DNA from: Bacteroidota bacterium
GTDB lineage: Bacteria > Bacteroidota > Ignavibacteria > Ignavibacteriales > Ignavibacteriaceae
DNA length: 64,000 bases
Direction: 5' to 3'
Assembly (NCBI GenBank): GCA_022708025.1
Contig: JAKIZM010000010.1
Location: 1-64,000 of the forward strand
Shown: one piece after another, positions 1-64,000 of the stretch
Numbering within the stretch: position 1 is the stretch's first letter
Layout of the letters: each line of letters starts with the position of its first letter
Program-made: the position numbers and the translations under genes
The notes under the pieces: generated by a model
Seen by the model: only the letters and a program-made list of their open reading frames with translations
The model's database searches: none
What the model was told of the DNA's origin: nothing

Positions 1-2
1 CA

Positions 3-2066
3 GCAGATAGAGTAGGTTCTTACACTTATAATCAGGTTGGTCCAAGAAATCTATCGAGATGGAATAATGAGATGGGATATGGACGGGGAAATGCATACAG
101 GGTATTACTTGAGACATTGAATATGATGGGTCCGGTAATAGTTCACACACCGTTGGAGAACACTGAACAGATAACCGGAAATTACTCTGTAAGCTGTTCA
201 ATTACATCTGTAAATTCAACGATAGATCCATCAAGTGTAAAATTATTCTGGTCAAAAAATAATCCTTCAATTACTGATAGTGTTCTTCTGAGTAACACAG
301 GCGGCAGCACTTATAGTGGAGAGATTGTAGGCACTGGTGCAGGTATATACAGGTATTATATCAAAGCACAGGATATAATCGGAAGGAAATCCACAAGTCC
401 GTTGAATGCTCCGGCAAATTTATACTCATTTGAGGCAGCAACAGATTTAATACCGCCTGTAATTACACACACAGCAATAAACAACACAGCAAAACAAAAA
501 TGGCCGTTGGATATAACAGCTAATGTTACTGATAATTTAGGTGTAAGTTCAGTTGTTTGTGAATTCAGAGTTAATAGTGGTTCGATAAACACCTTCACAT
601 TAAATCTGGTAAGTGGTAATACTTATAAAGGAACATTTACCGGAACAGTTGAAATCGGAGATTTTATTGAATACAGAATAAAAGCTACTGATAACTCAGC
701 TCAAAATAATATTGGTTATCATCCTGCTGCAGGATTTCATTCATTTAGTATTACTGATGTTCTTGGTTTAGTGCTTGTAATTGATGATGATGTTACTTAT
801 GAAAATAGAATTTCACCTGATAAGGAATTCCACGAAGCTGATTTACTTACTCCTCTTGGAGCATCAGCAACATTGTTTACTAATACATTAAACAATGCAG
901 GTTATCTTGCTGAACAGGTTACTTTTAGTGCTTTTAATCCTGCAGATTTAAATAACTATGATCTTGTTATTTTATCAGCTGGGTTAAATGAAGGAACTAT
1001 GTTCAATAATCAAACAAAGAGAACTGCAATTACAAACTGGACTTTGGCAGGAGGTAAAACATTAGTTGATGGCGGAGAAGTCGGTTATATATATAGAAAA
1101 TCAGGAACTACAACTGATCTTGACCCGCTTTTCAGAAGGAATGTATTAAATGATAGTACCTGGGTCAGTGATCGCAGTGGTGCAAGTATTCAGATTGTAA
1201 CAACAACTCATCCAATATTTAATTTACCAAATTCAATTACTGGTCCGATAGCTGTAAATAATAGTGGCAGTTCCGGCTGGGGTACAAGAGATGAAGTTAC
1301 TTTGTTAAATAAATCTGGTGTCAGCAGAATAGCAAATTGGACTGGCGGTACAGCTTCTAATGGCGGTATTATCATTCATAACCCCGGTAGTGATACATCA
1401 AAATGCAGAAATATATTCTTTTCATTTGCAGTATCACAAATAGCAAATCAAACTGTTGCTGCAAACCTGATAGAAAATACAGTCGCATATTTATTCAGAG
1501 ATATTATTCCTGTTGAACTCACTTCATTTACAGCATCATCAGATGGTAATTCAGTAATCTTATTGTGGAATACAGCAACTGAATTAAATAACAATGGATT
1601 TGAAGTTCAAAGAAAGTCACTTAACAGTGATTGGAGCAATATTGGTTTTGTTGTCGGTTTTGGAACAACAACCGATCCTAAATTTTATTCATTTACAGAT
1701 AATAATGTTAAAGTTGGTAGCTATTCGTACAGACTTAAACAATTGGATTTTGATGGATCATTTGCTTACTCACAAGTCGTTAATGTTGATATTACCGCTC
1801 CATTACAATTCAGTTTGGAACAGAATTATCCAAATCCGTTTAATCCTGCAACAACGATAAATTATTCATTAGCAAAAGATGAATTTGTACATATTGCAGT
1901 ATTTAATATACTTGGCGAAAAAGTTGCAACATTAGTGAACACAAATCAAAAAGCAGGAAATTATGAATTAAAATTTGATGCTTCATCACATTCAAGTGGA
2001 ATCTATTTCTATTCGATGGAAGCAGGTGATTTTAAATCTGTTCGTAAAATGATATTAATGAAATAA
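3..2066 (+). CDS. Secreted subtilisin-like (S8) protease, C-terminal part, with T9SS sorting domain (5' truncated)
   Basis: The reading frame is open to the left edge of the window, so the N-terminus is missing; the first ATG at 72 is internal. The first visible residues include MGYGRGNAYRVLLETL, which resembles the conserved end of subtilisin-family catalytic domains (G-Y-G-x-x-N-A-Y-x-A). Its neighbour shows the equivalent GWGLMNTYKAIQ after a clear S8 domain. Two Ig-like beta domains follow, then a domain starting LVLVIDDDVTYE, and finally a type IX secretion sorting domain with NYPNPFNP and the ending SVRKMILMK. The product should be exported and either cell-surface bound or released. The peptidase assignment is inference because the catalytic part lies outside the window. 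The following gene is on the same strand and has a closely similar C-terminus, so the two may be a tandem pair. Confidence 0.75.
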   Translation, partial: ADRVGSYTYNQVGPRNLSRWNNEMGYGRGNAYRVLLETLNMMGPVIVHTPLENTEQITGNYSVSCSITSVNSTIDPSSVKLFWSKNNPSITDSVLLSNTGGSTYSGEIVGTGAGIYRYYIKAQDIIGRKSTSPLNAPANLYSFEAATDLIPPVITHTAINNTAKQKWPLDITANVTDNLGVSSVVCEFRVNSGSINTFTLNLVSGNTYKGTFTGTVEIGDFIEYRIKATDNSAQNNIGYHPAAGFHSFSITDVLGLVLVIDDDVTYENRISPDKEFHEADLLTPLGASATLFTNTLNNAGYLAEQVTFSAFNPADLNNYDLVILSAGLNEGTMFNNQTKRTAITNWTLAGGKTLVDGGEVGYIYRKSGTTTDLDPLFRRNVLNDSTWVSDRSGASIQIVTTTHPIFNLPNSITGPIAVNNSGSSGWGTRDEVTLLNKSGVSRIANWTGGTASNGGIIIHNPGSDTSKCRNIFFSFAVSQIANQTVAANLIENTVAYLFRDIIPVELTSFTASSDGNSVILLWNTATELNNNGFEVQRKSLNSDWSNIGFVVGFGTTTDPKFYSFTDNNVKVGSYSYRLKQLDFDGSFAYSQVVNVDITAPLQFSLEQNYPNPFNPATTINYSLAKDEFVHIAVFNILGEKVATLVNTNQKAGNYELKFDASSHSSGIYFYSMEAGDFKSVRKMILMK

Positions 2067-2123
2067 TTTTTGACTGCATTACTTTCTTGAAAAAGATAGA
2101 ATTTTTGATTTAGATAATTTACA

Positions 2124-2152
2124 AGCGAGCCTGTACGGCTCGCTTTTTTTTA
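2124..2152 (+). terminator. Rho-independent terminator
   Basis: A perfect 8-bp stem, AGCGAGCC / GGCTCGCT, with a 5-nt loop is followed by a run of T. It sits about 60 bp after the stop of the first protease gene and separates it from the next one. Confidence 0.9.
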
Positions 2153-2214
2153 TTTATTTCTTGAGCAAAGTGTTGACTTTTTTTATATCTTTAAACAGAT
2201 AATAGGAGATTTTT

Positions 2215-5091
2215 ATGATGAATAAAACATTAACAATTTTCGTATTGGGGTTAGTCTTATTTTTTAGTTTCGTTACGTACGCTCAAACTGCAGAACAAAA
2301 AGCTTGGTTAATTGAAAACTCAGCCAGGATTAAAAAGATTGAAGACTTGAAGAGAGCTGACGCAGAATCATTGGCAACTATTTATCAAATGCCAATTTCA
2401 GCAACTTTAAGTAATGGTGCGCTTATAGAATTACAAAGTTTTGAAAATGGTATGCCTTATTATCATATGACTGATAATATTAATGCTGCTGCAACAGTAT
2501 CGACAAGATATGTTTGGGATAATGGAGCCGGAGGTTTCTCTCTTTCAGGTAACGGTCAGGTTATTGGTTTGTGGGAAGCTGGTAATGGAATACCTCTGTT
2601 GACTCATCAGGAATTAGTTGGAAGAGTAACTCAGAGAGATGCAGGTGGAACTTATACTGATCATGCTACTCACGTAGCCGGTACCTTGATTGCAACAGGA
2701 GTTGTTCCCAATGCAAGAGGTATGTCTAAAATGGCAAGGATTGATGCATATACTTCATCGGGTGATTTAAGTGAAATTATGAATGCTGCTGCAAATGGAT
2801 TAAAAGTTTCTAATCATTCTTATGGATCGATAAGAGGCTGGGTATATGATTATCGAAATGATGGTAAGTGGGCTTGGTTTGGAACACCGGCTATTAGTGA
2901 AACTGAAGATTATCTGTTTGGATTTTATTCTTCTACCTCTGCTTCATGGGACTATTTTATGGTAAACGCACCAAATATTTTAGTTTGCAAAAGTGCCGGT
3001 AATGACAGAGGCGATGGTCCCACAAGTGGAACCGCACATTGGGTAGTGATTAATAATAACTGGGTATGGTCTTCAACTGTAAGGGACAAAGACGGTGGTA
3101 TTGATGGTTATGATTGTATAAATGATGGAGTAGGTATCTCAAAGAATGCATTAACGGTTGGAGCAGTTAATGATATTGTGAACGGATATAATTCACCTTC
3201 AGATGTTGTAGTTACATCCTGGAGTAATGAGGGACCAACTGATGATGGCAGAATAAAACCTGATATAGTTGCGAATGGTACAGATCTGTATTCATCTACT
3301 AATACTTCCAACACTGCTTACGAAAATATGAGCGGTACTTCTATGTCCTCACCAAATGTTGCTGGTTCTGTAGCATTAATATTAGAACAGCAAGCTACGC
3401 TAAATGGTGTTACAAATGCTTTACGTTCATCAACAGTTAAAGGCTTGATAATTCATACTGCTGATGAAGCTGGTACTGCACCTGGACCGGACTACAGACA
3501 TGGCTGGGGCTTAATGAATACATATAAAGCAATTCAATTGTTAACTTTGGATCATGAAATCGGAGGTAATCAACTAATCAGAGAACTTACATTAAATCAG
3601 GGCGGTAATGAAGTGTTTACTGTTGAGTCTAACGGAACTGAACCATTAAAAGTTACAATTTGTTGGATTGATCCTGCTGGTACACCGCCACAGGCATCGT
3701 TAAATCCTCCCAATCTTATGCTTGTAAATGATCTGGATTTAACAGTAACCGGACCAAATTCAACAGTTTATTATCCCTGGGTATTAGATCCTTCTAACCC
3801 TTCAGCTGCTGCTACAACAGGTGATAATTTCAGAGATAATGTTGAACAGGTTCTTATTGAATCGCCGGTTGCTGGTACATATACAATCAAAGTTGGACAT
3901 AAAAATAATTTGTCAACCGGCTCACAAAAGTTTTCTATTATAATCAGTGGTATCGTTGTTCCTGTTCCCGATATTGTAACCCTGGTTGAGCCAGTGAATA
4001 ATGCACAGGGAGTTTCAAGCATTCAGGTTTCATGTAAATGGACAAGAGCACCAAAAAGCATGAGATATGAACTTCAGATGTCATTGGATTCTACTTTTAA
4101 TACTGGTGTTACAAGTATTCTTAGTAAAACAGTTACTGCTTCTTTAACAAACTTACCTGAATTATCTGTTATTTTCTGGAGAGTAAGAGCAATTAATAGT
4201 GGTGGAATTGGTGACTGGTCAGCTGTAAATAAATTCACTACAACATATTCTCTTCCTTCACCACCAACTTTAATTAGTCCGCCTAATAATTCAGTTCATC
4301 AAAACATTGATCAGGAGTTTAAATGGGAAGATGTTTCAAATGCAACTGAATACGGATTTCAATTATCAAATAATGTTCCTTTTACAGATATAATTATTGA
4401 TACAACTTTGTCGACTAACTCTTTCAATTTTAATAATCTCCAGGAAGGCAAAAAATTATATTGGAGAGTCAGTTCAATAAATCCGTCAGGCACAAGTGCA
4501 TATTCATCAAAAAGTAACTTTACTACTAAATTAAAAGGACCTGATACTTTAACAGTTACAGTCAACTTAAATGAAGATGTTGTATTAAACTGGACTGATA
4601 AATCTTCTGTTGAAACAAATTATATAATTTTACGAAAAACTGAATCTTCAAACTATAATAAGCTGGATTCATTAGGAGCAAATCAAACTTCATATATTGA
4701 TACTTCAGCTCAATCTGGAATTGGATATCATTATGCTGTTTACTGCAAAAATAATACTGCTTCATCAGATACTGTAGAATCAGCTTTAATTGTTGTAAGT
4801 GTTGAAAAAGAAGAAGATAATATTCCAACTGAATATTCTTTAAAACAAAATTATCCGAATCCGTTTAATCCGAATACACAAATAAAATATTCAGTGGCAA
4901 AAGATGGTTTTGTGAATTTAGCTGTATTTAATTTACTTGGTCAGAAAGTAGCAACATTAGTCAGCGAAAATCAAAAAGCCGGCAATTATGAAGTAAACTT
5001 TAATGCTGCAGCACTTCCAAGCGGAGTATATTTCTATTCATTGGAAGCAGGTGATTTTAAATCAGTTAGAAAAATGATTTTAATGAAATAA
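2215..5091 (+). CDS. Secreted S8 (subtilisin-like) serine peptidase with fibronectin-like domains and T9SS sorting domain
   Basis: The start is preceded by AGGAG and encodes a signal peptide (hydrophobic residues 7-20, TYAQ cleavage region). The S8 domain spans about residues 90-450: DHATHVAGT places the histidine at about H150, SAGND gives the oxyanion Asn at about N263, and GTSMSSPNVAG the serine at S376. The first triad position reads VIGLWEAGNG, with Glu121 where the family normally has Asp. After a P-domain-like beta region (about 450-585) come two fibronectin-III-like domains (about 590-775) and a third beta domain. The T9SS sorting domain contains NYPNPFNP and ends SVRKMILMK. The likely role is extracellular protein degradation. 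The Asp-to-Glu change may reduce or alter activity. Family assignment is firm; activity and substrate are unknown. Confidence 0.92.
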   Translation: MMNKTLTIFVLGLVLFFSFVTYAQTAEQKAWLIENSARIKKIEDLKRADAESLATIYQMPISATLSNGALIELQSFENGMPYYHMTDNINAAATVSTRYVWDNGAGGFSLSGNGQVIGLWEAGNGIPLLTHQELVGRVTQRDAGGTYTDHATHVAGTLIATGVVPNARGMSKMARIDAYTSSGDLSEIMNAAANGLKVSNHSYGSIRGWVYDYRNDGKWAWFGTPAISETEDYLFGFYSSTSASWDYFMVNAPNILVCKSAGNDRGDGPTSGTAHWVVINNNWVWSSTVRDKDGGIDGYDCINDGVGISKNALTVGAVNDIVNGYNSPSDVVVTSWSNEGPTDDGRIKPDIVANGTDLYSSTNTSNTAYENMSGTSMSSPNVAGSVALILEQQATLNGVTNALRSSTVKGLIIHTADEAGTAPGPDYRHGWGLMNTYKAIQLLTLDHEIGGNQLIRELTLNQGGNEVFTVESNGTEPLKVTICWIDPAGTPPQASLNPPNLMLVNDLDLTVTGPNSTVYYPWVLDPSNPSAAATTGDNFRDNVEQVLIESPVAGTYTIKVGHKNNLSTGSQKFSIIISGIVVPVPDIVTLVEPVNNAQGVSSIQVSCKWTRAPKSMRYELQMSLDSTFNTGVTSILSKTVTASLTNLPELSVIFWRVRAINSGGIGDWSAVNKFTTTYSLPSPPTLISPPNNSVHQNIDQEFKWEDVSNATEYGFQLSNNVPFTDIIIDTTLSTNSFNFNNLQEGKKLYWRVSSINPSGTSAYSSKSNFTTKLKGPDTLTVTVNLNEDVVLNWTDKSSVETNYIILRKTESSNYNKLDSLGANQTSYIDTSAQSGIGYHYAVYCKNNTASSDTVESALIVVSVEKEEDNIPTEYSLKQNYPNPFNPNTQIKYSVAKDGFVNLAVFNLLGQKVATLVSENQKAGNYEVNFNAAALPSGVYFYSLEAGDFKSVRKMILMK

Positions 5092-5099
5092 TTCCACAT

Positions 5100-5131
5100 T
5101 GTCATCCTGAATTTATTTCAGGATCTGACAT
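5100..5131. repeat. Intergenic TGTCATCCTGAA...TTCAGGAT...TGACA palindrome
   Basis: TCCTGAA / TTTCAGGA arms flanked by GTCA and TGACA lie between the convergent protease and helicase genes. This looks like a divergent member of the GTCA...TGAC palindromes at 50369, 52681 and 59380, and may also act as a bidirectional terminator. Confidence 0.55.
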
Positions 5132-5177
5132 TTGAAATTCGGGAACAATCCGCCTCTGGCTGACAGATTGATATATA

Positions 5178-7175
5178 CTAAAAATCATCTTCCAGCAGCC
5201 AGCCTTCTGCTAGGTCAGGAGTAATTTCTGAAATGAATCGTGATGGTTTTGATAATGTCATTCCAGCTTCACGATCAAATAAATTCATCGGATAAGAAAC
5301 ATACAAATTATTTTTTGCTCTGGTTGAAGCAACATACATCAACCGTCTTTCCTCTTCTAATGAATCTAAATTTTCAACCGATCTTGCGGAAGGGAAGTAG
5401 CCTTCAACAGCGTGAATAATAAAAACCGAATGCCATTCCAATCCTTTAGCTGAATGAATTGTAGAAAGAGTTATATACTCTTCTTCTTTATCAGTTGCTT
5501 CAACATCGAGAACGCTTTCAATAATCGGCTCAATTGCCATATCAGAAAGTAAAGATTCAATTGAAGAATAATTCTCAACAATATTCTGGAATATTTCTAA
5601 ATCTTTTTTCCGTTTGTTCCAATCATCGTAATTGGCTTTAAAGAGTTCCCAATAATATTCATAAACTTTCTGCACCATTTCTGAAGGCAAATACTTTTTC
5701 TTCTGCAATTCATATAAAAGATAAAACAAAGGACCGAGCTTATGATGCTTAAATCCGGGCTGATTATCAGGTTCTGCTTTTATTGTAATTCTTGCTGTTG
5801 CTAATTCATCCAGAATTCTTTGAGCAGTTTTCGGACCAACTCCTTCGTGTAATAGCAAAACACGATACCAGCTAATTACATCTTTGGGATTTACTACGAT
5901 TCTTAAAAATGCCATTACATCCTTTATGTGTGCAGTTTCAACAAACTTCATTCCTCCGAATTTTTGAAAAGGAATATTTGCTTTAGAAAGCTCAAGTTCC
6001 AGGTCAAACGAAAAGAAAGATGAACGGAACAAAACTGCAATATCTTTTAATGGAATGCCTTCTTCCCTCAGGTCAAGAATTTTTTCAACAATAAATTTTG
6101 ATTGAAGATTATCAGTCGTTGCAGCAACAATATTTGGCAGTTCTCCGCTGCCTCGTCTTGTATAAAGATCTTTTTTATACTTTTCAACTGCTGATTCATT
6201 TATTCTGTTTGCAAAATTCAAAATTGATTGAACGCTTCTGTAATTTTCTTCAAGCTTAATGATTTTTACATCATCGAAAAGTTTTGGGAATTCCATTATG
6301 TTATGGAAATCAGCACCGCGAAAAGAATAAATTGCCTGTGAATCATCACCGACTACCATAACATTTTTGTTGTATTTAGCTAAGCCTTTTACAATTTCAG
6401 CTTGCAAGTGATTTGTATCCTGATACTCATCAACCATTACAAACTTAATTTCAGAAAGTAAAGCTTTAACAGCCGGACTATCTTTATGCAGAAATTCGCG
6501 TAAGTAAACCAACAAATCATCGTAATCCAGAAGATTATTTCTTCTTTTATATTCAGTAAATATTTTTTGAATCTCTAAAATCTTATCAAGCAAAGGGAGG
6601 AAATGCGGATAATCATTTTCAATTATTACTTCAACTTTCTTTCCGGTATTAACGCTTAAACTGTAAACTTTATTTAATGTTTGTTTGTTCGGAAATCTTT
6701 TATCTTTTGTCAGAAATCTATCCTGTGAGCGAATTAGATTTATTATATCTTCACTATCTCCTTGATCAAGAATTGTAAAATTAGAATCAAGTCCGATTGC
6801 TTTTGCATATTTTCTTAGTGTTAAATTAGCAAACGAATGAAAAGTTCCGCCTCTTATTTTTGAGCAACGGTCATCAAGAAGCATAGATGCACGCTTCATC
6901 ATTTCATTAGCAGCTTTTCTTGTAAAAGTTAAAAGCAGAATAGAATTTGGATCATATCCAAGTTCGATTAGTCTGGCAACACGATAAACAAGTGTTCTTG
7001 TTTTACCTGTTCCGGCGCCTGCAATAATCAGATAACAACCATTTACTGTTGAAGCTGCTTCAAACTGCGAGGCATTTAATTCTTCCTGATAATTAATTGC
7101 AAAACGGGCTTCGTCAATTTTTTTAACCAAGCCCGTTTGTGATGTTCTTTTTAAAACATATTTCTTCTGATTCAT
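5178..7175 (-). CDS. UvrD/Rep/PcrA-type superfamily 1 DNA helicase
   Basis: ATP-dependent 3'-5' DNA helicase of 665 residues, slightly shorter than typical PcrA/UvrD. The Q-motif is at about residue 37 (LNASQFEAA). Walker A AGAGTGKT is at 52-59, motif II is VMVDEYQDTN and motif III GDDSQAIYSFRGA. Motif V is TIHSAKGLEWHSVF near the C-terminus and motif VI YVASTRAKNNLYVSYP. The expected role is DNA repair or replication restart. Its ATG overlaps the stop of the upstream 200-aa gene by 4 bp (ATGA), so the two are translationally coupled, with floA as the probable first gene. Which of UvrD, Rep or PcrA it replaces cannot be told from sequence alone. Confidence 0.93.
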   Translation of the reverse strand: MNQKKYVLKRTSQTGLVKKIDEARFAINYQEELNASQFEAASTVNGCYLIIAGAGTGKTRTLVYRVARLIELGYDPNSILLLTFTRKAANEMMKRASMLLDDRCSKIRGGTFHSFANLTLRKYAKAIGLDSNFTILDQGDSEDIINLIRSQDRFLTKDKRFPNKQTLNKVYSLSVNTGKKVEVIIENDYPHFLPLLDKILEIQKIFTEYKRRNNLLDYDDLLVYLREFLHKDSPAVKALLSEIKFVMVDEYQDTNHLQAEIVKGLAKYNKNVMVVGDDSQAIYSFRGADFHNIMEFPKLFDDVKIIKLEENYRSVQSILNFANRINESAVEKYKKDLYTRRGSGELPNIVAATTDNLQSKFIVEKILDLREEGIPLKDIAVLFRSSFFSFDLELELSKANIPFQKFGGMKFVETAHIKDVMAFLRIVVNPKDVISWYRVLLLHEGVGPKTAQRILDELATARITIKAEPDNQPGFKHHKLGPLFYLLYELQKKKYLPSEMVQKVYEYYWELFKANYDDWNKRKKDLEIFQNIVENYSSIESLLSDMAIEPIIESVLDVEATDKEEEYITLSTIHSAKGLEWHSVFIIHAVEGYFPSARSVENLDSLEEERRLMYVASTRAKNNLYVSYPMNLFDREAGMTLSKPSRFISEITPDLAEGWLLEDDF

Positions 7176-7774
7176 CTTCTCAGAGCTTTTGGCTTTCCTA
7201 ATATTTCTGAAAACAAAATATATTCTCTAATCGCAGTATGGTTTTTTAATCTTAAATTAAAATTATTGATTTCGGTTTTTTGTTTGCTTTTATCAGATAA
7301 AAGCTTCTCAAACTTTTTTGCATCAGCTTCAATCTTTGGGCTAACTGTTCTTGATTGCCGCAAAACGGCTTTTCTGCTTGTTTTTTTATCATCATAAGTT
7401 TCTCTGAAGCCGATAGGTTCTTTTTCTTCAACACTTCTGTGAAGTCTTCTGTCGTCAGCTATATCAAGGTTTTTATCTTTAATTTCTCGATCAGAAAAAT
7501 CAGAGGGCTCTTGAGCTGGTCTGGTTTGTGGCTGAGGAATGTTTACTTCACCTTTAAAAAGATTTTCAATCTCTTTAAGAATATCATATTCATCTCTTTT
7601 TTGTGTTATTACCTCAGGCGTTGAAGATGAACCCTGCTTTAAAGAAATATTTGAATCAGCTCTTTGATTTCTCTGAGTTGGAGTTTGTTTTGGAGGCTCT
7701 TTCTTTTTAAAGAAAGAACTTAAAAAACTGAAAATTATAATACCCCAAATAAGGTATTGAAATAAATCATCCAT
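7172..7774 (-). CDS. Membrane-anchored protein with charged linker and conserved C-terminal motif, function unknown
   Basis: A 200-aa protein with one N-terminal transmembrane helix (about residues 5-22). A long polar, probably disordered middle rich in K, E, D, Q and R follows. The compact C-terminal segment reads AIREYILFSEILGKPKALRR; similar short endings occur in uncharacterised proteins of this phylum. It has no recognisable catalytic motif. It lies between floA (50 bp upstream) and the helicase (4-bp overlap). The anchor and flotillin context suggest a membrane-associated role, but no function is assigned. Confidence 0.75.
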   Translation of the reverse strand: MDDLFQYLIWGIIIFSFLSSFFKKKEPPKQTPTQRNQRADSNISLKQGSSSTPEVITQKRDEYDILKEIENLFKGEVNIPQPQTRPAQEPSDFSDREIKDKNLDIADDRRLHRSVEEKEPIGFRETYDDKKTSRKAVLRQSRTVSPKIEADAKKFEKLLSDKSKQKTEINNFNLRLKNHTAIREYILFSEILGKPKALRR

Positions 7775-7824
7775 TGAAATTCTTTATATCTAATTTACTT
7801 TTTTATTTTCACTACTGATATATC

Positions 7825-8814
7825 TTAAGAATCAGTTTTTTTCTTTTCCTCAGGTTGTGCAATTGAAGTTCTCATTTCTGTATCAGCTTGAATATTTTTA
7901 AGATTATAATAATCCATAACACCAAGCTTACCATTTCTAAATGCATCAGAAATTGCCCGCGGAATTTCAGATTCAGCTTCTACAACTTTTGCTTTCATTT
8001 TTGCTACTTCAGCAATATTTTCCTGTTCTGTTGCAACTGCAGCGGCGCGTCTCTCTTCAGCTTTAGCTCTTGCCACTTTTAAATCTGCTTCTGCCTGATC
8101 AGCCTGAAGTATTGCACCGATATTCTGACCAATATCCACATCTGCAATATCGATTGATAAAATTTCGAATGCTGTTCCGCTGTCCAATCCTTTCGCTAAA
8201 ACTGATTTTGAAATCTTGTCAGGATTTTCGAGCACATCCTTATGGGATTCACTGGATCCGATTGTTGATACTATTCCTTCGCCGACTCTTGCAAGCACAG
8301 TTGCTTCACCAGCGCCTCCGACTAATCTTTCTATATTAGCACGAACAGTAACTCTTGCCATAGCTTTTAATTGAATACCATCTTTTGCAACTGCTGAAAC
8401 CATCGGAGTTTCAATTACTTTCGGAACAACCGACATTTTAACTGCATCAAGAACATCTCTTCCCGCAAGATCAATTGCAGTTGCGCGTTCAAAAGTTAAT
8501 CCGAGATTTGCTTTATCTGCAGAGATAAGCGCATTGATTACTTTTGTAACATTACCGCCCGCAAGAAAGTGTGCTTCCATTTTTGCCTGATCAACAGACA
8601 ATCCGGCTTTTGTTGCTGTAATCATATTTCTTACAATTAAAACCGGTGGAACTTTCCTTAATCTCATTCCGATCAGATCTTTAACAATCTTTACTCTTAC
8701 ACCTGAAAAGTAAGCAGTAATAAATAATCCCAGCGGAACAAAATAAAGAAACAGAAATAAAAAGATAATGATTGCAATTATGATTATAATTGATAATCCG
8801 GTTAATGCTTCCAT
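7825..8814 (-). CDS. floA: Flotillin-like protein FloA
   Basis: A 329-aa flotillin-like scaffold of bacterial membrane microdomains. The N-terminus is a long hydrophobic hairpin (about residues 5-35) followed by the FloA-type sequence [23 protein letters not shown]. The SPFH-like domain continues to about 240, then an Ala/Glu/Lys-rich coiled coil ([20 protein letters not shown]) runs to the C-terminus. Length and domain order match the YqfA/FloA family. It is the first gene of a leftward group with the anchored 200-aa protein and the helicase. In Bacillus FloA influences membrane fluidity and assembly of membrane complexes; its partners here are unknown. Confidence 0.93.
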
Positions 8815-9132
8815 TTATTCTCCATTCATTTATTGAATTATATTTTCTGATAAATAATCTGCCTTAATGACCACTAATAAGATTTTATGACGTTAAAAAT
8901 ATCATTTTAGCAGAACAAATTTTCTTTTCAGGATGAAATTAAGCAAAAAATTAACCAAAGTTTACTGGCATTTGAATTGCCTCTGTTTTGAATGTCGTAT
9001 CACATAGAAATTGTGATGATTCAGTGATCATTTAATGTTGCCTTGATACGGCGTGTCACTATTAGTATATTTCTATTGTGAAACCAAATTTTACAACATT
9101 TTGGTTCACTTTAAGCATAAATAAGGAGAAAT
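8815..9132. promoter_or_regulatory. Divergent intergenic region between floA and clpC with structured clpC leader
   Basis: This 318-bp gap has no convincing gene and must hold both promoters. The clpC side carries several inverted repeats: CGTATCA (8996-9002) with TGATACG (9044-9050), TCACA/TGTGA just inside it, and the larger repeat at 9078-9109. A good ribosome binding site AAGGAG (9123-9128) precedes the clpC ATG. No CIRCE element is visible. Confidence 0.5.
9078..9109. promoter_or_regulatory. Inverted repeat upstream of clpC (possible operator)
   Basis: GTGAAACCAAA (9078-9088) and TTTTGGTTCAC (9099-9109) pair over ten positions with one bulged A around a 10-nt AT-rich spacer, 24 bp before the clpC start. 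This is the geometry of a repressor site or a leader hairpin. It does not match CIRCE, and the binding protein is unknown. Confidence 0.45.
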
Positions 9133-11640
9133 ATGGACGGAAATTTTTCGGATAGATTACAAGATGTAATAAGACTTAGCAGGGAAGAAGCTCTCAGACT
9201 TGGTCACGATTATATTGGTACCGAGCATCTTCTTCTTGGAATTATCCGGGAGGGGCAGGGAGTCGCTGTAAAAATTTTAAGAAATCTTGAATGTGATTTA
9301 CTTAAATTAAAAAAAGCTATTGAAGATACTGTCAGAACTTCCGGCGGAACATTAACAATTGGAAACATTCCTCTGACTAAACAAGCAGAGAAAGTTTTAA
9401 AGATTACACAAATAGAATCAAAAATATATAAAGCAGATGTAATAGGTACAGAACATCTTCTTCTTTCACTTTTAAGAGATGAAGATAATATTGCTACTCA
9501 GATACTTCATCAATTTAATATTTCTTATGATGCTGCCCGTGCTGAATTAAATGCATTGCTTAGTGCAAAAAATCCCAAAGAACCCGGGCAAAAAGCTCCG
9601 CAATCATTTGACAGGAAAACAGAAAAAACTAAAACTCCTGTACTTGATAACTTTGGGCGTGATCTTACAAAACTTGCTAACGAAGATAAACTTGATCCGG
9701 TTGTTGGCAGAGAAAAAGAGATTGAACGTGTAGCTCAGATTTTAAGTAGAAGAAAAAAGAATAATCCTGTTTTAATTGGCGAACCTGGAGTTGGTAAGAC
9801 CGCTATTGCTGAAGGTTTAGCACTTCGCATCGTACAGAAGAAAGTACCAAGAACTCTTCAGGATAAGAGAGTAGTAACTTTGGATCTTGCAGGACTTGTA
9901 GCAGGTACAAAATACCGCGGACAATTTGAAGAGAGAATGAAAGCCCTGATGAATGAGCTTGAAAAAGCTGAAGATGTAATACTTTTTATCGATGAGCTTC
10001 ATACAATCGTTGGTGCTGGTGGTGCAAGCGGTTCACTTGATGCCTCAAATATGTTTAAACCGGCTTTATCCCGCGGCGATATACAATGTATCGGTGCAAC
10101 TACTCTTGATGAATACAGAAAATTTATTGAAACTGACGGAGCACTTGATCGAAGATTTCAAAAAGTAATGGTTGATCCGCCGACTTATGATGAAACACTT
10201 CAGATACTGGAAAATATTAAATTCAAATACGAAGAGCATCATCGTGTGAGATATTCAAAAGAAGCAATTGAAACTGCTGTGAAATTAAGTAATCGTTATA
10301 TAACAGACAGACATTTACCTGATAAAGCAATAGATGTAATTGATGAAGCAGGATCAAGGGTACATATGGGTAACTTTGAGGTGCCGCAGGAAATCCTTGA
10401 ACTGGAAGAAGAGATTGAAGGCGTAAAAAAGGAAAAAGCCCGTGTAGTTAAAATGCAGGATTATGAAGAAGCTGCACGCTTGCGCGATAAAGAAAGAAAT
10501 CTTCTCTCTGATCTCGATACTGCAAAACGTGAATGGGATACAAAAACAAAAGATATTGTACACGATGTAAGCGAAGATGATATTGCCACTGTTGTTGCAA
10601 TGATGACTGGTATTCCTGTAAACAGAATTGCTCAGACCGAATCTGAAAAATTGTTAAAAATGGATGATGCATTAAAACAGCATATCGTCGGACAGGATGA
10701 AGCAGTTGCAAAGCTTACAAAAGCTATCCGCAGAACACGAGCCGGATTGAAAAATCCTAATCGCCCGATCGGAAGTTTTATCTTTTTAGGACCAACAGGA
10801 GTTGGAAAAACAGAACTCTGTAAAGTTCTCGCTAAATATCTTTTCGATACTGAAGATGCACTTGTAAGAATTGATATGAGCGAGTACATGGAGAAATTCT
10901 CTGTTTCCAGATTGGTTGGAGCACCTCCGGGATATGTGGGTTATGAAGAAGGCGGACAATTAACAGAAAAAGTCAGAAGAAAACCATACTCGGTTGTACT
11001 TTTTGATGAGATAGAAAAAGCACATCCTGACATTTTCAGCTTATTGCTTCAGGTTCTTGATGATGGAACTCTTACTGATTCTCTGGGAAGAAAAGTTGAT
11101 TTCAAGAATACCATTATTATTATGACATCAAATGCAGGAACTAAAGATATTAAGAATATCAGCAAATTTGGTTTTGGCGGTGATGAGAATGTTGATAAAT
11201 ATACGAGTCTTAAAGATACAGTTGAAGATGCGATGAAGAGATTGTTCAATCCTGAATTTTTAAATCGAATTGATGATACTATTGTATTTAGAAATCTGAC
11301 TAAGGAAGATATTTACCAGATTATCGATATTGAAATCAAAGATCTTCATGCTAACATTAAAGAAAACAAACTTCACTTTCAGCTTGATGAATCAGCAAAA
11401 GATTTCCTTGTCAATAAAGGATTTGATGAAAAATTTGGTGCTCGTCCTTTACGCAGGGCTATTCAAAGATATGTTGAAGATCCGCTTGCTGAAGAAATTT
11501 TACGCGGTTCATTTAAAGAAGGAACTACAATTGTTGCTAAGCACATTGAAAATTCTGAAGAACTGGTTTTCTTTGATGAAGCGATCGAACATCCAGATCC
11601 TAATGTTGAACCGGAAAAACATGATTCTTCCGGTAATTAA
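9133..11640 (+). CDS. clpC: ATP-dependent Clp protease ATP-binding subunit ClpC
   Basis: AAA+ unfoldase of 835 residues that feeds substrates to ClpP and can act in protein quality control. Two Clp-N repeats cover residues 1-150 ([13 protein letters not shown] and [13 protein letters not shown]). D1 has Walker A GEPGVGKT at 216-223 and Walker [15 protein letters not shown]-type middle segment ([16 protein letters not shown]) around 445 is typical of ClpC rather than ClpA or ClpB. D2 has [10 protein letters not shown] and [11 protein letters not shown], followed by the D2-small domain. The start has a strong AAGGAG site. The gene stands alone, without mcsA, mcsB or ctsR next to it, and ends at a strong terminator, so it is probably monocistronic. 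Confidence 0.97.
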
Positions 11641-11656
11641 ATAATAATTCTTTTAC

Positions 11657-11692
11657 AAAAAAAAGGTTCGCAATAATGCGAACCTTTTTTTA
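11657..11692 (+). terminator. Rho-independent terminator after clpC
   Basis: A-tract, perfect stem GGTTCGCA / TGCGAACC with loop ATAA, then seven T. The A-tract on the other side would also let it work leftward. Confidence 0.96.
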
Positions 11693-11708
11693 TTTCAGCA
11701 GAAAAATT

Positions 11709-12140
11709 ATGCAATTAAAAATTGAAACATATTCATTCACAATTAACAGTAAAGGTGATTGTGATATAATAGATATTACTGAAAACGTTCAGCAAGTTAT
11801 CTCAGTAAATAATTTTTTTGAAGGCAGTGCACTTGTTTTTGTAGCAGGTTCAACAGCCGGAATTACGACAATTGAATATGAACCTGGTTTATTAAAAGAT
11901 TATCCCCGTTTTTTTGAAAAGATCATTCCGCAAAATCAGGAATATCAACATGATAAAACATGGCACGATGGAAACGGACATTCGCATGTAAGAGCTTCTC
12001 TGCAGGGAGCATCTTTTACAGTACCATTTAAAGATAAATCCTTAATTTTGGGTACGTGGCAGCAGATTATTTTTATAGATTTTGATAACAGACCGCGCCG
12101 GCGTGAAATAATTGTTCAAATAACAGGTATAAAAGAATAA
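11709..12140 (+). CDS. YjbQ family protein (UPF0047)
   Basis: A small protein of the YjbQ/UPF0047 family, for which weak thiamine-phosphate synthase activity has been described in E. coli; the physiological role is unsettled. Family hallmarks seen are ITTIEYEPGLLKD and a His-rich metal-binding stretch HDKTWHDGNGHSHVRASLQG, then LGTWQQIIFIDFDNRPRRR near the end. An upstream ATG at 11676 falls inside the clpC terminator hairpin. I therefore chose the ATG at 11709, giving 143 residues, close to the family norm. The stop is only 3 bp before the amylase gene, so the two may be co-transcribed. Confidence 0.9.
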   Translation: MQLKIETYSFTINSKGDCDIIDITENVQQVISVNNFFEGSALVFVAGSTAGITTIEYEPGLLKDYPRFFEKIIPQNQEYQHDKTWHDGNGHSHVRASLQGASFTVPFKDKSLILGTWQQIIFIDFDNRPRRREIIVQITGIKE

Positions 12141-12143
12141 CGT

Positions 12144-15005
12144 ATGAGAAAATTAATTTTATCATTAATTGCAGTTTTTTGTTTTACATTTTTTAGTTCT
12201 GCACAGATAGTTACAACTGAGCCGCAATATCCCACTGAGAATGACAGTATTGTTGTTATCTTTGATGCAACACAGCCCGGTGCCAGTGAATTATTAAACT
12301 ACACCGGAACTGTTTATGCACATACAGGAGTAAATACGAATCTTGGACAGTGGCAGCATGTAATCGGGAATTGGGGAAACAATTCAAGTCAACCGGCGCT
12401 AACAAGACTTGGTCAGAATACTTATAAACTCACAATTGGTTTTCCCAGATCATTTTATTCGGTAACTAATCCATCAGAAAAAATTCTGCAGCTTGCGCTG
12501 GTATTCCGAAGTTCTGATGCAACAAAACAAACCAGACCCGATATTTTTATTGATCTTTATGAATCCGGATTAAATCTTGTTATTCAAAATCCGCAGGTTT
12601 CTATTGAGTACGGTGATCCTCTGCGTTCGCCTGCATTTGTTAAAGAAGGAGAAGTAGTTCCGATAAATGTTGAAGCTGTTGAATTGGGAACAGAAGTATC
12701 TTCTTTAACGCTTTTAGTTGATGGCGTTCAGGTAGCTCAAACAAATACTACAAGTATATCTTATAATTTTGATTACTCGCAGTATTCTACAGGAGCTCAC
12801 TTTGTTAAAGTTGTTGGTATTGATACAGCCGGAAATGCAGACTCAACAGTCTTTGTAATGTTTTCTAATCCGGTAATGAATAATTCAACATTACCAAGTG
12901 GTTTGCATCCCGGATTGAACTATACAAGTCCGACTACTGCAACACTTGCTTTATTTGCTCCATATAAAGATTATGTTTATCTGCTTGGAGATTTTAACGA
13001 CTGGAAAGTACAAACTAATTATTTTCTCAACAGACATTATGTTAATGCTGATAGTGTTATCTGGTGGATTAATTTAACATTAAGTCCAGGAACAGAATAT
13101 GCTTTTCAATATCTTGTAGATGGAAAAATCAGAACTGGTGATCCGTACTCTGAGAAAATACTTGATCCAAAGAATGATATTTATATTCCTTCATCTACAT
13201 ATCCTTCATTAAAACCATATCCAACAGGAAAAACATCCGGAATAGTTGGAATTGTTCAGACCGGGCAATCAGAATATCAATGGCAGGCTTCCGGTTATAT
13301 CAGACCTGCTAAAGAAAAAATTGTTATCTATGAATTACTTGTTAGAGATTTTTCAACACAGCGTACATTTCAATTTCTTATTGATACATTATCATATTTA
13401 AAATCACTGGGTGTTAATGCAATTGAGTTAATGCCGATAATGGAATTCAGCGGAAATCTTAGCTGGGGATATAATCCGATTTATCACACAGCGGTAGATA
13501 AGTATTATGGAACTGCAAATAAGCTAAAAGAATTTATTGATATTTGTCATCAAAATGGAATGGCAGTAATACTAGATATGGTTTTAAATCAGGCTGATAA
13601 TGCTTCTCCGCTTGCAATGCTTTGGTGGGATAACGTAAACAACCGACCGGCAGTTAACAATCCTTATTTGAATCCAACCGCAAGGCATCCGTTTAATGTT
13701 TTTAATGATTTTAATCATGAAAGCAATGCAACAAAATACTTTGTTGATCGGGTAAATGAGTGCTGGCTAACAAAATTTAAGTTTGATGGTTTCCGGTTTG
13801 ATCTTTCCAAAGGATTCACACAAAAATATACAAATGATGTGGGTGCCTGGAGCGCTTATGATCAAAGCAGGATAAATATTCTGAAAAGAATGGCTGATAA
13901 AATATGGGAAATAGATTCCACTGCTTATGTAATACTTGAACATTTTGCGGTTAATAGTGAAGAAACAGTTTTATCAAATTATGGTATGATGCTGTGGGGT
14001 AATCATAATTACGATTATAATGAAGCAACCATGGGATATGCTTCTAATTTCTCCGGTATATCATATTTAAATCGGGGCTGGACATATCCGCATCTTGTCG
14101 GATATATGGAAAGTCACGATGAAGAAAGACTGATGGTTAAAAATCTTGCCTTTGGTAATTCTTCAGGCTCCTATAACATAAAAAATCTTAATGTTGCTTT
14201 AAACAGAATGAAACTTGCCGGAGCCTTCTTCTTTACAATACCAGGGCCAAAACTTATGTGGCAGTTCGGTGAACTTGGTTATGATATCAGTATTAATTTT
14301 AATGGCAGGACAGGTGAGAAGCCTGTTAAATGGGATTATTTAAACGATGGCAGAAGAACTAATCTTTATAAAGTTTTTTCTGCATTGATTAATCTCCGTA
14401 ATAATTATGAAACTTTTCATGCATCAAACTTTAATCTGGATGTCAGCGGATTTATGAAGAAGATAAATCTTTATCATCCTTCTATGGATGCTTTTATTGT
14501 TGGGAATTTTAATGTTATTCAGCAATCAACAAGACCGAATTTCAGTAAGGTCGGTTATTGGTATGATTATTTTACCGGTGATAGTATTTATGTTACAAGC
14601 ACAACTAATTTAACAGACAGCATCGTGCTTGCACCGGGAGATTTTAAATTATATACCTCTGTAAGATTACCACTTCCCGAGCAAGGAATTCTTTCTGATA
14701 TTGAAAAAATTGATGATAAAATTCCTGTTGACTTCAGATTGGAACAAAACTATCCAAATCCATTCAACCCCACTACAACTATTAGATATAGTATTACAAT
14801 TCCATCTAAAGTTAAATTACAAGTTTTCAATATTCTGGGGGAAGAAATAATATCGCTTGTAAATAAGGAACAGTCAGCAGGAATTTATGAAGTTATCTGG
14901 GATGGAAAAGATAAATATGATAAAGAAGTAAGTTCGGGAGTATATTTTTATCGCATTAATGCAGGACAATTTTCAGGAACCAGAAAAATGATTTTACTCA
15001 GATGA
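12144..15005 (+). CDS. Secreted GH13 alpha-amylase-type glycoside hydrolase with T9SS sorting domain
   Basis: A 953-aa protein with a signal peptide (residues 1-20, ending SSAQ). Beta-sandwich and early-set/CBM48-like domains follow (VYLLGDFNDWKVQ at about 278-290), then a GH13 TIM barrel from about residue 390. Catalytic residues are visible: nucleophile D553 in GFRFDLSKGF, acid/base E599 in YVILEHFAV and the transition-state Asp D659 in ESHDEERLM. Barrel landmarks NAIELMPIMEF and AVILDMVLNQ are present. The C-terminus is a type IX sorting domain with NYPNPFNP and RKMILLR. It should hydrolyse alpha-glucans outside the cell; exact specificity is not determinable. The stretch coding for its sorting domain is nearly identical to that of the next gene. 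Confidence 0.94.
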   Translation: MRKLILSLIAVFCFTFFSSAQIVTTEPQYPTENDSIVVIFDATQPGASELLNYTGTVYAHTGVNTNLGQWQHVIGNWGNNSSQPALTRLGQNTYKLTIGFPRSFYSVTNPSEKILQLALVFRSSDATKQTRPDIFIDLYESGLNLVIQNPQVSIEYGDPLRSPAFVKEGEVVPINVEAVELGTEVSSLTLLVDGVQVAQTNTTSISYNFDYSQYSTGAHFVKVVGIDTAGNADSTVFVMFSNPVMNNSTLPSGLHPGLNYTSPTTATLALFAPYKDYVYLLGDFNDWKVQTNYFLNRHYVNADSVIWWINLTLSPGTEYAFQYLVDGKIRTGDPYSEKILDPKNDIYIPSSTYPSLKPYPTGKTSGIVGIVQTGQSEYQWQASGYIRPAKEKIVIYELLVRDFSTQRTFQFLIDTLSYLKSLGVNAIELMPIMEFSGNLSWGYNPIYHTAVDKYYGTANKLKEFIDICHQNGMAVILDMVLNQADNASPLAMLWWDNVNNRPAVNNPYLNPTARHPFNVFNDFNHESNATKYFVDRVNECWLTKFKFDGFRFDLSKGFTQKYTNDVGAWSAYDQSRINILKRMADKIWEIDSTAYVILEHFAVNSEETVLSNYGMMLWGNHNYDYNEATMGYASNFSGISYLNRGWTYPHLVGYMESHDEERLMVKNLAFGNSSGSYNIKNLNVALNRMKLAGAFFFTIPGPKLMWQFGELGYDISINFNGRTGEKPVKWDYLNDGRRTNLYKVFSALINLRNNYETFHASNFNLDVSGFMKKINLYHPSMDAFIVGNFNVIQQSTRPNFSKVGYWYDYFTGDSIYVTSTTNLTDSIVLAPGDFKLYTSVRLPLPEQGILSDIEKIDDKIPVDFRLEQNYPNPFNPTTTIRYSITIPSKVKLQVFNILGEEIISLVNKEQSAGIYEVIWDGKDKYDKEVSSGVYFYRINAGQFSGTRKMILLR

Positions 15006-15112
15006 TAAAACAATATCTTCGTTTATCTGTCATAGAATATTTATTTTGATTTTTGAAATATTATTAACGAAATTTGATATGAAAATATTTTAATTAAACC
15101 GAGGTGTGGTTT

Positions 15113-17452
15113 ATGAAAAAGCTATTTTACCTCCTCTTTTTATTTCCATTCACAGTTTTTGCTCAATGGACTTGGGTAAATCCTCTTCCGCAAGGAAATG
15201 ATTTATTAGACTTTTATTTATTTAACTCAGATTCACTTTACGCTGTTGGTACTGCTGGCACAGTTATGTCTTTAGGCAATTCTCATACAAATTGGGATAT
15301 ACAACATCAAATTATCCCAATGACACCCCTTGTAAGAGTTGAGTTTTCCAGTCCAAATGATGGTTATTTATTATCGGAATATGGAGGGTTTTATAGATCT
15401 ACTAATGGTGGGCTATCCTGGAATTATTCCTCAACAATACACTATTATGCTTATTGTATTAAATTCATTAACGAAACCACTGGATTTGTTGGAGCAGATG
15501 CAATTTACAAAACAACTAATAAAGGTGCTAATTGGGTAAAAAAATTGCAGGAATATGTAACCTCTATAGATTTTATAAATGATACTTTGGGCTTTGCTCT
15601 AAGTTTTTTGGGAAGCATTTATAAAACAACGGATGCAGGTGAAAACTGGTATTTATTAAATGCTTTACCTTCTCAATGGTATACAGAGTTTGATTTTATA
15701 AATGAGCAATTTGGAGTAGTTGTAGGTTATGATGGAGCAATTTATAAGACCTATGATGGCGGAGTGCATTGGAATTACCATACCATTAATACAAATAGAG
15801 TAGTTACATCTGTGTATTGTAGGGATGAAAATAATTTTATTGCGGTTGCTGACTCAGGGCTAATTATAAAAACAACTAATGGCGGTGCCAGGTGGATATT
15901 AAATAATAAAGAATCAATAGTCAGGCTTAGAAAAATTGGTGGGATCGGAGATAAATTGTATATAATAGGCTCTTATGGAGAAATATTATTTTCAGATGAT
16001 TTTGGGGAGAATTGGTCGAAAATTGGAAATGAGATTACGAGAGATTCATTAAATTATATGACTAACATTGACCCAGGTATATTGTGGGTAGCTGGTAATA
16101 ATGGAACCATTCTTAATTCGACTGATTATGGTCAAAACTGGATAGTTAAAAATTTAGAGACTTCTGAAAATTTTTATTCAGTTGATTTTGTTGATCCGCA
16201 AAAAGGGTGGATTGTCGGTTCAAATGGTCTTGTTATGACAACAAATGATTTTGGAGAAACCTGGAATCAGCAGACTTTCCCGAGCACATCTCGACTTAGA
16301 TCAGTGGATTTTTATGATTATAATTATGGATTTATTGTAGGAGATGATGGTGTTATATATAAAACTACAGATGGCGGATCAACCTGGATTAATCTTTCTA
16401 TAGGGAATTATCAGTTTAGTAAGATTTATATTAAGGACTCAATGACTGTTTGGATTGCCAATTTACAAAGACAATTATTAAGATCACTGGATGGAGGAAA
16501 TAATTTTAACTTAATTGCAACCCTTAATAGCGAAGTTTATGATATATTATTTATCAATGATCAAAAAGGATTTGTAGGTTGTAAAGGTGGAGTTTATAAA
16601 ACAACAAATTCTGGAGAAACTTGGTCTCCTAAAAGCGGAGTTGATACCAGGAAACTGTATTTTGTAAATGATAATTTCGGATGGGGAGTTGGTGATAAGG
16701 GAAGAATCATCAGGACAATAAATTCCGGTGATCGTTGGGATACATTTGGCGGTCCTAATTTTTTTGAAAAAGCAACTGATAACTTATTAACAGGTGTTTA
16801 TTTTAAAAACATTGAAGAAGGCATTGCTATTGGTGTAGGAGGTACGATAATAAAAACTGAGAATGCCTCTCCAACACCTGTTGAGCTGTCTTTTTTTAAT
16901 GCTTTAGTTAATGGATATAAAGTAGAATTAAAGTGGCAAACAGCATCAGAGTTAAATAATCAGGGATTTGAAGTTCAGAGAATGTTTGGAAATTCTGATT
17001 GGATAACTATCGGCTTTAAACAAGGTTTAGGAACTACTACTGAAATAACAAACTATTCATTTGAAGATGATCTTTCAGGATTTAATGTTGAAAGAGTCTC
17101 TTACAGACTAAAACAAATAGATTTTAATGGCACTTATAAATTCTCGGAAGTTGTTGGAATCTTAATGCCTCCAAATAAATATGAACTAACACAAAACTAT
17201 CCAAATCCATTCAATCCGGCTACAACTATCAGATATAGTATAACAACTCCATCAAAAGTTAAATTACAAATTTTCAATGCATTGGGAGAAGAGATAGTAT
17301 CGCTTGTAAATAAGGAACAGTCAGCGGGAACTTATGAAGTTATCTGGGATGGAAAAGATAAGTATGATAATGCAGTTAGTTCAGGAATTTATTTCTACCG
17401 CATCAATGCAGGACAATTTTCAGAAACCAGAAAAATGATTTTACTCAGATGA
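15113..17452 (+). CDS. Secreted Ycf48-like/BNR beta-propeller protein with T9SS sorting domain
   Basis: The longest frame begins at a GTG (15104), but that codon overlaps the GAGG ribosome site at 15101-15104. The ATG at 15113, with 8-bp spacing, is the better start and gives 779 residues with a clean signal peptide (KKLFYLLFLFPFTVFAQ). At least ten repeats of the type Y-K-T-T-x-G-G-x-x-W (for example IYKTTDGGSTWINL, VYKTTNSGETWSPK) form one or more Ycf48/sialidase-like propellers. A beta domain starting PVELSFFNALVNG and a sorting domain with NYPNPFNP follow. It is likely a surface or secreted binding or structural protein. The catalytic residues of true sialidases were not seen, so no enzyme activity is claimed. 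Confidence 0.88.
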   Translation: MKKLFYLLFLFPFTVFAQWTWVNPLPQGNDLLDFYLFNSDSLYAVGTAGTVMSLGNSHTNWDIQHQIIPMTPLVRVEFSSPNDGYLLSEYGGFYRSTNGGLSWNYSSTIHYYAYCIKFINETTGFVGADAIYKTTNKGANWVKKLQEYVTSIDFINDTLGFALSFLGSIYKTTDAGENWYLLNALPSQWYTEFDFINEQFGVVVGYDGAIYKTYDGGVHWNYHTINTNRVVTSVYCRDENNFIAVADSGLIIKTTNGGARWILNNKESIVRLRKIGGIGDKLYIIGSYGEILFSDDFGENWSKIGNEITRDSLNYMTNIDPGILWVAGNNGTILNSTDYGQNWIVKNLETSENFYSVDFVDPQKGWIVGSNGLVMTTNDFGETWNQQTFPSTSRLRSVDFYDYNYGFIVGDDGVIYKTTDGGSTWINLSIGNYQFSKIYIKDSMTVWIANLQRQLLRSLDGGNNFNLIATLNSEVYDILFINDQKGFVGCKGGVYKTTNSGETWSPKSGVDTRKLYFVNDNFGWGVGDKGRIIRTINSGDRWDTFGGPNFFEKATDNLLTGVYFKNIEEGIAIGVGGTIIKTENASPTPVELSFFNALVNGYKVELKWQTASELNNQGFEVQRMFGNSDWITIGFKQGLGTTTEITNYSFEDDLSGFNVERVSYRLKQIDFNGTYKFSEVVGILMPPNKYELTQNYPNPFNPATTIRYSITTPSKVKLQIFNALGEEIVSLVNKEQSAGTYEVIWDGKDKYDNAVSSGIYFYRINAGQFSETRKMILLR

Positions 17453-17507
17453 TAAAATAATTTTTCTAAAGCCTACCCTTAGGGAAGGTTCGGATGGGCT
17501 TTATTTT

Positions 17508-17535
17508 AAGGCACGTAATCGTGCCTTTCTTTTTA
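17508..17535 (+). terminator. Rho-independent terminator
   Basis: Perfect stem AAGGCACG / CGTGCCTT with loop TAAT followed by TCTTTTTAT. A second weaker hairpin, AAAGCC...GGGCTTT (17468-17502), precedes it. Confidence 0.88.
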
Positions 17536-17593
17536 TAGTGACTTAGTTATTCTATTAACTTATTATTCATAAGGGAATAAAATAAATATAGAA

Positions 17594-18808
17594 ATGAAAC
17601 GCATTAAAATATTCGGAAGAGAAATAATAGACCAAAACTCTATTGCTCAGATTGAAAGATGTACATCCGAGAATGATATTGGTGTGCTTACGGCAGATGC
17701 TCATTACGGATACGGGCATCCGATTGGCGGAGCCGTAGCTTATAAAAATAAAATTTCTCTTTCCGGAGTTGGATTTGATATTGCGTGTGGTAATAAGGCA
17801 GTAAGAACCGATATTAAAACTGATAAAATAGAAATTCCTAAAATTATGGATGAAATTTTCTCGCAAATCTCATTCGGAATAGGAAGAAAAAATAAACAGC
17901 CGGTTGATCACGAAGTTATTGATAAAATTGCTGCTGCTGAATTTAAACAGCAGAGAAAACTTTTTACTTTGGCCAAAGAACAGCTTGGAACTGTAGGAAG
18001 CGGAAATCATTTTGTAGACCTTTTTGAAGACGATGAAGGATTTCTTTGGATAGGCGTTCACTTCGGTTCACGTGGTTTTGGGCATAGAACTACAATGGGA
18101 TTTATTGCATTATCAAAAGGTTATTCATTCGAAGATAAAGTAAGTGAAGGACCAATGGATTCTCCGCCGATACTTTTTGATATTAAATCTGAAATAGGGC
18201 AAGCTTATATTGAAGCGATTCATCTTGCCGGTGAATATGCTTATGCCGGAAGAGATATTGTTGTAGATCAGGTGTTAAAAATTTTAGGTAATCCGGCTAA
18301 AACATTTGAAGTGCATAATCATCATAACTTTGCGTGGAGGGAAGAACATTTCGGTGAAAAATATTGGGTCGTTAGAAAAGGCTGCACTCCTGCATTCCCA
18401 AAACAACTTGGATTTATTGGTGCAAATATGATGGACGATTCTGTTATAGTTGAGGGAGTTGATTCAGAACTTTCCAAAGAAGCACTATATTCTACAGTTC
18501 ACGGAGCAGGAAGAACAATGAGTAGAAATGAAGCTGCCGGAAGGAAAAAATGGAAACGAGACAGAGATGGTGTGACAAGGCCCGTAACAGTTAGCAGAGG
18601 GAAAGTAAATTTTGAGAAAGTTAAAGCTGAGATGAAGCGAAAGGGGATTGAACTTCGCGGTTCAGGTGCTGATGAGGCTCCTGAATGTTACAAAAAACTG
18701 GATGAAGTTATTTCATATATGGGCAACACAATAAAAGTTATTTTCAGATTACATCCTATTGGAGTTGCAATGGCTGGCTCTGATGTTTATGATCCTTATA
18801 AAGATTAG
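17594..18808 (+). CDS. rtcB: RtcB family RNA-splicing ligase
   Basis: A 404-aa protein of the RtcB family, which joins 2',3'-cyclic phosphate (or 3'-phosphate) RNA ends to 5'-OH ends using GTP and Mn. Motifs seen: DAHYGYGHPIGG near residue 35-46, SGVGFDIACGNKAVRTD with the metal-binding Asp and Cys, GTVGSGNHFVDLF, HNHHNFAWRE, and the C-terminal STVHGAGRTMSR with the nucleotidyl-accepting His region. Length is at the short end for bacterial RtcB. No archease or RtcA gene adjoins. Its stop abuts the stop of the convergent methyltransferase with no bases between. Whether it acts in RNA repair, tRNA maintenance or stress ribosome repair is unknown. Confidence 0.93.
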   Translation: MKRIKIFGREIIDQNSIAQIERCTSENDIGVLTADAHYGYGHPIGGAVAYKNKISLSGVGFDIACGNKAVRTDIKTDKIEIPKIMDEIFSQISFGIGRKNKQPVDHEVIDKIAAAEFKQQRKLFTLAKEQLGTVGSGNHFVDLFEDDEGFLWIGVHFGSRGFGHRTTMGFIALSKGYSFEDKVSEGPMDSPPILFDIKSEIGQAYIEAIHLAGEYAYAGRDIVVDQVLKILGNPAKTFEVHNHHNFAWREEHFGEKYWVVRKGCTPAFPKQLGFIGANMMDDSVIVEGVDSELSKEALYSTVHGAGRTMSRNEAAGRKKWKRDRDGVTRPVTVSRGKVNFEKVKAEMKRKGIELRGSGADEAPECYKKLDEVISYMGNTIKVIFRLHPIGVAMAGSDVYDPYKD

Positions 18809-19573
18809 TTAATTCTTAATTACAAGATTTGCAATTATTATTGCTGCAGCAGAAGAAACATTAAGAGATTCTGCCCTGCCTTTACCAGGAATTGAAATAG
18901 TTTTATCTGCAAGGTCGCTTATCATTTCTGAAGGTCCGGTAGATTCATTTGAGAAGACCAGAATAGATTTTGTTACCGGATTAAAATTAAAAACATTCTT
19001 TCCTTTAGTATCAGAACTGATTATCTGATATCCTGCTGATTTAAGATTTGTAATATCATTTTCAAAAACTTCATCGTAAATATTAAGATGAAAAATCGAA
19101 CCCATTGAAGCACGGATTACTTTTGGATTAAGATATTCAGCTGATTCATTTGTTAGCAGTACGTTATAGATTCCAAACCAATCGCAGGTTCTGAGAATTG
19201 TACCAAGATTGCCCGGATCTGAAACTTTGTCAATCAATACAAGAATATTGTCTTTTAAATCTGTTAATTCCTTTTTAGGATATTTTTTTTCAAATACTGC
19301 TGCTATACCTTGTGGTGATTTTGTATCTGAGATCCTTTGAAACTCAATTGATTTTAACTCCAGAACAGTATTTGCCTTTTTCTTAATTACAGAAATAATT
19401 TCAGGGAATGATTCAGCAAACAATGGAGTAACGAAAACAACCTCATTATTATAATTACTGTTTAATCCCTCTTCAACAATCTTTAAGCCTTCTACCAGGA
19501 ATTTTTCTTCTTTTATACGGTATTTTTTAATAAGTAAAGAAGAATAATATTTAAGATCATTTTTAGAGATCAT
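18809..19573 (-). CDS. TrmH/SpoU family RNA 2'-O-methyltransferase
   Basis: A 254-aa SPOUT methyltransferase with the usual N-terminal substrate-binding domain (about 1-95) and a knotted SAM-binding domain. Motifs are VLIDKVSDPGNLGTILRTCDWFG (motif 1, with the conserved Asn and Arg), VRASMGSIFHL-type motif 2 (PKVIRASMGSIFHL) and SIPGKGRAESLNVSSAAAI (motif 3). It should methylate a ribose 2'-OH in rRNA or tRNA using SAM. The exact target (RlmB-like or another) cannot be fixed. It overlaps the upstream DUF971 gene by 4 bp, so the two are translationally coupled. Confidence 0.93.
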   Translation of the reverse strand: MISKNDLKYYSSLLIKKYRIKEEKFLVEGLKIVEEGLNSNYNNEVVFVTPLFAESFPEIISVIKKKANTVLELKSIEFQRISDTKSPQGIAAVFEKKYPKKELTDLKDNILVLIDKVSDPGNLGTILRTCDWFGIYNVLLTNESAEYLNPKVIRASMGSIFHLNIYDEVFENDITNLKSAGYQIISSDTKGKNVFNFNPVTKSILVFSNESTGPSEMISDLADKTISIPGKGRAESLNVSSAAAIIIANLVIKN

Positions 19574-19911
19574 AAAAGTCTGTTATAATTTTGTTTTGAA
19601 TTATCTTCCATGCCATCTTCGAGAGTTTTCAAATATTCCCAGGAATAAATTCCGGTATCGTGACCATCCTTCCAGGTAATTTGAATTGCATATCCTCCGA
19701 CAATATTAATATTTGAAATCTTATACATATTTTCTGAAAAGACAGTCGGCTTTGGCGGTCTGTATGTTCTTAGTAAAATTGTTTCACCTTTACAGCTTGC
19801 ACAAGGGCATTCATCTCTAAGATATTTTAACGGGATAATTGTTACCTTATCATCCTGCCAGGTTATTGATAAATTTGTTTTATCCTTAATTTTAATCTGT
19901 TTTGGCTTCAT
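19570..19911 (-). CDS. DUF971 domain protein
   Basis: A 113-aa protein matching the DUF971 family, related to the N-terminal domain of gamma-butyrobetaine hydroxylase. Visible family features are LSITWQDDKVTIIPLKYLRDECPCASCKGE with a Cys pair, and YAIQITWKDGHDTGIYSWEYLK. The cysteines suggest a metal-binding fold; similar free-standing proteins lie near Fe-S or chaperone genes in other bacteria. Role unknown. It is the first gene of a two-gene leftward operon with the SpoU methyltransferase. Confidence 0.87.
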   Translation of the reverse strand: MKPKQIKIKDKTNLSITWQDDKVTIIPLKYLRDECPCASCKGETILLRTYRPPKPTVFSENMYKISNINIVGGYAIQITWKDGHDTGIYSWEYLKTLEDGMEDNSKQNYNRLL

Positions 19912-20035
19912 TTGATTAATAAATTTATAATGTGTGCCTTAAAATAACATAATAATCAAAAATTTGTAATGTAATTTTATAATATTGATGTATCTTTGCA
20001 GTATCTAATAACAACAGAAGGATAAAAAATTTTTA

Positions 20036-21355
20036 ATGGAATTGGTTCTTGTATTTTTACTGCTTTTATTTATCAACTTTATACTCGCAGCATCAGAAAT
20101 TGCATTAGCATCATTTGGTGAATCAAAAATTGAAGAACTTAAACAGAAGCAGGATAAAGATGTTCCATACTTTGAAGAATTAAATGAAAATGAAGAGCAG
20201 GTGTATAGCAGCATTCAGCTCACTTCCAAGTTTTTGATCGTTATAATATCAGTATTAGGCTATCTTATCTTTTCAAGCTGGATTTATAATCAGGCTTTAA
20301 CACTTACCGGTTCATATAGTTATTTAGATACAGCTATAACAATTGTTATTACTTCGATAGTGATTACAGTAATTATTTTAGTTTTTAATGTTCTGGTTCC
20401 GAAAGCTATTGCTTATCGTTATTCAGATACTATAGGTAAAAAATCCATTAAAGTTATTTTATTTATTTCCAAAGCATTAAAATTTATTACTAAAAGTATA
20501 ACTGCAATAAGTAATCTGATTTTATTACCATTTAAAGAAAAGATTAACTTTTCACAAGAGCGTCCGACTGAAGATGAAATACTTGATATTATTTCAGATG
20601 GAGTAAAATCAGGTACTATCGATGAAGCAGATCAGGAAATCATTGAAAATATTTTTGAGTTTAATGATTTAAAGGCAGATGAAGTTATGATTCCGAGAAC
20701 GGAAATGATTGCTATCAGCTTGAACGAAGAGAATGAAAAAAATATTAACTCAATAATCAAATCCGGTCATACATTGGTGCCGGTTTACGAAAATTCTTTG
20801 GATAATATTGTCGGGATTTTGCATACAAAAGATATAATGCGTGCAATAATTGAAAAACAAAATATCAATATTAAATCATTAATACGACCAGCTTGCTTTG
20901 TACCTGAAACAAAACTTATTTCTGAAATACTAAAGGATATGCAAAAGCAGGGAGAAAAAATCGCTATTGTAACTGATGAATATGGCGGAACTGAAGGAGT
21001 TGTAACGATAGAAGATATATTAGAAGAAATTGTCGGTGAGATAAAAGATAAAACACAAAGTGAAGTCCATACCTATAGTAAATTACCCGATGGTAAATTT
21101 TATGTTTTAGGTTCGATGTTTATTGATGAATTTAATGAAACATTTAATTTTGAACTTGAAGAGTCAGATGAGTATAACACTATTGCCGGATTTGTAGCTG
21201 ATAAATCCGGTAAAATATTAGAGGTTGGAGAAAAATTTGAGTTTAACGGATTAACTTTTGAATTGATAAAGAAAATCAGACAAAAAATGGTTCAATTCAG
21301 GCTATATGATGAAGCCGGAAATTTTGGTCTTAAGTCTCAGGTTGAACTAAGTTAA
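20036..21355 (+). CDS. CNNM/CorC-type membrane protein (hemolysin family, DUF21-CBS-CorC_HlyC)
   Basis: A 439-aa inner-membrane protein. Residues 1-20 and about 60-160 contain four hydrophobic helices of a CNNM (DUF21) domain. A CBS pair follows (ADEVMIPRTEMIAISL and FVPETKLISEILKDMQ...AIVTDEYGGTEGVVTIEDILEE in segments), then the CorC_HlyC C-terminal domain (LEESDEYNTIAGFVADKSGK). The family is linked to Mg or Co efflux; the related GldE works in gliding motility in Bacteroidota. Hemolytic activity is a historical label and is not supported here. Substrate unknown. Confidence 0.92.
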   Translation: MELVLVFLLLLFINFILAASEIALASFGESKIEELKQKQDKDVPYFEELNENEEQVYSSIQLTSKFLIVIISVLGYLIFSSWIYNQALTLTGSYSYLDTAITIVITSIVITVIILVFNVLVPKAIAYRYSDTIGKKSIKVILFISKALKFITKSITAISNLILLPFKEKINFSQERPTEDEILDIISDGVKSGTIDEADQEIIENIFEFNDLKADEVMIPRTEMIAISLNEENEKNINSIIKSGHTLVPVYENSLDNIVGILHTKDIMRAIIEKQNINIKSLIRPACFVPETKLISEILKDMQKQGEKIAIVTDEYGGTEGVVTIEDILEEIVGEIKDKTQSEVHTYSKLPDGKFYVLGSMFIDEFNETFNFELEESDEYNTIAGFVADKSGKILEVGEKFEFNGLTFELIKKIRQKMVQFRLYDEAGNFGLKSQVELS

Positions 21356-21368
21356 CTTAAAAAAAGGA

Positions 21369-21399
21369 TTGCACAACAGAAAAATAAATACTATTTTTG
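21369..21399 (+). promoter_or_regulatory. Bacteroidota-type promoter for tRNA-Thr
   Basis: TTGC (21369-21372) and TATTTTTG (21392-21399) fit the Bacteroidota pattern of a -33 TTTG-like box and a -7 TAnnTTTG box with about 20 bp between. They are placed 18-48 bp before the tRNA 5' end. Confidence 0.45.
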
Positions 21400-21416
21400 G
21401 CTCACAATTTTTAAGC

Positions 21417-21489
21417 GCTGGTGTAGCTCAGTTGGTAGAGCAGCTGATTTGTAATCAGCCGGTCGGCGGTTCGAATCCGTTCACCAGCT
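21417..21489 (+). tRNA. tRNA-Thr (anticodon TGT)
   Basis: A complete 73-nt cloverleaf: acceptor stem GCTGGTG / CACCAGC, D-arm GCTCAGTTGGTAGAGC, anticodon stem GCTGA / TCAGC with loop TTTGTAA (anticodon TGT, reads ACA/threonine), and T-arm GGCGGTTCGAATCCGTT-like. The discriminator base is T at 21489; CCA is not encoded. It sits at the boundary between the CNNM gene and the AT-rich nuclease/ATPase cassette. Confidence 0.97.
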
Positions 21490-21492
21490 CAT

Positions 21493-21530
21493 AAAAAAAC
21501 CCCAAAACATAAATATTTTGGGGTTTTTTG
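21493..21530 (+). terminator. Rho-independent terminator after tRNA-Thr
   Basis: AAAACCCCAAAA / TTTTGGGGTTTT stem with an 8-nt loop and T tail, three bases after the tRNA. It is symmetrical enough to stop the leftward cassette as well. Confidence 0.93.
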
Positions 21531-21594
21531 TTTGAGTAAAATTTTTTAGAAATATATTATTTTCTTTTTAACAATTATGAATAAAATACAATAG

Positions 21595-22491
21595 TTAAAA
21601 TCTACGATTTTCTATTCTAAGTTCTTTCTTTTCCACAATATCGTTTTCTGGGTTTATTTTTAGATAACCCTTATCACTTAGAAAATCAAAACCTCCAGGT
21701 AAATATATTTGAATTATTTCCGTATATAAAAATCTTTCCTTGTGAGTTTTAATATTGTATTTTTTCGCAAATTGAATATTATAACCTTTATTATTCAAGT
21801 TCTCTAATTCAGATACAAAGTTATTATATATTGTCTCTTTTTCTGCTAAATAGTTGGAATAAAGTTTTTTATTTAAAAAAATCAGATTAAAATATTTTTC
21901 TGGATATTTCTTAATTATTTTTAAAACATTTTTACTCGCTGAAGGATTTGGCAAATAAGGATCTTCGATTAATATTTGAGATGAATCTCTTAAGAAAGGA
22001 TCAAATATCTTTAACAAATCATAACGGACATTTTGTTTAAGTAAAATTATTGTTGGAAGGTGTTTAAGCTTTTGAGTTATTTGAGGATTAATAAATGATT
22101 TTTCATCATGAACTTCAATTTGTTTATGTTTCTTTTTTATTTCTTTAATTCCTTCTAGTGAAATTAAGGGTTGAAAGTATATCTTATCTAATGTTTTTAG
22201 AGTGAGGTCGATTTCAGATTTGATATTATTCTTATATTCAAATTCGATGAAACAACTTTTTTCTGTTATCCAGTGTGTAATTATTCTAGAAATTTCTTCT
22301 TTTTTTTGAGAGGGTTCAAGTTTTTCTATTTCATTTATTAGTTCATTAAAATGAAATTTCCCTTTATCAGAAACAATTAGATTTTGTTCAATATAATTAA
22401 TAATTTCTAAAGCTTCATTTTTAGAGTAAGCAGGTAAATTTTGATAAAAGTAATTAACAATATTTCTAGAAATAACTAATTGTTGATTCAT
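21595..22491 (-). CDS. Cassette protein with PLD-like (MIT_C-like) C-terminal domain, predicted
   Basis: A 298-aa protein with no confident family match. The N-terminal 120 residues are helical and charged. The C-terminal half has the order of degenerate phospholipase-D-like domains: strand ILIEDPYLPNP at about 173-183, strand FNLIFLNKK at 201-209, then KTHKERFLYTEIIQIYLPGG at about 248-267 and FDF, similar to H-x-x-R-F...G-x-G-F-D in MIT_C-like domains (H250, R253, F268, D269). Whether it cuts DNA or is only a binding fold is unknown. It starts in a TAATG overlap with the AAA ATPase stop, so the two are made together and probably form a complex. Base composition is markedly AT-rich, as in the rest of the cassette. 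Confidence 0.7.
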   Translation of the reverse strand: MNQQLVISRNIVNYFYQNLPAYSKNEALEIINYIEQNLIVSDKGKFHFNELINEIEKLEPSQKKEEISRIITHWITEKSCFIEFEYKNNIKSEIDLTLKTLDKIYFQPLISLEGIKEIKKKHKQIEVHDEKSFINPQITQKLKHLPTIILLKQNVRYDLLKIFDPFLRDSSQILIEDPYLPNPSASKNVLKIIKKYPEKYFNLIFLNKKLYSNYLAEKETIYNNFVSELENLNNKGYNIQFAKKYNIKTHKERFLYTEIIQIYLPGGFDFLSDKGYLKINPENDIVEKKELRIENRRF

Positions 22492-24155
22492 TAGTTTTTA
22501 TTTGCTCTTAATAATTCTTTTGTAAGGTTATATGAAGTATCAAAGAAACCATCAGGCCAAGGTTCTTGAAAAAAGCCTGTCTCATCTATAATCATTTTCT
22601 TTAATTTTGTCTTTCCGGATTTTTGATTTTTATCAAAATAAAGGACTGAGATGTTTTGTCTATCAATTAAACCTTTAGCGATACATATTTGGACCTTCCT
22701 AATCAAATGTTCACTATGAGTTTCAATGAGAAAAAATGGTATATCTTTAATCTCTGAAGTTTGAATTACGGAATCCGATGCAAATTCTATCTCTTTGTTT
22801 TTAATTACTTCTACAAAATATTCAGCTAATTTTGATTGAAGATTAGGGTGTAAGTGTAGTTCAGGTTGCTCAATAAAAATTTGATTATTAATATAGGACC
22901 TGAAAATAACTGGTAATACTTGTAATAAACCGCTACTAGCCCCTTTAATACTGGAATAATAATTACGTTCATTAGGCATATATTGAAGAAATCCAACTGA
23001 TTTTTCTTTTTTAATTCTTATACCTTTTGCCAAACCGAATTCATTCATTTTTTTTCTAATAAAATAACTTTTTTGCTTTGATTCAAGGAATGAAGGAAGA
23101 CCATAATATTCATTATGATCAAAATGACCCTCTTTTAAAACATATATATCTTTTGGTTCCTCTCTGACAGGTTGTAAATGATCAATTGACAACAGATTAT
23201 CAATAAAACTAGGGATGTATTGAAATGTTAAATGATACCAAAACTGGAATTTATTATAAATGTTTTTTCTTTGATTGTAACTACTTTCTTCCCAAAGATT
23301 GGTTCTTTGAACTTTATAATAGAAAAATTTATTTAGAACACTTTGATATTCAAAATATATATCATACATAAATGGCAATCCCCAAAAGTTATCATAAAAA
23401 TCTTGGAATATTTTATCAATTTTGTTATTACTAAAAACAGATATAGTCCTTTTAATTTGACCATCTTTTCTTAGGGAAGGATAAAACTCAATGAAAAATT
23501 TCTCAATTGAGCTTTCAATTTTTATGAGCTCAATAACATATTTATCTTCTTGTAAACCAAATTGTATTCTGAATTTGAATGGAAAAATTAGATTATCAAA
23601 ATCTGTTGGTAAACCCCTTCCCCCACTAACAGATTCAAATATAAAGTTTTCCTCAACTGAATCATCTACATCATCTCTATAAATTGAATTAAATTCAAAT
23701 TTTGGTTCTTCATCATTTAGTTTATAATTAAATAATTCATTAAATGGATAACGCCTGTTATAAGGTAATTTGCTTTTTTGAATAAATTCTGAGTTAAAAT
23801 TATTGATTGAGTTTTTATATAAAGATTCATAGGCTGATATATCCTCTGATTTAATTTTATTAAATATTCCTGGCTCAACTTCAATTTCCATAGTTATTTT
23901 TTTTGAAACATTTCCATTTATGACAATATCTTCAAACGAATTTAAATCAGTTGTATTGTCAATTTTAAAATTTAGTTCGTCTGATGAAAATGGAAATAAA
24001 TTTGCATGTAAAAATTTTAATGCTTTAAAAATAGAACTTTTACCAGAACCATTAGGACCAAATAGAAAAGTAAGTGGAGCTAATTGAATTTCAGCATTTT
24101 CTAACGATTTAAAATTTTTTACCCGAAACAATATTTTTGCATTTCTGTTAACCAT
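22491..24155 (-). CDS. AAA family ATPase with DUF3696-type C-terminus
   Basis: A 554-aa ABC/RecF-like ATPase. The N-terminal strand FRVKNFKSLENAEIQLAPLTF precedes Walker A GPNGSGKS at 33-40. A long insertion (about 60-400) takes the place of a coiled coil. The signature-like SSGLLQVLPVI is at 408-417, Walker B IEQPELHLHP at 428-436 and the switch histidine in LIETHSEHLI at 477-485. The ending GFFQEPWPDGFFDT (527-540) matches the DUF3696 module found on many AAA proteins of this type. No Toprim domain is seen, so it is not a typical OLD nuclease; the effector is probably its co-translated partner. Such ATPase-effector pairs are common in anti-phage systems. That role is inference here. Confidence 0.88.
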   Translation of the reverse strand: MVNRNAKILFRVKNFKSLENAEIQLAPLTFLFGPNGSGKSSIFKALKFLHANLFPFSSDELNFKIDNTTDLNSFEDIVINGNVSKKITMEIEVEPGIFNKIKSEDISAYESLYKNSINNFNSEFIQKSKLPYNRRYPFNELFNYKLNDEEPKFEFNSIYRDDVDDSVEENFIFESVSGGRGLPTDFDNLIFPFKFRIQFGLQEDKYVIELIKIESSIEKFFIEFYPSLRKDGQIKRTISVFSNNKIDKIFQDFYDNFWGLPFMYDIYFEYQSVLNKFFYYKVQRTNLWEESSYNQRKNIYNKFQFWYHLTFQYIPSFIDNLLSIDHLQPVREEPKDIYVLKEGHFDHNEYYGLPSFLESKQKSYFIRKKMNEFGLAKGIRIKKEKSVGFLQYMPNERNYYSSIKGASSGLLQVLPVIFRSYINNQIFIEQPELHLHPNLQSKLAEYFVEVIKNKEIEFASDSVIQTSEIKDIPFFLIETHSEHLIRKVQICIAKGLIDRQNISVLYFDKNQKSGKTKLKKMIIDETGFFQEPWPDGFFDTSYNLTKELLRANKN

Positions 24156-24611
24156 TTGTTACTTCCCAAAAAGGATTATTTAAATATTTATAAACTAAGA
24201 GCTTATCTCATATTTTTTAGTTTAATGGACAATAATATTCAAAAATAATAGATAAATTAAATAAATCAACATTTTTATATAATAAATAATAATGATATAA
24301 TATTCATAAACACTTTTACATATAGACTTCACTGTGAAATATAAAATAAGACTTTTTAAACATTGTTCTTGAAAGATTTAATGTTACAATAAAACTTTTG
24401 ATAATTTTAAGTATTGCTTATAATGTTTAAATTAACAAAAATACTAGGGTCATTTCTGAGATTGAATCTTATATCATTATAATATTCTTAATAATTTTTA
24501 AATATTGCAGAAACAAAAAATTTTTAAAATATCAAATCGTAAAAGATTTGATAATATTATAAAACATATCAAATAAATCATAGTTTACCAGATCATTTAG
24601 AAGTAACCGTT
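24156..24611. promoter_or_regulatory. Very AT-rich divergent intergenic region of the nuclease/ATPase cassette
   Basis: This 456-bp gap separates the leftward ATPase gene from the rightward double-nuclease gene. My count over 24181-24600 gives 71 G+C in 420 bases, about 17%, well below the rest of the window. No credible ORF or tRNA is seen. It must hold both promoters. The only clear structure is the inverted repeat at 24530-24553 with an extra half-site at 24567. Such AT-rich DNA is also a likely target for an H-NS-like silencer. Confidence 0.6.
24530..24553. promoter_or_regulatory. Perfect 9-bp inverted repeat TATCAAATC-N6-GATTTGATA (operator-like)
   Basis: TATCAAATC (24530-24538) and GATTTGATA (24545-24553) are exact reverse complements. 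A further copy of the left arm, TATCAAAT, lies at 24567-24574. The site is 58 bp before the double-nuclease start, a usual place for a repressor operator, or a leader hairpin if it is transcribed. No regulator gene is encoded in the cassette. Confidence 0.55.
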
Positions 24612-25973
24612 ATGGATCAAGTTAAAACATTCGATTTAATTACTAAAAGCTTTTCAAATGTTTTTAATAAATTCTCTTATTTAAACATTACTAAAGAATT
24701 AGATTGGGAGCGACATTTATATATTGAGCTCAAGAAAAATATTGGTGTGCAATATTTTAAAAGATATCTAATTATGCTTGAGATGGGTGCATTTAAACAT
24801 GGGAAAGGAATTCTTTGGATAAGTCCAAATAAATATGAAAAGAAAAAGAATTTAATTGATGAATATTTTAACATTGAACAAGATGAAGGCGGGCATTATA
24901 AGATAAAATTAAATGAAAATCTTAAACCACTTAAATCACCAATTAATAAATTTATTAAAACTGAGAAAGAACGAAAGTATTATACTGACATAATTATATA
25001 TGATAAGAATGTTGGACATGCTTTAGCTTATATAGAACTCAAAATGGGAACTAATCTTACAAAGGAAAAGGTCCTTGAAGATTTTTATAAATTAAGACGT
25101 CTTGAATTGGTGCGGGATTTTCCAGCAATTTATATCGCTGCTGGATTTGATCCCTCTTCTAATCATGTATATTGGATCCCAAACAAGAAAAGTTATAATT
25201 ATTCATTTGATATTTATGATTCATATTCGCCTTATCATATTAAAAATTTCCCCCAGAAATTTATTAATAAAGACCGGGTTTGCACTATAATAAAAGAGTC
25301 ATCTAAAAATCTTTATGAAAATATGCACGCTACTGAAGCCGTATGGGTTAGTGAAATTATGTCTGTTCTCGAAAAATTTCTTCCAACTGAATGGAAAATT
25401 AGTGGAGAGGTAAGCGATCCATTGAATAGAAAAGAAAGAATTGATATTGGAATTCTTGATAACCTTAGAAATTTACGTGTAGCAATTGAACTAAAGAATC
25501 ATTTCGAGTCACCTTTTCCAAAAGAAATTTTGAATGGATTAAATACTGATAAAAATTTATTAAAAGATTTTCTTAAGAAAACAGATTCATTCTTAGCGGA
25601 ATATAATCTTAATAAAGAAATTATTAAAAAAAGATCAGCTTTTCCCAAACTCGGAAATAAAGATTACCTAAACCCAGATTTTTTTGAAAAAATTATTGAG
25701 ATGTATTCTCAAGTTAAACGTATGTCAGAACTTATCTCTTCAAATGAATTAGATCAAGGTTTTATGATCTACATCGATCATAATGATGATTATTCTATTA
25801 GGAAAAATACACATTCGATTTCTGAAGAAGTATTTTTAGAAAATTTTCATTTCAGAAAACATCTTATTGAAAAGATTTTAGAAAGTATTAAAAGTGAGAA
25901 TTGCCAATTTATTTATATGTTTAAATTAAATGGTAAAGATGATTCTAAGAGGTTATTTTTCACGAGAGAATAA
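24612..25973 (+). CDS. Protein with two tandem PD-(D/E)XK-like nuclease modules
   Basis: A 453-aa protein I do not recognise as a named family. It contains the same motif set twice. Module 1 has a helix with E33/E39 (WERHLYIELKK), D126 in YYTDIIIYD and E142-L-K144 in AYIELKMG. Module 2 has a helix with E242/E248 (EAVWVSEIMSVLEKFL), D278 in ERIDIGIL and E293-L-K295 in AIELKNH. The pattern E...D-x(14-15)-E-x-K is the PD-(D/E)XK active site, so both modules keep a possible metal centre. It has no signal peptide or membrane segment. It is divergent from the ATPase/PLD-like pair across an AT-rich gap and shares their AT-richness. The predicted role is a cytoplasmic DNase, possibly of a defence system; that is inference. 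Confidence 0.75.
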   Translation: MDQVKTFDLITKSFSNVFNKFSYLNITKELDWERHLYIELKKNIGVQYFKRYLIMLEMGAFKHGKGILWISPNKYEKKKNLIDEYFNIEQDEGGHYKIKLNENLKPLKSPINKFIKTEKERKYYTDIIIYDKNVGHALAYIELKMGTNLTKEKVLEDFYKLRRLELVRDFPAIYIAAGFDPSSNHVYWIPNKKSYNYSFDIYDSYSPYHIKNFPQKFINKDRVCTIIKESSKNLYENMHATEAVWVSEIMSVLEKFLPTEWKISGEVSDPLNRKERIDIGILDNLRNLRVAIELKNHFESPFPKEILNGLNTDKNLLKDFLKKTDSFLAEYNLNKEIIKKRSAFPKLGNKDYLNPDFFEKIIEMYSQVKRMSELISSNELDQGFMIYIDHNDDYSIRKNTHSISEEVFLENFHFRKHLIEKILESIKSENCQFIYMFKLNGKDDSKRLFFTRE

Positions 25974-26047
25974 TAAACTGGGAGATTGAAAACATAAAAA
26001 ACAAATTGGTTTGGGTTTTTTTTGTTAATCAGAAGTATTTGATGGTA

Positions 26048-26074
26048 AAAAGGGCAGCACTAAGCTGCCCTTTT
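26048..26074. terminator. Bidirectional Rho-independent terminator
   Basis: Perfect stem AAAAGGGCAGC / GCTGCCCTTTT with loop ACTAA. It lies between the convergent double-nuclease gene and the YegP-like gene and marks the right border of the AT-rich cassette. Confidence 0.93.
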
Positions 26075-26181
26075 GGATTAACATTTTTCTTTCTTCGAAT
26101 TATCAAAGTTGAATATGAATTGATTCGATATGTTCAATCCTTTAATAAAAGGGGATTGATCAAATAATTGAATTGATATTC

Positions 26182-26505
26182 TTATTCAACTTGAGATTTT
26201 GCATTACGCATTACTGAAGCCACTCCTTTACGCAGGGTATCGCGGCTTGCATACATTTGGCTTGTACCAACTACTTCCTTATTACCGGCAACAAGATTAA
26301 AATAATATTTTTTATTCTTTGCCTGCTCAACTACAAAGCGTTCTTTATTTCCAGCGTTCTTTTTAACTGATTGAATGCCTTTCATACAAGCTTCTTTTGA
26401 ATTATAACCCTGACTTTGTAAAATTATTTGCGCGTTTCCTGCAAATAAACGAAAACGAAACTTACCTGATTTATCTTTAAAGATTTCGTATTTAGGATAT
26501 GGCAT
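26182..26505 (-). CDS. YegP family (UPF0339/DUF1508) protein
   Basis: A 107-aa protein made of two DUF1508 repeats. The first is KYEIFKDKSGKFRFRLFAGN followed by SQGYNSKEACMKGIQSVKKN. The second is RFVVEQAKNKKYYFNLVAGN followed by SQMYASRDTLRKGVASVMRN. This is the usual architecture of E. coli YegP, a small beta-rich protein of unknown function. It has its own upstream region (198 bp) and is not obviously in an operon with coaD. Confidence 0.92.
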   Translation of the reverse strand: MPYPKYEIFKDKSGKFRFRLFAGNAQIILQSQGYNSKEACMKGIQSVKKNAGNKERFVVEQAKNKKYYFNLVAGNKEVVGTSQMYASRDTLRKGVASVMRNAKSQVE

Positions 26506-26703
26506 AGTATTACTCCTTAAAAATATGTTGTAAAAAAAAATTAAAATGCGCGCACAATTTAAGAATTTAGTTAAATAATGAATAATACTATGTGATGTAG
26601 ATTAAAAAGAAGTAGTACGGGAAAGAATTTTAATAATTCAGATTTGAGAAGCACAGAGAAAGATAAATAGATTTTCTAAGGGGCTTCTAATAATTAAAGA
26701 TAA

Positions 26704-27183
26704 CTATTTAAATTTCTTCATCAGAGCTTCCTGAACATTTGGCGGAACGAAACTGCTAACATCAGCTTTTAGTGAAGCCAGATTTCTTATAACAGTTGAG
26801 TTGAGATAAGTATATCGTTCGTGAGGCATTAAAAATATAGTTGTAATATCTCCGCTTAGTTTTCTGTTCATCAGTGCCATTTGAAATTCAAATTCAAAAT
26901 CGCTTATCTGTCTTAAACCTCTTACAATTGCTTTAGCACCAACCAATTTTGCGTGTTCAACCAGAAGCCCATCAAACGAATCAATAATAACCTTATCCTT
27001 AAATTCTTTTAATGATTCACGGAGCATTTCTACACGCTCTTTAGTTGTAAACAAGGGTTTTTTTGAAGGATTTATTGCAACAGTTATAAAAACTTCATCA
27101 AAAAGATCAACTGCCCGCTTTACAATATCAATATGTCCATAAGTTACAGGATCAAAAGTACCGGGATAAATAACTCTTTTCAT
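26704..27183 (-). CDS. coaD: Phosphopantetheine adenylyltransferase CoaD
   Basis: Fourth step of coenzyme A synthesis: transfers AMP from ATP to 4'-phosphopantetheine, giving dephospho-CoA. The 159-aa length is standard. The nucleotidyltransferase signature YPGTFDPVTYGHIDIVKRA is at residues 6-24, the substrate-binding AIVRGLRQISDFEFEFQMA follows about 90-107, and the second ATP motif is YLNSTVIRNLA near 130. It lies downstream of rsmD on the same strand, a pairing seen in many bacteria. Confidence 0.97.
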   Translation of the reverse strand: MKRVIYPGTFDPVTYGHIDIVKRAVDLFDEVFITVAINPSKKPLFTTKERVEMLRESLKEFKDKVIIDSFDGLLVEHAKLVGAKAIVRGLRQISDFEFEFQMALMNRKLSGDITTIFLMPHERYTYLNSTVIRNLASLKADVSSFVPPNVQEALMKKFK

Positions 27184-27269
27184 AGGATTAAAAATATCTT
27201 ATTTCTGATAATCTAATCTATTGATAATCATAATTATATAAAAAATCCAAAGTTAAATTATTCTAAAAA

Positions 27270-27824
27270 TTATTTTTGTAATATCTCGTAAAGGCAGGAA
27301 TCACCTATAATTTTAAAAGGCTCAGTTTTAAAATTTTCGATATCTTTTCCCTTTGTTTGGATTGAGCGCTCAATTACCATTCTTGCATCACTTTTTAGAT
27401 AATTGTTTTGTATGATGTTTTTAACTACTTCATATATATCATCTTTAAAAAACGGCGGATCAGCAAGTATAAGATCGTATTGTTTATAAGGATTTTTTTT
27501 TGAATAATCTATTGCACTTATTTTTATCACTTTACAGTTGTCTTCAACATTAAGCGATTTAATATTTTCTAAAAGGTTTTTGTATATCTTGAAATCTCGT
27601 TCAATAAACGTAACATGCTTTGCACCGCGGCTTAAACATTCTAGACCAAGAGAACCTGAACCTGAATAAAAATCCAGAACTTCTATCTCAGTAAAATCAA
27701 TTCGGTTATTAAGTAAATTGAAAAGTGTTTCCCGTACTCTGTCTGTAGTAGGCCGGATTTCTTTGGATTGAGGTACAGTAATAAGCCTGCCTTTAAAGAT
27801 TCCTGAAATGATTCTCATCTTCAT
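27270..27824 (-). CDS. rsmD: 16S rRNA (guanine(966)-N2)-methyltransferase RsmD
   Basis: A 184-aa SAM-dependent methyltransferase that modifies G966 of 16S rRNA. The N-terminus MRIISGIFKGR with REIRPTTDRVRETLFN-like sequence (KEIRPTTDRVRETLFNLL) is typical of RsmD. The SAM motif is VLDFYSGSGSLGLECLSRGA and the catalytic motif LILADPPFF. It follows the PilM-like gene by 16 bp and precedes coaD on the same strand. Confidence 0.95.
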   Translation of the reverse strand: MKMRIISGIFKGRLITVPQSKEIRPTTDRVRETLFNLLNNRIDFTEIEVLDFYSGSGSLGLECLSRGAKHVTFIERDFKIYKNLLENIKSLNVEDNCKVIKISAIDYSKKNPYKQYDLILADPPFFKDDIYEVVKNIIQNNYLKSDARMVIERSIQTKGKDIENFKTEPFKIIGDSCLYEILQK

Positions 27825-27840
27825 ATCATTACCGGTAAGA

Positions 27841-28767
27841 TCAGGCTATTCTGAATGCAATACCTGCCGCAGAAGAAAATGAATTATATTTTTCAAGATA
27901 AAATTTGCTTTCATACAGATCAGGCATTGGTCTTATTTTATCAAAAGGATTAAAAGCTATAAAATCAAGTCCTAAAACTTTTTTAAGTGTCTGAACAATT
28001 GCCGTTGATATTTCATCACCGGAAATAAACGCAGCTTCTATTTGTGTTCTTTCAATATGGAGTATTGATGAAGTTGATGTTTCTCTTAACAAATGATCTG
28101 TAATTTCGCTGGCATCGTTAAGCGGAATAACTTTAAAGTATAATGGTCTTCCGTTAAAAGCATAAAACAATGACAGGAATTTATTATTAAAATAAACACT
28201 AAGAGTTAGTCCTTTATAAACGATTGCATTACTTACAGAAAGTGATCTTTCAGCAGCAATATGAAGATTATCAACAAATCTTAATTTTAGATTATTTTTT
28301 TTGCAAAATGTATCAAGCATTTGCAAATATCTTCTTTGAACTGCAAAAACCAGGGCAGTATTTTTTTCGATAAATGGACCCTGCTCGATTTCAAAATACT
28401 GCAATACTAAATTTTTAGTGGAAATAAACGGATAATTAACTGAAAATTCCCATTTGAATTCATCAATCAGGTCCTGATAAAGTAAAGTTGTATCATAAGG
28501 AATCTGCATTGTGTGGAAAAGTTCAAAGGGCAGGGTAAATGATGCAGAGTTACTGTTAAAATTTTTTTTAATCAGTAATTCATCAAAAGCGCCCTGTATA
28601 AGGGCGCTGATTCTAGTTTCTTTATCTATTTCAAAATTTATAGGATCATTAAAGTAAGCTTCGTCAACATTTACAAGTCTGAATTGATCATTGATATAAT
28701 TTACTTCAACAATCTGCAGCTTTGTGCCGGATAAATTAAACCCAATATGATTTTCAAATCCAGCCAT
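27841..28767 (-). CDS. PilM-like actin-fold protein
   Basis: A 308-aa protein resembling PilM/actin-like ATPase proteins of type IV pilus systems. The N-terminus GFNLSGTKLQIVEVNY is the phosphate-1-like strand-turn, LTLSVYFNNKFLSLFYAFNGRP is a second such strand, and the end NPFDKIRP...FSSAAGIAFRIA is the recognisable PilM ending (NPF...AAGIAFR). Some nucleotide-binding glycines are weak, so ATP binding is uncertain. The next gene on the strand upstream encodes a membrane protein with a pilin-like N-terminus. No PilN or PilO genes are adjacent. Role in a pilus or secretion apparatus is inference. Confidence 0.7.
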   Translation of the reverse strand: MAGFENHIGFNLSGTKLQIVEVNYINDQFRLVNVDEAYFNDPINFEIDKETRISALIQGAFDELLIKKNFNSNSASFTLPFELFHTMQIPYDTTLLYQDLIDEFKWEFSVNYPFISTKNLVLQYFEIEQGPFIEKNTALVFAVQRRYLQMLDTFCKKNNLKLRFVDNLHIAAERSLSVSNAIVYKGLTLSVYFNNKFLSLFYAFNGRPLYFKVIPLNDASEITDHLLRETSTSSILHIERTQIEAAFISGDEISTAIVQTLKKVLGLDFIAFNPFDKIRPMPDLYESKFYLEKYNSFSSAAGIAFRIA

Positions 28768-28779
28768 TATCAGATATCG

Positions 28780-29352
28780 TCACTCCCACGAAGCCGTATT
28801 CTTTAATGCTTCATTATCAATGCTGCCAATGGAACCATATCCGGCAGGATCTTCAATATAATATTTTGTTCCCTTAACAATTTTCTTTTCAACTCGAAGA
28901 ACTTTACCTTGAGGATTTATTACTGTGTCGCTTACAACAGTACTATCAATTCCCATAACAAATCTCTGATTTACTTTTGGTGACAGGAACAAACTGTCAG
29001 GAATAAAAGCGCCATTAGATAAAACTTTAAATGGATCGGCAGGTTTTTGTCTGAGTGAATCAAAAGAATTACGAACACTGTCAACATATTTATCGTTTTT
29101 AATAAAGTTTATCAGTCCATCTAAACTACTAGTAAAAGAACCATTTTTCCGCTGCCAAAGTATCTGAGCTTCCTTCAGATTTGTCATTCTTAATCTGGTT
29201 TCTTTTTTAAAATAATTTTCTTTGTCAATTTGTTCTTGAGGATCCAGTACGGCAACTTTTATAAGTAATACAGTAAGAATAGCAATTATAAGATACAATC
29301 CAGCGTGTAAGTACCAAGGATCTTCATTTTTTTTAGAACTGTTGGATGGCAT
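28780..29352 (-). CDS. Single-pass membrane protein, pseudopilin-like, function unknown
   Basis: A 190-aa protein with a transmembrane helix at about residues 15-33 (AGLYLIIAILTVLLIKVAVL). An amphipathic segment follows (RMTNLKEAQILWQRKNGSFT) of the sort seen in pseudopilin-like proteins of this phylum. The rest is predicted extracytoplasmic, with SLDGLINFIKND and a C-terminal beta region. The classical prepilin cleavage motif is not obvious, so this is not a canonical pilin. Spacing of 12 bp to the PilM-like gene suggests a common transcript and possibly a common complex. Confidence 0.65.
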   Translation of the reverse strand: MPSNSSKKNEDPWYLHAGLYLIIAILTVLLIKVAVLDPQEQIDKENYFKKETRLRMTNLKEAQILWQRKNGSFTSSLDGLINFIKNDKYVDSVRNSFDSLRQKPADPFKVLSNGAFIPDSLFLSPKVNQRFVMGIDSTVVSDTVINPQGKVLRVEKKIVKGTKYYIEDPAGYGSIGSIDNEALKNTASWE

Positions 29353-29382
29353 TATTCCTCCGGGAAAATAAAATGATTATTA

Positions 29383-29880
29383 TTAATCTATATAAACGTA
29401 TTTTCTAATTTGTTTAAGTTTTTTATCGCCAATGTTTTTAACATTTAACAATTGGTCAATGCTTTTAAATCTTTTAATACTTTGACGATATTCAATAATT
29501 TTTTGAGCTGTTTTTTCGCCTATACCAGGCAAATTAGCCAGCTCATCTGCTGATGCAGTATTAAGATTTATACTTTTTTCAGCAGGTAGAATTTTCTTTC
29601 TAATATTCTTAAAATTCTGAGTGTTAAAATCTAAAACTTCCTGCTTATAATCAACATTTATGTTGCTACTTTTTTGATTATTTAAAGATAAAGAATCCGA
29701 GGTTAGAGCATAAAATTTTGTATCTTCTTCATCATAATCAAAACTAAGATATGGATTATTTTCCTGATTATTAAAAAAAGTTTTGTAAATAATCCCGATT
29801 AAGAAGACGGAGATAAGAAATCCCAGGATTTTTATCTCAGTATTTGTTAAACCACTTCTTTTTGATAATTTGTCAAACAT
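29383..29880 (-). CDS. ComEA-like helix-hairpin-helix protein
   Basis: A 165-aa protein: cytoplasmic N-terminus, one transmembrane helix (about 18-37), a polar linker and a C-terminal double HhH domain. That domain reads SINLNTASADELANLPGIGEKTAQKIIEYR followed, in separate parts, by FKSIDQLLNVKNIGDKKLKQIRKYV. This is the layout of ComEA, which binds incoming DNA in natural transformation. Free HhH proteins of this type also exist without a competence role. It is upstream of the pseudopilin-like and PilM-like genes on the same strand, which makes a DNA-uptake or surface-appendage role worth considering. Confidence 0.85.
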   Translation of the reverse strand: MFDKLSKRSGLTNTEIKILGFLISVFLIGIIYKTFFNNQENNPYLSFDYDEEDTKFYALTSDSLSLNNQKSSNINVDYKQEVLDFNTQNFKNIRKKILPAEKSINLNTASADELANLPGIGEKTAQKIIEYRQSIKRFKSIDQLLNVKNIGDKKLKQIRKYVYID

Positions 29881-29933
29881 TGATTTATGCTTTAATTATG
29901 CAGAATTACATAATTAGTTTAAGTCAATTATCC

Positions 29934-31082
29934 TTAAAGTCCGAATTTCTTAAAGAAACCATTTTCAGTATCCTTATCAACGGATTTGAAGTTTGGCTGA
30001 TTTGCTAATTCTTTAAGTAATTCCTTTTCTTTATTAGATAATTTTTTAGGAATATTTATATTAACCTTAATTATTTGATCACCGTGACCCGAGTGGTTCA
30101 GATGTTTTATCCCTTTATCCCTCATTTTCAATAGTTTACCTGATGGAGTTCCGGGATCAATTTTTAATCTTGCTTTTCCATTTAAAGTCGGAACATCAAC
30201 CTCAGTTCCTAAAACAGCCTCAGGAAATGTAATGGAAAGCTCATATAAAATATCATCATCTTCTCTTACGAAATATTCGTGTTCCTCTTCTTTAAATACA
30301 ACAATAATATCACCCGATTGACTGCCCCGTTTTCCTGCATTTCCATCACCGCGCAATGTCATATAACTTCCTTGGTGAACTCCGGCAGGCACATCAATGT
30401 TTATTGTTGATTCAGAATTGATTCTTCCATCTCCGGAACATTTTTTACAAGGAGTATCAATAACTTCGCCTTCTCCATTGCAATTTGAACAAGCTGTTAT
30501 ATTAACAAACTGTCCGAATACTGATCTTGAAACTGATCTTATTTCTCCGGTTCCATTACAGATCGGACATTTTTTTCTGGAAGTACTTCCTTCAGCGCCT
30601 GTTCCTGAACATAGATCGCATACAATTTGCTTTTTTATTTTTACTTTCTTTGTTACTCCGGTTGCAATTTCTTCGAGAGTAAGTTTAAGGGTAACCTTTA
30701 GATCTGAACCTGGTACGCCTTTACTTCGTTGTCTGCCTCGTTGCTGTCCTCCTCCAAAAAAATCATCAAAGATTGAAGAACCTCCGCCAAAAATATCCGA
30801 GAAATGTGAAAATATATCATTGATATCTGAAAATCCCTGCGAACCAAATCCGTTGCCTTTAATACCATTATGTCCAAATCGATCATATCTGGCGCGTTTA
30901 TCATCATCGTTTAATATTTCATAGGCTTCAGCAGCTTCTTTGAATTTGTCTTCTGCCTCTTTATCTCCGGGATTTCTATCGGGATGATATTGCATTGCAA
31001 GCTTTCGGTATGCTTTTTTAAGTTCATCCTTCGATGCGTTTCTTGAAACACCCAGTACTTCGTAAAAATCTCTTTTAGCCAT
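29934..31082 (-). CDS. dnaJ: Molecular chaperone DnaJ
   Basis: Type I J-protein of 382 residues that stimulates DnaK and binds unfolded clients. The J domain (1-70) carries HPD in [12 protein letters not shown] Gly/Phe-rich linker (GFGSQGFSD...FGGG) precedes the zinc region with four repeats: [24 protein letters not shown] and CKKCSGDG. The C-terminal client-binding domains follow. It is the third gene in hrcA-grpE-dnaJ; dnaK is not in the window. Confidence 0.98.
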
Positions 31083-31104
31083 TTATCTTCTTTATACCGA
31101 TATA

Positions 31105-31677
31105 TTATTCTTCACTAACAATAACTTTAGCATATCTTATTATATGATCCTTGTAAATATAGCCGGTTTCCAATTCATCAAGAACAGTATGCGGCGGTAC
31201 TGAATCATCCGGTCTTTGCATCAATGCTTCGTGGTACTCAAAATTAAATGGTTTGCCAACAGATTCAATTTTCTTCACGCCTTGTTCATCAAGTGTCTTC
31301 ATAAAATTATTGTAAATAAGCTGAATACCTTCTTTAATTTTTTGAACATCAGTTTCTTCAGACATATGAGATAATGATCTTTCCAGATCATCTATTGTGG
31401 GAAGAAGTTTGATGATTAATGATTCAGCGGCATATTTTAATATGTTCAATTGTTCTGTTTCGGTTCTTCTTTTATAATTTTCAAACTCTGCTGCTTTACG
31501 AAGCATAATATCTTTATACTTAGCTACTTCTGCTTCCAATGCTTTTATCTTTTCTTCGTTAGAAAGATCTTCTGATATTTGCTGCTCATTATTTATTTCT
31601 TCAGTTACTTCATTTTCTGTTTGATTAATATCATTTAAGTCTTCGCGTTTTTCATCATTAACATTTTTTTTTGACAT
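31105..31677 (-). CDS. grpE: Nucleotide exchange factor GrpE
   Basis: A 190-aa GrpE, which releases ADP from DnaK. The acidic N-terminus (NDEKREDLNDINQTENEVTE) and long coiled coil (about 40-85) lead to the family signature FENYKRRTETEQ and the beta domain GVKKIESVGKPFNFEYHEAL...GYIYKDHIIRYAKVIVS in parts. It lies 22 bp before dnaJ and 15 bp after hrcA. Confidence 0.97.
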   Translation of the reverse strand: MSKKNVNDEKREDLNDINQTENEVTEEINNEQQISEDLSNEEKIKALEAEVAKYKDIMLRKAAEFENYKRRTETEQLNILKYAAESLIIKLLPTIDDLERSLSHMSEETDVQKIKEGIQLIYNNFMKTLDEQGVKKIESVGKPFNFEYHEALMQRPDDSVPPHTVLDELETGYIYKDHIIRYAKVIVSEE

Positions 31678-31692
31678 TTCTATTTTTTCTCC

Positions 31693-32748
31693 TTATTTAT
31701 TTCCTGTTAATACTTCTGTTAACATATCTCCAAGATATGAAATAATTGCAACAACTTTTGAATATTCCATTCTTTTCGGTCCTATTATTCCAACTGTACC
31801 TGATGTTTCTCCAAAAGAATACTCTTTAGTAATTAAACTGTACTCGTGAAGTTTTTCGTCTTCGTTTTCAGTACCAATTGAAATAAGTATGTTATCAGAT
31901 TTCTCAGGCTTTTTCTTATCTAATATATGAATTATAATATCTTTATCTTCTATAAGTTCTATAACACTCTGAAACTTTTCAGGATCTTCAAATTCAGGTT
32001 GTTGAATAATATTTGTTGCTCCGGTTATCAGTATTTTTTCTTCCGGCTTTACATCTGTAAAAATCTTGTCAACTGAATCTACAAACAAACGCATTATTGG
32101 TTTTTCAACATCTTCTATATTGATTAGTCTTTCTTTTGCTGTTTGTCTTATTTCCTGAAAAGTTAAACCGCTTAATCTTTCATTAAGTATTGATTCAACT
32201 TCAGGTATAGAAGATTCTTCAATTTCAGATTCAAATTCTAAAGTAATAGTTTTTATCAGTCCGGATTGAATACTAACAACTACCAACATTCTAGTGCTTG
32301 AAAGTGAAACGAGCTGAATTTTTGTTAGTATTCCCTTATCCAGAGTTGGATAGGTTACGCAAGCTATCTGTTTTGTAATATTACTGAGTAACTTAGAAGC
32401 AACTTTTAATATTTGTTCTTTTTCTAAAAGCTTTGAGTCAAGACCTTTTTCGATAATACTTTTCTCAGTTGAGTTTAACGCTGATATTTCCATTAAAGAA
32501 TCAACATAATATCTATAGCCTTTATCTGTTGGAATTCTGCCGGCAGATGTATGAGGATGATTAATAAATCCGGAATCTTCAAGTTCAGACATAATATTTC
32601 TGACAGTTGCAGGCGATACCCCAACATCAAATTTTCTGGTGATGTTTCTGGAACCGACAGGTGCAGCTGTTAATATAAATTGTTGAACAATTGACCGTAG
32701 TATCAATTTTTCGCGTTCATTAAGATTTTCGTGTAATACCGGAGACAT
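31693..32748 (-). CDS. hrcA: Heat-inducible transcription repressor HrcA
   Basis: A 351-aa repressor of class I heat-shock genes. The N-terminal winged helix contains LILRSIVQQFILTAAPVGSR and VSPATVRNIMSELEDSGFIN, followed by HPHTSAGRIPTDKGYRYYVD, the strongest HrcA signature. The C-terminal GAF-like domain ends SYLGDMLTEVLTGNK. It is the first gene of the leftward hrcA-grpE-dnaJ operon. I could not find the usual CIRCE operator (TTAGCACTC-N9-GAGTGCTAA) in the 257 bp upstream. Confidence 0.97.
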   Translation of the reverse strand: MSPVLHENLNEREKLILRSIVQQFILTAAPVGSRNITRKFDVGVSPATVRNIMSELEDSGFINHPHTSAGRIPTDKGYRYYVDSLMEISALNSTEKSIIEKGLDSKLLEKEQILKVASKLLSNITKQIACVTYPTLDKGILTKIQLVSLSSTRMLVVVSIQSGLIKTITLEFESEIEESSIPEVESILNERLSGLTFQEIRQTAKERLINIEDVEKPIMRLFVDSVDKIFTDVKPEEKILITGATNIIQQPEFEDPEKFQSVIELIEDKDIIIHILDKKKPEKSDNILISIGTENEDEKLHEYSLITKEYSFGETSGTVGIIGPKRMEYSKVVAIISYLGDMLTEVLTGNK

Positions 32749-33005
32749 TTTATCAACTAAAACTTTATTTAGTAAACAAATATATCAATAATTTAAAAAA
32801 TATTTAGAATCTTAATCACTTACTACCTGAAAGCTTTTAGACCCTAAATGAATTTTTATATTTCTCTGAGTGTTCTTACAACATCTGTTATAAAATGTTA
32901 ATATTTTAGCGAAAATCAAGGTATTTATTAGTTGCCAGTAAACAGTATTTTGGAAATTATGAATATCAGAATTATTTTAGAATGTAAAATAAATGAGTTT
33001 ATTTA

Positions 33006-33446
33006 ATGTCTGTTGAAATGGAACCTATCGCAGAAATGATCTGCGAATTAACCCGTAATTGTAATATTAAAGAAGAATATTTTGCTGCAAGTTTTAATTT
33101 ATCACCTTCTGAGATAAAATTCTTAAAACTTCTTGCTGTTAAGCCTCAATATACAATAAAAGAATTTCGTGAAATTCTTAAACTAACTCCGGGAAGAATC
33201 ACACACATTTTAACTTCATTAGAAGCAAAAAACTTAATCACCAGAACACTAGATCCTAAAGATAAGAGAGTAATATTAGTTTGTTTGCTGCCAAAAGCTA
33301 CTCCACTTATTTTAAATTTGCAACAGAATTATAACGAGTTGCATAAAAGAATCCTGCAAAATGTTAGCGAAGATGAGCTTAAAAAAATTACTTCTTCGTT
33401 AAAAATCCTAAATAAAGTTTTTGATCAATGGGTAAATCAAAAATAA
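33006..33446 (+). CDS. MarR family transcriptional regulator
   Basis: A 146-aa protein with the MarR winged-helix fold: YTIKEFREILKLTPGRITHI as the helix-turn-helix and LEAKNLITRTLDPKDKRVIL as the wing with the DP-x-DKR motif. Helices before and after form the dimer. It is 36 bp before the octaheme cytochrome gene and is the natural candidate regulator of that operon. A 7-bp AT inverted repeat (32987-33004, AAATAAA / TTTATTT) touches its start, but in such AT-rich DNA this may be chance. The effector ligand is unknown; there is no Cys-based redox motif in the DNA-binding part. Confidence 0.92.
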   Translation: MSVEMEPIAEMICELTRNCNIKEEYFAASFNLSPSEIKFLKLLAVKPQYTIKEFREILKLTPGRITHILTSLEAKNLITRTLDPKDKRVILVCLLPKATPLILNLQQNYNELHKRILQNVSEDELKKITSSLKILNKVFDQWVNQK

Positions 33447-33482
33447 TTTATACTCTAAAACACTTAAAAATTCAATAGTTAG

Positions 33483-35060
33483 ATGAGAAAGATAGTATTA
33501 GTCCTTGCTTTTATCGGTTTATTAGTAGTAATCGCTATAGGCTTTTTTTCACAGAAGGATTATGAACCAACTACTTTAATGAAATTGAAAGAGAAATATT
33601 CTAAAAAATATACTCCATCAGTTGATCATTCAAAATTTGCTGTGCTACAACAAAAATTTTCAACTCCTCAACAGGTAACTGCAACTTGTATAAGCTGCCA
33701 CAATCAACGACATAAAGAAGTAATGCAGTCAAATCACTGGAATTGGGAAAGAGAAGAATATGTTGAAGGAAAAGGTATTGTTTATCTTGGTAAAAGAAAT
33801 GCAATCAACAATTTCTGTATCGGAACACAAGGTAATGAAGAGAGCTGCGCAAAATGTCATATTGGTTATGGTATGACTTCAGGCGGAAAATCTTTTACAG
33901 ATTCTACAAATGTTGATTGTTTGGTATGTCATGATAATACTGAAACTTATGTTAAAGCGCCTGAAAAAGGAGGATTGCCTTTATCCACATTAGATTTTAA
34001 TGCAATTGCTCAAAGTGTTGGTAAACCAAAACTGAGCAACTGCGGCGTTTGTCATTTTTATGGCGGCGGAGGAAATAATGTTAAACATGGTGATCTTGAT
34101 GAAGCTATGTTTGAAACAACCAAAGATATTGATGTTCATATGGGAACTGATGGTGCAAAGCTTCAATGTGTTGATTGCCATACTACAGAAAAACATAATA
34201 TTGCAGGCAAAGTCTATTCACTTTCTTCTATGAATATGAATAGAAATAACTGCGAGCAATGTCATACTGCAACTCCACACGAAGATAATATTTTAAACGA
34301 GCATACAATTAAAGTTGCTTGTCAAAGCTGTCACATACCAACTTATGCAAAAGCGAATTCAACAAAAATGTCTTGGGATTGGTCAACTGCTGGCAAATTA
34401 AAAAACGGTGAACCTTATGAAGAAGATGACAGTTTAGGTAATCATACATATCTATCTATAAAAGGAAGTTTTTCCTGGGACAGAAATGTTGTTCCGGATT
34501 ATATATGGTTTAACGGAACCGCAACTCATTATCTGGAAGGGGATCAGATTACCGATACAACAAAACCGTTAGTATTAAATCAGCTTCACGGATCTTATGC
34601 AGATGATGAATCAAAAATTTATCCGGTAAAAATCCATGTTGCAAAACAACCTTATGATCCCGTAAATAAAATATTGATTCAGCCTAAGCTTTTTGCTGAT
34701 AAGGAAGGTGAAGGAGCTTTCTGGTTGGATTTCAATTGGCAGACTGCTGCTACTGAAGGAATGAAAGATGCTAATCTTCCGTTCAGTGGAAAAATATCAT
34801 TTATAAATACAGAAATGTATTGGCCTGTAAATCATATGGTTGCTACAAAAGAAAACTCACTTAGTTGTAATAGCTGTCATACAAGAGAAAACAGCAGACT
34901 TGCAGGACTTAATGATTTTTATATGCCAGGAAGAGATTATTCTGAGATTGTTGAAGTTGGCGGAGTGTGGTTATTGATAATTACGTTTCTCGGTGTTATT
35001 GCTCATGGCTCTGTAAGAATATTTATGGAGGTAAAAGCAAAGAAAGGAGGTAAGCAATGA
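33483..35060 (+). CDS. Octaheme c-type cytochrome, tetrathionate reductase (OTR) family
   Basis: A 525-aa exported multiheme protein. An N-terminal hydrophobic segment (4-22) serves as signal or anchor, and a second helix at about 494-512 anchors the C-terminus. Eight CXXCH motifs start at C69, C122, C146, C187, C229, C257, C280 and C462. The context CISCHNQRHKEVMQSNHWNW and NNFCIGTQGNEESCAKCHIG matches the Shewanella octaheme tetrathionate reductase family. In that family the enzyme reduces tetrathionate, nitrite and hydroxylamine in vitro; the true substrate here is unknown. It overlaps the cytochrome b gene by 4 bp, so electrons probably come from quinol through that subunit. Confidence 0.92.
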   Translation: MRKIVLVLAFIGLLVVIAIGFFSQKDYEPTTLMKLKEKYSKKYTPSVDHSKFAVLQQKFSTPQQVTATCISCHNQRHKEVMQSNHWNWEREEYVEGKGIVYLGKRNAINNFCIGTQGNEESCAKCHIGYGMTSGGKSFTDSTNVDCLVCHDNTETYVKAPEKGGLPLSTLDFNAIAQSVGKPKLSNCGVCHFYGGGGNNVKHGDLDEAMFETTKDIDVHMGTDGAKLQCVDCHTTEKHNIAGKVYSLSSMNMNRNNCEQCHTATPHEDNILNEHTIKVACQSCHIPTYAKANSTKMSWDWSTAGKLKNGEPYEEDDSLGNHTYLSIKGSFSWDRNVVPDYIWFNGTATHYLEGDQITDTTKPLVLNQLHGSYADDESKIYPVKIHVAKQPYDPVNKILIQPKLFADKEGEGAFWLDFNWQTAATEGMKDANLPFSGKISFINTEMYWPVNHMVATKENSLSCNSCHTRENSRLAGLNDFYMPGRDYSEIVEVGGVWLLIITFLGVIAHGSVRIFMEVKAKKGGKQ

Positions 35061-35710
35061 AAAAGAAACAAGTTTATGTGTATAAAGCTTTTGAAAGATT
35101 CTGGCATTGGATGCAGGCTATCTTAATTTTCTTTTTAGCTTTTAGCGGATTTGAAATACACGGTTCTTATACTTTTTTTGGATTCAGAGATGCAGTTAAA
35201 TATCATAATATTGCTGCTTATATGCTTATCATACTTATTGTGTTTGCAATCTTCTGGCATTTTGCAACCGGTGAATGGAGACAGTATGTTCCATCATTCA
35301 GAAACATTGCTGCACAGCTTAACTATTATATATTCGGTATTTTTAAAAATGCACCGCATCCAACTAGGAAAACTGTATTAAGCAAACTTAATCCATTACA
35401 AAAGCTTACTTATTTTGGATTAAAAATTTTAGTTATTCCGGTTATTGTTACCTCCGGATTACTTTATATGCTTTACAGATATCCGCAAAAATATGGCATT
35501 GAGTCTTTGAATATTGAATCATTAGAAGTTATAGCAATAATACATACGATAGCTGCGTTTTTGTTGGTGGCATTTATCATAGCACATTTGTATTTAATAA
35601 CAACCGGTGAAAAAGTTACAACAAACTTAAAAGCAATGTTAACCGGTTATGAAGAATTAGAAGAACATCACGATGAAGGAGAAGTAACTTCATCAGAAAA
35701 ATCTGAATAG
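35057..35710 (+). CDS. Membrane cytochrome b subunit (cytochrome b561/thiosulfate reductase type)
   Basis: A 217-aa integral membrane protein with four main hydrophobic helices (about 17-38, 51-70, 118-140, 160-183). Histidines suitable for two b hemes are present (FWHWM at 17, YHNIAAYM, IFWHFATGEW, IHTIAAF, IAHLYL). The FERFWHWMQA start is typical of di-heme b561-like quinol-cytochrome subunits of formate dehydrogenase and thiosulfate reductase complexes. The 4-bp overlap with the octaheme cytochrome shows coupling. It likely passes electrons between menaquinol and the periplasmic octaheme protein. Confidence 0.9.
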   Translation: MKKKQVYVYKAFERFWHWMQAILIFFLAFSGFEIHGSYTFFGFRDAVKYHNIAAYMLIILIVFAIFWHFATGEWRQYVPSFRNIAAQLNYYIFGIFKNAPHPTRKTVLSKLNPLQKLTYFGLKILVIPVIVTSGLLYMLYRYPQKYGIESLNIESLEVIAIIHTIAAFLLVAFIIAHLYLITTGEKVTTNLKAMLTGYEELEEHHDEGEVTSSEKSE

Positions 35711-35718
35711 AGGACTTT

Positions 35719-36234
35719 ATGGAAGAAAAAAAATATATGAATCCGTATTTAGCTGGTACCTTATTAGGACTTTTATTACTGGCTACAATTTACATTACCG
35801 GAAGAGGATTGGGTGCAAGTGGAGCAGTTAAAAGTTTTACTGTTGGAATTGTTGAAACTGTTGCACCAGAGCATACAAGTAATAACTCGTTCTATACAGA
35901 ATACGCACAGGAACATGAAGGAAGCCCATTGATGAACTGGCTTGTTTTTGAAGTTGTGGGCGTACTTATCGGAGGATTTATATCCGGACTGATTTCCAAC
36001 CGATTAAATCTTAAGCTGGAATATGGACCAAGATCTAAACCAAATATAAGAGTAGCCGGCGCTTTAATAGGAGGATTGCTTTTTGGATTTGGTGCACAAC
36101 TTGGCAGAGGCTGTACGAGCGGCTCTGCTCTTAGTGGTATGGCTGTGCTTTCAACCGGCGGTTTGATTACAATGATGGCAATATTTGGCGGAGCATATAT
36201 GTTTGCCTACTTTTTTAGAAAACTCTGGATATAG
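35719..36234 (+). CDS. YeeE/YedE family sulfur transport protein (half)
   Basis: A 171-aa membrane protein with four or so helices and the family motif GAQLGRGCTSGSALSGMAVL, with the conserved Cys. Full-length YeeE/TsuA (about 350 aa) imports thiosulfate through a relay of cysteines; here the transporter is split, this gene giving one half and the following gene the other. Start chosen by GAGG 6 bp upstream. It lies 8 bp after the cytochrome b gene, within one operon. Confidence 0.9.
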   Translation: MEEKKYMNPYLAGTLLGLLLLATIYITGRGLGASGAVKSFTVGIVETVAPEHTSNNSFYTEYAQEHEGSPLMNWLVFEVVGVLIGGFISGLISNRLNLKLEYGPRSKPNIRVAGALIGGLLFGFGAQLGRGCTSGSALSGMAVLSTGGLITMMAIFGGAYMFAYFFRKLWI

Positions 36235-36251
36235 AGAGGAGAGTATTTATT

Positions 36252-37442
36252 ATGGGACCATTAGTACCAGATATTGTAGGACCTGAATTAAATTACATTG
36301 TAGCACTTATCATCGGAATATTTTTTGGAATTATACTTGAGCAAGCAGGATTTTCAACTTCTAAAAAATTAGTTGGATTGTTTTACGGATATGATTTTAC
36401 AGTGCTCAGGGTTTTCTTCACTGCAGGCATTGTGGCAATGATTGGTGTAATTGCTTTTGAACATTTTGGATTATTGGATATTAACCTTACATATATTAAT
36501 CCTACATTTCTATGGTCTGCTATTGTCGGCGGATTGATTATGGGATTAGGATTTGTAATCGGTGGTTTTTGTCCAGGAACAAGTATTTGCGCAGCAGCTA
36601 TCGGTAAGATTGATGCGATGATATTTATTGCTGGTTCATTTATCGGTGTTTTTGTTTTTGCAGAAGGTTATCCGATTTGGGAAGGTTTATATAAAGCTGA
36701 AAATTGGGGAAATATTAGAATATTTGAATTACTTGGAATGCAGCAAACAGTATTTGCTTTTATGCTAACTGCAATCGCATTGTCAATGTTTTGGTTTGTT
36801 TCAATCGTTGAGAATAAAGTAAACGGAATTAAAAAACCTGTTTTCAGATTTACTCCTTATTATGTTTCTTTAGGTATAATCGGATTTGCTCTTTCAATCA
36901 CTGCTTTTATGTTAACCGAAAGAAAAGATCACCTAAAAAATTTAGTATCAGATAAAGAGTTTGTGAATAATTATGATATAAAAGCAATGAGTGTTGATGA
37001 GTTGGCTTATCGATTAATGAAGAATGATAACAGATTGCAAATCATTGATTTCCGATCATTGGAAGAATTTAAAAAAGAAAGTTTACCGGGTTCAACTTCT
37101 TTTACCTTTGATAATCTTTTTGAGAAAGAGCCCGGAAGAATTTTAAGTATCAGACATAAAGTAAATCTTTTTGTTGCTGAAGACGAATTTCAGGAAAGGC
37201 AACTTGCAATTGTAGCAAATAGATTAGGTTTTAAAAATGTAACTATTCTTCAAGGCGGATTGAGCAAGTTTAATAAAGATATTTTAAACTTTGATAAATC
37301 TCTTGTAGCTAGTAATAAAAGGGAAGAGGATACTTACAGATTCAGAACAAAGGCAAGTTCAATAATTCCTGTTTTGATCAAAGAAAATAAATCAACAGGA
37401 CCTGTTAAGAAAACTCAAAAACGGGCAATTGGCGGATGTTAA
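36252..37442 (+). CDS. YeeE/YedE sulfur transporter half with rhodanese-like C-terminal domain
   Basis: A 396-aa protein: YeeE/YedE membrane domain (about 10-225) with GGFCPGTSICAAAIGK carrying two cysteines, then a transmembrane segment and a rhodanese-like domain (about 250-365: LQIIDFRSLEEFKKESLPGS...VTILQGGLSKFN). The usual catalytic Cys loop is replaced by VNLFVAEDEFQERQ, with no cysteine. The protein ends KRAIGGC, so its only soluble-part cysteine is the last residue. The preceding gene supplies the other transporter half. It probably moves thiosulfate or related sulfur anions, or exchanges sulfur with the octaheme enzyme; this is inference from context. Confidence 0.9.
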   Translation: MGPLVPDIVGPELNYIVALIIGIFFGIILEQAGFSTSKKLVGLFYGYDFTVLRVFFTAGIVAMIGVIAFEHFGLLDINLTYINPTFLWSAIVGGLIMGLGFVIGGFCPGTSICAAAIGKIDAMIFIAGSFIGVFVFAEGYPIWEGLYKAENWGNIRIFELLGMQQTVFAFMLTAIALSMFWFVSIVENKVNGIKKPVFRFTPYYVSLGIIGFALSITAFMLTERKDHLKNLVSDKEFVNNYDIKAMSVDELAYRLMKNDNRLQIIDFRSLEEFKKESLPGSTSFTFDNLFEKEPGRILSIRHKVNLFVAEDEFQERQLAIVANRLGFKNVTILQGGLSKFNKDILNFDKSLVASNKREEDTYRFRTKASSIIPVLIKENKSTGPVKKTQKRAIGGC

Positions 37443-37447
37443 AAATT

Positions 37448-37539
37448 AAAAGGCTGTTTTAAGAAACCACTTTTTTTGTAATAATTTGAGAACCTGAAAC
37501 GAGTTCAGGTTGACAAAAATATTTTTTAAAACAGCCTTT
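37448..37539. terminator. Nested bidirectional terminator hairpin
   Basis: Outer arms AAGGCTGTTTTAA (near 37450-37462) and TTAAAACAGCCTTT (37526-37539) enclose an inner hairpin AACCTGAA / TTCAGGTT (37491-37511) followed by TGACA. It lies between the convergent sulfur operon and the sigma-54 regulator. The inner hairpin resembles the dispersed CTGAA...TTCAGG repeats. Confidence 0.75.
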
Positions 37540-37555
37540 ATTGATTAAGTAAAAT

Positions 37556-39280
37556 TCAAATCTCAAGTTTCTTAATCTTTCTCCAGAGAGTTGAAGGATT
37601 GATATTTAATTCTTCAGCAGTTTTAGTTCTGTTACCTTTGTGCTTTTCGAGCAATGAAATAATCAGCTGCTTTTCAGTTTCCTTTACTTTATTTACTGGA
37701 TTAATAATTATCTGACTTGGAAGGAATTTTTTCTCACGTAACCTTTTAGGCAGACAATCAACGTCAATTATCTTTCCGTTGCAAAGAACGAAACAATGCT
37801 CAATAACATTTTCAAGTTCTCTGATATTTCCGGGCCAATTATACTCAGTTAAAATATCGTAAGCACGAGATGAAAATTGTCTAACATCTTTTTTAAACTT
37901 TGTATTAAACACTTCAATAAAGTGATTGACGAATAAAGGAAAATCATCCATCCTTTCTCTTAATGGGGGCAGATGAATATTAACCACATTGATTCGATAG
38001 AAAAGATCCTCACGAAATCTTCCTGAAGAAATTTCTTCTACAAGATTTTTATTTGTAGCAGCAATTATTCTCGCATCAATTTTAAATATTTTATTTCCGC
38101 CAACTCTTTCAAATTCTTTTGTTTCAAGCACTCTTAATAATTTTGTTTGAACTGCTAATGACAGATCACCAATTTCATCGAGGAATAAAGTTCCGTCTTT
38201 TGCAAGTTCAAACTTACCAGCTTTTGATTTTATTGCGCCTGTAAATGCTCCTTTTTCATGTCCGAATAATTCACTTTCAATTAACGTTTCGACATAAGCG
38301 CTGCAGTTTACAGCAATAAATGGTTTTGTTTTTCTTGGACTGTTTAGATGAATTGCACGGGCAGCTAATTCTTTTCCGGTTCCGCTTTCACCTGTTATAA
38401 GCACTGAACTGTCAGTCTGAGAAACACTTTCAAGAACATGAAAGATTTGTTTTATCTCTTTGTTTCTGCCGATTATATTTTCATATCTGTAAACTTCGGT
38501 TAGATGGTCAGACAGGTTTTTGATTTCCGATATATCAATAAATGTTTCAACTGCACCAATTCTTTCATTCTTATTATTTATTAATATACTTGAATTTACA
38601 CGAATCGGAACAAGTCTGCCGCTCTTATGCAGTATTTCAACTTCATTGCCTATCATAGGTTTACCTTTTGTCATAGTCTGTTCCATATGACAGCCGTTTC
38701 TGCAAATTGATGAATTAAAAATCTCCCAACATTTTTTTCCTATCGCTTCGCTCTTTTTATATCCTGTTATTTTTTCTGCGGACTTATTAAATGAAGTTAT
38801 GTTCCAATCATTATCAATTGTAAATGTTCCTTCAATGTTGCTGTTGAAGATTGCATCAAGTTTATTTTTCTGATCGATCAGTTCTGATGTTTTTTCATTT
38901 ATCTCTTCAGCAAGTTTCAGCATTTCTTTCGTATCTCTGAAAACAAAAACAACACTTAAAACTTTCCCATCTCTAACAATTGGTGTTATAGATGCTAAAA
39001 CATTTTTGCTTTTTCCTTTAGAGTCAATAATATCAATTGGTTGATTATTGAACGAAATATTTTCTTTAATTGCTCTGCTAATAAAATTTGTATCTTCTGA
39101 ATGAGAAGAGAATATCAGATCAATTTTTTTTCCTATTATTTCATCTTCAGAATATCCGGTTATTCGCGAGGCAGCTTCATTGAAGACAATTATCTCCTGG
39201 TCGAGAGATATAACAGAGATCCCATCCGGGATGATAAGGCTTTCTTTATTCCTATCAATTATTTGTTGAACATCAGGCAT
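37556..39280 (-). CDS. Sigma-54 dependent transcriptional activator with two PAS domains
   Basis: An NtrC-type enhancer-binding protein of about 574 residues. PAS 1 is near residues 10-115, a short coiled coil follows, and PAS 2 (about 145-265) contains [13 protein letters not shown], a C-x3-C pair that could sense redox or bind a cofactor. The AAA+ domain has [15 protein letters not shown], the sigma-54 contact loop GAFTGA and [10 protein letters not shown]. The C-terminal Fis helix-turn-helix is [24 protein letters not shown] at 39304 would extend it by eight residues but almost touches the upstream ATGCAAT array. I prefer the ATG at 39280. There is no receiver domain, so control is by its own PAS sensors. 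Candidate targets are the neighbouring sulfur operon and the radical SAM locus. Confidence 0.92.
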
Positions 39281-39308
39281 AAAATTCTCAATTTCTTTAT
39301 CCAAAGTT

Positions 39309-39375
39309 ATGCAATTGATTGCATCAATGCAATTTTTTAGAAATAATTATTGCAAAAATGCAATAGTAATGCAAT
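39309..39375. promoter_or_regulatory. Array of six ATGCAAT/ATTGCAT half-sites
   Basis: Heptamers ATGCAAT lie at 39309-39315, 39327-39333, 39358-39364 and 39369-39375, and their reverse complement ATTGCAT at 39318-39324; ATTGCA (six of seven) is at 39349-39354. They form exact palindromes ATGCAAT-TG-ATTGCAT and ATTGCA-AAA-ATGCAAT-like, spaced about 9-11 bp apart in two groups. The array fills the divergent region between the sigma-54 activator and the first radical SAM gene. This is far denser than expected by chance and is probably an operator or enhancer. Confidence 0.75.
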
Positions 39376-39461
39376 TATAATAATTGAATTTTGAGCAAAA
39401 AAGCAGCTTTTTAAATCGGAACAGTTTTGGTAAAACTATTATAAATAAACTGAGATTTAAT

Positions 39462-40481
39462 ATGAAAATTTTATTCGAAAAACAACTTGTAAGTATTTGC
39501 AATCGATTAAAGAAATATATTCTTTCTGATAAATCTTTAAGGTGCAAAGTAGTTTATGGCCCAATCCGATCTCGAAGATTAGGAATGGTTTTAGGCGTTA
39601 ACAATATCAGAAGAAACCTTTGTCCTTACGATTGCATTTATAGTCCAAACGGAGGGACGTCTTGCTGCTCGATTTGTTCTTCACAATGTCTTTCACCTTA
39701 TGAGCTTTTTTTTGCTGTTAAAAATAAAATTGATGAGATCAACAAAAAGGGGAAAAAGATAGATTATATTTTATTTGCTGGTCAAGGTGATCCTGCTTTA
39801 GATCTGAATCTTCCGCAGGAAATATCCATCCTTCGTGAATTCGGATATAAGATCGCAGTTTTTACAAGCTCAGCTTTACTCCATAATGAAAATATCAGAG
39901 AGAATCTGATGTTTGCTGATTATGTTTCTCTTAAACTTGATACTGTAAATGAAGAGAGCTGGTTGAAAATTAATCATCCTCATCAAAGATTAAAATATGA
40001 TCTTATTCTGGATGGAATAGAAAAATTTGCACGCTCATTCAGAAGAAAACTTGTAACTGAAACAACATTTGTTAAAGGCTTCAACGACAATGAAACTGAA
40101 ATTGAAGATCTTTCTGTTTTCTTAAACAAGCTGAATTTGGATACAAGTTATTTTACAATTCCGATTTATCCGCCAAATGAAAAATATGCTGTAAGTCCTG
40201 ATGATAATACACTTAAAAAACTTTCAGAAAAGATAAACAGTTTAATTCCAAATTCAACTTTGCTGTGCTGTCCGAAGGAGGATGAAATTTATATAACAGA
40301 TGATTTTGAAGAAGAGTTACTTGGGCTATTGGAAATGCATCCTGTTAATGAAGAAGCTGTATTTAAGCTAGCAAAAATTTCAAGCAACATTGAAAAGTTA
40401 AACAAAATGATTGTTGACAAAATAATAAAAACTGATCAATACAATGGAAAGAATTATTACTCACTTGTTAATCAGTCATAA
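39462..40481 (+). CDS. Degenerate radical SAM-like protein (cluster cysteine lost)
   Basis: A 339-aa paralogue of the next gene (shared GPIRSRRLGMVLGVNNI versus GPIPSRRLGRSLGINNI). The radical SAM motif CX3CX2C reads C54-P-Y-D-C58-I-Y-S61: the third cysteine is Ser. The Gly-rich GEPTL motif is also changed (GQGDPALDLNL). A cysteine-rich insertion CCSICSSQC (C68, C69, C72, C76) follows directly, and could supply another metal ligand. The C-terminal part has a winged-helix-like segment. A TTG at 39384 would lengthen the protein without homology to the paralogue; I chose the ATG at 39462. It is probably a pseudo-enzyme or partner of the canonical paralogue. Biochemical role unknown. Confidence 0.8.
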   Translation: MKILFEKQLVSICNRLKKYILSDKSLRCKVVYGPIRSRRLGMVLGVNNIRRNLCPYDCIYSPNGGTSCCSICSSQCLSPYELFFAVKNKIDEINKKGKKIDYILFAGQGDPALDLNLPQEISILREFGYKIAVFTSSALLHNENIRENLMFADYVSLKLDTVNEESWLKINHPHQRLKYDLILDGIEKFARSFRRKLVTETTFVKGFNDNETEIEDLSVFLNKLNLDTSYFTIPIYPPNEKYAVSPDDNTLKKLSEKINSLIPNSTLLCCPKEDEIYITDDFEEELLGLLEMHPVNEEAVFKLAKISSNIEKLNKMIVDKIIKTDQYNGKNYYSLVNQS

Positions 40482-40579
40482 GGAAAAAGAGTAATTATTT
40501 AGCTATTAAAAGAATAAAAAATTTCTGAAAAATATTATCAAATAACAATTATAATTTAATTATCAATTGAGTTTTCAAG

Positions 40580-41512
40580 GTGGGAATTTTATTCGGACCA
40601 ATTCCGTCAAGGAGATTAGGAAGAAGTCTTGGTATTAACAATATACCTGCAAAAGTATGCAGCTATTCTTGTGTTTATTGTCAGGTCGGATTAACCACAA
40701 CACTTTCTGTTGAGCAAAGAGAATTCTATTCGCCAAATTTGATTTACGCTGATGTCAGAAAACGTTTGGAGGAATTAAAAGCTGATAATGAAGCTGTTGA
40801 TTATTTGTCTTTTGTTCCTGATGGTGAACCGACGTTAGATATAAATCTTGCTGACACAATTTATATGCTTAAAAATTTTGGGATTAAAATAGCTGTGTTT
40901 ACTAATTCATCATTGATCTGGAAAAAAGAAGTTCAGGAGGCATTAAATTTAGCTGACTATGTTTCCGTTAAAATTGATTCGATAGATGAGGCAACCTGGA
41001 AAAAGATAAATCATCCTTCTCATAAACTTGATCTTAATAAAATACTTGATGGAATTCTAGAGTTTAAGAAAAACTACTCCGGCAAGCTTGTTACTGAAAC
41101 GATGTTGATTAGTGGAATAAACGATAATGACGATGATCTAATTAAAACATCACATTATATTGTTAAAGTTGAACCCGACATAGCTTATTTAACTGTTCCG
41201 ACCAGACCAACTCCAATTAAGAATATACGTGCGCCTAAACCTGAAAAATCAATTTCAATTTTTAAAATATTCAAATCGATTTATCCAAAAACTGAATTGT
41301 TAAATGTTTATGAAGGAAATGAATTTTCAATAACTGATGAGATAGAAGAAGGTTTGGTAAGTATAATGGCAGTTCATCCGATGCGAAAAGATGCAGTTGA
41401 AAATTATTTATTAAGATCAAAGTCAGATTGGAGCGTTATTGATAAATTGATTGAGACAGAAAAGATCATCGAAATAGAATATGATGGGAATATTTTTTAC
41501 AAGAATAATTAG
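40580..41512 (+). CDS. Radical SAM protein (COG0731-like)
   Basis: A 310-aa radical SAM enzyme starting at GTG. The cluster motif C27-S-Y-S-C31-V-Y-C34 is intact, with the aromatic residue before the third Cys. DGEPTLDINL is the SAM-binding GE motif, and AVFTNSSL and VSVKIDSIDEATWKKINHP follow the usual barrel order. A small C-terminal domain (MAVHPMRKDAVENYLLRS) looks like a winged helix. The family is uncharacterised, though distantly like wybutosine-synthesis enzymes. Together with the degenerate copy 98 bp upstream it forms a tandem pair, followed by the carbohydrate-binding, NifX-like and Dps genes. Confidence 0.9.
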   Translation: MGILFGPIPSRRLGRSLGINNIPAKVCSYSCVYCQVGLTTTLSVEQREFYSPNLIYADVRKRLEELKADNEAVDYLSFVPDGEPTLDINLADTIYMLKNFGIKIAVFTNSSLIWKKEVQEALNLADYVSVKIDSIDEATWKKINHPSHKLDLNKILDGILEFKKNYSGKLVTETMLISGINDNDDDLIKTSHYIVKVEPDIAYLTVPTRPTPIKNIRAPKPEKSISIFKIFKSIYPKTELLNVYEGNEFSITDEIEEGLVSIMAVHPMRKDAVENYLLRSKSDWSVIDKLIETEKIIEIEYDGNIFYKNN

Positions 41513-41534
41513 AATATTTATTAAGGAGGTTGTT

Positions 41535-41846
41535 ATGGCTATAAAGAAAACATTTTCTCAGGATAAAAAAGTATGCAGGGTTAATTTCACCTTGCCGAAA
41601 GAGGTTTGTGAAAATTTTCAGGAAGTTAGTGTTGTTGGAGATTTTAACGGTTGGGATCCAGGCGAAAATAAATTTTCACAGAAAAATTCAGATGGTTCAT
41701 CTTCAATTGAAATAGTTTTTGATAGTGGTAAAGAATACCAGTTCAGATATTTATGTGACGGTCATATCTGGCTGAATGAACCTGATGCTGATAAAGAAAA
41801 GCTTACTTATTTCGGTAATGCAAAAAATTCAGTCTTAGTATTATAA
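41535..41846 (+). CDS. Small glycogen-binding/isoamylase early-set (CBM48-like) domain protein
   Basis: A 103-aa single-domain protein. The motif SVVGDFNGWDPGENKFSQ and the later EYQFRYLCDGHIWLNEPDAD are the core of the CBM48/AMPK-beta glycogen-binding fold. The ATG at 41535 is chosen because AAGGAGG (41523-41529) sits 5 bp before it; an upstream ATG at 41481 lies inside the previous gene. Stand-alone domains of this kind are common in this phylum, and their role is unclear. The position among metal and Fe-S related genes is unexpected. Confidence 0.9.
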   Translation: MAIKKTFSQDKKVCRVNFTLPKEVCENFQEVSVVGDFNGWDPGENKFSQKNSDGSSSIEIVFDSGKEYQFRYLCDGHIWLNEPDADKEKLTYFGNAKNSVLVL

Positions 41847-41859
41847 ATAATTAAAATAT

Positions 41860-41923
41860 CGGAGCGGAGCTGTTAAGCCACTCGTATCCTAAATGAATTA
41901 AATTATCAGCAGGCTTCGCTCCG
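41860..41923. repeat. Intergenic inverted repeat CGGAGCGGAGC...GCTTCGCTCCG
   Basis: 11-bp arms (41860-41870 and 41913-41923, one mismatch) around a 42-nt loop, followed by TGTTTTA. It may be a terminator for the CBM48 gene or a mobile repeat remnant. Confidence 0.5.
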
Positions 41924-41977
41924 TGTTTTATCAAATAATAAGTAATAGAATGTTTTAATATAAAACAGGAGTCAATT

Positions 41978-42199
41978 ATGCCACACTTAAATGAAAACAG
42001 GTCGGAAGGAAATAAACCGTTTATTAGGAAAAGGAGAAGATGCAGAAGCGAAGAATGTAAAGAAGAAAATCGTGAACTTATGTATGAACAAAGACGCTGT
42101 GGAAGAGGTCGTGGTGAAAGAGGGAGAGAGGGAAATGGATTTGGAAAGGGACAGGGCAGACGAAGAGGTTTTGGCAGAAATCAAATTTTTGGTAATTAA
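41978..42199 (+). CDS. Small Arg/Gly-rich protein, function unknown
   Basis: A 73-aa very basic peptide: N-terminal MPHLNENRSEGNKPFIRKRR, two cysteines in RRCRSEECKEE and another in RRCGRGRGE, then a Gly/Arg-rich tail GRRRGFGRNQIFGN. AGGAG (41967-41971) is 6 bp before the ATG. An overlapping frame (41991-42209) is open but lacks a ribosome site. Small Gly-rich proteins often precede NifX/NifB-like genes in anaerobes (DUF5320-type); this may be a diverged relative. It ends 3 bp before the first NifX-like gene. Confidence 0.65.
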   Translation: MPHLNENRSEGNKPFIRKRRRCRSEECKEENRELMYEQRRCGRGRGERGREGNGFGKGQGRRRGFGRNQIFGN

Positions 42200-42202
42200 A
42201 AA

Positions 42203-42613
42203 ATGTTGATAGCAGTATCAGTTAAAAATACGGAAGAATCATCATTACTATCAGATTCATTTGGGAGGAGTAAATACTTTTTAATTTATGATTCACTAAA
42301 AAGTAGGTTTGAATTCATTAAAAATCCATATTATCTGGAATTAGGCGGAGCAGGAATTCAAACCGCACGGTTTTTAATTGAACAAAAAGTTGAAGCTATA
42401 ATTACAACTTTTATTGGACCGAATATTTTAAGGTTTTTTAATTCATCGCAAGTAAAAGTTTATAAATCAGTAAATAAAACTTTGCAGGAATCATTAAAAC
42501 TTTTTTTTGAAAATAAACTTGATGAATTAACCAAAGATATAAATCTAAAAAGGCAGCGCAGAAGATTTGGATGGGAAAGCAAATACTTTAACGATACAGA
42601 GGGCAAAAATTAA
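42203..42613 (+). CDS. NifX/NifB-type dinitrogenase cofactor domain protein (first of three)
   Basis: A 136-aa protein with the NifX/NafY/NifB C-terminal fold: MLIAVSVKNTEESSLLSDSFGRSKYFLIYD, in two parts, then GGAGIQTARFLIEQKVEAII and a final helix LQESLKLFFENKLDEL. Related proteins bind or carry Fe-S or FeMo-cofactor precursors, but many have no link to nitrogen fixation, and no nif genes are seen here. Expressed with two further copies and Dps. Confidence 0.85.
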   Translation: MLIAVSVKNTEESSLLSDSFGRSKYFLIYDSLKSRFEFIKNPYYLELGGAGIQTARFLIEQKVEAIITTFIGPNILRFFNSSQVKVYKSVNKTLQESLKLFFENKLDELTKDINLKRQRRRFGWESKYFNDTEGKN

Positions 42614-42633
42614 AAGAAAAATCGGTGATTGAA

Positions 42634-43014
42634 ATGTCCGAAAGAATAGCTGTAGCAATTGAAGAGCTTGAAAATAACAGACAAATTATTCCGTATGAGA
42701 TTGGTAAGTGTTCTAAATTCATAGTATGTGAAATTGCTGGTGATAAGTCGATAATCGAAAAGGAAATTTATTTTAATCCACTTTTAGGTGAATCGAGTTC
42801 AGCTTCACAATTGCCTGAATATCTTAAACAATTTAAAATTAATGTTTTGATAACAGGTGAAATGGGACAACAAATTATTAAAAAATTTTTGAAACATAAG
42901 ATAATAGTATTATCAGCTCCCGGTCTTGGGTTTAATCAGGCTTTAGCTCTTTATTTGAACAAAAAATCGGAAATGAATAAATCATATAACTATTATAAAC
43001 AGATTATTGAATAA
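42634..43014 (+). CDS. NifX-like domain protein (second of three)
   Basis: A 127-aa divergent NifX-like protein: MSERIAVAIEELENNR, IGKCSKFIVCEIAG, SSSASQLPEYLKQFKINVLI and GEMGQQIIKKFL follow the strand-helix order of the family. A GTG at 42625 would add three residues, but GGTGA lies 5 bp before the ATG at 42634, which I prefer. It is the least conserved of the three paralogues. The ligand is unknown. Confidence 0.78.
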   Translation: MSERIAVAIEELENNRQIIPYEIGKCSKFIVCEIAGDKSIIEKEIYFNPLLGESSSASQLPEYLKQFKINVLITGEMGQQIIKKFLKHKIIVLSAPGLGFNQALALYLNKKSEMNKSYNYYKQIIE

Positions 43015-43039
43015 TCATGAAAAAATAAAAAGGTAAAAA

Positions 43040-43366
43040 ATGATAATTGTAATTCCATCAAACGGCGATACTATAGATTCTTTGGTAAGTGATACTTTAG
43101 GGCGGGCACCGTTTCTGATTGTTTACGACAGCACAAACGAAAAATATAATTCTGTTGAGAATCCCGGTTTTAGAGTTCAGGATGGTTCAGGTCTTAAAGC
43201 TTCTGAAGTGATCATAAATCAGAGAGCTGATATTCTATTAACCAGAGAGATAGGCAGGAAATCATATTCGGTTTTACAGAGAGAACGCATAAAAATACAA
43301 CTATTAACAACAGGCGGATCTGTTAAATCCGTTATTAAAAAATATCTAAAAAAACAGGAGAAGTAA
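43040..43366 (+). CDS. NifX-like domain protein (third of three)
   Basis: A 108-aa NifX-fold protein: MIIVIPSNGDTIDSLVSDTL, GRAPFLIVYD, SGLKASEVIINQRADILLTR and a C-terminal Lys-rich helix. Clear paralogue of the 42203 gene (matching SDSFGRSKYFLIYD with SDTLGRAPFLIVYD). The tail overlaps the Dps ribosome binding site. Confidence 0.85.
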   Translation: MIIVIPSNGDTIDSLVSDTLGRAPFLIVYDSTNEKYNSVENPGFRVQDGSGLKASEVIINQRADILLTREIGRKSYSVLQRERIKIQLLTTGGSVKSVIKKYLKKQEK

Positions 43367-43368
43367 AA

Positions 43369-43812
43369 ATGAAATCTAACAACCTTATTGAATTGTTAAA
43401 CAAAAACCTTTCAAATCTGCAGTTGATTTATGTAAAGCTTCATAATTATCACTGGAATGTTAAAGGGATGAATTTTAAGCTCATTCATGAAATGACTGAA
43501 TCATATTATGATTATTTCGCCGAACAGTATGACGAAGTTGCTGAAAGAATTGTGCAGCTTGGAGGAAAACCTTTTGCAACATTAAGTGATTATTCTAAGA
43601 ATGCTTCATTAAAAGAAGAAACTAAAAATGATTATGACACAAAATATATTCTTAACTCAATCTTATCAGATTTTGAAGCTTTAAATAAAGAATATAAAGA
43701 GATATCAAAAGCTGCAGGCGATGCTGAAGATGCTGTAACAGAAGCTTTAGCGGATGATGATGTTAAGTGGCTTGAAAAAGAAATCTGGATGGTTAAAGCA
43801 AGTTTATATTAA
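43369..43812 (+). CDS. dps: Dps-family ferritin-like DNA-protection protein
   Basis: A 147-aa four-helix ferritin-like protein. The intersubunit ferroxidase ligands of Dps are all in place: H28 in HNYHWNVKG, H40 in KLIHEMTE, D55 and E59 in EQYDEVAERI, with the spacing of the E. coli protein. It should oxidise Fe(II) with peroxide and store iron, protecting DNA. Strong AGGAG site; only 2 bp after the last NifX-like gene, so iron storage is co-expressed with these putative Fe-S carriers. Confidence 0.95.
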   Translation: MKSNNLIELLNKNLSNLQLIYVKLHNYHWNVKGMNFKLIHEMTESYYDYFAEQYDEVAERIVQLGGKPFATLSDYSKNASLKEETKNDYDTKYILNSILSDFEALNKEYKEISKAAGDAEDAVTEALADDDVKWLEKEIWMVKASLY

Positions 43813-43991
43813 TTGTTATATACTTCTATTATCTGAATCGTTTTTATAATTTTTAATTAAGTGCTTAATACAAAATTTTGTTTAACTGAACGATTCAACT
43901 TTATTAACTCGAAAAAACTGTGAACAAAAAGAAGTATCTTTACATATTAAATTTCTTTTATTCTTCTACAACTGTATAAAAAAATAATATT

Positions 43992-46367
43992 ATGAAACTC
44001 AAGACTATAATCCTAACACTATTGTTGGGATTTTTTAATACAATATTTTCTCAGACAATTAACATTCAAGGTAAAGTATCCGATTTAAAAACAAATCAGC
44101 CTGTTTCTGGAGCTTTTGTTTTTATAAATTATAATTATTCTACATACACAAATAATCAGGGAATATTTACTATCTCGGATATTCGATCCGGTAAATATGA
44201 AATAAAAATTTCACGGCTTGGATATAAATTATATTCAAAGGAATTAACAATTGAATCATCTTCAAAAGATTTGGAAATCAAACTGGAACCATCGCTGATT
44301 GAGCTTGATGAAGTAATTGTAAGCACAAGCAAAACTGAGGATTACTTAAAAAATTCGCCTTATTCAGAATTATTAATTAGCAGTAAAGATATAGAATCAA
44401 AACCATTACAATCATTCGCTGATATTGTGAAAGATCAACCGGGCGTTTCTCTTTTGCGTGATGGAGTGTGGGGAACAGAAATAAGTATTCGCGGATTGAA
44501 CAGAGAAAACATTGTTACTTTAATTGATGGCAGCAGAATACTAACAGCAACCGATATTGCTGCACGATTGTCAATGATAAATTTAAATGACATTGATAGA
44601 ATTGAAATTATAAAAGGAGCATCATCTTCAATTTATGGTTCGGGAGCAACAGGAGGAATTATAAATATCATTACAAAATCTCCTTCTTTTTATAACACAT
44701 TTTCTTTAAACGGAAATATTACTACACAATATAATTCTGTAAATAATTTATCGGCTCTTTCAGGCATATTATACAGCGGCGGATCTTTTTGGGCTTCAAA
44801 GTTTTCAGGATCTTACAGAAAAGCAAATAATATCCAAACTCCTCAAGGCGAATTAAAAAACAGTCAGTTTGAAGATTATAGTTTTACCGGCTCCTTAAAT
44901 GTTTTGCCAATTGCAAATCACAAGGTTTCTATAGATTATCAACTCTTCAGAGCAAATGATGTTGGAATACCCGGTTCATCTGTATTTCCAGCTAACGCTG
45001 ATGTTCGCTATCCTTTTGAAAAAAGAGAATTAATTTCTGCAGGATATGAAATCCAAAATATTTCTGAAATGTTTTATAAGTTTTCTGCCAAATACTCTTA
45101 TCAGTTTATTGCAAGAGATGTTGAAAATATTCCGCACACAGTTCAGATGATTCCTGGTTCCGGCGGCACTCCGACGAGAAGAGTCAGTGTTCTTAAAATA
45201 ACTCCCGGTGCTGATCATAAAAGTAATAACATTTTACTTCAGGGAAATCTTTTACTGGCAGACTGGAATAACTTAATTCTAGGATTGGATTATTGGGATA
45301 GAAAATACGAAGGACATAGAGAAAAATATCAGAAGATAGAAGCGCTTGATTCAACCGGACAGGTTATCAACACAATAAATAAAATAATCGGCGAAAAACC
45401 ATTGCCGAATTCATCTTACAGCAGCTTAGGTCTTTTTGTACAGGACGGTATGAATTTGTTAAAGGATAAATTAGATCTTAATCTTGGTGCAAGATATGAT
45501 TACATCAGTATTGCAGGTGAAAAAACTTTTAATCCCGAATATGAAATTGTAAACGGAAACTTAAATAATACTCCTGCCGGTCAGCAAGTAATCTGGAATG
45601 ATGTTAAATCAAATAACAGCTCATTTAGTTCCAACTTAGGATTGAAATATTCATTAAATCAGATGATAAACCTGACTCTTGGATTAGCTTATTCATTTCG
45701 CTCTCCGTCATTGGAAGAAAGATTTCAGTTTATTGATCAGGGCAGTTTAGTAAGAGTTGGAAATCCGGATCTTAAACCTGAAGAAGGAAAGAATATTGAT
45801 TTTGGATTCAGGATGTATTCAGATAATCTGAAAATTATTACAAGTTTATATTATAGTTATTTCAACAATCTTGTTTCGGAAATCCGTGGCACGTTTGAAG
45901 GAAGAAATGCAACATTTAAAACAAATATTGGTGAAGCAAGAATATATGGATTTGATCTTAGTTCTGATTATAACTTTTACAAAGATTATGTTTTTTATTC
46001 TGCATTTTCTTACACCAAAGGTGATGATATAACAAACAAAGGCAATCTTCCTGAGATTCCGCCATTAAACGGAACTTTAGGATTAAAATTCAATGTATTT
46101 GATTATGGTAATATGGATATTTCATCAACTTTATTTGCTGAACAGGGAGATGTAGCGCCTGGTGAATTAAAAACTCCAGGTTATGCAATTTTCAATTTTG
46201 TTTTTTCATCTGTGCCAATTGACTTTACTTCTGTTAAGATCAGAGTTTTTGCAGGCGTAGATAATTTGCTGAATAAATCATATCGTAATCATCTTTCAAC
46301 AACCAGAGGTAATTTAACGATTGAACCGGGTAGAAATATTTTTGCTAAATTAACGGTCGAATTTTAA
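43992..46367 (+). CDS. TonB-dependent outer-membrane receptor
   Basis: A 791-aa receptor: signal peptide (1-20, FNTIFSQ), carboxypeptidase-like regulatory domain (about 22-100, IQGKVSDLKTNQPVSGAFVF), plug (about 115-230: ESKPLQSFADIVKDQPGVSL and IEIIKGASSSIYGSGATGGI), then a long beta-barrel ending in a terminal Phe (FAKLTVEF). The regulatory extension is common in Bacteroidota. Substrate unknown; no riboswitch or substrate-specific neighbour is seen. It stands alone with a 179-bp upstream region. Confidence 0.95.
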   Translation: MKLKTIILTLLLGFFNTIFSQTINIQGKVSDLKTNQPVSGAFVFINYNYSTYTNNQGIFTISDIRSGKYEIKISRLGYKLYSKELTIESSSKDLEIKLEPSLIELDEVIVSTSKTEDYLKNSPYSELLISSKDIESKPLQSFADIVKDQPGVSLLRDGVWGTEISIRGLNRENIVTLIDGSRILTATDIAARLSMINLNDIDRIEIIKGASSSIYGSGATGGIINIITKSPSFYNTFSLNGNITTQYNSVNNLSALSGILYSGGSFWASKFSGSYRKANNIQTPQGELKNSQFEDYSFTGSLNVLPIANHKVSIDYQLFRANDVGIPGSSVFPANADVRYPFEKRELISAGYEIQNISEMFYKFSAKYSYQFIARDVENIPHTVQMIPGSGGTPTRRVSVLKITPGADHKSNNILLQGNLLLADWNNLILGLDYWDRKYEGHREKYQKIEALDSTGQVINTINKIIGEKPLPNSSYSSLGLFVQDGMNLLKDKLDLNLGARYDYISIAGEKTFNPEYEIVNGNLNNTPAGQQVIWNDVKSNNSSFSSNLGLKYSLNQMINLTLGLAYSFRSPSLEERFQFIDQGSLVRVGNPDLKPEEGKNIDFGFRMYSDNLKIITSLYYSYFNNLVSEIRGTFEGRNATFKTNIGEARIYGFDLSSDYNFYKDYVFYSAFSYTKGDDITNKGNLPEIPPLNGTLGLKFNVFDYGNMDISSTLFAEQGDVAPGELKTPGYAIFNFVFSSVPIDFTSVKIRVFAGVDNLLNKSYRNHLSTTRGNLTIEPGRNIFAKLTVEF

Positions 46368-46492
46368 TTTTTCTTTACTGTTATTGTAAGCCGGATGAAC
46401 TAAACTTTTTCTTAAATGGAAAAGATTGTTTCGTTAGTATTTTGCTGGCAATTACAGGGATTGACAATAATAAACATTAAGTAAATATTCTG

Positions 46493-47371
46493 ATGACCTG
46501 GTTTTTAATTGCGTTACTTTCTTCTTTTTTATCAGCATTTGCAGCTATAACACAAAAGAAAGTTTTATTTGATCTCAATCCGGTTGAATTTTCTTTTCAT
46601 CTGGCTATTGTTAATCTGATATTATCAATTCCGTTTTTTTTCTTTATCAATTATGATACGATTACTTCATACAATCTTTTTATTTTATTTATAAAATCAG
46701 TTATTGGAGTGCTTGCATTTTTATGTGTAATGACTGCATTAAAAAATCTTCAGATAAGTAATGCTTTGCCTTTGCTTGCTTTAACTCCGGGACTTGTTGC
46801 TGTATTTGCATTTTTATTTCTTGGCGAATCTCTTAGTTCTTTTGAAGTAATCGGATTGATTTCTTTAATTGTAGGAACATACATTTTGGAAAGTAAAAGT
46901 TTGAAAGAGATATTGTTTCCGCTAAATGTATTCTTCAAATCAAAATATCATCATTACATTCTTGCTGCGTTGTTATTGTTTACAGCTTCTTCTGTAATGG
47001 ATAAACTGCTTTTAGTAAAACTTGATTTTACTCCGGTATCGTTGACAGCATTTCAACATCTTTTTTATGCATTATTATTCTTCATTATCTTTTTAATATC
47101 AGAAAAAAAATTTGATGTAAAAAGATTGTTCGCCACTAAGAAAGATTATATCTGGATTGCCTTGATATCCGTTTTGACTTTAGGTTATCGTTTCACTCAG
47201 GTTGTTGCAATTAATATGTCATCTGTAGCATTAACGCTTGCAGTTAAAAGAACTTCAGTTTTGTGGGCAACGATAATTGGCGGAAGAATCTTCAAGGATT
47301 CAAATATGTTGAAAAAAATTATTGCAGTTCTGTTTATCTTGCTTGGCGCAATTCTGATTTTGAGAGATTAA
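46493..47371 (+). CDS. EamA/DMT superfamily transporter
   Basis: A 292-aa membrane protein with ten predicted helices in two EamA halves (about 1-138 and 155-290). Repeated features are VMTALKNLQISNALPLLALTPGLVAVFAF in the first half (given in shortened form) and RFTQVVAINMSSVALTLAVK with LGAILILRD in the second. The family exports amino acids or other metabolites; the substrate is not predictable. It ends 14 bp before the thioesterase gene. Confidence 0.92.
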   Translation: MTWFLIALLSSFLSAFAAITQKKVLFDLNPVEFSFHLAIVNLILSIPFFFFINYDTITSYNLFILFIKSVIGVLAFLCVMTALKNLQISNALPLLALTPGLVAVFAFLFLGESLSSFEVIGLISLIVGTYILESKSLKEILFPLNVFFKSKYHHYILAALLLFTASSVMDKLLLVKLDFTPVSLTAFQHLFYALLFFIIFLISEKKFDVKRLFATKKDYIWIALISVLTLGYRFTQVVAINMSSVALTLAVKRTSVLWATIIGGRIFKDSNMLKKIIAVLFILLGAILILRD

Positions 47372-47385
47372 AGAAGGGAATAATT

Positions 47386-47856
47386 ATGAAATCAAAAGCT
47401 GTACAGGATTATTATCCAGATGATGTTGCTCTTTGCTATGGCTGTGGAAGATTAAATGAATATGGTCATCAGTTAAAAAGTTATTGGGATGGTAATGAAA
47501 CAATTGCAAGATTTACTCCGAAAGAATATCATACTGCAATTCAAGGTTTTGTTTATGGTGGTTTGATTGCTTCATTGATTGATTGTCACGGAACAGGAAG
47601 TGCTGCATTAGCCGCATATAAAAATGAAAATAGAGATATTGATTCTTTACCTGCATTCAGATTTGTAACTGCATCTCTGCAAGTTGATTACTTAAAACCA
47701 ACTCCGATTGGAGTTGAATTAGTGTTGAGAGGAAAAATTGTTGAAGTAAAAGGTCGTAAAGTAATAACAGAAATAACAGTTTCTGCAAATGGTGAAATAA
47801 CTGCAAAAGGTAAAGTTATTGCAGTTCAAATACCGGAAAATTTCAGCAAAGAATAA
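47386..47856 (+). CDS. PaaI-type hotdog-fold thioesterase
   Basis: A 156-aa protein with the hotdog thioesterase pattern: CYGCGRLNEYGHQLKSYWDG, YHTAIQGFVYGGLIASLIDCHGTGSAALAA in two parts (conserved Gly and Asp), and LQVDYLKPTPIGVELVLRGK. The N-terminal CYGCG motif is frequent in this subfamily. The start at 47386 follows AAGAAGGGA; a longer frame from 47263 overlaps the transporter gene and lacks homology. It likely hydrolyses an acyl-CoA; substrate unknown. Confidence 0.9.
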   Translation: MKSKAVQDYYPDDVALCYGCGRLNEYGHQLKSYWDGNETIARFTPKEYHTAIQGFVYGGLIASLIDCHGTGSAALAAYKNENRDIDSLPAFRFVTASLQVDYLKPTPIGVELVLRGKIVEVKGRKVITEITVSANGEITAKGKVIAVQIPENFSKE

Positions 47857-47947
47857 TTTATTGTTAAATGATTAAGATGCTTTGTAATAATCTGATTTAA
47901 GTATTAATTTTTTCATCAAGTAATAATTATTTAAAAGAGAGAACGAG

Positions 47948-48943
47948 TTGAAACAAACTTATAAGACAGCCGGTGTTGATATAGCAGCAGGCGAGAAAAC
48001 TGTTGATAAAATAAAGAGCTATGCAAAGTCAACTTTTAATAAAAGTGTTCTGACAGATATCGGAATGTTCGGTGCTTTTTATGAACCTGATTTTACAGGA
48101 ATAAAAAAACCTGTTTTAGTATCAAGTGTGGATGGAGTTGGAACCAAATTAAAAGTTGCAATTGAAATGAAAAAGTATGATACAATCGGACAGGATTTGG
48201 TTAATCATTGTGTTAATGATATTGCTGTGTGCGGTGCCAAACCACTTTTCTTTTTAGATTATTACGCTACCGGAAAATTAAATCCAAAAAATGCTGCTGA
48301 AGTTATTAAAGGTTTTGCTATTGCTTGCAAGGAAAATGATTGTGCTTTAGTGGGCGGTGAAACTGCAGAAATGCCAGGACTTTATCAGGCAGATGATTTT
48401 GATATATCGGGAACTATTGTTGGTGTTGTCGATAAATCTGAAATAATTGATGGAAAGAAAATTAAGAAAGGTGATTATCTGATTGGTTATCCTTCAAACG
48501 GATTGCATACAAACGGATATTCACTTGCAAGAAAAATCCTTTTTGAGAAATACTCTGGTAATGATTTTATTCCTGAGTTAAACGATACTCTTGGTAATGA
48601 GCTTTTAAGGATTCATAAATCATATCTTAAATTAATTTCAAATCTCAAAAAGACAGTTAAAGTAAAAGGTTTATCGCACATTACAGGCGGAGGAATTATC
48701 GGAAACACTTCGCGAGTAATTCCGAAAGGCTTGGAGATAAATATTTTTTGGGGCAATTGGGAAATGCCTGCGATATTTAAATTGATTCAGAAAACCGGAA
48801 AGCTTTCTAATAAAGAAATGAGAAAAGTTTTCAACTGCGGTATTGGTTTAATAGCGGTTATTGCTCCCGAAGATAAAATTGTTGCGTTTCAGGCTGCTCA
48901 CGATGCACAGGAACATCCGTTACTAATAGGTGAAATTGTATAA
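47948..48943 (+). CDS. purM: Phosphoribosylformylglycinamidine cyclo-ligase PurM
   Basis: Fifth step of purine synthesis: ATP-dependent closure of FGAM to AIR. The 331-aa protein begins at TTG (AGAGAGAAC upstream). Family motifs include TAGVDIAAGEKTVDKIK at the start, VLVSSVDGVGTKLKVA, VNHCVNDIAVCGAKPLFFLD, ALVGGETAEMPGLY and GLSHITGGGIIGNTSRVIP. Its stop overlaps the next ATG by one base (TAATG). Confidence 0.97.
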   Translation: MKQTYKTAGVDIAAGEKTVDKIKSYAKSTFNKSVLTDIGMFGAFYEPDFTGIKKPVLVSSVDGVGTKLKVAIEMKKYDTIGQDLVNHCVNDIAVCGAKPLFFLDYYATGKLNPKNAAEVIKGFAIACKENDCALVGGETAEMPGLYQADDFDISGTIVGVVDKSEIIDGKKIKKGDYLIGYPSNGLHTNGYSLARKILFEKYSGNDFIPELNDTLGNELLRIHKSYLKLISNLKKTVKVKGLSHITGGGIIGNTSRVIPKGLEINIFWGNWEMPAIFKLIQKTGKLSNKEMRKVFNCGIGLIAVIAPEDKIVAFQAAHDAQEHPLLIGEIV

Positions 48944-50304
48944 TGTTTGTTGATACTCATGCACATTTATTTTTTGAAAACTTCAAAGATGATATTGATG
49001 AAGTAATCAATCGTTCAGCACAAAATGGTGTTGATTATATTATCGTTCCCGCAACCGATATTAAAACTGCAAAAGAAGCAATCGCTTTATCAGAAAAGTA
49101 TGAACAGATTTATGCAACTGTCGGCGTTCATCCGCACGATACAAAAGATTGGAATGATTCTTTAATCAAAGAGATTGAAGAATTAACAATGCATCCTAAA
49201 GTAGTAGGAATTGGTGAAATTGGATTGGATTATTATTATGATTTTTCGCCGAAAGAACAGCAGATAAAAGCGTTCAAAGCACAGCTTGATTTATCATTAA
49301 AACTTGAACTTCCTGTTGTAATTCATAATCGTGATTCCGATGAAGATATGATGAAAATTATTCAGGATTATTGCGGCACCGGATTGAAAGCCCAGTTTCA
49401 TTGTTTCAATGCTTCTTTGGATGATGCGATTGAATTTATGAGGATGAATCATTTTATTTCTTTTACAGGAAACATAACTTATAAAAAAAGTGATTCGTTG
49501 AGAGAGATTTTAAAATCTGTTAATCTAAATCACTTATTACTTGAAACTGATTCACCGTTTATGACACCTGTTCCGTTTCGTGGAAAAAGAAATGAGCCTG
49601 CTAATGTTAAATATGTTGCTCAGCAAGTTGCAGATGTTCATAAATTATCAATCGAAGATGTTGGAAGAATAACTTCTCTTAACACTTTCAGATTTTTCGG
49701 AATTGGCAGTCCGCCAAAAACAAGTTTCACTTATAAGATTCATAATTCATTATACATTAATATTACAAATCGCTGCAATGCTGATTGCACTTTTTGCAGA
49801 AGAAAAGAAGATCCTTTTTTAGAAGGCTATAATCTCGGGATGAAAAAATCTCAAGAACCGCCTGCTGAAACTTATATTAAAGAAATTGGTGATCCGAAGA
49901 AGTATGATGAAATTGTATTTTGCGGATATGGCGAACCAACAATACGTTGGGATGTTGTAAAAAAGATTGCCGCTTATGTAAAATCAAACGGTGGCAAAAC
50001 CAGACTAAATACAAACGGACACGGAAATGTAATCAACAAAAAAGATATCACTCCGGAAATGAAAGGATTGATTGATACTATTTCAATCAGCTTAAATTCT
50101 TATGATTCCAAACAATATGCTGAATTGATGCAGGTTAGTGAAGATCATTTTACAGAGATGAAAAACTTTGCCCGCTCTGCAAAAAAATATGTTAATAAAG
50201 TTGTAATGAGTATTGTTTCATTGGATGAAGTTGAAGTTGAAAAATCCCGTAAAGTTGTTGAAGATGAAATCGGAGTTGAGTTTAGAGTAAGAGAATATTT
50301 CTAA
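48943..50304 (+). CDS. TatD metal-dependent hydrolase fused to a radical SAM domain
   Basis: A 453-aa fusion. Residues 1-255 are TatD: metal ligands in H6-x-H8 (VDTHAHLFFE), E92 (GIGEIGLDYY), H128 (VVIHNRD), H153 (FHCF) and D203 (LETDSPFMTP). Residues 265-453 are a compact radical SAM domain with NITNRCNADCTFCRRK (C278, C282, C285) and FCGYGEPTIRWD. Stand-alone radical SAM proteins next to tatD are known (TatD-linked rSAM); here the two are one chain. TatD proteins are 3'-5' exonucleases or D-aminoacyl-tRNA deacylase-like; the radical SAM step is unknown. Coupled to purM by a TAATG overlap. Confidence 0.93.
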   Translation: MFVDTHAHLFFENFKDDIDEVINRSAQNGVDYIIVPATDIKTAKEAIALSEKYEQIYATVGVHPHDTKDWNDSLIKEIEELTMHPKVVGIGEIGLDYYYDFSPKEQQIKAFKAQLDLSLKLELPVVIHNRDSDEDMMKIIQDYCGTGLKAQFHCFNASLDDAIEFMRMNHFISFTGNITYKKSDSLREILKSVNLNHLLLETDSPFMTPVPFRGKRNEPANVKYVAQQVADVHKLSIEDVGRITSLNTFRFFGIGSPPKTSFTYKIHNSLYINITNRCNADCTFCRRKEDPFLEGYNLGMKKSQEPPAETYIKEIGDPKKYDEIVFCGYGEPTIRWDVVKKIAAYVKSNGGKTRLNTNGHGNVINKKDITPEMKGLIDTISISLNSYDSKQYAELMQVSEDHFTEMKNFARSAKKYVNKVVMSIVSLDEVEVEKSRKVVEDEIGVEFRVREYF

Positions 50305-50335
50305 ACCAATAATTTCTAATAGTTGTTACATTCGC

Positions 50336-50394
50336 TTTAGGCGGATCGTTTCAGGATCCGAAATAAAAGATTCTGAAATAAATTCAGAATGACA
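50336..50394. repeat. Palindromic intergenic repeats
   Basis: GCGGATCGTTTCAGGATCCG and then GATTCTGAA...TTCAGAAT followed by GACA (50369-50394). Related to the GTCA...TGAC repeats elsewhere in this window; may also stop transcription after the fusion gene. Confidence 0.55.
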
Positions 50395-50449
50395 TATTCT
50401 GAATTTTATTTATTAAAATACTTTCTAAACAGTCTATTGAGAAAGCAAT

Positions 50450-51820
50450 ATGCTAAAAAAAATACTCTTCGCATTCATAATTACATTTTCAATATATCCT
50501 CAATCAATTAAAACAAAACTTGATCAGCTATTAACGGATGAATTTTATAAATCCTGTGTTATATCTGTTAATGTCGAGGATCTGACTACAAATGAAAATC
50601 TTTACCAGAGAAATATAAAATACCTTCTCAGACCTGCTTCTAATATGAAAGTTTTAACATCGTCAGCCGGATTACTTTATCTCGGACCTGATTATGAATT
50701 CAGAACTGAATTATATTATGATGGAATTATTTCTCAGGATACTTTATACGGAAATATTTATGTAGTCGGCGGCTGTGATCCTGATTTTACCACAAATGAT
50801 CTTTACACTTTTGTTGATGCAATTAAATCGTTAAACATTTCTGTTATCGCTGGTGATATTATCGGTGATGTTTCATTTAAAGATTCTCTTTATTGGGGAA
50901 GCGGCTGGATGTGGGATGATGATCCTTCAAGTGATGCGCCGTATTTAAGTGCATTAAATATTAATGATGATTGTGTGATAGTAAATTATTTCGGTAAAAT
51001 TGATTCTGTAGAAATTATTCCCAAAACAAATTTCGTAGGTGTTATAAGATTAAATACTAATGATAAATTAAAGATTGACAGAAACTGGTTTGAAAGAAAA
51101 AATGAGATTATTATAAGCGGTTTTGATAATAAGAATGATTATTCGGAGCAGGTTAATGTATTAAATCCCGATTTGTATTTCTTAAAAGTTTTTTCAGAAG
51201 TATTGGATTCAAATCAGATAAAGTTTTGTGGAAACTTCAGAATTGAAACTCATAACAACAACCAAACATTTCTTACAGCAGTTACGAGAAAATATTCCGA
51301 TGTAATTGTTAATCTGAATAAAGATAGCGATAACCTTAGCGCAGAAATGACTTTGCTGGCAATGGCTGAAAAATATTATGGCAAACCGGCAAATGCGAAG
51401 AACGGAATAAAAGTCATTAAACAAATGATCGAAGAGATTGGGTTAAATCCGGATGATTACAGATTAGTTGATGGCTCAGGCGTCTCGCATTATAATGTAG
51501 TCAGTGCAGAATTAATGTTAACTTTATTAAAATATTTTTATAACGAGAAACCCGAACTTTATAATTTGCTTTATGATTCATTCCCAATCGGCGGAGTTGA
51601 TGGATCGCTGGAACGAAGGATGCTGAAAAGTCCTTTAAAAAATAATGTTCACGCAAAAACAGGAACATTGACCGGAGTCAGCTCACTTTCAGGTTATCTT
51701 ACTTCAAAGGATAATCACCTTATTGCATTTTCAATTATTCAACAAAACTATATCGGTTCTTCTTCAACTACTAAAAAGTTTGAAGATGAGATCTGTAAAA
51801 TTATTTATGAGTATAAATAA
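50450..51820 (+). CDS. dacB: D-alanyl-D-alanine carboxypeptidase/endopeptidase (S13, PBP4 type)
   Basis: A 456-aa periplasmic peptidase that trims peptidoglycan crosslinks. Signal peptide 1-18 (IYPQS). The three penicillin-binding motifs are present: S64-N-M-K67 (RPASNMKVLTSSAG), the SxN-type VDGSGVSHYN, and HAKTGTLTGVSS (KTG). The inserted domains between motif 1 and 2 are the S13 hallmark. It is followed 5 bp later by prmA. Which of carboxypeptidase or endopeptidase activity dominates is not predictable. Confidence 0.95.
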   Translation: MLKKILFAFIITFSIYPQSIKTKLDQLLTDEFYKSCVISVNVEDLTTNENLYQRNIKYLLRPASNMKVLTSSAGLLYLGPDYEFRTELYYDGIISQDTLYGNIYVVGGCDPDFTTNDLYTFVDAIKSLNISVIAGDIIGDVSFKDSLYWGSGWMWDDDPSSDAPYLSALNINDDCVIVNYFGKIDSVEIIPKTNFVGVIRLNTNDKLKIDRNWFERKNEIIISGFDNKNDYSEQVNVLNPDLYFLKVFSEVLDSNQIKFCGNFRIETHNNNQTFLTAVTRKYSDVIVNLNKDSDNLSAEMTLLAMAEKYYGKPANAKNGIKVIKQMIEEIGLNPDDYRLVDGSGVSHYNVVSAELMLTLLKYFYNEKPELYNLLYDSFPIGGVDGSLERRMLKSPLKNNVHAKTGTLTGVSSLSGYLTSKDNHLIAFSIIQQNYIGSSSTTKKFEDEICKIIYEYK

Positions 51821-51825
51821 AAATT

Positions 51826-52677
51826 ATGAGCAAGCTATTTAAAGAATTTATTATTACTGCAGAACCATTTAATGCGGAAATTCTTAGCTCTGTTTTATGG
51901 GAGCTTGATATAGAAGGAATAAATGAAGATGTAAATTGTCTTAAAGTTTTTGCGAGTAAAGAAGAAGTAACAATAAAGGAAATTGAAAACGAACTGAATC
52001 GTTTAAAAGAAAATAATTTATTGAGAGAGTTTTCGATCCAGGAAAATTATGTTCAGGAAAGAAACTGGAACGAAGAATGGGAAAAGAGTAGGGAAGTTGT
52101 TCGTGTTTCGGATAAAATAGTTATTAAACCAACATTTAAAGAATATGTAAGTAAACCTGGTGAAATTGTTTTAAGTCTTGATCCGAAAATGTCTTTTGGA
52201 ACGGGAGATCATCAAACTACAAAAATATGTTTGTTGTTTATTGAAAAATATTTACAACCTGATTCGGTTGTTCTTGATGCCGGCACAGGAACAGCGATTT
52301 TAGCAATTGCAGCAGCTAAACTCGGAGTTGAAAAAGCTATTGCATTTGATATTGATGAATGGAGCTTTGAAAACGGAATTGAAAATGTAAGATTAAATGA
52401 TACTGCTGATAAAATTGAAATAAGAAAATGTGAGTTAAACGAAATTGCCGAAAAAGATTTCGATTTAATCGTTGCCAACATTCAGAAAAATATTTTGTTG
52501 GAGTTAGCAGAAGGATTTAACTCAAGAATAAAAAATAACGGACTTTTAATTTTATCCGGCTTGCTTGAAATGGATAGGGAAGCTGTAGTTTCGAAATATT
52601 CGTCACTTGGATTTAAGGAAATTGATTATATGAAGATGGATGAATGGATTGGACTTGTGCTTAAAAAGGCAGAATAA
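51826..52677 (+). CDS. prmA: Ribosomal protein L11 methyltransferase PrmA
   Basis: A 283-aa SAM-dependent enzyme that trimethylates L11. The N-terminal recognition domain (1-100) is followed by LDPKMSFGTGDHQTTKIC and the SAM motif VLDAGTGTAILAIAAAKLG, then IVANIQKNILLELA with the substrate-binding N-x-x-x-N motif. Length and order match PrmA. 5 bp after dacB on the same strand. Confidence 0.95.
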   Translation: MSKLFKEFIITAEPFNAEILSSVLWELDIEGINEDVNCLKVFASKEEVTIKEIENELNRLKENNLLREFSIQENYVQERNWNEEWEKSREVVRVSDKIVIKPTFKEYVSKPGEIVLSLDPKMSFGTGDHQTTKICLLFIEKYLQPDSVVLDAGTGTAILAIAAAKLGVEKAIAFDIDEWSFENGIENVRLNDTADKIEIRKCELNEIAEKDFDLIVANIQKNILLELAEGFNSRIKNNGLLILSGLLEMDREAVVSKYSSLGFKEIDYMKMDEWIGLVLKKAE

Positions 52678-52680
52678 AAA

Positions 52681-52877
52681 TGTCATACCGAGCGAAGTCG
52701 AGGTATGATTTTTTTGAACGATAATAATCGTCACTCTTCGACTTCGCTCAGAGTGACCTTTTATTTGTAGTTTATGTTTTTTTCTGTCATCCTGAGCGGA
52801 GTCGAAGGATGACATTCTCATAATAATTTTTTAATGAGGTCACCCTTCGATCCGCCTCAGGCGGACTCAGAGTGACA
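52681..52877. repeat. Cluster of four GTCA...GAGCGAAGTCGA...TGAC palindromic repeats
   Basis: Four copies in alternating orientation: 52681-52709 (TGTCATACCGAGCGAAGTCG onward), 52729-52757 (its near reverse complement around CTTCGACTTCGCTC), 52785-52813 (TCCTGAGCGGAGTCGAAGG core) and 52839-52877 (with a TCCGCCTCAGGCGGA insertion). All start GTCA and end TGAC. They fill the gap between convergent prmA and the 130-aa gene. Confidence 0.9.
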
Positions 52878-52904
52878 ATAAATTTTCAAACGATATTAAT
52901 AATT

Positions 52905-53297
52905 TTATTCCATATTAATTTTAAGAGAACCGCTGGTAATAAAATCATCATAACAATCATAAACATCTATTACATATTTCCCGGTTTTATAAAAAGTAAC
53001 CTGCTTCCAGAAATAATCCCAATCGGGTTCAGTATCAATTGTTATTGTAGTTTCATAATTACCATTTCTATAAACTTCCATATAAACGCCGTCACAATCA
53101 ATGCTGTTAGGAAGCTGGATTAATACATATAAATAGCCACCATCACTTGGTATTGTAAATACGGAGCTTTCGTTAATTGGGTCGCCGTCATCGTCAACAT
53201 CTTCACAAAAGTAAATTGACTGTGAATAGGTTTTGTATGATAATCCTGAAAATAATACAAATACTAATATGAGAAAGAACCATTTGATATTTTTCAT
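52905..53297 (-). CDS. Small secreted protein, function unknown
   Basis: A 130-aa protein with a clear signal peptide (residues 5-25, ending TYSQS). The mature part has four cysteines (FCEDVDDDGDP, SIDCDGVYMEV, VYDCYDDFI) and predicted beta strands; DVDDDGDP resembles a calcium-binding acidic loop. No family recognised. It may be a small surface or periplasmic binding protein. It is 74 bp downstream of the amidohydrolase on the opposite side of no obvious operon, since both are leftward and the amidohydrolase is further left. Confidence 0.65.
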   Translation of the reverse strand: MKNIKWFFLILVFVLFSGLSYKTYSQSIYFCEDVDDDGDPINESSVFTIPSDGGYLYVLIQLPNSIDCDGVYMEVYRNGNYETTITIDTEPDWDYFWKQVTFYKTGKYVIDVYDCYDDFITSGSLKINME

Positions 53298-53371
53298 AAA
53301 ACATTCCTTTATTTTTCAGGCAAAACCTAAATAGTATTTACAATTTGTAAAATAAGGCAAACATCGTATTC

Positions 53372-55024
53372 TTATTTCTGATAAATAATTTTCCCATCGA
53401 AAACAGTCATTATAACTTCTGCATCTTTAATCTTAACAGGCTCTATCGTAAGTAAATCATCACTCAGAACGATCAGATCAGCAAGTTTTCCAACTTCAAT
53501 ACTGCCTTTGATGTTTTCCTCAAATGATGCATAAGCAGAGTTTAATGTATAACATTTTATTGCATCTTCAACTGAGATTTTTTGTTCAGGAATCCATCCA
53601 TCAGGATTTTTATCATCAAGGGTTCTTCTTGTTACTGCGGCATAAATTCCAAGCAATGGATTTAATGGCGCCACATACCAATCAGTTCCAAAACATAATT
53701 TTACACCTGCATCAAGAAATGATTTAAACGGATACGAATATTCAAGTCTTTCTTTTCCGATTCTTTTTTCAGCCCAAACTCCGTCATCAATGCAATGATA
53801 AGGCTGCACAGATGCAATAACTCCGAGCTCAGCAAATCTGTTTATATCTTCTTTTCTTAAATGTTGTGCATGCTCAATTCTGAATCTTCTATCCCATTTG
53901 GGATTTTCTTTGATTATTTTTTCGTAAAGATCAAGCATATATGCATTGGCTTTATCGCCTATAGCATGAACACAGATTTGTAAACCGTTTTTATCAGCAT
54001 CTAAACACCACTTTTCCATACTGCCATCGTTTATAACATCCATTGCCAGACCTGATGTTGTTGTGTCCTGAACATATCTGTCAAAAAACCAGGCAGTGCT
54101 TGAACCGAGTGAACCATCAGCAAAACCTTTTAATGATCCCATTTTTATTAATTCATCTCCATATCCTGCTTTAATATTTCTTTCAACAAGATATTTATAA
54201 TCGGCGATAGGCCAGCGTGCAAAAATTCTGCAGGTTAATATGCCTTCTTTTTTGGCGCGCTCAAAAACTGTTAATGCATCAAGATAACTTATATCCTGAA
54301 CACTTGTCAGTCCCAGGCGTTTTGCTTCATTGAGTGCCGCTAAAAGTGATTCATAATTTTCCTGTTCTGTATGATCAGGAATTTTAACATATACGAGATC
54401 CATCGCATTATCTTTTAATACTCCGGTTGGTTCACCTGTTTTTGGATCTTTAACAATAAGTCCGCCGTCAGGACTTTTAGTTTCTTTTGTTATTCCTGCA
54501 AGATTTAGTGCAAACGAATTTGCAACTCCCATATGTCCGTCAAGTCTTTCAACAAAAACCGGCTGATCAGAAACTACTTCATCGATCATTTCTTTTGTGG
54601 GCAGGTCTTTTACTTCCCATTTTTCGTGATCCCAATATCCGCCTGTTATCCATTTACCGGGATATTTTTTTGCATAATCTTTTAATATTTGTTTGAACTC
54701 AGAAGTTGAAGTTGCAGGTCTGAGATCGATACCAAGCAAATAAAATCCGCCGGTTAAAAAATGAACGTGATTATCATTAAATCCCGGAAGCATTAACTTG
54801 CCGTCTAAGTTAATTACCTGAGTGTTTTTATCTATAAATTTTTTAGCATCTTCATCTGAGCCGACAAAAATAATTTTATTATTTTCTACTACAACAGATT
54901 GTGCAAACGGCTGGTTTTCGTTTACCGTGTAAACCTTACCGTTAATAAAAGCTGTTCTATTATTTTGTGCCTTCATAGCAAAAAGTCCTGATAATATTAA
55001 AAAAATAGTTATGAAGTTTTTCAT
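53372..55024 (-). CDS. Secreted YtcJ-type amidohydrolase
   Basis: A 550-aa metal-dependent amidohydrolase with a signal peptide (1-19, FAMKAQ). Metal-binding motifs: NDNHVHFLTGG (H-x-H), a later GFADGSLGSSTAW, ICVHAIGDKAN, RIEHAQHLRK and CFGTDWYVAP with the catalytic Asp. The closing strand is ADLIVLSDDLL...EVIMTVFDGKIIY. YtcJ-like proteins hydrolyse amides or formamides; the natural substrate is not known. Export suggests a periplasmic catabolic role. Confidence 0.92.
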   Translation of the reverse strand: MKNFITIFLILSGLFAMKAQNNRTAFINGKVYTVNENQPFAQSVVVENNKIIFVGSDEDAKKFIDKNTQVINLDGKLMLPGFNDNHVHFLTGGFYLLGIDLRPATSTSEFKQILKDYAKKYPGKWITGGYWDHEKWEVKDLPTKEMIDEVVSDQPVFVERLDGHMGVANSFALNLAGITKETKSPDGGLIVKDPKTGEPTGVLKDNAMDLVYVKIPDHTEQENYESLLAALNEAKRLGLTSVQDISYLDALTVFERAKKEGILTCRIFARWPIADYKYLVERNIKAGYGDELIKMGSLKGFADGSLGSSTAWFFDRYVQDTTTSGLAMDVINDGSMEKWCLDADKNGLQICVHAIGDKANAYMLDLYEKIIKENPKWDRRFRIEHAQHLRKEDINRFAELGVIASVQPYHCIDDGVWAEKRIGKERLEYSYPFKSFLDAGVKLCFGTDWYVAPLNPLLGIYAAVTRRTLDDKNPDGWIPEQKISVEDAIKCYTLNSAYASFEENIKGSIEVGKLADLIVLSDDLLTIEPVKIKDAEVIMTVFDGKIIYQK

Positions 55025-55075
55025 AAATTGCCTCTGGTTTTACATAGGTAAAAATATTTTCTTGTATTAAAAATA

Positions 55076-55112
55076 AAAAGGAATTAAACCAATTGCTGAT
55101 TAAATTCCTTTT
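55076..55112 (-). terminator. Rho-independent terminator (leftward)
   Basis: Arms AAAAGGAATTAA and TTAAATTCCTTTT pair with one bulge around a 12-nt loop; read leftward the stem is followed by TATTTTTAAT. It is downstream of the 510-aa propeller gene. Confidence 0.75.
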
Positions 55113-55162
55113 AAAAAATATTGTTTAAGTGAGTGTGAAATTGTAAAAATATTTTAATGTAG

Positions 55163-55184
55163 TGACCGAACTCCGGTTCGGTCA
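55163..55184. repeat. Palindrome TGACCGAAC...GTTCGGTCA
   Basis: Perfect 9-bp arms with a 4-nt centre between two terminator-like hairpins; another small intergenic GTCA-type palindrome. Confidence 0.6.
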
Positions 55185-55227
55185 GAACGAGTAAAATTAT
55201 TTTTAGATGAAGTTTAATAAACAACAA

Positions 55228-55252
55228 ACCCAATTCGTTTTAGGAATTGGGT
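55228..55252 (-). terminator. Hairpin after the secreted propeller gene
   Basis: Perfect stem ACCCAATTC / GAATTGGGT, 7-nt loop, 16 bp after the stop. Read leftward it is followed by TTGTTGTTTATT, a moderate T tail. Confidence 0.65.
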
Positions 55253-55267
55253 CTGAAAAGATAAATA

Positions 55268-56800
55268 TTACTTTAGCAGTAACATCTTTTTAGTAGAAAT
55301 GTACTCTGCGGATTCTAATTTATATATGTAAACACCGCTTACCAGTGCGCTCGCATTAAAGTTTACTTCATATCTGCCTGTAGGTTTTTCTTCATTAACA
55401 AGAGTAGCAATTTCATTACCGAGTATATCATAAATCTTTAATGAAACAAATCCATCTTTTGGCATCTCAAATTTTATAGTTGTATTCGGGTTAAACGGAT
55501 TTGGATAATTCTGTTCTAAAGAATATTTTTCCGGCAGAACAGATTCAACTTCAACGGATGAGGAATATTGATATGAACCATCAAAATCAATTTGTTTTAG
55601 TCTGTAATAGGTTTTATATGAATAAGTTTCTGAAATGGTAAATGAATAACTTTTTGACTCAGTTGTTGTTCCATAACCGGGTACGAATCCTATTTTAATA
55701 AAATCAATGTTGTTGGTACTGGCTTCAATCTCAAATCCCGAATTGTTTAACTCAGTTGCAGTTGTCCAGTTTAGTAAAATACTTTTATCTTGTAGTTCAG
55801 CACTGAATGCAGTTAACTCAACCGGAATAAAAAATGGTGAATCCAATTTATAAAATCCATTTCCCTGAGCAGCAAAAACATTCATCGAATCAACAATAAA
55901 ATACTGATAATTTGTTGAAGGAATTGAAACAGTTTGCCAGGTAGCTCCACCGTTTTTTGTTTTCCAGGTAGTGCCGCAGGAGTAACAACCGGCAAAAACT
56001 TCATTACCATCCAAAGGATTGATATGAACGCCCCACATATTTTGTCCTGTAAATCCTGTCATAAGTGACCAGGTTGAACCATAATCAGTGGATTTTAACA
56101 AACCTCCTCCACCGCCCCATTTTGTTGCGTAGGCAATTCCCGGATGTGTATAATCAACAGCTATGGTTGGAATTTCTCCGGAAGTGCTGTAGGTTTGAGT
56201 CCAGGTTAAACCATAATTTGTACTCTTGAAAATACCTGTTCCGTTATCCCCGACAAGAATAATTGAAGTGTCCGGAAAAACTTCTATATCACAAGGTGCG
56301 CTGTTTGTGCCAAATGAAGCTGAAATAGTCGTCCAGGTTGAACCAAAATCAGTTGAGCGCATAAAATTATTTCCATTCATCGTATAAAAAGTATCCGGAT
56401 GTGTCGGATCCTGTGTAATTGGAATTCCGAAATATGAAAAAGATAAACCATCGGCAGTAATTGTCCAGGTTGCTCCGGCATCTGTTGTTTTAACAATCTT
56501 ATCTGTTGATGCTTCAATTCCGACAAGTATTACATTCGGGTTGTCATCATCAATAATCACACACTTGATTTCGGTTGCTGAGGGAATATTTACACCAATC
56601 TGAGCAAAAGTTTCACCACGGTCTGTACTTTTAAATATCTTATTCAAAGAGCCGTAATAAACATTATTGTGATTATACTTTTCAACATCAATTGGTCCTC
56701 CTAAACTGGAGCCGGATTTTTTTAGCTGCCAGACGTAATTCTGTGAGAAACCGAATGGTAGAATAAATATTACCAATATTAGAGTAATGAGTTTTTTCAT
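55268..56800 (-). CDS. Secreted sialidase/VPS10-like beta-propeller protein with T9SS sorting domain
   Basis: A 510-aa protein: signal peptide (1-19, LPFGFSQ), then about seven repeats with S-T-D-x-G-x-T-W or K-T-x-D-A-G-A-T-W motifs (KTTDAGATWTI, RSTDFGSTWTT, KSTNYGLTWTQ, KTKNGGATWQT), giving one propeller. A PVELTAFSAELQD beta domain and a type IX sorting domain with NYPNPFNP and TKKMLLLK follow. Similar build to the 15113 gene but a different sorting-domain subtype. Surface-binding or structural role is likely; no sialidase active-site residues were identified. Confidence 0.88.
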   Translation of the reverse strand: MKKLITLILVIFILPFGFSQNYVWQLKKSGSSLGGPIDVEKYNHNNVYYGSLNKIFKSTDRGETFAQIGVNIPSATEIKCVIIDDDNPNVILVGIEASTDKIVKTTDAGATWTITADGLSFSYFGIPITQDPTHPDTFYTMNGNNFMRSTDFGSTWTTISASFGTNSAPCDIEVFPDTSIILVGDNGTGIFKSTNYGLTWTQTYSTSGEIPTIAVDYTHPGIAYATKWGGGGGLLKSTDYGSTWSLMTGFTGQNMWGVHINPLDGNEVFAGCYSCGTTWKTKNGGATWQTVSIPSTNYQYFIVDSMNVFAAQGNGFYKLDSPFFIPVELTAFSAELQDKSILLNWTTATELNNSGFEIEASTNNIDFIKIGFVPGYGTTTESKSYSFTISETYSYKTYYRLKQIDFDGSYQYSSSVEVESVLPEKYSLEQNYPNPFNPNTTIKFEMPKDGFVSLKIYDILGNEIATLVNEEKPTGRYEVNFNASALVSGVYIYKLESAEYISTKKMLLLK

Positions 56801-56994
56801 TCATTTACCTCGGGTTTTTAGATTATTAAATGGATTAGCTTTCTTAAAATAAAAATATGATGCTAAATAACAAATAATTCAGCCGGTTTATTTTTTTAAT
56901 TCAGTAATCTGTATCAGAGCAATTTACTAATTATTAGCTTACATAAAATAAAATTTTTAAGTTCGAAGTATCAATTTAAAAACTTAGGTAAAGC

Positions 56995-57720
56995 ATGAAT
57001 TTAGACGTATTAGTATTCGCAGCCCATCCGGATGATGCTGAGCTTGCAATGGGTGGAACTATTGCTAGTCTTACCAAAAACAATATTAAAGTTGGCATAA
57101 TTGATATTACTAAAGGTGAACTTGGAACAAGGGGAACAGCGGAAACCAGACAAAGGGAAGCATTTAATGCAGCACTTGTGTTAAAAATTACCGTCAGGCA
57201 AAATCTCGGAATTCCGGACGGCTCCATTGAAAACAACAAAGAAAATCTGATGAAGGTAATTTGTACTATTAGAAAATATAAACCACGAATTGTTTTTGCT
57301 CCTTATTTTAACGATCGTCATCCCGATCATATTGATGCAAGTAATCTGGTTAAGAGAGCAATGTTTTCTACTGGCCTGGCAAAAATTAAAACATTTGACA
57401 AGAAAATTCCGCAAAACCATTACAGACCTGAAAAATTATTTTACTATATGCAGACCTACACTTTTGAGCCTTCGTTTGTTTATGATATTTCTGACACATT
57501 TGATACGAAAATGAAAGCAATTGAATGCTATTCAACTCAGTTTCATAATCCAAGAAGCCTGGAACCGGAGACTTTTATTAGTAAGCCTGAGTTTTTGAGA
57601 TATATCAGATCAAGAGCAGAGTTTTATGGTTTTGCGATTGGGAAAAATTATGCAGAGCCGTTTTTCTGTGAAGAGAAAATAGAACTCGATCTTGCCAGTT
57701 TATTTAAAACAGATAAATAA
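56995..57720 (+). CDS. bshB1: Bacillithiol biosynthesis deacetylase BshB1
   Basis: A 241-aa zinc-dependent LmbE-type deacetylase that converts GlcNAc-malate to GlcN-malate in bacillithiol synthesis. Zinc ligands are in AAHPDDAELAMGGT (H-P-D-D) and NDRHPDHIDA. The BshB1 features GELGTRGTAETRQREA and RNLGIPDGSI-like NLGIPDGSI are present. bshA and bshC are not in the window. It suggests bacillithiol is the low-molecular-weight thiol. PckA follows 44 bp later. Confidence 0.95.
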   Translation: MNLDVLVFAAHPDDAELAMGGTIASLTKNNIKVGIIDITKGELGTRGTAETRQREAFNAALVLKITVRQNLGIPDGSIENNKENLMKVICTIRKYKPRIVFAPYFNDRHPDHIDASNLVKRAMFSTGLAKIKTFDKKIPQNHYRPEKLFYYMQTYTFEPSFVYDISDTFDTKMKAIECYSTQFHNPRSLEPETFISKPEFLRYIRSRAEFYGFAIGKNYAEPFFCEEKIELDLASLFKTDK

Positions 57721-57764
57721 GATTTAATAGTTAAAGATTAGATTAAATAGTTAGAGGAAAATCT

Positions 57765-59366
57765 ATGATTAAAAAAGTTAAATTGATGGAGGAACTTAAT
57801 TCTCTTGGAATTAAAAATACCAGGGAGGTTTTTTATAATTACGGAACGCCGGCACTTTATGAACAGGTGATTAGAAGACGCGAAGGATTATTAGCTCATT
57901 TGGGACCGTTGGTAGTAAGAACAGGTTATCATACAGGCAGAAGTCCTAATGATAAATTTATTGTTCGTGAACCTGAAAATGAAAAAAATATCTGGTGGGG
58001 GAAAATAAACAAAGGTATGTCTCCCGAGTGTGCTGAAAGAATTTATTTTAAAATGATGGCTTATATTCAGGGCAAGGATTTATATGTTGAAGATTGTTAT
58101 GCAAGTGCTGAACCAAAGTATAAAATTGGTTTAAGAGTAATTTCAGAAAATGCATGGCATACATTATTTACAAGAAATATGTTCAGAAGATATAAAACAC
58201 CGGAAGAGCTGGCTGAACATAAAACAGATTTTACAATTATTCATATGCCTAACTTTAATGCGGATAGAGATGTTGATTGTACAAATTCTGAAGCGTTTAT
58301 TCTGCTTAATTTTCAAAAAAGATTGGTACTCATTGGCGGTACAAGCTATGCAGGGGAGATTAAGAAATCAGTTTTTACAATTATGAATTATCTGATGCCG
58401 TTACGCGGCGTAATGTCGATGCACTGTTCTGCAAATGTCGGTAAAGATAACGATGTTGCATTATTCTTTGGATTGAGCGGAACAGGAAAAACAACTTTAT
58501 CTTCTGATCCGAACAGAAAATTAATTGGAGATGACGAACACGGCTGGGGAGATGAAGGAGTTTTTAATTATGAAGGCGGATGTTATGCAAAGGTGATAAA
58601 ACTTTCCGAAGAAGCTGAACCGGAGATATATGAATGCACCAGGAAATTCGGTACAATTCTGGAAAATGTTCAGATAGATTCTCAGACCCGCAGATTGGAT
58701 CTTGATGATGATTCCTTTACAGAAAATACACGTGCTGCTTATCCGCTTTCTCATCTTTTAAATATTGTTGAAGATGGAAAAGCAGGACATCCTAAAAATA
58801 TTGTTATGTTAACAGCAGATGCATTTGGTGTAATGCCTCCGATTTCAAAACTCACAACAGAACAGGCGATGTATCATTTTATCTCCGGTTACACTGCAAA
58901 AGTTGCAGGAACTGAAAAAGGAGTTACAGAACCTAAAGCTACATTCAGTACCTGTTTTGGAGCACCGTTTATGGCTCTTCATCCGAGTGTTTATGCAAAA
59001 TTACTTGGCGAAAAGATCATCAAACATAAAGTTAATTGCTGGCTTGTAAATACCGGCTGGACTGGCGGACCACACGGCGTTGGTACAAGAATGAAAATAA
59101 AATATACCCGTGCAATGCTTACCGCCGCATTAGAAGGTAAGCTTGATAAGGTGGAATATGTTAAAGATCCGTTCTTTAATTTAATGGTTCCGCAAAGCTG
59201 TCCCAATGTACCAGCAGAAATCCTTAATCCAAAAAATACCTGGACTGATAAAAAAGCTTATGATGATCAGGCAAAGAAATTGGCAAATATGTTTGTTGAA
59301 AATTTTAAGGAATATGCTGAAGGAACATCTGAAGAGATAAGAAACGCCGGACCGAATAAGTTTTAA
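57765..59366 (+). CDS. pckA: Phosphoenolpyruvate carboxykinase (ATP)
   Basis: A 533-aa enzyme converting oxaloacetate and ATP to PEP, CO2 and ADP, the entry to gluconeogenesis. Motifs: VVRTGYHTGRSPNDKFIV near the N-terminus, MHCSANVGKDNDVALFFG, the kinase loop GLSGTGKTTLSSDPNR, GDDEHGWGDEGVFNYEGGCY-like Mn site, and TGWTGGPHGVGTRM. The ATP-dependent type is indicated by length and the GLSGTGKTTLS loop. Confidence 0.97.
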   Translation: MIKKVKLMEELNSLGIKNTREVFYNYGTPALYEQVIRRREGLLAHLGPLVVRTGYHTGRSPNDKFIVREPENEKNIWWGKINKGMSPECAERIYFKMMAYIQGKDLYVEDCYASAEPKYKIGLRVISENAWHTLFTRNMFRRYKTPEELAEHKTDFTIIHMPNFNADRDVDCTNSEAFILLNFQKRLVLIGGTSYAGEIKKSVFTIMNYLMPLRGVMSMHCSANVGKDNDVALFFGLSGTGKTTLSSDPNRKLIGDDEHGWGDEGVFNYEGGCYAKVIKLSEEAEPEIYECTRKFGTILENVQIDSQTRRLDLDDDSFTENTRAAYPLSHLLNIVEDGKAGHPKNIVMLTADAFGVMPPISKLTTEQAMYHFISGYTAKVAGTEKGVTEPKATFSTCFGAPFMALHPSVYAKLLGEKIIKHKVNCWLVNTGWTGGPHGVGTRMKIKYTRAMLTAALEGKLDKVEYVKDPFFNLMVPQSCPNVPAEILNPKNTWTDKKAYDDQAKKLANMFVENFKEYAEGTSEEIRNAGPNKF

Positions 59367-59379
59367 TTATTTTATTCTC

Positions 59380-59540
59380 TGTCATACCGAGCGAAGTCGA
59401 GGTATGATTTTCTCACAAAAGATTTGATTGTCTCGTTTCGACAAACTCAAGGTGGCAACTGCTTATTAAGCTGAACTCGTTGAATCCTGAAAGTAATTAT
59501 TGTCACTCTTCGATCCGCCTCCGGCGGACTCAGAGTGACA
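59380..59540. repeat. GTCA...GAGCGAAGTCGA...TGAC palindromic repeats after pckA
   Basis: A copy at 59380-59408 has the same 28 bases as the one at 52681. A degraded copy lies at 59431-59458 (GTCTCGTTTCGACAAACTCA) and a third at 59501-59539 with the TCCGCCTCCGGCGGA core. The gap 59367-59644 otherwise holds no credible gene. Confidence 0.85.
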
Positions 59541-59644
59541 GAGAGAATTATCATTGTTTCTTTCAAGGCAGGTGCTTTAAAATCTGCAAATATTGGTTGC
59601 TTGATTTCGTTTTTTCTCAGGAGGATTCAAGAGGACAATTGGGT

Positions 59645-61480
59645 TTAATTACTATCTTCTATAAAGCTGATCGTTCCGTTAAAATCAGTAACAACAATTT
59701 TTTTATTGCTGATTGCAGTTATTGTATTAACAAACACATTTGAAACTTTATACTGCCAATTAATCTTTCCTGTTTGTGGATTCAATGAATAAATCATTCC
59801 ATTTTTTGTTGCATAAAAAATCACTCCGTCCTTTTCTACAATTTGTGCTGAACTGATATCATAACCAAATTTGCAATCAGCTATCCAATTCGGTTCTTTT
59901 AAACTTCCAACAGCGGGAATAGAAATGATTGAATCGTTAAATGTCCGGACATAAATAGATTTTTTATCTTCAGAAATTCCAATTGTTTCTCTAACCTGAT
60001 ATTTACCTGTTCGCCATAAATTCTTTCCCGAAGAAATATCAATAGCTGTTAATTGTCTGTCTGGTGCAACGATAAATACCATATCATCGGAAACAACAGC
60101 CTGGCAAACAGCAGGTGAATATAATTTTCCCTTTCTTCCGCCATTCCATTTCCAGATTAATTTTCCATCTTCAGCATTAAGACAATAAAAACTTTCATCC
60201 CACGCTCCGAATAAAATTTTATAATCGTAAAAAGTTGGTTTGGTTTCTACAAATCCATTAAGAGTTGTAAGCTGCCAAATAATATTTCCGGTTTTAAGAT
60301 CCAAAGCTCTGAAAGCTTTATCGCTGCCGCCAATGTAAACAATGTTATCAACGATTGTCGGACTGCCTAAAACTGCAGCGTTTGTTTTAAGCTTCCAGTT
60401 CAATTTTCCATCGTTTGTATTTAAGCAATAAATATTGCTGTCAACACTTCCAAACACAATAAAGCTATCCTTGATTGCGGGTGTTGAATAGATTGCATTA
60501 TCAGTTTTATATGTCCATTGGATTTTTCCGTTATCAATATTAATTGAATAAAGCTTTCCTGAAACATCACCTATGTAAACAGATTTATCTTTTACTGATG
60601 CCGAAGAACCAATTGTAAATCCGGTATTGATAGTCCATTTTGGTTTTATCTCCGGATAAACAGAATTAATAGAATAATCTGGTCTTGGTGAGTTTGGTAA
60701 AGTTGTATTAAAATCTCTTTGCTTAAGAGCTAAATTGTGCCAGAGTCTTTTTCCATTGCCGGGAGTTACTTCATAAAAGGACATCGAATCGTTTTTTACT
60801 TCAACAAAATTGTAACCGCCGACTTCTTTATTTCCTCTTAAATTTGTTCTGCACATTACACCCGGGATAGATTCAAAATTAAAAACTCCGTTTTTATGAC
60901 CGTGTCCGCATAAAACAACCTGAGTATTAATATTTTTCAAACGGTCAGTCATTTCATACCAATTAGAGATTCCCTCATCAAGCGGATAATGTGTTACAAA
61001 GATTACTGGTATATTTGGATCTACGATACTTGTAATTAATGAATCAAACCATCTTAAATCCTGAGGTGAAAAATGACCATCTGCCATTCGCATTAAAGGA
61101 CCTTGATATAATCCGATGAACATAAATTTATCGTATTCAAATACAAATCTTTCTTTACCCCATAATTTTATAAAATCAGTACAGCCTGATTCAGACCATT
61201 TTGCTTCGTGATTACCCGGAATAATATAATATGGTTTGTTCAGCTTATCGAGAATATTTTTGGCTTTTGTCAAATCTGATAAAGCTCCATCAGAAGTTAT
61301 GTCACCGGAAATTATAGTGAACTCAATATTGCCTGAAGAGTTAATATCATTTACTGATCTCCTCAGATCTTCTTCAGAAGTTGGATCTCCAACGTGTATA
61401 TCAGATAACCAGGCAAAATTAAAATTCTGACTAAAAACCTGGGTGCAGAAAAACAGAATAAGTATAAAGAATTTTTTCAT
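59645..61480 (-). CDS. Secreted metallophosphoesterase with PQQ-type beta-propeller
   Basis: A 611-aa protein: signal peptide (1-17, TQVFSQ), then a calcineurin-like phosphoesterase domain (about 20-235) with AWLSDIHVGDP, ISGDITSDG, IPGNHEAKW, VTHYPLDEG and CGHGHKNG, all the metal-binding motifs. From about 290 come seven to eight PQQ/pyrrolo-quinoline-like repeats (LYSINIDNGKIQWTYKTDN and similar, alternating W). It ends without a sorting domain, so it may stay in the periplasm. The propeller might bind a partner rather than PQQ. Substrate unknown. Confidence 0.92.
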   Translation of the reverse strand: MKKFFILILFFCTQVFSQNFNFAWLSDIHVGDPTSEEDLRRSVNDINSSGNIEFTIISGDITSDGALSDLTKAKNILDKLNKPYYIIPGNHEAKWSESGCTDFIKLWGKERFVFEYDKFMFIGLYQGPLMRMADGHFSPQDLRWFDSLITSIVDPNIPVIFVTHYPLDEGISNWYEMTDRLKNINTQVVLCGHGHKNGVFNFESIPGVMCRTNLRGNKEVGGYNFVEVKNDSMSFYEVTPGNGKRLWHNLALKQRDFNTTLPNSPRPDYSINSVYPEIKPKWTINTGFTIGSSASVKDKSVYIGDVSGKLYSINIDNGKIQWTYKTDNAIYSTPAIKDSFIVFGSVDSNIYCLNTNDGKLNWKLKTNAAVLGSPTIVDNIVYIGGSDKAFRALDLKTGNIIWQLTTLNGFVETKPTFYDYKILFGAWDESFYCLNAEDGKLIWKWNGGRKGKLYSPAVCQAVVSDDMVFIVAPDRQLTAIDISSGKNLWRTGKYQVRETIGISEDKKSIYVRTFNDSIISIPAVGSLKEPNWIADCKFGYDISSAQIVEKDGVIFYATKNGMIYSLNPQTGKINWQYKVSNVFVNTITAISNKKIVVTDFNGTISFIEDSN

Positions 61481-61505
61481 TTAACAGATACCTTTTTAAA
61501 ATAAA

Positions 61506-61533
61506 AAACCCTTCACAAAGGAAGGGTTTATTT
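61506..61533 (-). terminator. Rho-independent terminator of the amidase gene
   Basis: Perfect stem AAACCCTTC / GAAGGGTTT with a 6-nt loop. Read leftward the T tail is TTTTTAT. It sits just after the amidase stop and 25 bp before the phosphoesterase start. Confidence 0.9.
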
Positions 61534-61535
61534 TT

Positions 61536-64000
61536 TTACTTCATTAAAATCATTTTCTTACTTTGCTTGAAGTTATCAGTAATCAGAGTATAGAAATAAA
61601 CGCCGCTAGATAAATTATTTGCATCAAAGTTAACATTATAATTTCCGGCTGCTAATTCATCATTAATCAAGATAGCAATTTCTCTTCCTAAAATATCAGT
61701 AACAATTAACTTAACATTTGATGATAAAGGAACACTGAATTTTATCTGTGTTACGGGATTAAATGGATTTGGATAATTCTGCTGAAGAACAAATTCAGTT
61801 GGTGTTATACCATCTTCAATTTCAACATCTGAGGGTGCGAAAAATGCAGTTCTAAGATCATCAAAATATACTGTTGATGTACTCTTATTACCCGGAGTAT
61901 ATGTTAACTGGAAACTATCAAACTTAAGTGGCGGCTCAAGCACATTGTTTCCAATCCAATTACCGGTTTGTCCCTGTGAAAGATCCCAGCTTATTAATTT
62001 CCATCCAAGCCAGTTTATATCATACCAGGGGCTGACTTCAAAATTACCAGGAGCAGTTTCTCTGACAGCAAATCGGAATTTATTATTTGATCCATCGCCG
62101 AACATAAATACCTGTAAAATTGTATTTGTACCAAATGTTGGTGTAGATGGAGTAAAATATTCACGTATTAACCAAGCTGATGCTGCAACATCCCAATCAT
62201 AATTAAGCTGCATTGATTTTGTACTTGCAGTATTCAAATTAAGTATAGCTGTTGAAAGAGCCATATTTGTTGTTAATGGTAAGATTCCGGTAGTGCTTCC
62301 GGAACCGCCCGGCTGCCACCAGTTTCCTACACCGGCTTCAAAGTTATCAATTATAGTTTCAGCAAAATAATTTGAGTTGCTGGTTGTAAATTCATAATTA
62401 TGATCTTCAGTAGTTGGATTTCCGAATATGTCTTCAATTCCTGCCTGAATTTTTATTGTATAAGTTTCATTTTCAGCAAGCGGAGTTGAAACAAAAAAGT
62501 TTAATACACTTCTTCCATCAATCGCATAATGTTTTAAAATTCCTGCTGCATTAGTCTGGGTTGAATTTCTTACAACTTTAAATCTGCTCGAAATGGTAGA
62601 TGTTTTTAATAATTCATCGAAAGCAATATTTAAAACCGGTCTGTATTCAACATTAGTAGCATTAGCATGTGGATAAACATCTGTAATAGAAGGTGCCGTT
62701 AAATCCGGATGTTTAGTCATTATTGTAAGTGTAAAAGGATCACCTCCGATACCATTACCATCGCCATCAAACAAATGTCCGTACTTATCCTTTGCATTAC
62801 CGCCTATTGTAATATCATATTGAGTTACGAAATTAAAATTATCGGTTTTAATTGTTAAAGTTTTATCATTATTACTCCAGCTCAAAGTATAGCTGGCTGT
62901 TGGTGTAATTGTAATATTTGATGCAACTGATGTTTTATCCATCGGACGGGAAAAATAGATAACTACATTTTCAATTCCGGGATAAAGGCTGTCATTCTGC
63001 GCCGGAGTTGTTGAAACTATTGTCGGAGGTATAGTAGAAATAAGATTGACATCTTTAAAAGTAAAGAAAGTATCCTGCATAGTTATATTAACTGTGTAAG
63101 GATCAAAACCTGGTGCTGAAACCTGAAGCTGATGAGTGCCTGGTGATACATTTTCAAAATAATAAAAACCATTTCTTAACAATTCAGGATCATTTGAGTA
63201 TAAGTGAAATAAAGAACTGTAAGTATCAGTAGTATCAACCTGTCCATCGAGAGAAACGATTGCTCCATTAACAGCCAAACCTGATTCCTGATCTTTAACA
63301 ATTCCTGCTGCAGTTCCAACAAAAGGTCTTGCAATATTATGATATCTTAATATTGTCCAGAACATTGTTTTAGCCTCAAGTCTTTTCCATTTTGCATTCA
63401 TATTTAACTGGTTCTGAGTTGGATTAGTATGAAAACCAGCTTCACTTAATTCAGATGCCATAATAGTTTCGCGGTTAACGTGTAGATAGGGCAGTGAGCC
63501 GGCAACCTGATAAAAATCCCTGTCTCCCATTGCACCGCGGGTATTTGTGCGCATACCTGCTGTTAATAATCCAATCATTATGTTAGACATTTTCTTTCCG
63601 CCGTGCGGAGTTTTTTCAGGTCCGCCTATTCCTAATTGTCCCCACATAATTAAAGTACTGTTAGCTGAACCTCCCATTGTTGCAGCATCGCTATGGATTG
63701 AATGATAATGCGCAGCACCAAGTGAATTTGCCTGATCAGTTCTTTGTGTAAGAGATACATTTACCTGATTGTCTGTTCTGCAGATATATGCTGTATCAAT
63801 ATCAGTCCAATCAAGAAGCATTTGTCTCAAATTCAATCCAACGCCCAGGTTTTTTTCTGCTTCTGAATAATTATATATACCCATATTTTCATTACGGCTA
63901 TGTCCGGGATCAATATAAATATTCCAGCCAGCGAGTCCGGTTACCTGTTGTGAAAAACTTTGTGTACCAGTTAATAAGAAGATAAATAATATCAGATGAA
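61536..64000 (-). CDS. Secreted N-acetylmuramoyl-L-alanine amidase (Amidase_3) with T9SS sorting domain (5' end cut by window)
   Basis: The frame stays open to the right edge. Residues coded upstream of the internal ATG at 63884 read FLLTGTQSFSQ (signal-peptide end) and then WNIYIDPGHSRNEN, so the true start lies just outside the window. Amidase_3 zinc ligands are visible: His of DPGH, Glu of NYSEAEKNL, His of HYHSIHSDAA; the catalytic Glu is in ELSEAGFHTNP. Beyond the amidase come a carboxypeptidase-regulatory-like domain (GIVKDQESGLAVNGAIVSLD), two Ig-like bacterial SbsA-type domains (PPTIVSTTPAQNDSLYPG; SITDVYPHANATNVE), a carbohydrate-binding-like beta domain and a sorting domain with NYPNPFNP. 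It should cleave peptidoglycan stem peptides outside the cell. Confidence 0.92.
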   Translation of the reverse strand, partial: HLILFIFLLTGTQSFSQQVTGLAGWNIYIDPGHSRNENMGIYNYSEAEKNLGVGLNLRQMLLDWTDIDTAYICRTDNQVNVSLTQRTDQANSLGAAHYHSIHSDAATMGGSANSTLIMWGQLGIGGPEKTPHGGKKMSNIMIGLLTAGMRTNTRGAMGDRDFYQVAGSLPYLHVNRETIMASELSEAGFHTNPTQNQLNMNAKWKRLEAKTMFWTILRYHNIARPFVGTAAGIVKDQESGLAVNGAIVSLDGQVDTTDTYSSLFHLYSNDPELLRNGFYYFENVSPGTHQLQVSAPGFDPYTVNITMQDTFFTFKDVNLISTIPPTIVSTTPAQNDSLYPGIENVVIYFSRPMDKTSVASNITITPTASYTLSWSNNDKTLTIKTDNFNFVTQYDITIGGNAKDKYGHLFDGDGNGIGGDPFTLTIMTKHPDLTAPSITDVYPHANATNVEYRPVLNIAFDELLKTSTISSRFKVVRNSTQTNAAGILKHYAIDGRSVLNFFVSTPLAENETYTIKIQAGIEDIFGNPTTEDHNYEFTTSNSNYFAETIIDNFEAGVGNWWQPGGSGSTTGILPLTTNMALSTAILNLNTASTKSMQLNYDWDVAASAWLIREYFTPSTPTFGTNTILQVFMFGDGSNNKFRFAVRETAPGNFEVSPWYDINWLGWKLISWDLSQGQTGNWIGNNVLEPPLKFDSFQLTYTPGNKSTSTVYFDDLRTAFFAPSDVEIEDGITPTEFVLQQNYPNPFNPVTQIKFSVPLSSNVKLIVTDILGREIAILINDELAAGNYNVNFDANNLSSGVYFYTLITDNFKQSKKMILMK

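Follow-up and report, generated by a model that had tools for sequence, protein, structure and literature searches.

A palindromic TTGCA-N4-TGCAA array as the probable enhancer linking a sigma-54 activator to a radical SAM/NifX-like/Dps locus

In the 64,000-nucleotide stretch of DNA analysed here (the window), a short gap with a dense group of ATGCAAT/ATTGCAT half-sites lies between the gene of a sigma-54 enhancer-binding protein (EBP) and a locus that opens with radical SAM genes. The original prediction had read this group as the likely enhancer or operator that links the activator, its own expression and the neighboring locus, which raises the question of which protein binds the array and which genes are controlled from it.

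Architecture and background of the half-site array

Re-reading of the sequence reproduced the number and the coordinates of the predicted copies. Exact ATGCAAT occurs four times (starting at 39309, 39327, 39358 and 39369), exact ATTGCAT once (39318-39324) and a near copy, ATTGCAA, once (39349-39355), and all six share the core TGCAA/TTGCA (Table 1). The proposed palindromic pairs proved to be two perfect TTGCA-N4-TGCAA dyads, the centres of which are 31 bp apart, flanked by one additional half-site on each side. As had been stated, the array is located in the divergent region of the activator and the next gene, a gap of 181 bp between the likely starts of the EBP (ATG at 39280) and of the radical SAM/NifX-like (ORP)/Dps locus (ATG at 39462). 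A CRISPR, already dismissed in the original prediction, or a tandem repeat was ruled out as the half-sites are only 5-7 bp long, occur in both orientations and are helically phased. A structured RNA was also rejected, with no Rfam match in the region 37000-44500.

Table 1. Features at and around the half-site array (window coordinates)
Feature	Position	Strand	Remarks
sigma-54 EBP, 574 aa	37556..39280	-	Pfam; orthologue alignment
candidate EBP-gene promoter, TTG-N20-TAACTTTG	39302..39332	-	Bacteroidota-type (TTG-N20-TAnnTTTG); palindrome 1 covers its -33/spacer
half-site array	39309..39375	.	6 TGCAA/TTGCA cores in 67 bp; proposed upstream activating sequence/operator
extra half-site TGCAA, EBP side	39310..39314	+
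palindrome 1, TTGCATCAATGCAA	39319..39332	.	perfect TTGCA-N4-TGCAA; among only 4 exact copies genome-wide
palindrome 2, TTGCAAAAATGCAA	39350..39363	.	perfect TTGCA-N4-TGCAA; among only 4 exact copies genome-wide
extra half-site TGCAA, target side	39370..39374	+	11 bp from preceding half-site
candidate sigma-54 -24/-12 element, CGGAACAGTTTTGGTA	39417..39432	+	GG-N10-G; -12 not canonical; position 137 from EBP start
radical SAM protein 1	39462..40481	+	PF04055; COG0731-like by judgement; ATG start inferred from relatives
radical SAM protein 2	40580..41512	+	Pfam; alignment; CxxxCxxC intact
small DUF5320-like protein (MPHLNENRSEGNKP...)	41978..42199	+	position and composition only; relative's protein matches PF17253
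three Nitro_FeMo-Co (NifX/ORP-like) proteins	42203..43366	+	PF02579
Dps/ferritin-like protein	43369..43812	+	profile matches

The most trivial explanation would be that an A+T-rich 7-mer had clustered by chance. ATGCAAT occurs 27 times in the window as compared to 23 +/- 4.3 times in shuffled sequences; the 7-mer is therefore not rare, and solely its clustering is unusual. A second ATGCAAT pair at 53790-53818 lies inside a coding gene, and places with three half-sites occur about 59 times elsewhere in the genome, nearly all of them in coding sequence. However, no 67-bp segment exceeded three heptamers or four cores in any of 300 dinucleotide-shuffled versions of the window, whereas the array holds five and six, respectively. 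None of the approximately 59 other places had more than four cores or had TTGCA-N4-TGCAA within a four-core cluster, and the full palindrome occurs only four times in the 3.45-Mb genome, twice in the array and twice within coding genes. Random-level clustering elsewhere, which had been named as evidence that would speak against a regulatory role, was thus looked for genome-wide, and no comparable cluster was found.

The EBP displays the order PAS, PAS, AAA+ with GAFTGA (the latter from the alignment) and Fis-type HTH_8 (Pfam scores of 240 bits for PF00158 and 53 bits for PF02954). The AAA+ sigma-54 interaction domain, the GAFTGA motif and the DNA-binding HTH that characterize sigma-54 EBPs are accordingly all present, and the genome also encodes RpoN (PF04552 at G000:C14). 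The EBP likely starts at ATG 39280, the start common to its orthologues; TTG 39304 was also considered and was displaced by this ATG, which matches the relatives. Twelve full-length orthologues with at least 62% identity were obtained from genomes of relatives, and a C-x8-C-x3-C pattern in the second PAS domain (C184/C193/C197) is invariant in 13 orthologues, which suggests a redox or Fe-S signal. On the other side of the EBP gene, positions 33006-37442 encode a MarR regulator, an octaheme cytochrome of the tetrathionate reductase family (TIGR04315), a cytochrome b and YeeE/YedE-like membrane proteins. This group is syntenic in L050 and is possibly a sulfur-compound reduction cluster.

We infer that the genes from 39462 to 43812 form one operon. 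Serine replaces the third cluster cysteine of the first radical SAM protein (CxxxCxxS, NLCPYDCIYSPNG), which leaves an incomplete cluster motif in this genome, whereas CxxxCxxC is found in relatives and in the second copy. A small open reading frame (41481-41846) that follows the second radical SAM gene and precedes the NifX-like genes had no Pfam or NCBIfam match, and its sequence resembles a glycogen-binding (AMPK-CBM-like) domain. The second NifX-like protein aligns to the C-terminal portion of the MrpORP model.

Conservation of the array and of two candidate promoters

A scan of public genomes provided 29 useful EBP loci, among others from genomes titled Ignavibacteriales, Melioribacteraceae, Melioribacter roseus, BRH_c32, Candidatus Kryptoniota and LCP-89; the upstream statistics refer to 30 loci including the window. 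Within 150 bp upstream of the EBP, these loci contain 152 half-sites (47.6 +/- 7.0 in shuffles), 20 exact palindromes (0.13 expected) and 45 palindromes with at most one mismatch (1.5 in shuffles). N4 was by far the commonest spacing of inverted pairs, and others recurred near 14, 24-25, 35 and 46, thus about one helical turn apart. The 31-bp distance between two palindromes also occurs in L075 and L108 and is closely approached in L079. When both flanks were considered and the window was counted, 28 of 29 EBP orthologues had a palindrome with no more than one mismatch nearby, as compared to only five of the 17 other EBPs encoded in these genomes; exact palindromes were present near 18 orthologues and a single other EBP. 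Even a one-mismatch palindrome is missing at L056. Loss of the array in relatives that keep both genes, the second finding that would have counted against the original prediction, was not seen in such relatives: the array is retained there, and it is kept in nearly all orthologous loci while the surrounding intergenic bases diverge. This conservation refutes chance clustering, which we regard as virtually negligible.

The original prediction had noted no usual -24/-12 element, a statement that has to be corrected, as a GG-N10-G element exists between the array and the first radical SAM gene, although it is degenerate in the window, with TTGGTA instead of TTGCA at -12. Its assignment is based on its conserved position, since a simple weighted sigma-54 score by itself did not single it out. 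The element is in register with those of the relatives: the strict pattern GG[AC]A[CT]N6[TA]G was found in 19 of 30 loci, compared to an expectation of 0.36, at 116-180 positions from the start of the EBP and commonly 49-59 bp past the last half-site; GGGCACGTCTCTTGCA, TGGCATACAATTAGCA and TGGCACGGTATTTGTA are examples. Position 137, that of the element in the window, falls inside the range 127-162 occupied by the elements of these 19 loci. TGG(T/A) variants of the -12 region similar to that of the window occur in L054, L055, L062, L064 and L067.

Towards the EBP gene, the array overlaps a plausible Bacteroidota-type promoter, in line with the proposed link to the activator's own expression. 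Such a promoter overlaps the array in seven loci compared to 0.44 expected from mononucleotide shuffles, a lenient comparison, as the TTG is provided by the array itself. The TAnnTTTG element was directed towards the EBP in eight of 30 loci and was found once in the opposite orientation and once in the control region. Because of the overlap with TTG-N20-TAnnTTTG, negative autoregulation is likely, in which the EBP would repress its own gene by occupying the array.

Position of the palindromes relative to the target genes

Since the array occupies the region from 28 to 95 bp ahead of the EBP start and overlaps the candidate promoter of this gene, it might in principle serve as an operator for autoregulation of the EBP alone, without any action on the radical SAM operon. 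Loci in which the gene order differs argue against this. In G046 (L071/L109) the EBP gene is co-oriented with its neighbors, and a palindrome is located between its end and a run of ARMT1, ADC, rSAM and Mrp genes, and another lies ahead of a run of DUF5320, NifX and MinD-ferredoxin genes. Similarly, in L075 (EBP of 49% identity) a pair of palindromes at a distance of 31 bp is located between the EBP gene and TGGCATGCTGTTTGT. The palindromes in these loci, as in Desulfobacterota, thus lie downstream of the EBP and directly before the target operon, with sigma-54 elements beyond. In addition, extra copies in L071, L076 and L079 adjoin other ORP-type genes or operons, those of L076 and L079 being intergenic. 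A role restricted to the EBP gene is therefore very unlikely. Across the relatives, the neighboring genes encode NifX/ORP, radical SAM, Mrp (PF10609), MinD-ferredoxin, DUF5320, ARMT1-like and CGGC proteins.

In Desulfobacterota, the analysis covered 40 EBP matches with 41-50% identity, nearly all with a similar PAS cysteine pattern. Nine of 14 exact palindromes in 388 kb were located at most 0.4 kb from an EBP gene (p = 2e-7), mostly on its immediate downstream side and ahead of TGGCA(C/T)N6TTGC promoters, and they often precede Mrp, NifX or MinD-ferredoxin genes. The exact palindrome is absent near many of the Desulfobacterota EBP relatives. In the EBP tree, these relatives (at most 50% identity) form a sister group, and the palindrome bearers group within an Ignavibacteria-type clade and a Desulfobacterota subclade. 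In L154, L155, L156 and L182, TTGCA half-sites occur downstream of the EBP gene at other spacings (e.g., TTGCATATTGCAA) and precede TGGCA(C/T)AAAAAATGC promoters, possibly a variant of the same site.

The palindromes might also be the sites of a different factor, e.g., of the CRP/FNR family, which would control the EBP gene, the operon or both. FNR binds TTGAT-N4-ATCAA, and TTGCA-N4-TGCAA shares this 5-4-5 dyad geometry. Single palindromes also occur in genomes without an EBP orthologue, at 1-16 copies per genome compared to 3-12 in carriers (30 in one carrier). However, the array tracks the EBP gene and the sigma-54 promoter whichever side of the EBP it occupies, and does so in two phyla. Its multiple copies, located ahead of the -24 element by about 50 bp and more, resemble an upstream activating sequence (UAS), unlike activator sites at -41.5/-61.5 of a sigma-70 promoter. 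Judged from this tracking of EBP and sigma-54 operon, the motif is probably not a CRP/FNR site, and we consider a different factor unlikely, though less so than an operator confined to the EBP gene.

As single palindromes are equally common in carriers and non-carriers, the presence of the motif alone predicts nothing, and a large or global regulon deduced from TTGCA-N4-TGCAA alone was discarded, carriers being no richer in single palindromes than non-carriers. Judged from the motif's distribution, the regulon in the window's genome appears to be local. The G046 genome contains 30 exact palindromes (contigs C10, C46, C54 and C71), many in short regular runs of the TTGCATCCTTGCAA type, which are probably repetitive sequence and not regulatory sites. 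In G018 (contig 44), two TTGCA-N4-TGCAA pairs with distances of 31 and 32 bp (L108:4069-4113 and 7133-7178), accompanied by sigma-54-like TGGCAC elements, lie ahead of cytochrome-type genes and near a different EBP (a fragment); here, the motif seems to be used by another regulator. These pairs and the many Desulfobacterota without the exact palindrome indicate that the motif may not be exclusive to EBPs of the window type.

Proposed mechanism and relation to known systems

With respect to the initial question, the array is very probably the UAS of the adjacent EBP, which we infer to be its binder, and would drive the radical SAM/NifX-ORP/Dps locus along with self-repression of the EBP. The predicted role as enhancer or operator is strongly supported by the comparison of loci, as the motif tracks the EBP and ORP-type operons, switches sides with the operon and keeps a fixed distance to the sigma-54 position. 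According to this model, dimers of the EBP would bind via their Fis-type HTH to the palindromes, which are about three helical turns apart and would face the same side of the helix, and the extra half-sites would fill out the array. The AAA+ ring would assemble there and activate a sigma-54 polymerase that is bound at a distance of about 55-100 bp, and the candidate sigma-54 promoter would drive the radical SAM, DUF5320-like, NifX-ORP and Dps genes. Occupancy of palindrome 1 would block the EBP's own promoter and result in negative autoregulation. A redox or Fe-S signal may enter through the cysteine triad of the second PAS domain, which makes such a signal directly testable.

The array resembles the UAS of NtrC-, NifA- and TyrR-type Fis-HTH regulators in that several dyads in helical phase precede -24/-12 promoters; it differs in that arrays of the window type have up to six or more half-sites. 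The sequences of NtrC and NifA sites differ from the 14-bp TTGCA-N4-TGCAA, as do the groups of TGT/ACA half-sites reported for EBPs of Desulfovibrio vulgaris (PMC4641369). The best NCBIfam match of the EBP is the PrdR family (NF041552), at 433 bits, far under the cut-off of 795 bits. The TTGCA-N4-TGCAA palindrome, in the forms searched, was not found printed in the literature searched, and within this literature the type of switch is known while the motif and its spread across phyla appear to be undescribed. We give an even chance to the broader proposal that these arrays define an undescribed regulon of Ignavibacteria/Bacteroidota and Desulfobacterota, in which EBPs with the three PAS cysteines would sense redox or Fe-S state and control ORP/Mrp/NifX/radical SAM clusters through self-repressing multi-dimer enhancers. 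The ORP, NifX-like and Mrp systems of anaerobes, and likewise the function of their clusters, are poorly understood, and the signature of palindrome array, sigma-54 promoter at fixed distance and EBP with PAS cysteines predicts members of these systems.

By analogy, the locus would work like OrpR/orp of Desulfovibrio vulgaris Hildenborough, the closest known system. There, palindromic sites of the EBP OrpR (DVU2106) are located upstream of the sigma-54 promoters of divergent orp operons (PMC3897727, PMC4641369). Sites were reported at -88 and -131, with IHF between sites and promoter, and the OrpR site overlaps the sigma-70 promoter of the EBP gene itself, resulting in negative feedback (PMC3897727). 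DVU2106 is listed with GAFTDA (PMC4641369), whereas the EBP of the window has GAFTGA and two PAS domains. Both systems have a one-component EBP adjoining the genes it controls (as predicted for the window), Nitro_FeMo-Co (ORP) genes (three with PF02579 in the window) and palindromes before a sigma-54 promoter (a candidate one in the window), and in the window the array overlaps the candidate EBP promoter. OrpR reportedly uses an Fe-S cluster. The window differs in that it has a single divergent locus, which starts with radical SAM genes, and Mrp and MinD-ferredoxin genes are absent beside its array but occur in its relatives. With this locus, OrpR-like control would extend from sulfate reducers to Ignavibacteria.
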